DNA from: Deltaproteobacteria bacterium CG_4_9_14_3_um_filter_63_12
Lineage (GTDB): Bacteria; Myxococcota_A; Bradymonadia; UBA4248; UM-FILTER-63-12
Direction of reading: 5' to 3'
Assembly: GCA_002789955.1 (NCBI GenBank)
Contig: PFUG01000114.1
Location: 1 to 33,558, forward strand
Length of the DNA stretch: 33,558 nt
Shown here: positions 1 through 33,558 of the stretch, one piece after another
How positions within the stretch are numbered: the first letter of the stretch is position 1
Layout of the letters: every line of letters begins with the position of its first letter
Position numbers and translations under genes: made by a program
Notes under the pieces: generated by a model
What the model saw: only the letters and a program-made list of their open reading frames with translations
Database searches by the model: none
What the model was told of the DNA's origin: nothing

Positions 1-359
1 CTGAACCTTTGAATCGCACCTTGATTCCACAAGAAATGGCGCGTAGCCAACCTGACGAGCCCGGCGATTTTCATGGCAGCCACCTTGAGACGCTGCGTGT
101 CATCCAAGAGAGGAGAAAACCAAGAACCCGACTCACCGTTGCCACGATGAGCTCACAACGAGACAGCTCCTTATCTCAAACCCTCTGCGCCTCGGCCGCC
201 CTCTGCGCCTTTGCCGTCGGCGTGGTCGGTCTCGGCTCCACGCTCGCCATCACCGCTTGCTTTCCCTGGTCTTTGATGTTCGAACCCACGCAGAGTTCTC
301 CTCGATGCCGGCTTCGAGGTCCGGTTCTGACCTTGTCTCTCAGTCTCTTGGAGCGAATC
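1..359. other. Upstream stretch without a supported gene
   Basis: An open frame runs through this stretch into the lipoprotein gene, but it shows no domain or signal sequence before the lipoprotein's own start, so I treat it as non-coding. It holds two copies of CCCTCTGCGCCT (181-192 and 199-210, 18 bp apart), a motif resembling dispersed CTCTGCG-type intergenic repeats. The stretch should hold the promoter for the gene at 360, but I see no convincing -35/-10 pair. Confidence 0.4.
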
Positions 360-1283
360 ATGCGCACTCTCTCTCTCTTCGTTCTCTCCTTGCTCCTCGT
401 CTGTTTCACGCTCACCGGCTGCGATGATGGCGGCGGGAACTCGACCGCGGACACGACCGTCGCAGAGACCACCGATCTAGCCAACGAAGTCGACAGCGTC
501 GAGGAGGTCGAGGTCACCGAAGAGACGGTCGAAGACGTACCCTTCGTCTTCCCACCCTCCGAATGCACCGCACCCGCAGACGCCGATCCGGCGACCGCGG
601 TCTACGACGCCTTCGTGCTCTTTTCCTTCGTCGGCGAGGCGAGCGTCACGAAGACCGGAGTCGACGTCTTGGTCGAGGTCGACACGGAGACCTTCACTGG
701 GGCGTTCGAGCCTGGCACCAACTGCATCCCCGCACGCCCGCTGGACGGCTTGCTCTTTCCCCTCTGCTTCATGACCGCGGACGGCGTGCCAGCCGAGCCC
801 GAGACACTGGGGGCGGTGCTGATCACCGGTCCGGACTACACCGTCGGCCCAGTGGGAGCGCACCGTCGTGGGGTCGACCGCAGCTGCAGTCCTTCGGGCC
901 ACTACGTCCTCACCGCGGCAAATGTCGTCGCGGCGCCCGACACCACGGACACCGCCCTCGTCGCCGAGATGATGGCGACCTATGGCGAGTACCTCCAGCT
1001 CTTCGAGCTTCCCACCCAAACCGTGGCAGCCGTGAACAAGAAAGAGCCCACTCTGATCAACCCACTGACCCTCGCAAGCGGTGGATTTTCCACCGCCTCG
1101 GTCGTTCAGTCCATCGGAGACTCTGCCACGACCGAGTGGTCGGTGACCTACACGGCCAGCGACGGAGTGTTCAACGGCAATAGCCTGACGTTCGGGCTGG
1201 AGTTGGCCTTCGCGGGGATCGGCATCGACAATCTCGGTGATGCCTTTACGATCACCGCGGAGATGACGGGAACCCGCCAATAG
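360..1283 (+). CDS. Putative lipoprotein, function unknown
   Basis: The protein is about 307 residues. The ATG at 360 was chosen because it begins a classic lipoprotein signal: MRT, then a Leu/Phe-rich hydrophobic stretch, then the lipobox LTGC with Cys at about residue 20. The residues after the Cys are DDGG, which is compatible with outer-membrane sorting. Next comes an acidic Thr/Glu/Val-rich linker (about residues 25-60) typical of surface lipoproteins in Myxococcota-like genomes, then a globular part with scattered Cys residues. I recognise no catalytic motif or family. The gene is convergent with the SDR gene on the other strand. It is probably an envelope-anchored protein, with the lipid anchor as the only well-supported property. 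Confidence 0.75.
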   Translation: MRTLSLFVLSLLLVCFTLTGCDDGGGNSTADTTVAETTDLANEVDSVEEVEVTEETVEDVPFVFPPSECTAPADADPATAVYDAFVLFSFVGEASVTKTGVDVLVEVDTETFTGAFEPGTNCIPARPLDGLLFPLCFMTADGVPAEPETLGAVLITGPDYTVGPVGAHRRGVDRSCSPSGHYVLTAANVVAAPDTTDTALVAEMMATYGEYLQLFELPTQTVAAVNKKEPTLINPLTLASGGFSTASVVQSIGDSATTEWSVTYTASDGVFNGNSLTFGLELAFAGIGIDNLGDAFTITAEMTGTRQ

Positions 1284-1342
1284 CCTGCGAAGGCTCGGTC
1301 CCAGACTCCTCGGAACCGGGCCAGCGGCGTCTCCACGAGCGC

Positions 1343-1370
1343 TCGGCGACCTTCTTTAGAGGGTTGCCGA
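1343..1370. terminator. Weak hairpin between convergent genes
   Basis: TCGGCGACC (1343-1351) can pair with GGTTGCCGA (1362-1370) with one G-T wobble around a 10-nt loop. It lies between the stops of the convergent lipoprotein and SDR genes. There is no clean U-tract, so this is a candidate only. Confidence 0.35.
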
Positions 1371-1377
1371 GGACGGC

Positions 1378-2142
1378 TCAAGACGACTGCAGGGTCGGCC
1401 GAATCAGAATGTCGTGCACTTGTGTTCGCTCTGGCGTGGACAGCAGATACTCCACCGCGTCGGCGATGTCGCTGGGCTGCAGGACCTCGTAGCGGCCATA
1501 GAGTTCGTCGGCGGCCTCCTTGCTGCGGTAGTAGGTCTCCGCGAACTCGGTCTGGACGTAGCCTGGGCTGATGGCGCTGACCCGGATGCGCGCGTTGAGC
1601 GGCAACAGCTCCTGTCGCAGCGCTTCGGTGAGGGCCTTCACGGCGTGCTTACTGGCCGCGTACACTCCCGCCTCCAACGGCACCCGGTGCGCCGACATGG
1701 AGGCGATGTTGATGATGTAGCCGGGCAGATGGCTGCGTCGTCGCATGTCTGCGATGGCTTCGCGGTTGCAAATGCAGACCGAGAGGACGTTGAGCTCCAG
1801 CATGTCCCGCCATTGCTCGGTCTTCCCGTAGAGCAACGGCGCGAAGTGGCCGATGCCGGCGTTGTTGACCAACACGTCCACGCCGCCCCAGCGATCCCGA
1901 ACGTTGCGGAAGAGCTCGAGGATCTGGTCCTCATCGCGGAGATCGACCTGTAGCGGGTGAATCGCGCCGGGAAGCTTGTCGTACTCCGCCTCGTTGCGCA
2001 GCGCCTCGAGGGCCTTCATGCGACGGGCTACAGCGGCGACATTCATGCCTCTGCGAGCCAGCCTGAGTGCGATCTCGCGGCCGATGCCGCTGGACGCTCC
2101 CGTCACCACCGCGGTGGTGCCGCTCCAAATATCGGTTCCCAT
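1378..2142 (-). CDS. Short-chain dehydrogenase/reductase (classical SDR)
   Basis: This is an NAD(P)-dependent oxidoreductase of the classical SDR family with an unknown substrate. Numbering from the upstream ATG at 2154, it shows the dinucleotide motif TGASSGIG (18-25), the structural motif NNAG (97-100), catalytic Ser152 in IASMS and the YxxxK dyad Tyr165/Lys169. RR after the second strand (about residues 44-45) suggests NADPH preference. The start at 2142 is preferred because GGAG lies 6 nt upstream of that ATG, whereas the ATG at 2154 has no Shine-Dalgarno sequence. The length of about 254 residues is typical of the family. The gene is divergent from the TerB-like gene and not in an obvious operon. 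The family is certain; the substrate cannot be read from sequence. Confidence 0.9.
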   Translation of the reverse strand: MGTDIWSGTTAVVTGASSGIGREIALRLARRGMNVAAVARRMKALEALRNEAEYDKLPGAIHPLQVDLRDEDQILELFRNVRDRWGGVDVLVNNAGIGHFAPLLYGKTEQWRDMLELNVLSVCICNREAIADMRRRSHLPGYIINIASMSAHRVPLEAGVYAASKHAVKALTEALRQELLPLNARIRVSAISPGYVQTEFAETYYRSKEAADELYGRYEVLQPSDIADAVEYLLSTPERTQVHDILIRPTLQSS

Positions 2143-2361
2143 TACATTCTCCATTGTTCAGGCGGCGCCGCTGGGCGACGTCAGCGACCGTGGAAGGCCC
2201 CGATCGGATTGGCGTCCCGACGCGCGAAAAAGGAGTGTACCGCTCGTGCTCGTCACACTCTAGCCGACGATACCTGTCGGTTCTCTCGCGCGCTCGATAT
2301 GGAAGCGGCGGCTTTTGCTGTACAACACAACTCGGCAGTCCATCGCTTCGGAGAGGTCGTC

Positions 2362-2676
2362 GTGAACGTCGAAGACAAAATCAAATTGTGTCGAATCGTA
2401 GGAGTTCTGCTGCTCTCTGACGGTCGTCTTCTGGACGACGAGGTCGACTACATGCGCGAGCTCATGGAGCGGCTAGAGCTCGACGAGGACGAGCAGGTCG
2501 AGGTCATGGACCGTATCGACGGCGGAACCGATGTGCTCACCGACGCCGTCGCGCTGCGTCGTCATGGCGAGGAGCTCCTCGGGGAGCTGCAGCAGGCCTC
2601 ACAGGCCGACGGGATCATCGCAGGACCGGAGGTGGACCTGATCCAGATGATCGCCCGAGTGCTGCGGACGGAGTGA
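2362..2676 (+). CDS. Small TerB-like acidic helical protein
   Basis: The protein is about 104 residues, acidic and predicted all-helical. The segment LLLSDGRLLDDEVDYMRELM, followed by a second acidic helix pair ending DGIIAGPEVDLIQMIARVL, looks like the duplicated D-G-x-x-x-x-x-E helical hairpins of TerB/DjlA-N-like domains. Family members bind metal or membranes and occur in tellurite-resistance and stress systems; no function is claimed here. The GTG start at 2362 follows GGAGAGG at a spacing of about 7 nt. An in-frame ATG at 2299 would add 21 residues with no conserved look. The gene is convergent with the last gene of the ABC operon, so it is adjacent but not co-transcribed. Confidence 0.6.
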   Translation: MNVEDKIKLCRIVGVLLLSDGRLLDDEVDYMRELMERLELDEDEQVEVMDRIDGGTDVLTDAVALRRHGEELLGELQQASQADGIIAGPEVDLIQMIARVLRTE

Positions 2677-2694
2677 ATTTCCGAATGTCCGTAG

Positions 2695-2713
2695 GGGCGG
2701 CCGGCGGCCGCCC
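2695..2713. terminator. Perfect GC hairpin between convergent genes
   Basis: GGGCGGCC (2695-2702) and GGCCGCCC (2706-2713) form a perfect 8-bp stem with a 3-nt loop. It sits between the stop of the TerB-like gene (2676) and the stop of the opposing coiled-coil gene (2744), where a bidirectional terminator would be expected. No U-tract follows, so it may instead be a dispersed GC palindrome. Confidence 0.5.
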
Positions 2714-2743
2714 TGGAATGGCCAAGCGGACAACCGCACATTC

Positions 2744-3559
2744 TCAGCTTCGCTCCGAGGTCGCCTCCTCGAGTTCCCGCTCGAACGCTTCGAGTCTGGA
2801 GTCGTTGGAGCCGACCACCGACTCGGCTTCGAGCACGGCGTCTTCGGCGATCTGCATTTCGCTCAGCAGGTCGTCGAGCTGGGTCGAGACGCTCTGCGGG
2901 TTGCGCATGGTGAGCGAGGACTCGTGGATGAGCTTGAGCGTGTCCTCGATGGTAGCGAGTTGGTTGCGGATGATCGAGCCATTGTCGCGTACGAGGCGCA
3001 TGCGCTCCAGGCGCTTGACCAGGACCTCATAGCGCTCTTCGAGGCTGCGTTTGACGCGGGAAGAGGCGCTCTTGATTTCCTGCTCAACGCCAGCGATCTC
3101 TCGCACCAAGGCGCCCTCGTTCACGGTGTTCATCAGCGTGCGGTAGTTGTGTTCGGCCTCGCACAACCCTAAGTAGCGCTCTTGGAATGCCCCCAGACGG
3201 CTCTCGACGCCAGAGAGCATGTTTTCGGGGTCGTCGGTGAGGTTGGCGCGGGTGTTCTCGATGAGGTTCATCACCTGCTCGAGGCGAGCCCGTCGATCCA
3301 GTGGCAGCTTCTCTACGCGGGACTCCAACTTCTTGCGTTCGTTGTCGGCCTCTATGGCGCGGTACTTGTTTTCCACGGAGCGCTGAAAGACCTCCGTGCC
3401 TGGAACCATGGCGAGGTAGATCATCTCGACGCCGGCGGCGAGGGTGAGTGGCATCGCGCTCCACATCACGACGCTGAGCAGCATCAGGAAGGCCAAGAAA
3501 ATGAGGTTGTATTGGTAGGTGACCGCTTCGAGGGTGTAGTTTCTTTCTGGTTTCGCCAC
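2744..3559 (-). CDS. Membrane-anchored coiled-coil protein, last gene of ABC operon
   Basis: The protein is about 271 residues with no recognised family. The N-terminal part has two hydrophobic segments (roughly residues 15-35 and 38-55, FLAFLMLLSVVMWSAMPLTL and following), likely a membrane hairpin. The remaining 200 residues are charged, Glu/Arg/Leu-rich and strongly helical, with long heptad-like coiled-coil stretches. The GTG start at 3559 is preferred because GAGG lies 6 nt upstream; an ATG at 3610 would add 17 residues without a ribosome site. It lies about 140 bp downstream of the ATPase gene on the same strand, so it may be the fifth gene of the ABC operon. The topology suggests a cytoplasmic or periplasmic coiled-coil scaffold on the inner membrane. 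Function unknown. Confidence 0.7.
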   Translation of the reverse strand: MAKPERNYTLEAVTYQYNLIFLAFLMLLSVVMWSAMPLTLAAGVEMIYLAMVPGTEVFQRSVENKYRAIEADNERKKLESRVEKLPLDRRARLEQVMNLIENTRANLTDDPENMLSGVESRLGAFQERYLGLCEAEHNYRTLMNTVNEGALVREIAGVEQEIKSASSRVKRSLEERYEVLVKRLERMRLVRDNGSIIRNQLATIEDTLKLIHESSLTMRNPQSVSTQLDDLLSEMQIAEDAVLEAESVVGSNDSRLEAFERELEEATSERS

Positions 3560-3702
3560 CGCGTGCCTCGTCGAATTCTGGTGCTGGCCGTGTGTTCTGG
3601 TGCGGTTCATGCCAGCGAGTCGTGCCAGCCAGCCAAGAAGACTGTCATTTGGAGCAAGAAACAGTTCTTACGTCAGATCGGGGGAGGTCGTCAAAATGGA
3701 AA

Positions 3703-4767
3703 TCAAATGGACAGCTTGACCTCGGCGCCCTTCGCGACCGAGGCCGAGAGTTCGTGGATGCGCTCGATGAGTTGCCCTTCGTAGCGGCGAAAGAGCGAAG
3801 AGCTCTTGACCTTTTGCTCCCTGGGGTAATCGAGCTTGATGGGGATCTCGTCGGCGATGCGGCCCGGGCTCGGGGTGAAGACCGAGACGCGATCGGCCAG
3901 ATAGACGGCCTCTGAGATGTCGTGAGTGACAAAAAGGATCGTCGCCTCTTCCTGATGCCAAATGTTGAGGAGCAGGTCCTGCATGTCCATGCGGGTGTTG
4001 ATGTCCAACGCGCCGAAGGGCTCGTCCATGAGGATGATCTGCGGTGAGACGGCCAGGGTCCTGGCGATGGCGACACGCTGCCGCATGCCGCCCGAGAGTT
4101 CCTTGGGGTACTTTTTGCCGTGTCCCGAGAGGCCTACGCGCTCGAGGAGCTGGTTGCGGCGCTCACGGCGCTGAGCAGCGGGAGTGCCTTGCACTTTCAT
4201 GCCGTATTCGACGTTCTGCGAGACCGTGAGCCACGGCATGGAGGAGTAGTTCTGAAAGACCATACCCCGGTCGGGTCCGGGCCCCCTGACGGGCTCGCCG
4301 TTGACCAGCACTTCGCCGGTGGTGGCTTCGGTGAGGCCCGCGATCAGGCTCAAGACCGTTGACTTGCCACAGCCGGAGGGCCCCAAGATGGAGAGGAACT
4401 CGCCCACCGCGGGCAAGTCTTCGATGACAATGTCCACGTCGCGAATGGCCTGGAAGGTCACGCCTTCGCCGTCAACGTAGCTCTTGGAGGCTTTGGCGAG
4501 CTTGACGATGGGTTGTTTGGGGAGGCTGACCTCGACCTTGTTGGCTCGGCCTGCGCCGACCTTCACGGGCACAGACTGCGGAACGTAGCCCTTGCAGGTG
4601 AGCTCGAGTGTGTGGTCACCGGCCGGGATCGCAGCGCCCACGAAGGCGTCGCCGCGCAGTGTCAGTTTCTGCCCGGCGACGGTGACGCTCACTGCCGAGA
4701 GATCCTTGCATCGATCGAGGGTGACCGCTACTGCCAGCTCACCGCTCTCTTTCTTCTCGTCGCTCAT
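3703..4767 (-). CDS. NitT/TauT-type ABC ATPase with N-terminal PEGA-like domain
   Basis: This is the ATP-hydrolysing subunit of an ABC importer, 354 residues against about 260 for the family. The ATPase part carries Walker A GPSGCGKST (129-137), a Q-loop in MVFQNYSSMPW (Gln172), signature LSGGMRQR (from 224), Walker B ILMDEP (245-250) and the switch His282. FQ-x-x-x-x-(L/M)PW and DEPFGALD are typical of nitrate/taurine/aliphatic-sulfonate ATPases. Residues about 8-83 are an extra small beta domain with the PEGA pattern (IPAGDHTLELTCKGY, then valine-rich strands and an aG-x-x-n-x-v-x-v-x-L end). This domain usually lies outside the cytoplasm, so its presence on a cytoplasmic ATPase is odd. The gene lies 29 bp downstream of the permease gene, in the same operon. 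Confidence 0.9.
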   Translation of the reverse strand: MSDEKKESGELAVAVTLDRCKDLSAVSVTVAGQKLTLRGDAFVGAAIPAGDHTLELTCKGYVPQSVPVKVGAGRANKVEVSLPKQPIVKLAKASKSYVDGEGVTFQAIRDVDIVIEDLPAVGEFLSILGPSGCGKSTVLSLIAGLTEATTGEVLVNGEPVRGPGPDRGMVFQNYSSMPWLTVSQNVEYGMKVQGTPAAQRRERRNQLLERVGLSGHGKKYPKELSGGMRQRVAIARTLAVSPQIILMDEPFGALDINTRMDMQDLLLNIWHQEEATILFVTHDISEAVYLADRVSVFTPSPGRIADEIPIKLDYPREQKVKSSSLFRRYEGQLIERIHELSASVAKGAEVKLSI

Positions 4768-4796
4768 CTTAACCTACTGCACCAGAGGTGGGCATC

Positions 4797-5594
4797 TTAG
4801 GACCGGTCGTACCAAGGGAAGAGCGTGGCGCCGAGCCAGCGCATGAGCATGTCGACCAGAACACCGATGAAGAGGATCAAGGCCACCGCGACGAGCACAT
4901 CGGAGAGGGTCCCGAAGCGCCTCAGTTGGTTCATCAGGTAGCCGACTCCAGGGTAGCCTAGGCCGTCCTGGTCGGTGGTCTGCATGAACTCCGCGAGCAT
5001 GACATAGGTCCAGCCGATGCCGAACATCACGCGCAGCGCGTCGAAGATGGCGGGAAGGCAGGCCGGCAACAGGATCGTGGTGATCTGCTTGACCGGCCCA
5101 GCTCCTAGGGTTTGGGCGATCTTGAGATAGACGTCGTCGACCTGATCGACGGTCTCCACCACGAGCGGCAGGAGGTAGACGAAGGTCCCGAGGAACAACA
5201 GCGAGATCTTCATGGTCTCGCCCAGCTCGAACCAGAAGATGAACACCGGAATGATCGCCGCGATGGGTAGGTAGCGCAGCGGAGAGAGGATCGGATTGAG
5301 CGCCGCACGCACCGACGAGAACGCGCCCATGGCGATGCCCACAGGAATGGCAACCACGGCGGCCGCGATGAACCCGAGGGTGATGCGCAACAGGCTCGTG
5401 AGGGCGTTCGCGATCAGATAGTTCTCGTAGTGCAGCTTCTTGGCCGAGGCTGCGAGCGCACCGGGCCCTGGCAGGATCATGGGGTTCACCCCCAGGACTT
5501 CGGTGGCGAGCAACCACGCCATCGCCAGCAGTCCGCAGGAGATCAGACCGATGGTGTACCGCTTCTTGGCGGTGATTTTGCGACGAAGTATCAC
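4797..5594 (-). CDS. ABC transporter permease, SsuC/TauC-like
   Basis: This is the inner-membrane permease of the binding-protein-dependent importer. It is about 265 residues with six likely membrane helices, and it has the cytoplasmic EAA-type loop in AQTLGAGPVKQITTILLPAC (invariant Gly, then LPAxLPAIF), which docks on the ATPase. The family is the BPD_transp_1 group of nitrate/sulfonate/taurine permeases. A TTG at 5642 would extend the frame by 16 residues, but that extension is translated from a perfect GGGGGGAC/GTCCCCCC hairpin (5613-5636). It reads like repeat DNA, so I prefer the GTG at 5594. It lies between the binding protein and the ATPase in the operon. Confidence 0.88.
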   Translation of the reverse strand: MILRRKITAKKRYTIGLISCGLLAMAWLLATEVLGVNPMILPGPGALAASAKKLHYENYLIANALTSLLRITLGFIAAAVVAIPVGIAMGAFSSVRAALNPILSPLRYLPIAAIIPVFIFWFELGETMKISLLFLGTFVYLLPLVVETVDQVDDVYLKIAQTLGAGPVKQITTILLPACLPAIFDALRVMFGIGWTYVMLAEFMQTTDQDGLGYPGVGYLMNQLRRFGTLSDVLVAVALILFIGVLVDMLMRWLGATLFPWYDRS

Positions 5595-5612
5595 AGCGCG
5601 ACCCTGTTCGTA

Positions 5613-5636
5613 GGGGGGACTTTTCAGTGTCCCCCC
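5613..5636. repeat. Perfect 8-bp-arm hairpin between binding protein and permease genes
   Basis: GGGGGGAC (5613-5620) and GTCCCCCC (5629-5636) enclose an 8-nt loop. It lies inside the operon, between the stop at 5712 and the preferred permease start at 5594. It could set relative expression (binding protein above permease) by stabilising the upstream transcript end, or it may be a copy of a dispersed repeat. Confidence 0.55.
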
Positions 5637-5711
5637 GGTCAACTCGCCGCCATGGATGGCGGAGAATTAGGTAAACCCGAAGGGTTGCGCGCAAGAAGCG
5701 CGCGACGCCTT

Positions 5712-7409
5712 CTATTGGCGGAGGATGTCGAAGTCCGTGCGGCGGTTCTGCTTACGTCCCTCTTCGTCCTTGTTGTCGGCGATGGGATTGTCAGGACCGG
5801 CGCCGACGACGACGAACTTCTCGGCGGGGAAGCCGTGCTTCTGCACGAGGTAGTTGACGACCGACTGGGCGCGCTTCTGGGAGAGCGTGACGTTGGCGGC
5901 GCGCTTGCCCTTGTCGTCGGTGTTGCCGACGACACGCATCTGCAGGCTACCGAAGGTCTGAGCCAGCGAGGCGGCCTCGTCGAGGATGAACTTCGCGTTT
6001 TCGTCGAGCTCGTAGGCTCCGGACGGAAAGTAGACGGACATCCGCTTGGTGAGGATGGCCTCTTTCTTCTCGGCGGCCTTCTGCTCTTCGGGGCTGAAGT
6101 CGAATTTGAACTCTTTGGTCGGTGCAGGAGCCTCTTGTTCGGCCGCGGCGACGACGTCGTCCTTCTTGAAGCGCACCTCGGCCTCGGGCTTGATGGCCTT
6201 GAGGAAGGTGGTGTCGAAGGTGCTGCTGGCGTCGCCGCGGCCGGAGATCTTGCCGAGGCTGCGCCAGAGCTTGGTGGCCTCGTTGAAGATGTCCGAGTAG
6301 CCGCGCAGCTGGTCGCCGGTGACCTCGAAGAAGGCAAGGTTTTCGTAGTAGTTGGGCAGCTTCACGTCGCCCAACATCGCCTCGGCGACCACGGCGTCGA
6401 CGCCCTCAAAGCCGTTGGCCATGAGCTGGATGGTGGGTTTGGGATCTTTGGCGACCTGCTCGACCCCATCGAGCCAGCCGAGAGTGAACTTGGCGAGGAG
6501 CTCGGGGTGTTGTTTCGCGAAGTCACCGCGCACCATGAAGATGTCGGCGATGAGCGCCGAGGCCTCCTTGGTGGAGGCTAGGATGTGTCCGCCCTCGCGT
6601 CCCTCGGCGGCCATGTAGACATCGGGAGACCAGCTGACGGCGGCGTCGACCTTGCCGAGCTTGAAGAGCTGAGCGGCCTCGATGGCCGACTCGGTAAAGG
6701 CCCAAGAGACCTGGTCGGTCTTCAGATCGGCCTGGCTCAACAAGTAGAGAGCGAAGTAGTGGCTGGGTGTGCCCTCGGCGACGGCGATGCGTTTGCCGGC
6801 GAGCTGGCTCACGGCGGTGATCTCTTTGGTCACCGCGATGGCGTCTCCGCCGCGAGACCAGTCGTACTGCATGAAGGCCAGTGGGTTGAGGTCCTTGAGG
6901 GAGTCATACTCCAGCGCGAAGGAGTCGACGGTCCCCCAGACGATGTCGACGCCGCCGTCGCCGCCACCCTTGCGGAAGGCCGCACGGCTGGCCGGGTAGT
7001 CGTCGATGACCTTGAGCTCGACCTCCACGCCGTACTCTTTCCAGAAGGTGGAGTCCTTGCTGGCCGCGAAGCCGTTGTTTGCCATGATTCCGCCCGCATA
7101 GCCACCCCAAGTGACGATGCCGACGCGGATCGGACGATTGATGCCAGGTGTCGAGCCGCTGCTGCCGCCCTTCTCGATGTTGGGTTTGGCCGCCTCAATC
7201 TTGTCGCCATTGAAGTCGGGAACCTTGGTCGGAGCTGGGGTGTCGTTGTCCGCCGAGGCGGCCTCGATGCCCTTGTTGTCGAACTCGGGCTCGACGCTGG
7301 GTTCCGCTCCCTTCTTGGGGATCACTTGCCAGATCACGACCCCAAGGATGGCTAGACCCAACACGACCATCACCAATTTGCCGCCAGTATTGATTCTTAC
7401 TTTTGCCAT
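5712..7409 (-). CDS. Membrane-anchored ABC substrate-binding protein fused to OmpA domain
   Basis: The protein has 565 residues in three parts. An N-terminal uncleaved-looking helix (about residues 10-32, LVMVVLGLAILGVVIWQV) follows a short basic stretch and should anchor it in the inner membrane. After an Ala/Pro/Asp linker, residues about 95-400 form a NMT1/TauA-like periplasmic binding domain (RVGIVTWGGYAGG, KRIAVAEGTPSHYF, a VDAAVSWSPDVYMA segment). After a charged linker, residues about 455-565 form an OmpA C-terminal domain with GNTDDKG, LSQKRAQSVVNYL and NRRTDF, the region that binds diaminopimelate in peptidoglycan. Such fusions exist in databases as substrate-binding/OmpA family proteins. 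The substrate is unknown. The gene starts 7 bp after the preceding gene's stop, so the two are probably translationally linked. Confidence 0.9.
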   Translation of the reverse strand: MAKVRINTGGKLVMVVLGLAILGVVIWQVIPKKGAEPSVEPEFDNKGIEAASADNDTPAPTKVPDFNGDKIEAAKPNIEKGGSSGSTPGINRPIRVGIVTWGGYAGGIMANNGFAASKDSTFWKEYGVEVELKVIDDYPASRAAFRKGGGDGGVDIVWGTVDSFALEYDSLKDLNPLAFMQYDWSRGGDAIAVTKEITAVSQLAGKRIAVAEGTPSHYFALYLLSQADLKTDQVSWAFTESAIEAAQLFKLGKVDAAVSWSPDVYMAAEGREGGHILASTKEASALIADIFMVRGDFAKQHPELLAKFTLGWLDGVEQVAKDPKPTIQLMANGFEGVDAVVAEAMLGDVKLPNYYENLAFFEVTGDQLRGYSDIFNEATKLWRSLGKISGRGDASSTFDTTFLKAIKPEAEVRFKKDDVVAAAEQEAPAPTKEFKFDFSPEEQKAAEKKEAILTKRMSVYFPSGAYELDENAKFILDEAASLAQTFGSLQMRVVGNTDDKGKRAANVTLSQKRAQSVVNYLVQKHGFPAEKFVVVGAGPDNPIADNKDEEGRKQNRRTDFDILRQ

Positions 7410-7416
7410 GTTTCGC

Positions 7417-8154
7417 TCAATCCGTCGTGATGGGGTTCGCGTGTTCTTCGACCAAAATCGAGACGGTGTTGTAGAGCCGCATCTCTTCCTGTCGTTTCAC
7501 CACCAACCACTGATCGAAATCGTTTTGCTTCTGCTGCAGGAGCGCCCGGTTGTCCGACATCTCCTTGCGCTTCTCTTCCAAGAAGAGGGCGATCTCCTCT
7601 TCGATCTCGGTGTTGCGGGTCTTGATGTCGTGCTCGGCCACGTCGAGCTCGGCGCGGAGCAGCTCTTCGGTTTGGTCCAGCGCGTTGTCCCGCGAGATGG
7701 CGTCTTGGATCACGCCCTCTATGGACACCTGGTTGGCCTCGAGGGCGACCAGGATGGACGCCTTTTTGACCTGTCTGCCGAGGCCCTGAAGGTATTTGCT
7801 GTCCAGCAGACGCTCGACATGGAAGACGTGGAATCCCTCGTCCGTGGAGGTCGGCAAGGCGTGGGAGGTGTAGATCTCGTCTGGAGAAGGGAGCGTGCCA
7901 GTCTCCATTGCCCCATCGAACATGGAGCCCAGGTCCGCAGTTTGGTTTTCGTCGAGCCGTCCCGCCTTGAAGTCGACGTCGAGGTCGCGAACTCGTCGAG
8001 GTTCGACCTCACGGCCCACGGGGCCTTCTTCGGCGCGTGCCAGTGCCGCCTCTGCGGCGACCTCTGGGTTCTTGTCGGCGGCCTGCTTGGGAACTTTCGC
8101 CCCCGCCTCGGGCTCGACGGTGACAAACCAGTTCAGCATCTTCTTCATGCTCAT
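7417..8154 (-). CDS. Soluble coiled-coil protein, first gene of ABC operon
   Basis: The protein is 245 residues with no recognised family and no signal peptide or membrane segment. The N-terminal third is Ala/Glu/Pro-rich and probably flexible. The C-terminal half (about residues 120-235) is a long charged helix with EELLRAELDVAEHDIKTR and EEEIALFLEEKRKEMSDN, likely a coiled coil. AAGGGG lies about 8 nt upstream of the ATG at 8154. Its stop is 7 bp before the binding-protein gene, which ties it to the transport operon. A cytoplasmic partner of the ATPase or of the operon's other coiled-coil protein is possible but unproven. Confidence 0.7.
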   Translation of the reverse strand: MSMKKMLNWFVTVEPEAGAKVPKQAADKNPEVAAEAALARAEEGPVGREVEPRRVRDLDVDFKAGRLDENQTADLGSMFDGAMETGTLPSPDEIYTSHALPTSTDEGFHVFHVERLLDSKYLQGLGRQVKKASILVALEANQVSIEGVIQDAISRDNALDQTEELLRAELDVAEHDIKTRNTEIEEEIALFLEEKRKEMSDNRALLQQKQNDFDQWLVVKRQEEMRLYNTVSILVEEHANPITTD

Positions 8155-8356
8155 CGCGGAAACCCCTTCAGTTTGGCCTCGTCGGTCGGCGCACGCTAGG
8201 CCTCAAACCCGCGTGGTTGGCCGCAGAGAGAGTCCTTCTCCAGGAGACCACCGCCGCCGACGCCGCTCGACTCGTTGAACGGCCGCGACGATACGGCGCG
8301 CGCGCGCTCCCTGTCAACTCTACGTCTGGCCAACCGCAGCGACCGATTCCCCACGC

Positions 8357-9196
8357 TCATGGGCAGGGCTTCACGGTGATTTCGGCGTCCAGCGTGTCCG
8401 CCCCGTAGGCGTAGGCGAGTCGCACCTCGTACCAGTGGTCTTTCTCGATGAAGATCGGCTCCTTCAGAAAGATCACTTCGGGGTTGTAGAGAAATCGAGT
8501 GCGCTCGGTGACGAGCCCCTCGGTCAAAAACGCCCGGCTGGTGATGACCACCGCGTCCGCGCTCTGCGATTTGCGCGCCAGCACCCTCACCGTCGAGTCC
8601 ACCTGTTCGGCCTGGTCGGGTGACATCAGGTCGATCACGTCGTAGCGGGCGCGGGTCGAGACGGTCTCGTCGTTGGCCAACAACATAGACCGGCTGTCGA
8701 CGTCGATCTGCACGCCGTAGAGCTCCTCTTGGGCGTCGAGCAGCTGCACGAAGGACTCGACCCGACGAGGAATGACCTGGGCCTGCGGCTTGAAGAACTG
8801 GCGCAGGTGGTTCACCACCTGCACTTCCGGCTCGAAGAACTGGCCCGTGCAGAGCAGCTCACAGATCAGCAAGTCGATCTCGTGGTTCAGCTGCACGGCC
8901 GTCGCGTCAGCGTGGACGACCTTGATCTTGTCGGCGACGCCGTTGCGCGCGGCGAGGTTCTCGATCAGCTTGCAGAATCGTGGATGCAGCTCGATCGAGG
9001 TGACCTTCTCGGCGCCGTCCAACGCCGCGAACACGCCGAGGATCCCCGTTCCCGCGCCAGCATCCACCACGCGATCGCCCGGACGCACGACGTCCTCGAT
9101 GGCCTCCTTCCAGAGCCTGGTCCGCTCCACGTCGTAGAGGCACAGCGAGATCTCGTAGGGCGTGAACTGCACCGATGTGCTCGGCTTCTCGGCCAT
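8357..9196 (-). CDS. PRMT-like SAM-dependent methyltransferase
   Basis: This is a class I SAM methyltransferase of 279 residues. Residues 21-70 follow the protein arginine methyltransferase core: YDxxRTxxWxxAI, motif I DAGAGTGILG (45-54) and post-I SIEL with Glu69. CELLCTGQFFE places Glu113 and Glu122 exactly nine residues apart, the spacing of the PRMT double-E loop. The C-terminal half is beta-rich, as in the PRMT barrel, but a canonical THW loop is not evident; DHWYEVRL near residue 250 is the nearest resemblance. The substrate could be a protein arginine or something else. The start is supported by GGGAGAGGAAG just upstream of the ATG. The gene lies 34 bp downstream of the radical SAM gene in the same direction, so the two likely form an operon. 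Confidence 0.75.
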   Translation of the reverse strand: MAEKPSTSVQFTPYEISLCLYDVERTRLWKEAIEDVVRPGDRVVDAGAGTGILGVFAALDGAEKVTSIELHPRFCKLIENLAARNGVADKIKVVHADATAVQLNHEIDLLICELLCTGQFFEPEVQVVNHLRQFFKPQAQVIPRRVESFVQLLDAQEELYGVQIDVDSRSMLLANDETVSTRARYDVIDLMSPDQAEQVDSTVRVLARKSQSADAVVITSRAFLTEGLVTERTRFLYNPEVIFLKEPIFIEKDHWYEVRLAYAYGADTLDAEITVKPCP

Positions 9197-9230
9197 CTTC
9201 CTCTCCCTGACTGGCGCACTCTGGGCTGGT

Positions 9231-10187
9231 TCAGCGAACCGACGTGTAACCCGACTCGTCGAAGAGCCGTTGCAGGTCTTGGTGGCGGTTGTAGGCGGTG
9301 AGCGCCGCGACGCAACGAACCCTGTCGACGCCCGTGTCCTGGAAGGTCCCGCCGCTGACCGCCATCCCCTCGTCGTCGAGTCCGACGTAGATGGGCAGCG
9401 AGCGGGCCGCGGCCGCCGCCACGACGTCGATGATGCTCGTCAGCTCCGGCGGCTGGTAGGCGTTGGCGAGCAGCTCGCTGGTCAGCGCGCAACCTTCGGC
9501 GATGTAGGTCGGATTGAGATGTATAGAGACCGGCACCTCGTACTCAGCTCCCAAGCCCCCCAGCTCGTCCAGCCCGTCGATCGCCTCGGAGATTCCCTGC
9601 TCTTCGCTCAGGCTGTGGTGGGGCTTGAGCATCAAGTACGCCTTAAGCGAGGCCTTGTTCGCCTGCAGCTTGACCATCAGCCGATGCAAGGTCTTGACCG
9701 ACAAACCCTTGCCCAGGACCTTGTTGCGCAGGTGCTCGTCGTGGGTCTCGTAGCCGATGCCCACCTCGAGCTCCACGCCCTCGCCCAGCACCGCGCCGAT
9801 GGCCTTGAGCTCCCAGTCCTCGACGTATTCCGGGCGAGTCTCCAGCGAGACGCGCCGCAACAGCGGCAGGTCGCTGAGCTTGAGGAGCAGATACATCAGG
9901 GAACGGGTCGGCAAGCAGACCTGATCCAAGGTCGATGCCGCCGTGTAGATCGACACTTTGGCGACGCGCTGCAGCTCGGCGGCTGGGGTTTCGGCCAGCA
10001 CGAAGTCGACTTGCCGCTCGATGTCTCGGGCCGTGACCCGCTCGCCCCCTTCGGACATGCTCGGCAGCGAGCAGAACGCGCAGCGTCCATAGCGGCAGGG
10101 CAGCGTGTAGAGCGCGAAGACCAGCTCGCGTCCTATGGTGCAGTCGACGTTCCAATGAAACAAAGGGCGCGCAGGGTCTCGCAGCAT
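9231..10187 (-). CDS. Radical SAM enzyme, CX4CX2C type (TIGR01210/RaSEA-like)
   Basis: This is a radical SAM protein of about 318 residues. The [4Fe-4S] ligands are Cys31, Cys36 and Cys39 in CRYGRCAFC, a CX4CX2C arrangement instead of the canonical CX3CX2C. That pattern and the overall layout (SLETRPEYV, VGIGYETHDEHLRNKVLGKG, LKAYLMLKPHHSL) resemble the Elp3-related group called TIGR01210, which includes the archaeal RaSEA enzyme of archaeosine synthesis. This placement is from memory of the families. The start at 10187 is chosen because AAGGAG lies 5-6 nt upstream; an open frame continues to 10259 but has no ribosome site. The reaction is unknown. It heads a probable two-gene operon with the PRMT-like methyltransferase. 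Confidence 0.8.
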   Translation of the reverse strand: MLRDPARPLFHWNVDCTIGRELVFALYTLPCRYGRCAFCSLPSMSEGGERVTARDIERQVDFVLAETPAAELQRVAKVSIYTAASTLDQVCLPTRSLMYLLLKLSDLPLLRRVSLETRPEYVEDWELKAIGAVLGEGVELEVGIGYETHDEHLRNKVLGKGLSVKTLHRLMVKLQANKASLKAYLMLKPHHSLSEEQGISEAIDGLDELGGLGAEYEVPVSIHLNPTYIAEGCALTSELLANAYQPPELTSIIDVVAAAAARSLPIYVGLDDEGMAVSGGTFQDTGVDRVRCVAALTAYNRHQDLQRLFDESGYTSVR

Positions 10188-10279
10188 TCCATCTCCTTGG
10201 GTCTCGGGACGTGAGGGCCGCGTTGTAGCACACTGTGGGACTCGAGGCGATGCGAGCACCCAACACGAGGAGGCCCACC

Positions 10280-11065
10280 ATGACGACTCCTGACGCGTGG
10301 AGTCCGGCGCAATACGAGCGTTTCAAGGCCCAGCGCAGCCAACCCTTTGCCGACCTCCTGGCGCGCCTCCCGTCCTGCGCGGGCCGGGTGGGGCTCGATT
10401 TGGGCTGCGGGACCGGCGAGCTGACGCGCATCGCCCACGACCGCCTCGGGTTGCAGCGCACGCTCGGCGTCGACCGCTCGGCGGCCATGCTCGAGCAAGC
10501 CGAGGCCTTTACGGGCCCAGGGCTGACTTTCGAGCGGCGCGACATAGAGTCGTTTCTGTTGGACTCGCCGGGGAGGTTCGGACTCGTGCTCTCCAACGCG
10601 GCGCTGCAATGGCTGCCCGACCACCCGACGCTCTTCCCGCGCGTGACCTCGCTGCTCGGCGAGGACGGTGTCCTCGCCGTGCAGATTCCCGCCAACCACG
10701 ACCACATCAGCCACGTGCTCGCCGCGCAGCTCGCCGCAGAGCCCGAGTTTGCCTCGGTTATCGGGGGCTGGACGCGGCAGAGCCCAGTGTTGGCGCTCGA
10801 GCGCTACGCCGAGCTGCTCTACGGGGCAGGGCTGCGGGAGCTCGACGTCTGGTGCCAGGTCTACCTGCACGAGCTGCCGAGCTGGCGCGCGGTGGTGGAG
10901 TGGGTGAAGGGGACGCTGCTGACGGCGTATCAGGAGCGGATGCCCGCTGCGCTGTTCGAGCGCTTTTTGGAGCTCTACACGCAACGACTGGAGTTTTTCT
11001 GCGAGGACACGAGCCCGTTTCTCTACCCGTTCAAGCGGTTCCTGATGGTGGGACGCCAGGCCTGA
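10280..11065 (+). CDS. tam: Trans-aconitate 2-methyltransferase-like protein
   Basis: This class I SAM methyltransferase is about 261 residues (E. coli Tam is about 252). Tam methylates trans-aconitate, an inhibitory by-product of the citrate cycle. It shows LDLGCGTGELT (motif I), LGVDRSAAMLEQA (motif II), LSNAALQWLPDHP (motif IV region) and VQIPANHDHISH, all close to Tam. The C-terminal W-x-x-V-V-E-W-V-K-G-T-L-L-T-A-Y segment is also characteristic. The ATG at 10280 follows GAGGAGG at good spacing; upstream ATGs lack this. The gene is divergent from the radical SAM operon, with fewer than 100 bp for two promoters. Related biotin-synthesis methyltransferases (BioC) are the main alternative. 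Confidence 0.85.
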   Translation: MTTPDAWSPAQYERFKAQRSQPFADLLARLPSCAGRVGLDLGCGTGELTRIAHDRLGLQRTLGVDRSAAMLEQAEAFTGPGLTFERRDIESFLLDSPGRFGLVLSNAALQWLPDHPTLFPRVTSLLGEDGVLAVQIPANHDHISHVLAAQLAAEPEFASVIGGWTRQSPVLALERYAELLYGAGLRELDVWCQVYLHELPSWRAVVEWVKGTLLTAYQERMPAALFERFLELYTQRLEFFCEDTSPFLYPFKRFLMVGRQA

Positions 11066-11072
11066 GACGACG

Positions 11073-11104
11073 AAGGCCCCTGCGCTGTGGAGCGCTGGGG
11101 CCTT
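11073..11104. terminator. Strong bidirectional hairpin terminator
   Basis: AAGGCCCC-T-GCGCT (11073-11086) pairs with AGCGC-T-GGGGCCTT (11091-11104), a stem of 13 pairs with one T-T mismatch and a 4-nt GTGG loop. It lies 8 bp after the tam stop and 24 bp from the stop of the opposing Cys-rich gene. It is followed by TTGTCTGTC on the plus side, so it can terminate both convergent units. Confidence 0.75.
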
Positions 11105-11127
11105 TGTCTGTCAATCGAGCCTAGTGG

Positions 11128-13500
11128 CTAGGGCAGTCGTGGGCACAGTAGGGCATCTTGGACGCAGATCGGGACGGACGAGGCCGGACCTGGGTCGCAG
11201 CAGAGCCACTGGTTGGTGCAGAAGGAACAGCTCGCGCAGTCGGTGCAGCCCTCGGCGATGCGAGTGGTCTCGCAATTTCCGTCGATGCAGACCTCATCTT
11301 CATTGCATCGTCGGTTGCAGCCACCGCAGTTGAGCGGATCCCAGTTGGTGTCGGTGCAGACGTTGTTGTTGCACGAGTCGTAAGGACACTGGCCAGCTGT
11401 GCAGACCCCGTCGACGCAGGATTCGTTGTTGGTGCAGGAGGCCCCGCAAGCTCCGCAGTTGGCGCGGGAGTTGAGGCTGTCGCAGGTCCCGTCGTTGTTG
11501 CAGTCGGCGGTTCCGAGCCGACATTCACACACACTGTTTGCGCAGTACTCGGTGTTGTCGCAGTTGGCTTGGCAGGTGCCGCAGTTGCGGGGGTCGTTGG
11601 CGAGGTCGACGCAGTTGTTGTTGAAGCCACAGGCATCGTAACCGCTGATGGAGCAACCGCAGACCCCTGAGGTGCAGACGCCGAGGGTGTTGTCGCAGTT
11701 GTTCTGGCAGGAGCCACAGTTGTTGAGGTCGGTGGAGACATCGACGCACAGGCCGTTGCAGGCGAGGAGCCCAGTCGGGCACTGGCATTGTCCGGAGACG
11801 CAGGTCGCGTCGAGAGGGCAGTCACGGCCGCAGGCGCCGCAGTTGGTGACGTCGGTGGAGAGGTCGGCGCAACCGCCGTTGCAGGCCACCTCGCCGGTCG
11901 GGCAGACACACGTCCCGCTGGTGCAGCTGGCGCCGGCGGGGCAGTCGTTGCCGCACGCCCCGCAGTGATCGATGCTCGTCGCCAAGTCGGCACAAGCCGT
12001 GCCGCAGTTCACGTCGCCCGTTGGGCATTCGCAGACGCCGCTGGTGCAGGAGGCGCCGGTGGGGCATTCGTTTCGACAGGCACCGCAATGGAGGACGTCA
12101 GAGGTCAGGTCGACGCAGACGCCGTTGCAGACTACCTGGCCGGTGGGGCAATCGGTGCAGGCTCCAGAGATGCAGCTCTGGCCGACGGCGCAGGAGGTGT
12201 TGCAGGCGCCGCAGAACTCGGGATCGGAGGAGAGGTCGGCGCAGCGAGCGCCCGTGCAGTTGACCATGCCGGTCGGGCAGACGCAGGCGGTAGTTCCAGC
12301 AGTGGTGCTGCAGAGCGCTCCAATGGCGCACTCGTTGTTGCACTGACCGCAGTTCGCTGGGTCGGCGGTGAGATCGACACAGGTGCCACCGCAGAGATCG
12401 GGGGCGGTCGTTGGGCAGGCGCAGGTTCCGGAAATACAGGCCGCGCCGTTGGCGCAGGCGGTGGTGCAGTTTCCGCAGTGGTCGACGTTGGAGGCCAGAT
12501 CGGCGCAGACGTCGGTGCAGGCCACCTCGCCGGGAGCACACTCGCAAATCCCACCGTTGCAGGCCGCGCCGGTCGGGCAGGCGTCGCCGCAAGCGCCGCA
12601 GTTGTCGAGGTTGCTGTCCAAATTGGCGCAGACGCCTGTGCAGTTGGTCATGCCGGCGGCACAGTCCGAGCACACACCCGAGATGCAGGTCGCTCCGACT
12701 GCACAGGCGTTTCCGCACTGTCCGCAGTTGTTCACGTCGTCGGCCAGAGTCGAGCAAGTGTCCGAGCAGGCCACCAGGCCGGGCGCGCAGGTGCAGATAC
12801 CAGAATCGCAGGTCGCCGTCGGGGCGCAGGCGTTGTTGCAGCTGCCGCAATTCGCCAGGTCGGTCGAGAGGTCGGCGCAGCTGCCGGCACACGCCACGGT
12901 TCCGGTGGTGCAGGTGCAGACGCCGTTGTCGCAGGTCCCAGAGGTCGGGCAGCCGTTGCCGCAAGAGCCGCAGTTCGCAGTGTCGGTGAGGGTGTCCGCG
13001 CAAACGCCATTGCAGAGGAGCTGTCCCGTTGCGCAGGAACAGACCCCGCCGCTACAGGTGCCGCCGCTACAGCCAGCGCCACAAGAGCCGCAGTTCGCGG
13101 TGTCCGTCAGAAGATCGACGCAGGTGCCCGAGCACGCGTTTTCACCGCTTGGGCAAGAGAGCTCGCAGACGCCAGCGACACAGCTCTCGTCGGCAGCACA
13201 GGCGGTGACGCAGGTCCCGCAGTGCAGCGCGTCGGTGTCCAAGTTGGCGCACACACCGCTGCAGTCCGTCTCAGGGGTGGCACATTGGGTCGTGTCCACC
13301 GTGACGTCGCTGCCGGTGCCGTCATCAGAGGTGTCGACGTCCACCGTGACGTCGCTGCCGGTGCCGTCATCAGAGATGTCGACGTGAATGACATCGGCCT
13401 GGTTGTTGTTGGAGGTGCTGTCGTCACAGCTGGCGACCAGCAGCGCGGTCATCAGCGAGACAGCCAGCATGAGGCGTCTTCTCAGTACAGTGTTTTCCAT
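11128..13500 (-). CDS. Large Cys-rich lipoprotein with 16 Stig1-type repeats
   Basis: The protein is about 790 residues. The ATG at 13500 has GGAGA 6 nt upstream and starts a lipoprotein signal (LRRRLMLAVSLMTALL, then lipobox VASC). An in-frame ATG at 13638 adds 46 residues without a signal. After an acidic Asp/Thr/Val linker that includes two near-identical 15-residue units, the rest is a tandem array of about 35-40-residue modules. Each has the frame C-x-G-x-C-(V/A)-D-L-x-(T/S)-D-x-x-(N/H)-C-G-x-C-x-x-x-C. I count 16 NCGxC/HCGxC cores. This matches the Stig1/CXXGC repeat proteins common in Myxococcota; all the Cys residues are probably disulfide-bonded. It is likely surface-exposed, with an adhesive or structural role by inference. 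A short distinct C-terminal Cys-rich cap follows the last repeat. Confidence 0.85.
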   Translation of the reverse strand: MENTVLRRRLMLAVSLMTALLVASCDDSTSNNNQADVIHVDISDDGTGSDVTVDVDTSDDGTGSDVTVDTTQCATPETDCSGVCANLDTDALHCGTCVTACAADESCVAGVCELSCPSGENACSGTCVDLLTDTANCGSCGAGCSGGTCSGGVCSCATGQLLCNGVCADTLTDTANCGSCGNGCPTSGTCDNGVCTCTTGTVACAGSCADLSTDLANCGSCNNACAPTATCDSGICTCAPGLVACSDTCSTLADDVNNCGQCGNACAVGATCISGVCSDCAAGMTNCTGVCANLDSNLDNCGACGDACPTGAACNGGICECAPGEVACTDVCADLASNVDHCGNCTTACANGAACISGTCACPTTAPDLCGGTCVDLTADPANCGQCNNECAIGALCSTTAGTTACVCPTGMVNCTGARCADLSSDPEFCGACNTSCAVGQSCISGACTDCPTGQVVCNGVCVDLTSDVLHCGACRNECPTGASCTSGVCECPTGDVNCGTACADLATSIDHCGACGNDCPAGASCTSGTCVCPTGEVACNGGCADLSTDVTNCGACGRDCPLDATCVSGQCQCPTGLLACNGLCVDVSTDLNNCGSCQNNCDNTLGVCTSGVCGCSISGYDACGFNNNCVDLANDPRNCGTCQANCDNTEYCANSVCECRLGTADCNNDGTCDSLNSRANCGACGASCTNNESCVDGVCTAGQCPYDSCNNNVCTDTNWDPLNCGGCNRRCNEDEVCIDGNCETTRIAEGCTDCASCSFCTNQWLCCDPGPASSVPICVQDALLCPRLP
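13295..13384. repeat. Two-copy 45-bp tandem repeat in lipoprotein linker
   Basis: Units 13295-13339 and 13340-13384 are identical except for one base near the end (G at 13331, A at 13376). They encode the doubled acidic Ser/Asp/Gly/Thr linker directly after the lipidation site of the Cys-rich lipoprotein. The near identity points to a recent duplication or active copy-number variation. Because the unit is 45 bp (15 codons), changes in copy number keep the reading frame. Confidence 0.9.
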
Positions 13501-13861
13501 GTTGATTCTCCGGGTGTGGGCGCTGAACGAGGCGAAGACAGTGTTCTCTGCCGCATTGGGATTCTGATGATCACACGCTCCAAGGGTATGGGGCAAAGGC
13601 CGTGGATACAAACGCTCGAGACGATTCTCCGTACTCAAGACGAGTCCACTGCGACAATACTACTCTTCGTGTCAATCATGGAAGCCAAGTCAGGATGCGT
13701 TTCTTCGCCGATTGGGGTGTACGCTCGAAATGTTGCGGTGTGCATACCCGACCCAATCGGGGGAGCCGTCCCTGTTGACAGCCCGTCCGAGGTCGAGTTT
13801 CCTGTGGGTCTTCGCGCTCCAACCCATCCCCTCGACCTCTCCCTTTGAGGAGTGTTCGGCC
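13501..13861. other. Intergenic region between divergent lipoprotein and response regulator genes
   Basis: This region of about 360 bp must hold promoters for both divergent genes. Open frames run through it on both strands, but they lack domain content and ribosome sites, so I do not call them. A TTGACA on the minus strand near 13675 could be a -35 element, but no good -10 lies 16-18 nt from it. GAGGAG at about 13847-13852 is the ribosome site for the TTG start at 13862. Confidence 0.4.
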
Positions 13862-14257
13862 TTGTGTTCTGCAGCACGACCAAGACTGCTGATCGTCGAC
13901 GACGAGCCCGACATGCTTCGCATGATCACCTTCGTGCTCGAGAAGGAGGGGTTTGACGTTGAGACCGTCGAGAGTGGCGAGGCGGCGATCCGACGGTTCG
14001 GTGAGCAAGGCTTCGACTTGGTGCTCACCGATTTGAAGATGCCTGGACTCGATGGCTTCTCGACCTTGCGGGCCCTGCGCGCCATCGACCCCGCCCTCAA
14101 GGTCATCATCGCGACCGGCTACGCTTCCAAGGAGACCGGCGACTCCTGTCGGAGAGCCGGCGCCTTCGGCCTCATCCTCAAGCCTTTCGAGCTCACCGAT
14201 CTTCTCGCGATGCTCAACCGAGCGCTGACGAGTCCAGTCGAAGACGCACGCCGCTGA
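13862..14257 (+). CDS. Single-domain response regulator (receiver only)
   Basis: This CheY-like receiver of about 131 residues has no output domain. Acidic pocket Asp13/Asp14 lies in LLIVDDEP, the phospho-acceptor is Asp57 in LVLTDLKMPGLDG, the switch residue is Thr85 in IIATGYA, and conserved Lys107 lies in LKPFE. The TTG start at 13862 is preferred, with GAGGAG about 9 nt upstream; an ATG at 13712 would add 50 residues of non-receiver sequence that look like intergenic translation. It may be phosphorylated by the soluble histidine kinase about 1.7 kb downstream, which has no receiver of its own. Two unrelated genes lie between them, so this pairing is inference. Confidence 0.88.
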   Translation: MCSAARPRLLIVDDEPDMLRMITFVLEKEGFDVETVESGEAAIRRFGEQGFDLVLTDLKMPGLDGFSTLRALRAIDPALKVIIATGYASKETGDSCRRAGAFGLILKPFELTDLLAMLNRALTSPVEDARR

Positions 14258-14299
14258 GCAATCGCGAGCGGACTCGCTTCGGGCCCGCGCGAATGCCGC

Positions 14300-15139
14300 T
14301 CAGGAGAAGATCTTGGACAGCGCCTGCAGTCCGAACCCTTCTTTTTCCACCCGCAGCTCGTGGTAGACCGTAGTCATGATCGCGCCGCTGCCGCCGGCCA
14401 GGATCACCGCCGCCACACACCAAGCGGCCAGCTTTGCCCCGACGCCGACGCTGCGACTGAGGTCCTCGATGAGCACGACCGGGAGCAGGAAGACCAGCGA
14501 GATGCAGCTCAGGACGACCACCGTCGAGACGAGCACCGCCAAGACGCCAAGACGATTGCCCTTGCTCAACTCCAGGCTGCGTTTGACGGACTGTGTGAAG
14601 GAGACCCGCTCCACGACCGCCACGTAGGGGGCCAAGCAGACGCTGACGAAGATCGGCGCGATCAAGATCATCGAGGTGATCACGGCAAACGCCACCAAGA
14701 TGTCTCGGCGGCTGGCGGGCATCTTCGCGCCGACTTCGTACGCCAACACTGGGGCCACCGACAAAAAGGCGAGCATCGAGGCGAGCAAGGCGCTCGCCGC
14801 CAACACCGGCCGCAGGGTTGCTCCGAACCGCGACATCGAACGGCCTAAGCTCAGCTCGAGCCCGTCAAGCTTGTCAAAGACCATCGGCGCGCTTACGACG
14901 CCGACGAGTAAGAGCATGAAGCCCAGGCCGCTGATGGCACCGGCCAGCGGCCAGCTGCCGTGCAGCGGACCGGCAAGGCCGAGGTTGAACAGCACGACAC
15001 AGGGCACGAGGCAGACGGCGCCAACAAGGCTGAGCGTAACGACGCTCTGCGCCCAAACTTCCAGACCGCGCCCGAGGGCGGCACCCGATTTGAACGGCTG
15101 ACGGAGCATGCTCGAACCGTTATCACAGGTCGGGGGCAT
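14300..15139 (-). CDS. Polytopic membrane protein, function unknown
   Basis: The protein is about 279 residues with roughly six hydrophobic segments, for example VVTLSLVGAVCLVPCVVLF, ISGLGFMLLLVGVVSAPMVF, ILVAFAVITSMILIAPIFV and LGVLAVLVSTVVVLSCISLV. The layout (an amphipathic start KSGAALGRGLEVW, APYVAVVERVSFTQSVKRSLEL in the middle, a final YHELRVEKEG near the C-terminus) resembles the glycerophosphodiester phosphodiesterase-type membrane domain or YciC-like proteins with the pattern Y-x-x-L-R. The ATG at 15139 has AAAGG upstream; an ATG at 15109 (MLRQPF) is also plausible. The gene is convergent with the response regulator and divergent from the DUF99 gene. Confidence 0.7.
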   Translation of the reverse strand: MPPTCDNGSSMLRQPFKSGAALGRGLEVWAQSVVTLSLVGAVCLVPCVVLFNLGLAGPLHGSWPLAGAISGLGFMLLLVGVVSAPMVFDKLDGLELSLGRSMSRFGATLRPVLAASALLASMLAFLSVAPVLAYEVGAKMPASRRDILVAFAVITSMILIAPIFVSVCLAPYVAVVERVSFTQSVKRSLELSKGNRLGVLAVLVSTVVVLSCISLVFLLPVVLIEDLSRSVGVGAKLAAWCVAAVILAGGSGAIMTTVYHELRVEKEGFGLQALSKIFS

Positions 15140-15186
15140 TGAGCGACCTTTGTCGGCGCTCCGATGTCGGCGCCTAGGATGAACGC

Positions 15187-15768
15187 ATGGGCCTCAAAGA
15201 ACAGCTTCGCAACAACCGCCTCATTCGCGTTATCGGCATCGATGACACGCCGTTCTCCGTCGCGGACGAGCGGGTCAACGTCGCTGGGGTCGTGTGCGCT
15301 CGCACGCGTTTCGAAGGGATGCTCTGGACGAATATCGCGCGCGATGGCTGGGACGCGACCAGCGCCTTGGTCGAAGTGCTGAAACGGAGCAAGTTTCTGG
15401 CCCAGCTGCACCTGCTGTTGCTCGACGGCGTGGCCATGGGGGGCTTCAACGTGGTCGACCTCGAGGCGCTCGCCCAACAGCTCGACTTGCCGTGTGTCAC
15501 CGTGATGCGCAAGTTGCCCAACCTCGACGCCATGCGCGCGGCGATGGACAACCTCCCGGACGCGGACCGCCGCTGGGAGCGCTTGCTGCGCGCGGGCCCC
15601 ATTCACTGCCACCCACCGTACTACTTCCAGGTCGTTGGCGAGGCTCCACAGCTCATGCTCGCCGCGCTCAAGGTTCTGACCGACCGGGGGAACGTGCCCG
15701 AGGCGCTGCGTCTGGCCCATCTGATTGGCGCTGCCGTGCAACAAGGAGAGAGCGGCCGTCGGGCTTGA
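15187..15768 (+). CDS. DUF99 family protein (endonuclease V-like fold)
   Basis: The protein is 193 residues. VIGIDDTPF near the N-terminus, the GVV-C/A-R segment, DGWDATSALVEVLKRSK, LLLDGVAMGGFNVVDLEAL and PCVTVMRKLPNLDAM match the DUF99 family in order and spacing. The family is related in fold to endonuclease V, with conserved acidic residues (Asp19/Asp20 and the Asp of LLLDG), but no activity has been firmly assigned to my knowledge. It is best known from archaea, so a bacterial copy is less usual. The start at 15187 is the first ATG and fits the family N-terminus. It stands alone between a divergent membrane protein and the histidine kinase. Confidence 0.85.
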   Translation: MGLKEQLRNNRLIRVIGIDDTPFSVADERVNVAGVVCARTRFEGMLWTNIARDGWDATSALVEVLKRSKFLAQLHLLLLDGVAMGGFNVVDLEALAQQLDLPCVTVMRKLPNLDAMRAAMDNLPDADRRWERLLRAGPIHCHPPYYFQVVGEAPQLMLAALKVLTDRGNVPEALRLAHLIGAAVQQGESGRRA

Positions 15769-15903
15769 GCCTTATTCCTCAAATCAGTGGACGAACGACG
15801 CTCTTTCCCCGATAGATGAAGGTTCAAGCAATCGCTCTCGTAGCTGCGGTGTGTAATCGGCCGTGCTCGACTGAGTATTCGCGCGCAACGCATCAATCAT
15901 TCG

Positions 15904-17478
15904 GTGAGTTCAGCGGTGTCTGCCCACGATCAAGACAATCCCTCGCTCGTCGACGCTCCACTGGACGACGAGACGCGACTCGAGCGGATCGCCGCCCTCG
16001 AAGCGCAGAACGACGCGCTCGAGGCGCAGGTCGAAGACCTCATCGCGACTGAGCAGAGGCTTTTTCGTTCTCAGCACGAGCTCGATCGCCAACTGTGCCG
16101 CATCAACGCCATCAATCAGTTTGCGCTCGACGCGGCGATGGCCTTCGAGCCTAGGCAGATTCTAGAGCACGCGTTGTCGACCCTGCTCAACGTGCTCAAT
16201 CTCGACCAAGGCATTGGGTTGCTCGCCGTCAACGAGGGCGGGCTCGAGGTCGCCTGTGTCAAGAGCAAGGCTGGGCTCGAGGCAACGGGAGTCGCAGACC
16301 AGCGCGACGCCGAGTTCCCTTGCTCCCTCGCGCCGGAAGCCGTGCGCGTGCGACCAAGGGCAACGATCCTCGAGCCAGAACCAGATTGGAACGAGCGTCC
16401 AGGCAGCGACGAGGCCCTGCAGCGCATCCTCGAGACCTTTGACCAGGCTTTCCCCGTTCCCGTTTCCGAACATCACGACGTCTTCGTCTACCTGCCGCTG
16501 CTCGGGTTGCGTGGCGGGGAGCTCATGGCCGTCCTGCTGGCGCGGGAGGTTGGCTCGAGCTCACGCTTCGAGTACGCCCGCGAAGACACGGATCGGCCCT
16601 TTCTCGAACTCCTCAGAGGCCATCTCGAGGGCAGCCTCGAGGCGGCCGTCCTCCACGAACGTGTGTCCAACTTCGCCGTCGTACTCGAGCAGCGGGTCGA
16701 GCAGCGCACCCACGACCTGGTTCAGCTCAACCGCGAGCTCGAAGAGAGCCTGACCGAGCTGCGCGAGACCCAAGGTCAACTCTTCCAGGCGGGTAAGATG
16801 GCGGCCATCGGCACCTTGGTCGCCGGAATCTCCCACGAGCTCAACACCCCTCTCAGCATCATCATGGGCTACGCCCAGACCTTACTGAAGACGGCCGACG
16901 CGAGTCACGAGCTGCGCGAGGTCTTCAAGGTCATCGAGCGCCAGGCCAGGCGCTGCAGTGATCTTGTCGAGTCACTCCTCGATCTCTCCCGACATGGCAG
17001 CGACACGCGGACTCACATCTCCGCGGAGGGTATCCTCAACCACGTCGCCGAGATCGCGCGCACCGCCACTCGAGGGACTTCGGTCGAGCTCATCGTTTGC
17101 ACGCCTGAGGAGGGCTTGCCGATGCTCAAGGTCAACGGCACCGAGCTCCAGTCCGCCCTCCTCAACATCGTCAACAACGCCATCGACGCCACCGCGCCGC
17201 TCGGGACAGTGACCCTCGAGGCCTGCGCCGCCACCGTCGGGGAAGAGAACGGAGTCCAGTTTGTCGTGACGGATACGGGCACGGGTGTCCCGGAGGAACT
17301 CCAGTCGTTCGTCTTCGACCCCTTTTTCACGACCAAACCCGTTGGCGCGGGGACTGGCCTGGGCCTGGCCATCACTCGCCGCATCGTCGAAGCCCACAGC
17401 GGGCAGATCGAGCTGCAGAGTTCCCCCAATGGAACCACCATCTCCATCTGGATCCCGCTCGAGTACCCCGACCTCTGA
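15904..17478 (+). CDS. Soluble sensor histidine kinase with GAF-like domain
   Basis: The protein is 524 residues with a GTG start at 15904. There are no membrane segments. Residues about 20-65 are a coiled coil (AALEAQNDALEAQVEDL), about 70-250 a GAF-like sensory domain (NAINQFALDAAMAFEPRQIL onward), and about 255-297 a second coiled coil with VEQRTHDLVQLNRELEES. The H-box GISHELNTPLSI has phospho-acceptor His311. The catalytic domain has N-box NIVNNAIDAT (Asn425), G1 DTGTGVP, F-box FDPFFTTKP and G2 GTGLGLAI. It should autophosphorylate and pass phosphate to a separate receiver. The single-domain regulator at 13862 is the nearest candidate. The signal is unknown; GAF domains usually bind small ligands. 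Confidence 0.92.
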   Translation: MSSAVSAHDQDNPSLVDAPLDDETRLERIAALEAQNDALEAQVEDLIATEQRLFRSQHELDRQLCRINAINQFALDAAMAFEPRQILEHALSTLLNVLNLDQGIGLLAVNEGGLEVACVKSKAGLEATGVADQRDAEFPCSLAPEAVRVRPRATILEPEPDWNERPGSDEALQRILETFDQAFPVPVSEHHDVFVYLPLLGLRGGELMAVLLAREVGSSSRFEYAREDTDRPFLELLRGHLEGSLEAAVLHERVSNFAVVLEQRVEQRTHDLVQLNRELEESLTELRETQGQLFQAGKMAAIGTLVAGISHELNTPLSIIMGYAQTLLKTADASHELREVFKVIERQARRCSDLVESLLDLSRHGSDTRTHISAEGILNHVAEIARTATRGTSVELIVCTPEEGLPMLKVNGTELQSALLNIVNNAIDATAPLGTVTLEACAATVGEENGVQFVVTDTGTGVPEELQSFVFDPFFTTKPVGAGTGLGLAITRRIVEAHSGQIELQSSPNGTTISIWIPLEYPDL

Positions 17479-17872
17479 CATTTTGATCAGGCGGGTGAGA
17501 AGCGCGCTTCGCGCGTCACTTGCTCGCCCCTGAGCTCGAGAGCGCGCAGGCCCTCGTCGTTGGCCGTCGGCCTGCGACAGAGAGTAGCCAATGTTGGGGT
17601 AGGGCTTGTCCATCGCGCGCAGGCACGTCAGCGGTCTCGCGTCGAGACTGCTCGGTGCCGAGTAACGCGCGAATCCCCGATCGAGAGCTCCTGCCTCCTC
17701 TAGGCCGCATGCCGCAATGCCCGAGCCACAACTCCGCAAGTCCTCATGCCCTGCGGTAGAGCGACACGCACCCGGGGATCGCCCGCGTAGTGCCCGAGAG
17801 GCACGGTGCTTGCTCACAGCGCTTGCTGATAGCTCGAGCACCTCCTCCTCCTCCACCACTCCCGAGGCCACC
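17479..17872. other. Intergenic region after the histidine kinase gene
   Basis: There is no supported gene. Open frames cross it but show no domain, signal or ribosome site. A weak hairpin lies at about 17495-17519 (GTGA, CGCGC, loop TTC, GCGCG, TCAC, with a bulge) shortly after the kinase stop; it could be a terminator but lacks a U-tract. The end of the region (17865-17868, GAGG) is the ribosome site for the next gene. Confidence 0.4.
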
Positions 17873-18253
17873 ATGTGGATGTCCATCATCGCCAGCTCCC
17901 TCATCGTCCTGCTCCTCGCCGTCGCGCTCCCCGCAGAGGCCGAGAGCGGCCGACAGGTCAATGTCAACATGAACTACGAGCACGAGAACTTCATGTGGAC
18001 CATCACCAAGGACAGCTTCTACGGCGGGCTCTTCGGCACGCTCGTGGCCTTTGCGGGCTTGCTGCTCAGCGAGTTCGAGATGGATCCGGCCATCATCGGC
18101 TACTGCGCCGGTGGCGGCATCCTGCTGGGCGCTGGTGTCGGCGTGTGGGAGGTCTCGACCCGACGCAACGTCTTGGACCCGCAGGCCTCGGCCGAGCCAC
18201 CCATGCAGATGGAGCGTGCCCACGTCGTGCGCGTCTTGAGCGTCGAGTTCTGA
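17873..18253 (+). CDS. Small membrane protein with signal-like N-terminus, unknown
   Basis: The protein is about 126 residues. ATG 17873 is chosen because GAGG lies 5 nt upstream and the product starts with a hydrophobic export signal (MSIIASSLIVLLLAVALPAEAES). A hydrophilic stretch with VNVNMNYEHENFMW follows. Then come two close hydrophobic, Gly-rich segments (FYGGLFGTLVAFAGLLLS and IIGYCAGGGILLGAGVGVW) that look like a Gly-zipper membrane hairpin, and a short polar C-terminus. No family is recognised. An upstream ATG at 17717 would add 52 residues of low-complexity, intergenic-looking sequence. Confidence 0.65.
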   Translation: MWMSIIASSLIVLLLAVALPAEAESGRQVNVNMNYEHENFMWTITKDSFYGGLFGTLVAFAGLLLSEFEMDPAIIGYCAGGGILLGAGVGVWEVSTRRNVLDPQASAEPPMQMERAHVVRVLSVEF

Positions 18254-18432
18254 GCGCCCGCGCTGGCTCCCGCGCTGTGGCGCGCTTTGGCTCCCGCGTT
18301 GACCCCAGCCCTCCAGGTGAATAACGTCTCCCCCCACAAAGTCGCTCTCGGGGGCTGTCGACCGCCTGCTTTTTGTGACGGCCGGCCGCAGAGAGCCCCA
18401 CGACTTGTGATCAGGTTTACCCTTGAGGAGGG

Positions 18433-19218
18433 ATGATGGCCCCACGCACTCGGACGATTTTATGTCTTCTATTGCTGGCCTTGTTGACCTGGGCGACCCT
18501 GGCCGCCGCTGAAGAGGCTGAAAAGCCCGCCGTCGACGGCCCCTGCGTCGAACACGCCCTGACCCAAGCGCTCATCCTCGAGGCCCTCGAGAACGACTAC
18601 AACGTCAAGGCCTTCAAACCCTGGCTCGCCCAAGAGGTCGTCTTCGAGCTCTGCACGTCCATCCCCGAGAAGCTGCCCATCGCCGTGAAGTTCGTCTCAG
18701 GTGACAGTACCAGCAAGCTCGGCCTGCGCTATCAGACCGTGGTGAATTTCGTCCTCGACCTGAAGAAGATGAAAACCGAGAAGACCGAAGTATCGACCTC
18801 CCGCCAGCGAGGCGACCTCGAAAAGGTCCTCAAAGCCGCCGAGAAAGACGCCTTCGTCGCCGAGTTGCTGCTCGCCGCCCCAGGCGTCTCGGCCACGATC
18901 GACCAGAGCGGACACCTCGAATACACCGTCCCTGACTGGGCCTCCGAGCCTGCGCTCGTCTGGCAGACCGACCACACGACGAAGCTCGCCGTTCCTGGTG
19001 ACCTGAAGATCGAGAAGAACGCTCAGGTCGTGGCCTTCCGTATGTTGGCTACGTCCCTCGTCGAAGGACAGACCTGCGACGTCCCCAAGCGCTTCACTGC
19101 GACCTACGACGAGACCGCTCGGACCTGGGCCTTCGAGTTCGAACTCCTCGACAAGTGCCGTGGCAAATGGCGCTTGAGCATGGACTCTGACGGCACCATC
19201 ACCACCGAGAAGCAATAG
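18433..19218 (+). CDS. Exported protein of unknown function
   Basis: The protein is 261 residues. GAGGAGGG directly upstream supports the ATG at 18433 (a second ATG follows immediately). The N-terminus is a clear Sec signal peptide ([22 protein letters not shown], likely cleaved after AAA). The mature part is soluble, mixed alpha/beta, with four Cys residues (in DGPCVEH, FELCTS, GQTCDV and LDKCRG) that could form two disulfides in the periplasm. No family or catalytic motif is recognised. The stop lies 8 bp before the glyoxalase gene start, so the two may be co-transcribed. Confidence 0.7.
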
Positions 19219-19226
19219 AGGCCAAA

Positions 19227-19610
19227 ATGAGAATTCTCCACACCATGATTCGCGTCGGAGACCTGGAGCGCTCCATCCACTTCTACACCCGCGGCCTCGG
19301 CATGCAGCTCATCCGCGAACAGGAATACCCTGGCGGCAAGTTCACGCTGGCGTTCCTAGGTTACGGCCCCGAGGAGTCGAATACGGTCATCGAACTCACC
19401 CACAACTGGGGCACCGAGAGCTACGAGCTGGGCACCGGCTTCGGTCACATCGCCATTGGTACCGACAACATCCTGGGCGCCTGCGAGCAGCTCGAATCGG
19501 CTGGCGGCGTCATCACTCGCAAGCCCGGTCCCATGCAGCACGGCACGACCGTGATCGCCTTCGCGACCGACCCGGACGGGTACAAGATCGAGCTCATCGA
19601 GCGGGAGTGA
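19227..19610 (+). CDS. gloA: Lactoylglutathione lyase (glyoxalase I)
   Basis: This enzyme isomerises the hemithioacetal of methylglyoxal and glutathione to S-lactoylglutathione. At 127 residues it is close to the E. coli enzyme in length and sequence. The metal ligands are all in place: His5 (RILHTMIRV), Glu56 (VIELTHNW), His74 (GFGHIAIG) and Glu122 (YKIELIE). It lacks the insertions of the Zn-type eukaryotic enzyme, suggesting the Ni/Co-dependent bacterial class. [10 protein letters not shown] is the typical C-terminal signature. It follows the exported-protein gene by 8 bp and is convergent with sufU. Confidence 0.95.
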
Positions 19611-19621
19611 ACACAGGGAAA

Positions 19622-19683
19622 GGGCAGGCACGGGCGGCCGTTCAGAGAGGGCAGCACGGGTGGCCGTTCAGAAAGGGCAGGCA
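19622..19683. repeat. Short tandem repeat between convergent gloA and sufU
   Basis: Two near-identical units of 27 and 26 bp (19622-19648 and 19649-19674, beginning GGGCAGGCACGGGCGGCC and GGGCAGCACGGGTGGCC) are followed by a partial third GGGCAGGCA (19675-19683). It fills the spacer between the two stops. No clear terminator hairpin is seen. Confidence 0.75.
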
Positions 19684-19696
19684 TGAGGACTTGCCT

Positions 19697-20146
19697 CTAC
19701 TCGGTCGTCACCGGCTCCTGACTCCCGTCGAGGGCCGCCTTCATCGTGTGCCAACACAGAATCGCGCACTTGATTCGCGTCGGATACTCCGACACCCCAC
19801 CAAAGACCTTCAACTTCCCCAACGACTTATCGACCTCGCCGGCCGAGCCGTGGGTGATCAGGTCGTGAAAGCTCTCAAAGAGCTTCTGCGCGTCCTCCTC
19901 GCTCTTGCCCAAGAGCGTCTCGGTCATCACCGAGGCGGACGCCGTCGAGATGGCGCAGCCCATACCATCGAAGCGCACCGCCGCGATCTTGCCGTCCTCG
20001 ACGCGCAGGGTGATCTTCACCTTGTCGCCGCAGAGGGGATTGGTGCCGTCTGCGAAGCGGTTGGCGTCTTCCAGCACGCCGAAGTTGCGGGGGTTGCGGT
20101 TGTGGTCGAGGATCACCTCTTGGTAGAGTTCTCTGAATTCAGACAT
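19697..20146 (-). CDS. sufU: SufU iron-sulfur assembly protein
   Basis: The protein is 149 residues. It is a Zn-dependent sulfurtransferase that takes persulfide sulfur from SufS and hands it to the SufBCD scaffold; the family is IscU-like. Metal/sulfur ligands are Cys39 and Asp41 in NPLCGDKV, Cys64 in GMGCAIS and Cys127 in RIKCAILCWHT. The 60-odd residues between the second and third Cys include the insertion that separates SufU from IscU. It is the last gene of the suf operon. Its ATG shares one base with the sufS stop (TGATG), and a GAGGTG ribosome site lies inside sufS, so translation is probably coupled. Confidence 0.94.
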   Translation of the reverse strand: MSEFRELYQEVILDHNRNPRNFGVLEDANRFADGTNPLCGDKVKITLRVEDGKIAAVRFDGMGCAISTASASVMTETLLGKSEEDAQKLFESFHDLITHGSAGEVDKSLGKLKVFGGVSEYPTRIKCAILCWHTMKAALDGSQEPVTTE

Positions 20147-21405
20147 CAGCCGAACACCTCTTTAACTTTGGACAAGGCGCGCACCAGCGCGTCAATATCG
20201 GCGCGGCTGCTGTAGAGCGCCAGCGACGCGCGGGCGGTAGCGGGAATCCGGAAGCGGTCCATAACGGGCTGCGCGCAGTGGTGTCCAGTGCGGATGGCCA
20301 CGCCGTGCATGTCGACGATGGTGCCAATGTCGTGCGGGTGGACGCCCTCGAGCACGAACGACAGCACGCCCGCCTTGCGTTTCGCGGTGCCGATCATGCG
20401 AAGGCCAGGGACCGCCAGCAACTGCGCCGTGCCGTACTCCAAGATCGCGGCCTCGTGCTGCGCGATGGCGTTCATGCCGATGCCGCTGACGTAGTCAATG
20501 GCCGCACCGAGCCCAATGGCGCCTGCGATGTTGGGCGTGCCGGCCTCAAACTTGTTGGGCAGCGCCGCGTAAGTCGTCCTTTCGAAGCTGACCGTGCGGA
20601 TCATGTCGCCGCCGCCCTGATAGGGCGCCATGGCGTGCAACCCCGCTTCTTTCCCATACAGCACGCCGACTCCCGTCGGGCCGTAGAGCTTGTGGCTGGA
20701 GAAGGCGAGGAAGTCGCAGTCCAGCGCCTGCACGTCGACCGCCGCGTGGGGGATGAGCTGGGCCCCATCGACGAGCACCAACGCCCCCACGCCGTGTGCC
20801 TTCTCAATCAAGGTCGGTAACGGGTTGACCGTCCCCAGCGCGTTTGACACGGCAGTGATGGCCAGCATCTTGGTGCGCGTGCTGAGCAGGCTCTCGAAGG
20901 CCTTCAAATCCAGCTCGCCCGCGTCGTTGATGGGGATGACCTTCAGTGTGGCGCCCGTCTGCTGGCAGACCATCTGCCAGGGGACGATGTTCGAGTGGTG
21001 CTCCATCCAGGAGATCAGCACCTCGTCGCCTGGCTTCAACGTCTCGCGCCCCCAGGCCGAGGCCACGAGATTGATCGCCTCGGTGGTCCCACGTGTGAAG
21101 ACGATCTCCTTCGTCGAGGCCGCGTTGAGGAAGGCGCGCACCTTCTCCCGCGAGTCCTCGTAGAGCTGCGTCGCCCGTTGGCTGAGCAGGTGCACGCCGC
21201 GGTGCACGTTGGAGTTGTGCTGCTCGTAGAACTCGCTGACGGTGCGGATGACCGCCGCCGGCTTCTGCGTCGTGGCCGCGTTGTCCAAGTAAACCAGCGG
21301 CTTTCCGCGCACTTGCTGGGCAAGGATGGGGAAATCCGCAGCGTAGCGCGAAAGGTCCCAGGAGTCCGCGCCGTTCGACGCGGCTTTGGCAGTCTGGATG
21401 TGCAT
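20146..21405 (-). CDS. sufS: SufS cysteine desulfurase
   Basis: This PLP-dependent, class V aminotransferase-fold enzyme removes sulfur from cysteine for Fe-S cluster synthesis. It is about 419 residues from the ATG at 21405; a TTG at 21420 would add five residues. It shows YLDNAATTQKP near the start, TRGTTEAINLVA, the PLP Lys in FSSHKLYGPTG (about residue 239) and the persulfide-forming Cys in TGHHCAQP (about residue 377) on the short type II loop. It lies in the suf operon between sufD and sufU, with a G-rich hairpin element in the 54-70 bp gap to sufD. Confidence 0.96.
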   Translation of the reverse strand: MHIQTAKAASNGADSWDLSRYAADFPILAQQVRGKPLVYLDNAATTQKPAAVIRTVSEFYEQHNSNVHRGVHLLSQRATQLYEDSREKVRAFLNAASTKEIVFTRGTTEAINLVASAWGRETLKPGDEVLISWMEHHSNIVPWQMVCQQTGATLKVIPINDAGELDLKAFESLLSTRTKMLAITAVSNALGTVNPLPTLIEKAHGVGALVLVDGAQLIPHAAVDVQALDCDFLAFSSHKLYGPTGVGVLYGKEAGLHAMAPYQGGGDMIRTVSFERTTYAALPNKFEAGTPNIAGAIGLGAAIDYVSGIGMNAIAQHEAAILEYGTAQLLAVPGLRMIGTAKRKAGVLSFVLEGVHPHDIGTIVDMHGVAIRTGHHCAQPVMDRFRIPATARASLALYSSRADIDALVRALSKVKEVFG

Positions 21406-21423
21406 CGGAAGGTCTCTCAATCG

Positions 21424-21464
21424 AACCCCCCCTCTCGTTTCGGGAGGGGGTTGGGGGGAGGGGG
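21424..21464. repeat. Hairpin and G-run element inside suf operon
   Basis: AACCCCC...TCTCG pairs with CGGGAGGGGGTT (21424-21452, with a bulge and one wobble). On the plus strand it runs on as four G-tracts separated by one or two bases (42-44, 46-50, 53-58 and 60-64 of the 21400s), which fits the G-quadruplex pattern. It lies between the sufD stop and the sufS start. The layout resembles dispersed CCCTCTC...GGGAGAGGGTTGGGG elements known from many GC-rich genomes. Confidence 0.65.
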
Positions 21465-21474
21465 CGAAGTGGCC

Positions 21475-22887
21475 CTACGGGGTCACGGCGAGTGAGGCGT
21501 CAACGCGGCTGAGCCAGCTCGCGAGCACCTCTTCGAGATGCGCCCGCATGGGGTTACTGCGCACGCCCGAGCAAATCTCGTTGGCGAACGCGACCCTCAG
21601 CAGTTTGCGCGCCTCGGTCTTGGGCAGGCCGCGCGACTGCATGTAGAAGAGCGCGTCCTCGTCGAGCCGTCCGACAGTGGCGCCGTGGGCGCACTGGACG
21701 TCGTCGGCCCAGATCTCGAGCTGCGGCTTGGTGTTGACCAGCGCCCCCTCGCTCAGCAGCAGGTTCTTGTTGGACTGCTGAGCCTGCGAATGCTGCGCGT
21801 CCACGTGCACCAGGACCTTGCCGTTGAAGACCGCCTTGGCCTTGCCCGCCAAGATGCCCTTGTAGAGCTGCCGGCTGGTGCAACAGGGCACGCGGTGGTC
21901 GATGCGCGTGTGGCAGTCGATGTGGTCGTTGGCGGCGCCCAAATAGAGCCCCTCCAGCGTGCACTCCGCGCCCTCGCCGACGAGGTCCACGTCGAGGTCC
22001 ACGCGCACCAAAGCGCTGGGCCCCTCGGATTCGCTCTCACTGCTGCCGATCACGGTCAGGTTGGAGCGGAAGCGCCCATCGGCGGCGACCGACACCGCGA
22101 TGTGCTCGAGCTGCCGGCTGTTGCCCGCCGAGCCCTCGAGGGTCGCCACGTGATGGAGGGTGGCCCCAGGCCCCACTTGGAGCTGCGTTACGGAGTTGCT
22201 CAAGCTCTCGTCCGCCGTGCAGACGCGGCTCTCGATGAGGTGTAGGCGACTGTTGGCTCCGAGGCGAACAAGAACCCGAGGGTGCGTAGCCATGCCCGGG
22301 ATGCGGTTCACGAAGATCAGGTGGAAGACCTCGCTGACATCCACGTTCTTTGGCACATCGACGAGCACGCCATCCTTGAAGAGGGCGGTGTTGAGGAGAT
22401 CGAAGCCGGTTTCTTGTCCGCCCGTCAGCGACAGCCGCGCCTGCAAGCTGTCGTCGGCGAGGGCGCCGGCGAGCGGGAGGAGCTGCACGCCGTCGGCAAG
22501 GGGGCTCGAGAGCGAGGGCACGAAGTCGCCGTCCACGAAGACCATGGTGCGGCCGCCGAGCATGGGGATGCCGAGGTCGGTAAGGTTGATGCCAGCGGGA
22601 ATCGCGGCGGTCGTCGTCACGTTGAAGGAGGCCGATTCGAGGCCGCGAATGCGTGGCTCGCTGTAGCGCCACTCTTCGTTCTTGCGGGTCGGCAAGCCGA
22701 CCTGCGCGAAGGCCGTCGAGGCGTTACGGCGCGCGTTGGCGAGCCACTTGGGCTCCCCTTCAGTGTCCAGGACCGCCAGCCAAGCTGCCAGGGGGCGGGG
22801 TTGTTGCTCGCATCCTGCTCGCAACCCTTTGGATTTACACGACTCTCCGCCATCCTTGACTGCGAGTTCGAGGTGAGTCGCGCTCAT
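21475..22887 (-). CDS. sufD: SufD Fe-S scaffold subunit
   Basis: SufD pairs with SufB in the SufBC2D scaffold on which Fe-S clusters are built. The protein is 470 residues. The N-terminal WxxxARRxAxxAF-like start with GLPTRKNEEWRYS is typical. The C-terminal core has AVFNGKVLV, AQQSNKNLLLSEGALVNTKP, LEIWADDVQCAHGATVG (with the SufD His) and LFYMQSRGL. The ATG at 22887 overlaps the sufC stop by four bases and has GGAGG upstream inside sufC. About 25 extra residues precede the conserved region. Confidence 0.94.
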   Translation of the reverse strand: MSATHLELAVKDGGESCKSKGLRAGCEQQPRPLAAWLAVLDTEGEPKWLANARRNASTAFAQVGLPTRKNEEWRYSEPRIRGLESASFNVTTTAAIPAGINLTDLGIPMLGGRTMVFVDGDFVPSLSSPLADGVQLLPLAGALADDSLQARLSLTGGQETGFDLLNTALFKDGVLVDVPKNVDVSEVFHLIFVNRIPGMATHPRVLVRLGANSRLHLIESRVCTADESLSNSVTQLQVGPGATLHHVATLEGSAGNSRQLEHIAVSVAADGRFRSNLTVIGSSESESEGPSALVRVDLDVDLVGEGAECTLEGLYLGAANDHIDCHTRIDHRVPCCTSRQLYKGILAGKAKAVFNGKVLVHVDAQHSQAQQSNKNLLLSEGALVNTKPQLEIWADDVQCAHGATVGRLDEDALFYMQSRGLPKTEARKLLRVAFANEICSGVRSNPMRAHLEEVLASWLSRVDASLAVTP

Positions 22888-23633
22888 GCTGCGCCTCCAT
22901 CCACCCAGTCGTAGCCGTGCTTCTCGAGCTCGAGGGCCAGCTCGGGGCCGCCGGTCTTGACGATGCGCCCGTCCTGCAGCACGTGCACCACGTCGGGCAC
23001 GATGTAATCGAGGAGGCGCTGGTAGTGGGTGATCACGATCATCGAGCGGACACCGTCGCGCAGCGAGTTGACGCCGTTGGCGACGAGCTTGAGGGCGTCG
23101 ATGTCCAGCCCCGAGTCGGTCTCGTCCAGGATGCAGAGCTTTGGCTCCAGAACGGCCATCTGGAAGATCTCGTTGCGCTTCTTTTCGCCGCCGGAGAAGC
23201 CCTCGTTCAGGGAGCGGGAGCGCAGGCTCTCGTCGAGCTCCAGCAGCTCGGTCTTCTCCTTGAGGATCTCCATGAAGTCGAAGGCGTCCAGCGGCTCTTG
23301 GCCGCGGTACTTGCGCAGGGCGTTGACGGCGGCCTTGAGGAAGTAGGACGTTTTCACGCCGGGGATCTCGACCGGGTATTGGAAGCCCAGGAAGATGCCC
23401 TCACCGGCGCGCGCGTCGGGGGCGAGGTCGAGGAGGCTCTTGTCGTTGAGGCGGATGTCGCCCTCGGTCACTTCGTAGTCCGAGCGGCCGGCGATGACGT
23501 TGGCCAGCGTGCTCTTGCCTGAGCCATTGCGGCCCATGATGGCGTGGACTTCGCCGGGTTTGACCTCGAGGTTCAGGCCCTTGAGGATCTCGGTGCCCGC
23601 GACGCTGGCGTGTAAATTCTGAATCGATAGCAT
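22884..23633 (-). CDS. sufC: SufC ATPase of the SufBCD complex
   Basis: This is an ABC-type ATPase of 249 residues that powers the SufBCD scaffold in the cytoplasm and is not a transporter. Walker A is GRNGSGKST, followed by SufC-typical segments FLGFQYPVEIPGV (Q-loop), LNEGFSGGEKKRNEI (signature), LCILDETDSGLDIDAL (Walker B and D-loop) and MIVITHYQRLLDYI (switch His). ATG 23633 has GAGG 8 nt upstream. It overlaps sufD by four bases and lies about 195 bp downstream of sufB, an unusually long gap that contains an inverted repeat. Confidence 0.96.
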   Translation of the reverse strand: MLSIQNLHASVAGTEILKGLNLEVKPGEVHAIMGRNGSGKSTLANVIAGRSDYEVTEGDIRLNDKSLLDLAPDARAGEGIFLGFQYPVEIPGVKTSYFLKAAVNALRKYRGQEPLDAFDFMEILKEKTELLELDESLRSRSLNEGFSGGEKKRNEIFQMAVLEPKLCILDETDSGLDIDALKLVANGVNSLRDGVRSMIVITHYQRLLDYIVPDVVHVLQDGRIVKTGGPELALELEKHGYDWVDGGAA

Positions 23634-23705
23634 TTCTAAGACCTCAATATTTCCGGTTACCTATGGTGTATCTCTAGACGTCGACTGAGCTCTCGGCGCC
23701 GAGCT

Positions 23706-23797
23706 CACCACAGAGGACAGAGAGAGCACAGAGAGAGGGCTGATATTGCTCCCTTTTCGCTTTCTCCTGGTTCTCTTTCTCTGTGCTCTCTGCGGTG
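23706..23797. repeat. Imperfect inverted repeat of CACAGAG type between sufB and sufC
   Basis: The left arm CACCACAGAG...GAGCACAGAGA (23706-23734) is matched on the other strand by CACCGCAGAGAGCACAGAGA (right arm, ending 23797). The left arm carries about 8 extra bases. The arms enclose roughly 40-50 bp of less conserved sequence. CACAGAG-rich palindromic units of this kind are a familiar dispersed element in several bacterial phyla. In the transcript it would fold into a long hairpin between two co-transcribed genes. Confidence 0.7.
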
Positions 23798-23828
23798 AAT
23801 CCTGGAGTCCTCCAAACATCGTATCCCA

Positions 23829-25271
<1,443 letters not shown>

Positions 25272-25317
25272 TTCGATTCACCTTCACAGTATCATTAATC
25301 GGTCGTTGTGTGACCGG

Positions 25318-25776
25318 TCAGCTCCGGATTCCCTTCAGCGAAGCGCTCTCGGAGCCGAGGTCGATGCCATCGAAGCCGCCGCCGATCATCTCGGCCAGGG
25401 AGACGCTCTCCAGCATGGCTCGGATGCGGCGGTTGATGTCGTGCCAGATGCCGCGTGTGCCGCAGCCGCCCTCCATGGTGCAGACGCCAGGCACGGCGCA
25501 CTCGGTCAAGCCGACGGGGCCTTCGAGGGCGTCGAGGAGCTCGACCACGGAGATCTTCCAAGGCGGCCGAGCCAGTGCGTAGCCACCGTTGATCCCTCGG
25601 GTCGAGACGAGCAAATCGCAGCGGTTGAGCTGCTTGAGGATCTTGCCGACCATGGCCGCGGGCACGTTTGTTTCCCGTGCGATCTCGCGGGTATTGGCGG
25701 TCTCTCCTGGGGAGAGGTTGGCCAGGTGCGAGAGGAGGATGATCGCGTAATCGCTCAGTTTCGTGATCCTCAGCAT
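25318..25776 (-). CDS. Rrf2-family SUF operon regulator
   Basis: This winged-helix transcription regulator is 152 residues, of the SUF-associated Rrf2 group (IscR relatives). MLRITKLSDYAIILLSHLA and TREIARETNVPAAMVGKILKQL form the winged helix-turn-helix, then LLVSTRGINGGYALAR is the wing. Three Cys residues (Cys93, Cys99, Cys105 in ECAVPGVCTMEGGC) are placed as the Fe-S ligands of this family, so it should sense cluster status. It is the first gene of the operon and probably autoregulates it through the palindromes in its own promoter. Confidence 0.93.
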   Translation of the reverse strand: MLRITKLSDYAIILLSHLANLSPGETANTREIARETNVPAAMVGKILKQLNRCDLLVSTRGINGGYALARPPWKISVVELLDALEGPVGLTECAVPGVCTMEGGCGTRGIWHDINRRIRAMLESVSLAEMIGGGFDGIDLGSESASLKGIRS

Positions 25777-25817
25777 GGGTTCGCCGCAACCAATGAAGAG
25801 CCGTCTACGGGATAAAG

Positions 25818-25834
25818 AGGACCGTTATGGTCCT
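25818..25834. promoter_or_regulatory. Inverted repeat in the suf operon leader
   Basis: AGGACC (25818-25823) and GGTCCT (25829-25834) are perfect 6-bp arms around GTTAT. It lies about 13 bp downstream of the candidate -10 box, near the expected transcription start, and 42 bp before the rrf2 start codon. It is a candidate Rrf2 operator or leader hairpin; it does not match the classical IscR consensus. Confidence 0.5.
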
Positions 25835-25843
25835 GTATTGCGC

Positions 25844-25875
25844 CGTTATATAACGCATCCCTATGTGGCTCGCAA
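25844..25875 (-). promoter_or_regulatory. Candidate suf promoter with overlapping 12-bp palindrome
   Basis: Read on the minus strand, TTGCGA (25875-25870) and TATATA (25852-25847) are 17 bp apart, a reasonable sigma70-type pair. The -10 box lies inside the perfect palindrome CGTTATATAACG (25844-25855). A dimeric regulator bound there would block the promoter, as expected for Rrf2 autoregulation. This AT-rich patch stands out from the GC-rich surroundings. Confidence 0.55.
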
Positions 25876-26049
25876 GAGGTCATTATTGGAGTCGCCGGTC
25901 TGGACGGACCGGCCGCAAAATGAGTCGTTTCAATGGGTTTGGAGCGTTTCCAGGCCGAGGCTAGGAGCTGCAATGCCAAGGTCTTGGTTGGCCCTTGGAG
26001 CGAGCGGCTCGTGGAAGCGTCCTTGCAGACTCTTTACGCGAGGTCTCTC

Positions 26050-26202
26050 TCAGCGGATCGGCCGAAGTTCTGTGCTGACTTCTTTGTGGGTCGTGGAGGT
26101 GACGATGTCGATGCCGGACGACGTGTCGGACGTGGCGTCGACCACCTTGTTGCGATCGCCCTCAGCGACAAAGGGCCAGGTCTTGCTAGTGTAAACCGTC
26201 AT
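26050..26202 (-). CDS. Possible 50-residue small protein
   Basis: An ATG at 26202 preceded by GGAGA opens a 50-codon frame ending at TGA 26050. The peptide starts MTVYTSKTWPFVAEGDRNKVV and is rich in Thr, Ser and Asp. Most third codon positions are G or C, like the real genes here. No family is recognised and there is no signal or membrane segment. It could be a real small gene or a chance frame in a decayed intergenic region. Confidence 0.3.
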   Translation of the reverse strand: MTVYTSKTWPFVAEGDRNKVVDATSDTSSGIDIVTSTTHKEVSTELRPIR

Positions 26203-26380
26203 GAATCTCCATGTTTATTTGGCGGCAAGGAGCGCCCCCAATCCCCACGAATTCTTCAAAAATACCGGCATGTTGTTGATTACAGAAAAGAAGAAAGTCA
26301 TTGGGGGTCCGGGGGACAAAGTCCCCCGGCGGGCCAGGGCAGAGCCCTGCCTCCCTGAAAAGCCACGCCCATAAGCATGG
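26203..26380. other. Decayed intergenic stretch
   Basis: Apart from the paired hairpins at 26309-26349, I see nothing coding here. Base composition is mixed and lower in GC than the flanking operons, consistent with remnant mobile DNA next to the transposase fragment. Confidence 0.4.
26309..26349. repeat. Twin perfect hairpins with 3-nt loops
   Basis: CCGGGGGAC-AAA-GTCCCCCGG (26309-26329, 9-bp stem) is followed 5 bp later by CAGGGC-AGA-GCCCTG (26335-26349, 6-bp stem). Stem-loops of the type GGGGGTCCGGGGG...CCCCCGG recur as dispersed elements in GC-rich bacteria. They stand next to the transposase remnant, with no nearby gene end that would need a terminator. Confidence 0.7.
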
Positions 26381-26611
26381 TCACATGTGAAGCGTTACAC
26401 TAGTATGGTGGCAGGATGGCTGCGAGATGCGCACAGCGTATCCCCACTGCAGGTTGATCTGAAATGCTGGCGACATCGGGTCGCGCATGCAGCGAGCTGA
26501 CTTGATCGCCTTGCCAGTCTTCGGCAAGCCAGTATCGTCCACGGCGACGACCCAATAGCGGCCTTTGGGGCAAATACTATCCAACGTGTCGATGGTGACG
26601 TCGACCCCCCA
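26381..26611 (-). pseudogene. Transposase remnant (DDE type, central fragment)
   Basis: A minus-strand frame with no proper start encodes GRYWVVAVDDTGLPKTGKAI, then ARCMRDPMSPAFQINLQWGY. This matches the pattern (D-D-T-x-x-x-K-x-G-K, then RDPxSPxFxxNLxWG) around the first catalytic Asp of DDE transposases of the IS701-like/DDE_5 group. A complete protein would be about 400 residues; only some 60-75 remain, bounded by a stop just upstream and by unrelated sequence after about 26400. No terminal inverted repeats or target duplications are obvious. It is a dead fragment of an insertion sequence. Confidence 0.7.
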
Positions 26612-26862
26612 TCAAACAGCCCAACGACCTGTCAGCCCGCTGGCTCCCACAAACAAGTTTCATGGTGGTTTCAGCCAAACCTCCTATCCTCTTGCTCCAG
26701 GCTTCGCTGTCGCACCCTTGGCGTCATTGCGTTGGAATCGCCGCAATATCCACCACCTGCCGCCAGATCCAAGAGGATCCGATAGCATCGCACCCCGAAC
26801 CTGCAAAAGTCCGCCCCCTCGGAGTATCGTCCGCGCCTCACGACCCAATCCAAGGAGCCATC

Positions 26863-28542
26863 ATGTCTCTCCACCTCGAGAAAGCCCCCACCCTCGCCGC
26901 CCCCAAAGGCCCCCTCGCCATTATCGTGCTCGACGGCGTCGGCGTCGGTCGTCACGACGAGAGCGACGCCGTCTGGCTGGCCCGCACGCCCACCCTGGAC
27001 CGCCTCGACCGGGTCGCCCTGAAGACCACGCTCCTCGCCCACGGCACCCACGTCGGCATGCCCTCGGACGACGACATGGGCAACAGCGAGGTCGGGCACA
27101 ATGCCCTGGGCGCCGGACGCATCTTTGAACAGGGCGCCTCCTTGGTCGAGACCGCCATCAACACGGGCCGACTCTTCGAGTCCGACGTCTGGCTCGAGGC
27201 CGTCAGTCGCGCCGAGGCCGCCAAGCCGGGCACGCTGCACCTCCTGGGATTGCTCTCCGACGGCAACGTCCACTCCCACATCGACCACCTCTTCGCCATG
27301 ATTCGCCATGCCGACCAAGACGGCATCGGGCGCTTGAGAGTGCACATCCTCCTGGACGGACGTGACGTCGGCAGCTTCACCGCGCTGGACTACGTCGCGC
27401 CCCTCGAGGCCCTGCTGGCCGAGGTCTCCGCGAAGCCGGCCCGCGACTACCGCATCGCCTCGGGCGGCGGGCGCATGTTCGTCACCATGGATCGCTACGA
27501 GTCCGACTGGGCGGTGGTCGAGCGCGGTTGGCGAGCCCATGTCCTGGGCGAGGGTCCGCAGTTCGAGAGCGCCACGGCGGCTATTCTGGCCGCCCGCGCC
27601 GAGACCAAGGATCTCAGCGACCAGTTCCTGCCGCCCTTCGTCGTGGTCGAACGCGACGCGGCCGGTCAGGTTGTGCCCGTCGGTGCCGTCGAGGACGGCG
27701 ACAGCTTTTTCCTCTTCAACTTCCGCGGCGATCGCGCCATCCAAATCAGCAAGGCCTTCGAGAACGACGACTTCCCGGCCTTCGACCGAGTCCGCCGCCC
27801 AAACGTCCTCTACGCCGGCATGATGCAGTACGACGGCGACCTAAAACTCCCCCACCGCTTCCTGGTCACCCCTCCGCACATCGACCGCACCATGGGCGAG
27901 TACCTCTCGGCCGCCGGCCTCAAGCAGCTCGCCGTCGCCGAGACCCAGAAGTTCGGCCACGTGACCTACTTCTGGAACGGCAACCGCAGCGGCTGCTTCG
28001 ACGACGCGCTGGAGCGCGCCATCGAGGTCCCCAGCGACCGCGTCGAGTTCTCGGAGCGGCCGTGGATGAAGGCCGCAGAGGTCACCGACACCATCATCGC
28101 CGAGCTGCAGAGCGGCCACTGGGACCTGGTGCGCATCAACTACGCCAACGGCGACATGGTCGGCCACACCGGCCACCGCGAGGCCGCCATCATCGCGGTC
28201 GAGAGCGTCGACCTCTGCCTCGAGCGGCTGCTCGAGGTCATCGAGGCGCTGGGCGGCGCCGCCATCATCACCGCCGACCACGGCAACGCCGACCAGATGA
28301 TCCAAATCGACAAGAAGACCAAAGACTTCGCGCGCTACCCCGACGGCCGGCCCATGGAGCTCACGAGCCACACCCTCAACCCCGTGCCTCTTTGGATTTT
28401 CGACCCGCATCGGGTCGGCCTCTTCGTGCTGGACGAGGGGCTCGCCCAGCGCCGGCTCTCGAACGTGGCAGCGACGGCGCTGATGATGTTGGGGTACGAG
28501 GCGCCTCAGGGGTACGACCCATCGCTGGTCAAGCGGGCGTGA
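26863..28542 (+). CDS. gpmI: Cofactor-independent phosphoglycerate mutase
   Basis: This enzyme interconverts 3- and 2-phosphoglycerate in glycolysis and gluconeogenesis without 2,3-bisphosphoglycerate, using two metal ions. The protein is 559 residues; the ATG at 26863 follows AAGGAG. Metal ligand Asp24 lies in IIVLDGVGVG, and the phospho-acceptor Ser75 lies in DDDMGNSEVGHNALGAG. It also has SDGNVHSHIDHLF, LDGRDV, FFLFNFRGDRAIQISKAF, NYANGDMVGHTG and ADHGNADQM. The length and segments such as PPHIDRTMGEYL and QKFGHVTYFWNGNRSG resemble the plant/trypanosomatid-type subfamily more than the 510-residue bacterial type. It stands alone. Confidence 0.96.
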   Translation: MSLHLEKAPTLAAPKGPLAIIVLDGVGVGRHDESDAVWLARTPTLDRLDRVALKTTLLAHGTHVGMPSDDDMGNSEVGHNALGAGRIFEQGASLVETAINTGRLFESDVWLEAVSRAEAAKPGTLHLLGLLSDGNVHSHIDHLFAMIRHADQDGIGRLRVHILLDGRDVGSFTALDYVAPLEALLAEVSAKPARDYRIASGGGRMFVTMDRYESDWAVVERGWRAHVLGEGPQFESATAAILAARAETKDLSDQFLPPFVVVERDAAGQVVPVGAVEDGDSFFLFNFRGDRAIQISKAFENDDFPAFDRVRRPNVLYAGMMQYDGDLKLPHRFLVTPPHIDRTMGEYLSAAGLKQLAVAETQKFGHVTYFWNGNRSGCFDDALERAIEVPSDRVEFSERPWMKAAEVTDTIIAELQSGHWDLVRINYANGDMVGHTGHREAAIIAVESVDLCLERLLEVIEALGGAAIITADHGNADQMIQIDKKTKDFARYPDGRPMELTSHTLNPVPLWIFDPHRVGLFVLDEGLAQRRLSNVAATALMMLGYEAPQGYDPSLVKRA

Positions 28543-28557
28543 GGCCCTGACCCTGTC

Positions 28558-28578
28558 GCCCAGGGCTTTGCCCTGGGC
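28558..28578 (+). terminator. Hairpin after gpmI
   Basis: GCCCAGGGC (28558-28566), loop TTT, GCCCTGGGC (28570-28578) is a perfect 9-bp stem 15 bp after the gpmI stop. It has the same geometry (9-bp stem, 3-nt loop) as the hairpin at 26309 on the other side of the gene. No U-tract follows, so it may be a terminator or a dispersed element. Confidence 0.55.
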
Positions 28579-28584
28579 TCGTAT

Positions 28585-28783
28585 GGTTGTGCGGCCGTTG
28601 GTTGCCTGCGTCGATCCTCGGCGGTTGGGGGTGAACCTGAACGGACGCAAAATGCCCTCCATAAGCCGCTGACGCTGAGAGCAGCAATGGGAGCGCCGGC
28701 GGCCCGCCGGCACGCATGAACGAATTGCTGCCGCACACGGAGCCCATCAGCGAGCCAAGTGCAGTCGCGAGTCGCCCCAGGTT
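28585..28783. repeat. Dispersed repeat, full copy A (199 bp)
   Basis: It begins GGTTGTGCGGCCGTTGGTTG and ends GAGTCGCCCCAGGTT. It matches copy B (28922-29120) almost base for base over the same 199 bp. It contains the 17-nt palindrome GCCGGCGGCCCGCCGGC at 28695-28711. Frames across it on the minus strand are open but are translated repeat, not genes. Confidence 0.85.
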
Positions 28784-28790
28784 CCACTCC

Positions 28791-28855
28791 AAAAGCCGCT
28801 GACGCCGAGAGCAGCAATGGGAGCGCCGGCGGCCCGCCGGCACGCATGAACGAAC
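28791..28855. repeat. Dispersed repeat, truncated internal copy
   Basis: About 60 bp starting AAAAGCCGCTGACGCCGAGA repeats the central part of copies A and B, including the GCCGGCGGCCCGCCGGC palindrome (28825-28841). It joins directly to element C1, so both of its ends are truncated compared with A and B. Confidence 0.85.
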
Positions 28856-28918
28856 GAGTCGCCCCAGGTTCCACCTGGGGCTGGGGATTGTTCGGCCCCC
28901 GAGGGGCCGATGCCGAGG
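28856..28918. repeat. Repeat element C, copy 1 (63 bp)
   Basis: It runs from GAGTCGCCCCAGGTT to TGCCGAGG and recurs at 29106-29168. It contains the hairpin CGGCCCC (28893-28899), CGA, GGGGCCG (28903-28909). Confidence 0.85.
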
Positions 28919-28921
28919 GTC

Positions 28922-29120
28922 GGTTGTGCGGCCGTTGGTTGCCTGTGTCGATCCTCGGCGGTGGGGGTGAAACTGAACGGACGCAAAATGCCCTCCCAAA
29001 GCCGCTGACGCCGAGAGCAGCAATGGGAGCGCCGGCGGCCCGCCGGCACGTATGAACGAATCGCTGCCGCACCACGGAGCCCATCAGCGGGCCAAGTGCA
29101 GTCGCGAGTCGCCCCAGGTT
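28922..29120. repeat. Dispersed repeat, full copy B (199 bp)
   Basis: This is the second full copy of the element at 28585-28783, with scattered substitutions. Its palindrome is at 29031-29047. Unlike copy A, it runs without a break into element C2. Confidence 0.85.
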
Positions 29121-29168
29121 GCACCTTGGGCTGGGGATTGTTCGGCCCCCGTGGGGCCCATGCCGAGG
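29106..29168. repeat. Repeat element C, copy 2 (63 bp)
   Basis: It matches 28856-28918 with a few differences and overlaps the end of copy B by the shared GAGTCGCCCCAGGTT. A plus C is probably the complete ancestral unit of about 247 bp. Confidence 0.8.
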
Positions 29169-29241
29169 ACCGTTCTTTATAGATAGATAGCGCGCGACCA
29201 TTCTCGGCGAAGTGTGGTTGGCTGGGCGCGACACCCCGACC

Positions 29242-29345
29242 TCACCCCAACCCCGACCTCCTCCACCACCCTCAGCTCGCCGGACTTCACACCCTCGAAC
29301 ACCATCGCCCCCAACGACAATTCGCGGATGCCGACGCTCATTAGT
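29242..29345 (-). pseudogene. Decayed second copy of the hsdR 3' end
   Basis: This stretch matches the last roughly 30 codons of the hsdR gene (31012-31105) in the same orientation. Both contain CCACCACCCTCAG and the exact string CCCTCGAACACCATCGCC at nearly the same distance from the stop position (50 versus 55 bp). On the minus strand it reads AMVFEGVKSGELRVVEE, against AMVFEGEESGALRVVAE in HsdR. A 5-bp difference shifts the frame past the stop. It is a non-functional remnant and forms a direct repeat around the toxin-antitoxin-like module. Confidence 0.75.
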
Positions 29346-29456
29346 CGCACAAACGTTGGGGAAAATTGGCTGCGCCGACACGGGTTGACGTGTTTTGACC
29401 AGAACAGGTACCGTTTCTTCGATTCTGAGAAGTCGTGACACCCGAACTTGCAACTG

Positions 29457-29475
29457 TTAAGTTGGAGCTTAAGTT
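29457..29475 (+). promoter_or_regulatory. Direct TTAAGTT repeats over the toxin ribosome site
   Basis: TTAAGTT occurs at 29457-29463 and again at 29469-29475, 12 bp apart, directly before the TTG start at 29476. The ribosome site GGAG (29464-29467) lies between them. The position suits an operator for the Xre antitoxin of the operon. A possible promoter further up uses TTGAC motifs at 29385 and 29395, but no good -10 follows. Confidence 0.45.
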
Positions 29476-29883
29476 TTGTCGACGCCGAACACACCGAAGG
29501 TTGTCACAACGGGTGATTCCCTCACGTTGGAGTGGGCGTTTACCGCAACTGGAAAGTATCCAGCTGAGGATTTTATCAACGGACTGCCAACAGGGTTTGA
29601 ATCGGAAAGAATAGGGTTGTTCCGTCTTTTCGAGAAGTTGGCTAGCACAGGGATAATCCGAAACAAGGAGCTTTTTAAGAAGGTCGAGGGCACACAGCTT
29701 TTTGAATTCAAAAGAGGCCAACTTCGTGTGCTGTGCGCATACAACCCCCAGCGACGTGGAACCATGTTCCTCCTTGCAGGGGAAATAAAGAAGACAGGAA
29801 AACTGTCCCCTTCAACGATCACTCGCGCGCAAGACGTGCTCGATCACATGGTCTCACTGGAAGAGGCGGAGACGAAACCATGA
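29476..29883 (+). CDS. HigB/RelE-type toxin (Gp49-like)
   Basis: The protein is 135 residues with a TTG start at 29476, with GGAG 8 nt upstream. The pattern RIGLFRLFEKLASTG, LFKKVEGTQLFEFKRGQLRVLCAY, TMFLLAGEIKKTGKLS and ITRAQDVL matches the phage Gp49-like/HigB branch of the RelE superfamily. Members cut mRNA on the ribosome; the basic residues of the FEFKRGQLRVL strand and the KKTGK segment fit that. Its stop overlaps the antitoxin start by four bases (ATGA). The toxin-first order is typical of higBA. The gene is visibly richer in A and T than the rest of the window, suggesting recent acquisition. Confidence 0.88.
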   Translation: MSTPNTPKVVTTGDSLTLEWAFTATGKYPAEDFINGLPTGFESERIGLFRLFEKLASTGIIRNKELFKKVEGTQLFEFKRGQLRVLCAYNPQRRGTMFLLAGEIKKTGKLSPSTITRAQDVLDHMVSLEEAETKP

Positions 29884-30434
29884 GCCAAAAGAGCACCACA
29901 ATCGAAGACTTCCTCATCGATGATGAATCCAAAGCACTCTATGCTGAGGAAACTCTTGTCATTGATGCTCTTGAAACCGTTTGTGAGTGGATGGAAGCAG
30001 CGAACTGCAGCCGGGCGGAGCTTGCTCGTCGTTTAGGGATATCCGCGGCTGCGGTCACGTTGATGTTCAAGGCTGAAACCCTGGGTCTCAGGCGACTCGC
30101 TCGAATTGCGCATGTCCTGGGTGGCGTGGCGAAGGTTGAGATTTGCAGGGTAGAGGCGCAAGAGCAGTCCAATATCTGCGAAGATGAGCAATCAAGAGAG
30201 AGGACTGCTTGTTCGGAACCCAAGTACTTCGTCGATTGCCAAGACCTCCCCAATGACCTCTTCATTTCCAAGCACACGGTCCTGAACTGCAATCAACAAG
30301 TCACGCTCGCCCAAGCTGCCCACGCATACTTTGGACCTCGTAAAACGCTACACTCTGCTTCGACGACGACGCGACTCGATGAAGCGAATTCGGGTGGGCT
30401 CACAATGGGTCGACGAGTGGAGGATGCTGCATGA
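29880..30434 (+). CDS. Xre-family antitoxin with long C-terminal extension
   Basis: The protein is 184 residues. Residues about 28-90 are a Cro/Xre helix-turn-helix: TVCEWMEAANCSRAELARRL, then GISAAAVTLMFK and LGLRRLARIAHVLGG. This should neutralise the toxin and repress the operon. Usual HigA-type antitoxins are about 90-120 residues; here some 85-90 further residues follow, including EPKYFVDCQDLPNDLFISKH, of no recognised family. A frameshift that lengthened the tail cannot be excluded. The start overlaps the toxin stop and the stop overlaps the next start, both as ATGA, so the three genes are translationally linked. Confidence 0.82.
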   Translation: MSQKSTTIEDFLIDDESKALYAEETLVIDALETVCEWMEAANCSRAELARRLGISAAAVTLMFKAETLGLRRLARIAHVLGGVAKVEICRVEAQEQSNICEDEQSRERTACSEPKYFVDCQDLPNDLFISKHTVLNCNQQVTLAQAAHAYFGPRKTLHSASTTTRLDEANSGGLTMGRRVEDAA

Positions 30435-30940
30435 CCTTGAAGTGCGATTGGTTCGTGCTGTGCCAGCAGGTGATCTGGGACAAGGGGACGGATGCCCTTA
30501 CCCTCGTGAACTGTCTTGAGCAAGTCACGAGCTCAAGCTTCCCCTCACTTCATCACGGGTTCGCGTTTGCGGCCCGGTTTACTTGGGCAGGCGAGCCGCT
30601 GAAAGAACCTCTCGATACACACTTCAAGCTCGTGCGTTGGTCGGAGATGGACGACAAACAAACGACCGTCATCGAGCTAGATGGACGTCTGGAGCCGGAA
30701 ACTACTCTCGCGAGGGTGTTTACCAACTTCAGTTTCATGAAGTTGAATCGACCCGAAAGGGTTTGGTTCGGGCTCGAATCTCGGGTTGGTGGAGGTCGTT
30801 GGCGAAAAGGTCCAGCGGTCTCTGTCGACGTCAAAGAGATGGACAAAGGGCTTGCCGTTCGGGTTCAACGAGGGATGGAGCGGCTTCGCAAAAGCATGGA
30901 AGAGGAGTTGGCTACAACCCTTCCACCCGACTCCGACTGA
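30431..30940 (+). CDS. DUF6941-like protein, third gene of the toxin-antitoxin operon
   Basis: The protein is 169 residues. CDWFVLCQQVIWDKGTDALT, then LVNCLEQV, FPSLHHGFAFAARFTWAGEP, FTNFSFMKLNRPERVWFGLE and GGRWRKGPAVSVDVKEM follow the layout of DUF6941-type beta-sandwich proteins (C-D-x-x-x-x-d-x-x-G-k-l-s-l, then F-P, then a strand ending in V). The match is by pattern only. The C-terminus is a charged helix (VQRGMERLRKSMEEEL). ATGA overlap with the antitoxin ties it to the module. It stands where a SecB-like chaperone stands in toxin-antitoxin-chaperone systems, but it does not look like SecB. It is convergent with hsdR. Confidence 0.65.
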   Translation: MTLKCDWFVLCQQVIWDKGTDALTLVNCLEQVTSSSFPSLHHGFAFAARFTWAGEPLKEPLDTHFKLVRWSEMDDKQTTVIELDGRLEPETTLARVFTNFSFMKLNRPERVWFGLESRVGGGRWRKGPAVSVDVKEMDKGLAVRVQRGMERLRKSMEEELATTLPPDSD

Positions 30941-31011
30941 CGCCCGTCCTTCATCCTTGGCCACAAACAGACCCCTACCGTCGAGACCTTCGACCGACCA
31001 CGTGCGAGCCG

Positions 31012-33558
31012 TCACCCCAACACCTCGACCAGCTCCGCCACCACCCTCAGCGCGCCCGACTCCTCCCCCTCGAACACCATCGCCTCGAACGATGGCTCGA
31101 ATGACACCGGCCTCAACACGATCCGCGTATGCCGCCACTCTTCCGTCTCACGCTCGAGCATCTCGGACTCGTAGAGCTTCACGGTAAAAGTCCCCAGCTC
31201 GGGGTCGGCGATGTCCTCGTGCTGCGCCAGCACGATCTGGCCTTCCCACGTCCCCACAGCCTCCAACCGCCACACACACCACGCCCCGTTCGGGATTCGA
31301 CGGTTCATCGACTCCCCCACCACCTGGGCCACGAACAACCCCAGCGCCGGCTTGGTGCGGCCGTTCAAGGCGACCCATTCGACGCCTGACGGGTTCACGA
31401 CCTCCTCGTGCTGCAGCACCTCGCCGACGGCCTGGGCGTCGGAGAACCGCCCCGCGGCCACCTTCAGCGTGTAGAGGGGAACCGCGTTGACGAAGGGAAG
31501 AACGTCCTCGAGCGGCACCCGCTCGAACGGCAACACCTTGGCGCCAACTTCGTCGTCCTTCTTCCGGTCCTTCTGATTACTGTCCGTCTTATTACTATTG
31601 ATGCGCGCGTACACCTCGTTCAGCAGTCGCGTCGTCAGGAACTTTCGCAGCTCGGTGTCCTGGAAGAAGAGCGTGACGAAATCGCCGTTCTCCTCCAGGT
31701 GCTCCGTCATCTTGTCCTCGAGCGCCGGGTTGAAGATGTGCGCGAAGTTGGCCTTGTCGTTGGCCTCGGCCCCGAGCCGCACCTCGTCGGAGCTCACCAG
31801 CGCATCGGCGACCCCGCTCAGCGTGTTGTTGATGTGGTCAGGCAGGTTCAGCCCAAAGCGCTGATTGAGCGCGTCGATGATCGTCGAGAGCAGCACCTTG
31901 GGGCTCGCCCCAGCACCAGTCCCCGTCGCTCCCGGTCCCGTGAGCGCTCCGCCCTCGTCCTGCTGCAAGTCCAGGTCGCCTTCGGCGTCTTTCTGCAGCT
32001 TCAGGGACGCCAGGATCACATCGTCGTCGAGGTCGAGGGCCCCGCCGGTCTCGGGCCTCGGCAGCTTCGTGAGCAGCATGCGCCCAAAGGCGTAGAGCTT
32101 CTCCAACGCTGGATCCTGAAAGGGCACGATCTGGGCGAGGAAGCTGTAGAGGTTCTTGTAGGCGACGAGCCGGCTCCGAAACGCCTCCTGCAGCTCGACG
32201 CGCTCGTCGTCGTTGCCGCCCAGAGCTTTGAAGCGGTCGACGGCGGGATCGAGCCAGCCGTTCAGCTTCGCGTGGCTCGATGGGCTCACGGTGTTGGGGA
32301 GCTGGTAGAAGACTGCGGCAAACCCATTGACCTCGGACTCGGAAAAGACTTGAGCCTCAGCCAGCTCGTGCTGCAGGTCATAGAGGCGCTGCGGGTCTAC
32401 CTCGTCCGCGGTGGTCGTCGTCTCATAGTAGTCCTGGAACGACGCCAGGATCCCCTCTCGCTCGTTCACGAAGTCCAGGACGAAGGTCTGCTCCTTGCCC
32501 GCCGCCATGCGATTGAGCCGCGACAGCGTCTGCACCGCCTGAATGCCCGAGAGCCGCTTGTCCACGTACATCGCGCAGAGCAGCGGCTGGTCGAAGCCCG
32601 TCTGATACTTGTTCGCCACCAGCAGCACCTGGTAGCCGTCGGAGGCGAACTTCTCCGGCAGCTCGCCCTCCTTGATCCCCTCGTTCATGCCGACCTCGGT
32701 GTAGGTCGCCATGGGCGTGTCGGCGTCTGTGACCTCGCCCGAGAACGCGACGAGGCAGCGGATGTTGGTGTAGCCCATCTCGGCGATGTAGCCGTCGAAG
32801 CTGAGCTTGTACTTCACCGCCTGGAGCCTAGACCCCGTGACGACCATCGCCTTCGCCTTGCCGCCGAGCTGGTGGGCGACCGTGCTGCGGAAGTGCTCGA
32901 TGATGAGCTGGGTCTTCTGCGAGATGTTCGTGGGGTGCAGGTTGACGTACTTCGCCAACGCCGAGGACGCCTTGCGCTTGTCGAGCTGCGGATCGTCCGC
33001 CACCGCTTTGGCCAGCTTGAAGAAGCGGTTGTAGGTCGTGTAGCCCAGCAGCACGTCGAGGATGAACTTCTCCTCGATGGCCTGTCGCATGGAGTACAGA
33101 TGGAAAGGCGCCGGCTTTCCGTCTGGCCCTCTGTGGCCGAACATCTCGAGGGTCTTGTGCTTCGGGGTCGCCGTGAAGGCGAAAAAGCTCATATTGGGCT
33201 GCGGCCCGCGCAACAGGGCTTTGCGGAGGGCGAGCTGGTCGGGGGTCGAGAGCTCCTCCCCCTCATCCCAATCGAGCTGCTGCTCGCTGAGCTTCTCGTC
33301 CAGGCTGCTGTCGGCCAGCATCTCCTTGACGTTTACCGCCATCTCGCCGCTCTGCGACGAGTGGGCCTCGTCGACGATGAGCGCATAGCGACGGTCCGGA
33401 AGCGCCTCGACCTTGCCCTGAATGAACCCGAACTTGTGGATCGTCGAGATGATGATCGGCGTGCCGGTGGCCAACGCCGCGGCCAATTGCTCCGAGTTCT
33501 GGTCGATCTTCTCGACGACCCCGTCCTTGTGGTCGAACTGGTAGATGGTGTTCTGGAG
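31012..33558 (-). CDS. hsdR: Type I restriction enzyme R subunit with C-terminal S24-like domain (5' end outside window)
   Basis: This is the ATP-dependent translocase/nuclease subunit of a type I restriction system. The frame stays open to the window edge, so the N-terminal nuclease domain and Walker A are missing here; about 848 residues are visible. Motor motifs are VDEAHSSQSGE (DEAx box), FAFTATPKHKTLEMFG and TGFDQPLLCAMYVDKRLSG followed by QTLSRLNR (motifs V and VI). A Gly/Ala-rich linker near 31900-31950 follows. The last 110-130 residues resemble a LexA/S24 peptidase: LFVAQVVGESMNRRIPNGAW (Ser codon 31309-31311) and, 44 residues on, GTFTVKLYES (Lys codon 31177-31179). HsdS and HsdM are not in the window. 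Confidence 0.9.
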   Translation of the reverse strand, partial: LQNTIYQFDHKDGVVEKIDQNSEQLAAALATGTPIIISTIHKFGFIQGKVEALPDRRYALIVDEAHSSQSGEMAVNVKEMLADSSLDEKLSEQQLDWDEGEELSTPDQLALRKALLRGPQPNMSFFAFTATPKHKTLEMFGHRGPDGKPAPFHLYSMRQAIEEKFILDVLLGYTTYNRFFKLAKAVADDPQLDKRKASSALAKYVNLHPTNISQKTQLIIEHFRSTVAHQLGGKAKAMVVTGSRLQAVKYKLSFDGYIAEMGYTNIRCLVAFSGEVTDADTPMATYTEVGMNEGIKEGELPEKFASDGYQVLLVANKYQTGFDQPLLCAMYVDKRLSGIQAVQTLSRLNRMAAGKEQTFVLDFVNEREGILASFQDYYETTTTADEVDPQRLYDLQHELAEAQVFSESEVNGFAAVFYQLPNTVSPSSHAKLNGWLDPAVDRFKALGGNDDERVELQEAFRSRLVAYKNLYSFLAQIVPFQDPALEKLYAFGRMLLTKLPRPETGGALDLDDDVILASLKLQKDAEGDLDLQQDEGGALTGPGATGTGAGASPKVLLSTIIDALNQRFGLNLPDHINNTLSGVADALVSSDEVRLGAEANDKANFAHIFNPALEDKMTEHLEENGDFVTLFFQDTELRKFLTTRLLNEVYARINSNKTDSNQKDRKKDDEVGAKVLPFERVPLEDVLPFVNAVPLYTLKVAAGRFSDAQAVGEVLQHEEVVNPSGVEWVALNGRTKPALGLFVAQVVGESMNRRIPNGAWCVWRLEAVGTWEGQIVLAQHEDIADPELGTFTVKLYESEMLERETEEWRHTRIVLRPVSFEPSFEAMVFEGEESGALRVVAELVEVLG

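Follow-up and report, generated by a model that had tools for sequence, protein, structure and literature searches.

A five-gene ABC importer locus with a putatively wall-tethered binding protein as a reduced form of a conserved gene set

In the window, meaning the whole stretch of 33,558 nucleotides analysed here (Deltaproteobacteria bacterium CG_4_9_14_3_um_filter_63_12, contig PFUG01000114.1), the genes of a nitrate/taurine-type ABC importer lie between the genes of two coiled-coil proteins. The locus raises the question whether these five genes belong together and, if so, what an importer may do with such partners. An earlier note on this DNA took them for a fixed transport complex bridging membrane and cell wall.

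The five genes and the anchored binding protein

The five open reading frames are co-directional, all on the minus strand, and their coordinates agree with those in the earlier note. From the first gene to the last, the features are as follows.

7417 to 8154, minus strand: CC1, 245 aa, a predicted cytoplasmic coiled coil of a family that has no name
5712 to 7409, minus strand: SBP/OmpA, with a membrane helix (residues 12-30), a NitT/TauT/SsuA-type solute-binding domain (about 92-430) and an OmpA peptidoglycan-binding domain (460-556)
5638 to 5712, no strand assigned: stretch with a dispersed REP-like repeat of about 66 bp, between SBP/OmpA and the permease gene; best inverted copy in the window at 22803-22868
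4797 to 5593, minus strand: ABC permease, TauC/SaoP-like; likely start GTG 5593, the open reading frame reaching 5642
3703 to 4767, minus strand: ABC ATPase with intact Walker A (GPSGCGKST), signature (LSGGMRQR) and Walker B (ILMDEP) motifs
4513 to 4767, minus strand: N-terminal extension of the ATPase, about 85 aa, PEGA/CarboxypepD_reg-like, no counterpart having been seen in close relatives
2744 to 3559, minus strand: CC2, a membrane hairpin followed by a helical cytoplasmic domain of about 200 aa; likely start GTG 3559, the open reading frame reaching 3610

The intergenic gaps of 7, 118, 29 and 143 bp are correct given the GTG starts of the permease and CC2, both of which agree with the N-termini of homologues; if the longest open reading frames are used instead, two of the gaps become 69 and 92 bp. 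The gap between SBP/OmpA and the permease is wide because the dispersed repeat sits inside it. At least 41 copies of this stem-forming repeat are present in the genome (40 of 186 candidates scored), the best other copies being 82-90% identical; in the window it lies at 5638-5712 and 22803-22868, and it has no Rfam match. Promoter and terminator scans stayed at chance level, and a scan with Rfam gave nothing. Elsewhere in the window, an 836-aa predicted lipoprotein with cysteine-rich repeats of about 41 aa (DNA period 123 bp) is encoded at 11128-13638 on the minus strand, and translations alone point to an apparent SUF iron-sulfur cluster operon (SufB, SufC, SufD, SufS-like) at 20146-25271, also on the minus strand.

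All three transporter parts clearly belong to the NitT/TauT family, as had been proposed. Above the Pfam gathering cut-offs, SBP/OmpA matched OmpA (PF00691, E=8e-21), Phosphonate-bd (PF12974, 1e-9) and NMT1 (PF09084, 1e-8), the permease BPD_transp_1 (4e-17) and the ATPase ABC_tran (2e-29). With NCBIfam and Pfam together, the permease is TauC-like and the ATPase TauB-like with its motifs intact. In characterised systems of this family the binding protein is usually free or lipid-anchored, a feature that is typical and not strictly defining. SBP/OmpA departs from this form at both ends. Its hydropathy profile has a single strong hydrophobic segment, residues 12-30, in which an obvious cleavage motif is absent; next comes a linker of low complexity, then the binding domain and last the OmpA domain. 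Within the OmpA domain the binding-site Asp and Arg (D498 and R513) are conserved in 39/39 alignable loci, as expected of a working peptidoglycan-binding site. The claim that the binding protein is anchored at both ends is thus supported, and among the five proteins SBP/OmpA alone is predicted to span membrane and wall.

The pocket of the binding domain contains D162, D183, D189, D263, D289, W101, W184 and W260, each at least 95% conserved over 40 aligned rows. In an alignment with TauA, the partners of D189 and D289 are chain residues 85 and 184, which with an offset of 21 are Glu106 and Asp205, acids that bind the amine of taurine and are required for tight binding (PMC6906117). The window protein therefore has acidic equivalents of both. 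Unlike TauA, it also has an invariant Asp, D162, near the position of Gly79, a sulfonate contact. A pocket with five conserved Asp and three Trp residues suggests a cationic ligand; from the aligned residues we infer a cationic or amine ligand, and probably not a sulfonate. Compared with the alkanesulfonate importers TauABC and SsuABC (NitT/TauT), the locus shares the families of binding protein, permease and ATPase, whereas its binding protein is predicted to be membrane-anchored and wall-binding, and its partner genes differ.

Recurrence of the gene set and the fuller operon

Homologous loci were obtained by querying related genomes with CC1, CC2 and SBP/OmpA, and were then scanned with family profiles. 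From the window's phylum 377 genomes were sampled, of which 18 were positive at E<=1e-60, and from the phylum of the Acidobacteria MAG 347, of which 28 were positive; a contig search with a single sequence, SBP/OmpA, returned three full-length relatives. The order CC1-SBP/OmpA-permease-ATPase-CC2 is found again in Myxococcota-like MAGs, in Acidobacteriota and, in part, in Cloacimonetes. The full order is present in the window and in L024, L025, L026, L035 and L084, as well as in L123, where ATPase and CC2 are about 1.9 kb apart. L027/L028 is consistent with the order and is split across contigs, and L029 is cut off where its contig stops. The Cloacimonetes MAG (L034) has CC1, PspA, SBP, permease and ATPase in order and no detectable CC2.

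Fifty-one stretches with an SBP/OmpA gene were available for counting. The permease was found in 41 of them, the ATPase in 40, CC2 in 37, PspA in 31, CC1 in 29, an AAA+ ATPase in 26 and TerB in six, all of these being lower bounds since some stretches end at contig edges. By the earlier note, its idea would be refuted if the coiled-coil genes were missing beside SBP/OmpA in most other genomes with that gene. The opposite was observed: among loci that keep the ATPase, CC2 is present in 37/40 and CC1 in 26/40, and within each stretch the CC1 and CC2 profiles matched at the operon alone. SBP/OmpA stands alone in seven stretches, two of which (L071 and L136) are close to the end of a contig and possibly incomplete; the others, with neither permease nor ATPase, are L070 and L079-L082. 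In L079 a phosphodiesterase-family gene (PF01663) is located just downstream of the solitary gene on the same strand. Among recurring neighbours, no catabolic gene was found and no kinase or regulator was seen. The comparison supports the view that the five genes form a dedicated, conserved gene set.

Relatives in the window's phylum (L072-L078) and most Acidobacteriota loci have a fuller operon, (CC1-)PspA-SBP/OmpA-PERM-ATP-CC2-AAA+, with TerB next in six; the identities of PspA, of the two-domain AAA+ ATPase and of TerB were confirmed with Pfam on examples. Two Acidobacteriota loci (L135 and L137) have the permuted order PERM-ATP-CC2-AAA-CC1-PspA-SBP with unchanged content. A TerB-like open reading frame is also present in the window, at about 2314-2676 on the plus strand, convergent with CC2. 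It does not match the TerB profile of the operons, which end in a TerB gene in relatives, and it has a single weak Pfam match, so that together with the convergent strand its position is taken as coincidence.

A maximum-likelihood tree built from SBP, PERM and ATP in concatenation unites the window with L024-L028, three Acidobacteria loci and the Cloacimonetes locus in a clade of 100% UFBoot support, placed among PspA- and AAA+-containing operons. The AAA+ gene is absent from the operons of this clade, and PspA is mostly absent. The simplest reading of the tree would be a single loss of AAA+ from the operon and repeated loss of PspA, the latter because L034 retains PspA. PspA itself is missing from the window operon and encoded elsewhere in the window genome; it was found in 10/10 searched genomes of the clade, outside the operon in all except G377, whose PspA is the operon copy. 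For AAA+, also missing from the window operon, the clade's Acidobacteria and Cloacimonetes genomes have a two-domain relative (36-37% identity) outside the operon. Relocation of the orthologue within the window genome was considered and rejected: a search there found no two-domain orthologue, only generic AAA-region matches of 65 bits, and in the window's class such generic matches were all that was found. The five genes are thus a reduced form of a conserved, uncharacterised gene set. Since the operons of relatives hold PspA and AAA+, the likely meaning of the set shifts to envelope maintenance or stress.

Operons of this kind have been described by Ravi et al. 2024 (mSystems, PMC11237479), with PspA/Snf7, AAA+, ABC ATPase, permease and a PBPB+OmpA protein (example OGG56892.1), and it was proposed there that the OmpA domain holds peptidoglycan and PBPB binds the transported solute. 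As far as that description goes, the present locus is a variant of the same gene set and the mechanistic idea of the earlier note is close to theirs. Both operons encode an SBP+OmpA protein, the permease and ATPase of an ABC transporter and a helical protein that has a membrane segment, and the role proposed for the OmpA domain is the same. In contrast to the operons as described there, the window operon is without PspA and AAA+ and its ATPase has a PEGA-like extension; CC1 is absent from their operon description. What is new here is the form free of PspA and AAA+, the CC1 family, which has no name, the Asp/Trp pocket and the evidence that the PEGA-like ATPase domain may be restricted to the window genome. 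A literature search turned up one mention of the general type in print, but neither the slimmer five-gene form nor experimental work on any of its members.

A further cluster was observed on Vibrio plasmids (NZ_AP025146.1 and NZ_AP019851.1; L046, positions 8374-17745, and L047), with ATPase, SBP/OmpA, VWA, a second SBP/OmpA, TelA, a urea-type SBP and permease. As in the window's relatives, ABC genes and OmpA-fused binding proteins adjoin a helical stress-type protein, here TelA. However, identity of the SBP across the binding domain is only about 28%, PspA/CC1/CC2 give way to TelA and VWA, and the cluster is plasmid-borne. It appears to be a TelA-based parallel to the PspA-linked system.

Coiled-coil proteins and the ATPase extension

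That the coiled-coil proteins themselves bridge the envelope, as the earlier note had it, is not supported by their sequences. CC1 has no membrane segment by hydropathy and no export segment. It combines a motif conserved at the N-terminus (xxxLxWFVTxE) with a small helical region and a helix of about 90 residues; in an AlphaFold2 model (4 sequences, pLDDT 69) the N-terminal half is of low confidence and the helix confident, and a fold search with the model gave no match above Z 5. CC2 has a hydrophobic N-terminal stretch (hydropathy peak at 36-54, about 36-70 by eye) which reads as a hairpin, and basic flanks on both sides would place its C-terminal coiled-coil domain in the cytoplasm. Both proteins are therefore predicted to be cytoplasmic.

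The model of CC2 (2 sequences, pLDDT 75) is a helical bundle. A BAR-like fold was considered for it and rejected, since BAR-like structures and designed helical bundles were both matched at Z 9-12, and matches of helical bundles are trusted from about 13 upwards. No ESCRT-III structure was among those listed for this low-depth model. Homology of CC1 or CC2 to the PspA of the operons was likewise rejected, as profile-profile comparison shows no similarity. Scattered coiled-coil noise was all that Pfam returned over all members of both families, and the search of solved structures with their profiles gave weak coiled-coil noise only. CC2 occupies the position of the Snf7 homologue and has a membrane hairpin; it has no Snf7/PspA profile match, and its 2-sequence model is too weak for a verdict on the fold. 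From its position, CC2 is likely the 'Snf7 homologue with a TM segment' in the operon description of Ravi et al. 2024 (PMC11237479). With no profile similarity to PspA and no ESCRT-III structure listed, a remodelling role for CC1 and CC2 rests on gene context.

The similarity of the ATPase extension to the PEGA domain is weak, at scores below cut-off: PEGA PF08308 reached 17.4 bits against a cut-off of 20.8, other beta-sandwich families score equally, and the region scanned alone gave E=0.0043 for PEGA and 0.0008 for CarboxypepD_reg, both below cut-off. The PEGA-like domain is not a family feature. Before Walker A there are 130 residues in the window ATPase, compared with 67-80 in the close relatives with a frame-limited start (L024, L025, L028 and L034), which is evidence that the domain may be local to the window genome.

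Possible functions of the gene set

The reading we prefer, by a modest degree of confidence, is that a NitT/TauT-type ABC importer module may have become part of an envelope-maintenance system together with CC1 and CC2. The binding protein, pinned to the wall, would be held next to the permease and would deliver a small, probably cationic, ligand or report its presence. CC2 would be held against the membrane from inside via its hairpin, CC1 would dock there via its N-terminal segment, and the two would couple the work of the transporter to the shape or integrity of the membrane. In fuller operons this task is thought to be done by PspA and AAA+; in the window lineage both would have gone from the operon, with PspA encoded elsewhere in the genome. 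The sequences show the gene content and order, their conservation and the integrity of the domains. The joint complex, the topology of CC1 and CC2, the link from ATPase cycling to membrane state and the direction of action are all inferred, as is the 'fixed transport complex' of the earlier note, and SBP/OmpA genes also occur solitarily. A bolder version seems unlikely to us: CC1 and CC2 would be new membrane-scaffold families replacing PspA and AAA+, and the five-gene set, with its wall-tethered, cation-binding ABC module, would alone maintain or reshape the inner membrane, as a counterpart, driven by an ABC ATPase, to the ESCRT-III-like machinery of PspA.

BceAB-type systems are ABC sensors, and by analogy the locus might detect a ligand or the spacing of wall and membrane and signal via CC1/CC2, joined in relatives by PspA/AAA+, while net transport would be slight. 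We regard such a sensor as possible but less likely than the preferred reading. It would fit the double anchoring of the binding protein, the solitary SBP/OmpA genes lacking a transporter, and neighbours which are PspA, AAA+ and TerB and not catabolic enzymes. However, permease and ATPase are kept in 40/51 stretches, and kinases and regulators were not seen among the recurring genes. It seems unlikely that the locus encodes an ordinary nutrient importer, in which the wall-tethered binding protein is incidental and the coiled-coil neighbours are structural accessories: the family assignment of the three transporter parts agrees with it, but no recurring catabolic gene adjoins, CC2 is present in 37/40 ATPase-bearing loci and PspA/AAA+ in many. 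That five unrelated genes are neighbours by chance, for which the gene spacing of a single window is all that speaks, is refuted by the recurrence of order and content across phyla even though the operon proteins have diverged to about 20-50% identity.

The finding bears on operons that join ABC import to PspA-type membrane remodelling, which recur in Acidobacteriota and Myxococcota-like genomes and for which an assigned function was not found in the literature. The five-gene form marks the minimal core that is kept once PspA and AAA+ leave, namely CC1, SBP/OmpA, permease, ATPase and CC2, and the cationic-ligand hypothesis is concrete and open to a test with a single soluble domain.

Follow-up and report, generated by a model that had tools for sequence, protein, structure and literature searches.

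A toxin–antitoxin operon with a DUF6941-like gene in the position held elsewhere by SecB-like chaperone genes

The operon and its surroundings

The window, which is the whole 33,558 nt stretch of contig PFUG01000114.1 that was analysed, contains at positions 29476–30940 three complete genes in the order toxin, antitoxin and third gene. These genes and their associated features are as follows.

29451–29464, no strand: palindrome CAACT-GTTA-AGTTG just 5′ of the start of the toxin gene; candidate operator through which the Xre antitoxin would autoregulate the operon
29476–29883, + strand: toxin, Gp49/HigB-like (RelE superfamily), 135 aa, TTG start (PF05973, E-value 9e-6)
29880–30434, + strand: Xre antitoxin, 184 aa (HTH_26, E-value 2e-5; HTH_3, E-value 3e-5; residues 37–81)
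29880–30143, + strand: antitoxin core, Xre/Cro HTH domain (HTH_26/HTH_3), residues 1–88
30144–30434 (stop included), + strand: antitoxin tail, residues 89–184, 96 aa, ending -EDAA; presumed chaperone-addiction region
30225–30335, + strand: tail segment (residues 116–152) resembling residues 7–43 (strands 1–2) of the third protein
30431–30940, + strand: third gene, encoding a DUF6941-like beta-sandwich protein of 169 aa (PF22091, E-value 5e-5); proposed non-SecB chaperone or antitoxin stabiliser

The toxin scores 26 bits against the Pfam Gp49 model, above the curated cut-off of 23.9, and its TTG start has a GGAG sequence 9 nt upstream. The third protein matches DUF6941 over residues 7–115 with 24.1 bits, just below the curated cut-off of 27. 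Both the toxin/antitoxin and the antitoxin/third gene junctions are ATGA overlaps, and the three genes are translationally coupled. The original prediction of a three-gene operon encoding a HigB-type toxin, an Xre antitoxin and a DUF6941-like protein, with ATGA at both junctions, held, as did that of an extra antitoxin tail, whose length (given as 85–90 residues) was slightly understated. This tail has no database relative and is of odd composition, with five cysteines; nevertheless it reads as coding sequence, since its G+C content at the three codon positions (0.59/0.46/0.56) matches that of the core (0.61/0.43/0.55). The palindrome is the sole match in the window at one mismatch or fewer, with 0.54 expected by chance, and thus constitutes only weak evidence.

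The G+C content, 53 % in the operon as opposed to 63 % over the window, points to acquisition. A gene resembling the R subunit of type I restriction systems (HsdR-like) is convergent with the operon and ends at 31012. We note that a 79 nt direct repeat (29239–29317 and 31014–31092, 78 % identical) flanks the operon and resembles the 3′ end of the hsdR-like gene; the layout could be read as that of a cassette inserted at the end of this gene, with a partial copy of the gene end alongside. Other non-coding direct repeats of 46–111 nt, in several copies that are 72–96 % identical, occupy positions 28585–29168, between a phosphoglycerate mutase-like gene and the operon. Rfam gave no match.

DUF6941 and its alternatives behind toxin–antitoxin pairs

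When 379 genomes from the window's own phylum were searched, relatives of the third protein were recovered at 30–45 % identity, and all nine close relatives with readable upstream DNA (the window included) are encoded by the third genes of toxin–antitoxin operons; a further one, in genome G311, was left out of this count because its locus stops at the contig edge. Three kinds of toxin–antitoxin pair precede DUF6941, namely Gp49/Xre, HigB/HigA and DUF4258/MqsA, with family support from HigB (PF09907, E-value 3e-19), DUF4258 (E-value 1e-5) and, slightly below its cut-off, the MqsA-like antitoxin (TIGR03830, E-value 2e-16). The HigB-HigA-DUF6941 arrangement was seen in G197, G171, G324, G138, G209, G081 and G291, and in the last of these a DUF4258 toxin, an MqsA-like antitoxin and a second DUF6941 gene lie immediately before it, so that two modules stand in tandem. 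The overlap with the antitoxin gene is 4 nt in eight of the nine operons and 11 nt in the other, and in every one the antitoxin carries a tail. Recurrence of this third gene at an equivalent position after toxin–antitoxin pairs of other genomes puts the arrangement beyond chance. The sampling covers one phylum only. Not all loci are intact: that of G138 looks decayed, with a broken toxin frame, as does a more distant member in G190, in which the toxin is truncated and DUF6941 internally deleted.

No relatives of DUF6941 were found in viral contigs, phages or plasmids, a contig scan with a narrower alignment returned no additional genomes, and DUF6941 is not named in the open-access literature that was searched. 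A branch of solo DUF6941 genes is separate from the toxin–antitoxin-linked branch; its members lie beside MopE-like and often MnmE genes, with no toxin–antitoxin genes nearby, and those at L042–L053 and L003–L006 come from a single family within the phylum. SecB, too, exists in general and toxin–antitoxin-dedicated forms. The genome of the window also encodes, on another contig (C179; L121, 7809–8717), a 302 aa protein with repeated DUF6941-like sequence, to which no toxin–antitoxin pair is linked in the available DNA. The public contig CAMAXZ010000024.1 (L028), titled as a Klebsiella pneumoniae metagenome-assembled genome, matches G171 of the window's phylum, and its title looks wrong.

The phylum contains few homologues of the window toxin, and those at L060, L061 and L062 are all in three-gene operons. 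In G112 (L060) and G197 (L062) the order is Gp49, Xre and a third gene, and a profile built from these two third genes and seven similar ones has as its best PDB match Rv1957 (E-value 3e-11), the SecB-like chaperone of the M. tuberculosis TAC (toxin–antitoxin–chaperone) system. The Pfam SecB model found nothing in these genomes and, given the match of our profile to Rv1957, is evidently too narrow here. The core of the window antitoxin is 43 % identical to the L060 antitoxin over residues 2–88 (E-value 2e-23), and no similarity to the SecB-coupled antitoxins was found past residue 88 of 184. DUF6941 thus fills, by sequence, the operon slot held by SecB-like chaperones behind the same toxin family, and serves other toxin–antitoxin families as well. 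The third gene behind the Gp49/HTH pair of L061 is YbjN/CesT-like, with a weak Pfam match (E-value 0.0025), so that one toxin family occurs with three alternative third genes: DUF6941, SecB-like and, on this weak match, YbjN/CesT-like. Of these families, the chaperone role is established for SecB and likely for YbjN/CesT. At L061/L120 (G272) the YbjN/CesT-like gene that follows the Gp49 toxin and HTH antitoxin genes may represent yet another chaperone class in this slot, on the strength of the weak Pfam match alone.

A separate arrangement was noted on a plasmid of Thermus thermophilus JL-18 (L110, 1541–2896), where a RelE/ParE toxin and an HTH antitoxin ending in -WAA are followed by a SecB-like protein. 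The latter has an N-terminal HTH and is annotated only as an HTH protein, and the operon lies between DUF1156 and Swt1-HEPN genes.

The antitoxin tail and the third protein

The length of HigA varies with the presence of the third gene, being about 165–211 aa when DUF6941 follows and mostly 115–139 aa in two-gene operons. At least 40 aa extend past the HigA core in all eight DUF6941-linked proteins and in only 3 of 23 two-gene ones (Fisher's P 2e-5, which is optimistic, since related genomes are not independent). The clear exception is G172, where HigA has a long tail and there is no third gene. In the predicted HigA model a folded core is followed by a two-helix segment, and the last 24 residues have pLDDT values below 50. 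By eye this two-helix start of the tail looks like a ribbon-helix-helix, and the tails of the MqsA-like and Gp49-type antitoxins are without such a segment.

All antitoxins linked to DUF6941 have a C-terminal alanine, six of them ending in -AA, and the window antitoxin ends in -EDAA, at most a possible ClpXP-type degron. The -AA end was rejected as a mark of three-gene systems because two-gene HigA proteins often have it too; moreover, the ATGA overlap forces the last codon of the antitoxin to end in A.

The window DUF6941 protein is predicted to be a beta-sandwich of nine strands with a C-terminal helix, and the model is confident (pLDDT 92.5). Its PDB matches are generic beta-sandwiches with TM scores below 0.5, among them Unc119 and the carbohydrate-binding domain of Wzt, and SecB is absent from the 50 that were listed. 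Kinship of DUF6941 with SecB was rejected, since alignment to the SecB-like proteins with hhalign gave a probability of 0.4 %, and the fold alone gives no indication of a chaperone. The model has better matches (TM 0.56–0.66) among functionally uncharacterized phage proteins; one of these, from Anoxybacillus phage A403, is likely to be the 134 aa protein encoded at 35864–36268 near the integrase. PHROG matches were weak.

In the window the tail resembles its neighbour: residues 116–152 of the antitoxin and 7–43 of the third protein are identical at 12 of 37 positions without gaps (shuffle P 7e-4; leave-one-out profile P 0.001). A shuffle test over nine systems gave a combined P of 0.005 that is carried by the window. 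With leave-one-out profiles, one of the three settings gave P under 0.02 for three of nine systems and for none of seven controls, but two of these three hits fall within the helical region of HigA. As a general feature the likeness is thus unsupported beyond the window, other systems giving weak signs at most, and a recent gene duplication is also unsupported, the DNA identity being just 43 %. The likeness suggests, without demonstrating it, that the tail either pairs with the first beta-hairpin of the third protein or mimics it, a possibility inferred from sequence alone.

A proposed mechanism, its rivals and known systems

We consider it likely that the operon is a type II toxin–antitoxin module governed by a dedicated third protein other than SecB, in the manner of TAC systems, with DUF6941 replacing SecB as the stabiliser that binds the antitoxin tail. 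The layout, the homologies, the occupation of the SecB slot and the covariation of tail and third gene are shown; the function is inferred, and there are no binding, toxicity or stability data. In this scheme the tail would render the antitoxin unstable or aggregation-prone, and its -AA end would be exposed to ClpXP-like proteolysis. DUF6941 would bind the tail, perhaps through beta-strand pairing, and the antitoxin would stay active; were DUF6941 lost or titrated away, possibly by a phage protein, the antitoxin would be degraded and the RelE-like toxin would halt translation. Tail instability, protection by the third protein, proteolysis upon its withdrawal and toxin release are all inferred by analogy with TAC biology (PMC5105189, PMC8165232, PMC11618068), and the dependence of the antitoxin on the third protein through its tail is likewise an inference for which no assay data exist.

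The third protein could instead be a co-antitoxin or a ligand-sensing regulator that acts directly on the toxin or the HTH core, with no tail chaperone being involved. In favour of this, ligand or protein binding is common among small beta-sandwich domains, and the PDB matches are of that generic kind. However, DUF6941 serves three toxin–antitoxin families with different toxins and antitoxin cores, so that binding to a common toxin or core surface is improbable, and it is the tail that covaries with DUF6941; we therefore regard this explanation as unlikely. Less likely still is that the tail is a second DNA-binding or dimerization part and the third gene merely cargo of a mobile or defence cassette. 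The ribbon-helix-helix-like start of the HigA tails, the two-helix tail segment of G172 in the absence of a third gene, and the acquired look of the window cassette (its G+C content and the flanking hsdR-like repeat) are consistent with this view, but nine independent-looking operons keep the order, overlap and pairing, and the helical segment is, by eye, missing from the other two kinds of tail. Finally, the long tail might be the product of mis-annotation, for example of intergenic DNA read through a frameshift. This idea draws on the tail's lack of relatives and odd, cysteine-bearing composition; it is all but excluded by the codon-position composition shared with the core, by open frames joined through ATGA and by the tails of related operons.

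The tail-stabiliser reading thus remains the preferred one. The original prediction that the layout is TAC-like with a third protein of another family is supported, on the basis that DUF6941 stands behind three toxin–antitoxin families, that SecB versions of the same Gp49/Xre pair exist and that long tail and third gene co-occur. The absence of the third gene beside homologous toxin–antitoxin pairs, half of the condition under which it was to be refuted, does not count against it: those homologues that have only two genes mostly lack the tail as well. A bolder reading, which is no more than possible, is that chaperone addiction has a second class of partner in DUF6941, which is structurally unrelated to SecB and was swapped in for it, that the window tail at least imitates the first beta-hairpin of its partner, and that phage or stress proteins competing for this surface release the toxin.

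A role in phage defence, also raised in that prediction, is plausible but unshown; protection is inferred, and the support is circumstantial, coming only from defence genes that adjoin three loci. In G081 (L117, 7934–17766) the genes brxE, brxA, brxB, brxC and pglX come after HigB-HigA-DUF6941 in the same orientation, and the module may be part of a BREX operon. A type IIG enzyme lies upstream of the module in G291, and the HsdR-like gene adjoins that of the window. The remaining loci, which were read by eye without a systematic scan, have no obvious defence neighbours. HigBAC and CmdTAC are known TAC systems in which phage is sensed through the chaperone, and a new chaperone class would therefore mean a new sensing surface.

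The presence of DUF6941 in a SecB-like slot suggests that toxin–antitoxin modules have another kind of protein guardian, unrelated to the first. If DUF6941 does the job of SecB with another fold, chaperone addiction would rank as a general principle, and a domain whose function is unknown would gain a testable role, for which the exchange of SecB and DUF6941 behind homologous Gp49/Xre cores offers a ready-made natural experiment.

Among known systems, the TY-chaperones (YbjN/CesT) of conflict systems are comparable in that different peptide-binding chaperones are described as substituting for each other within one gene neighbourhood in ARG systems (PMC9503650), and the L061 third gene is similar to them (weak match); they differ from DUF6941 in fold, and that report is not about HigBA-like modules. 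Two-gene HigBA and Gp49/HTH modules share the toxin and antitoxin-core families but have no third gene and usually no tail. The Gp49-Xre-SecB operons of G112 and G197 have a homologous toxin and a related antitoxin core, and differ in their shorter, unrelated tail and SecB-like third gene. A further comparison is with the TAC systems themselves (M. tuberculosis HigB1-HigA1-SecB(TA), Rv1955–Rv1957; HigBAC; CmdTAC), in which chaperone addiction is a property of the C-terminal tail that can be transferred from one toxin–antitoxin family to another (PMC5105189) and the antitoxins have -AA ends (PMC11618068). The window module shares with them the gene order and a RelE-superfamily toxin, and the DUF6941 modules share an HTH antitoxin that is extended variably at its C terminus, the use of a single third-gene family by several toxin–antitoxin families, and -AA-type ends. 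The window antitoxin, which extends past the core seen in two-gene relatives, meets the TAC extension criterion. In the open-access literature searched, chaperone-controlled modules are defined by SecB-like chaperones, a criterion that the window DUF6941 fails, being a beta-sandwich that has no profile similarity to SecB. The module probably works like TAC, yet is no TAC member by the SecB criterion, and what is new in it is the DUF6941 partner in place of SecB.
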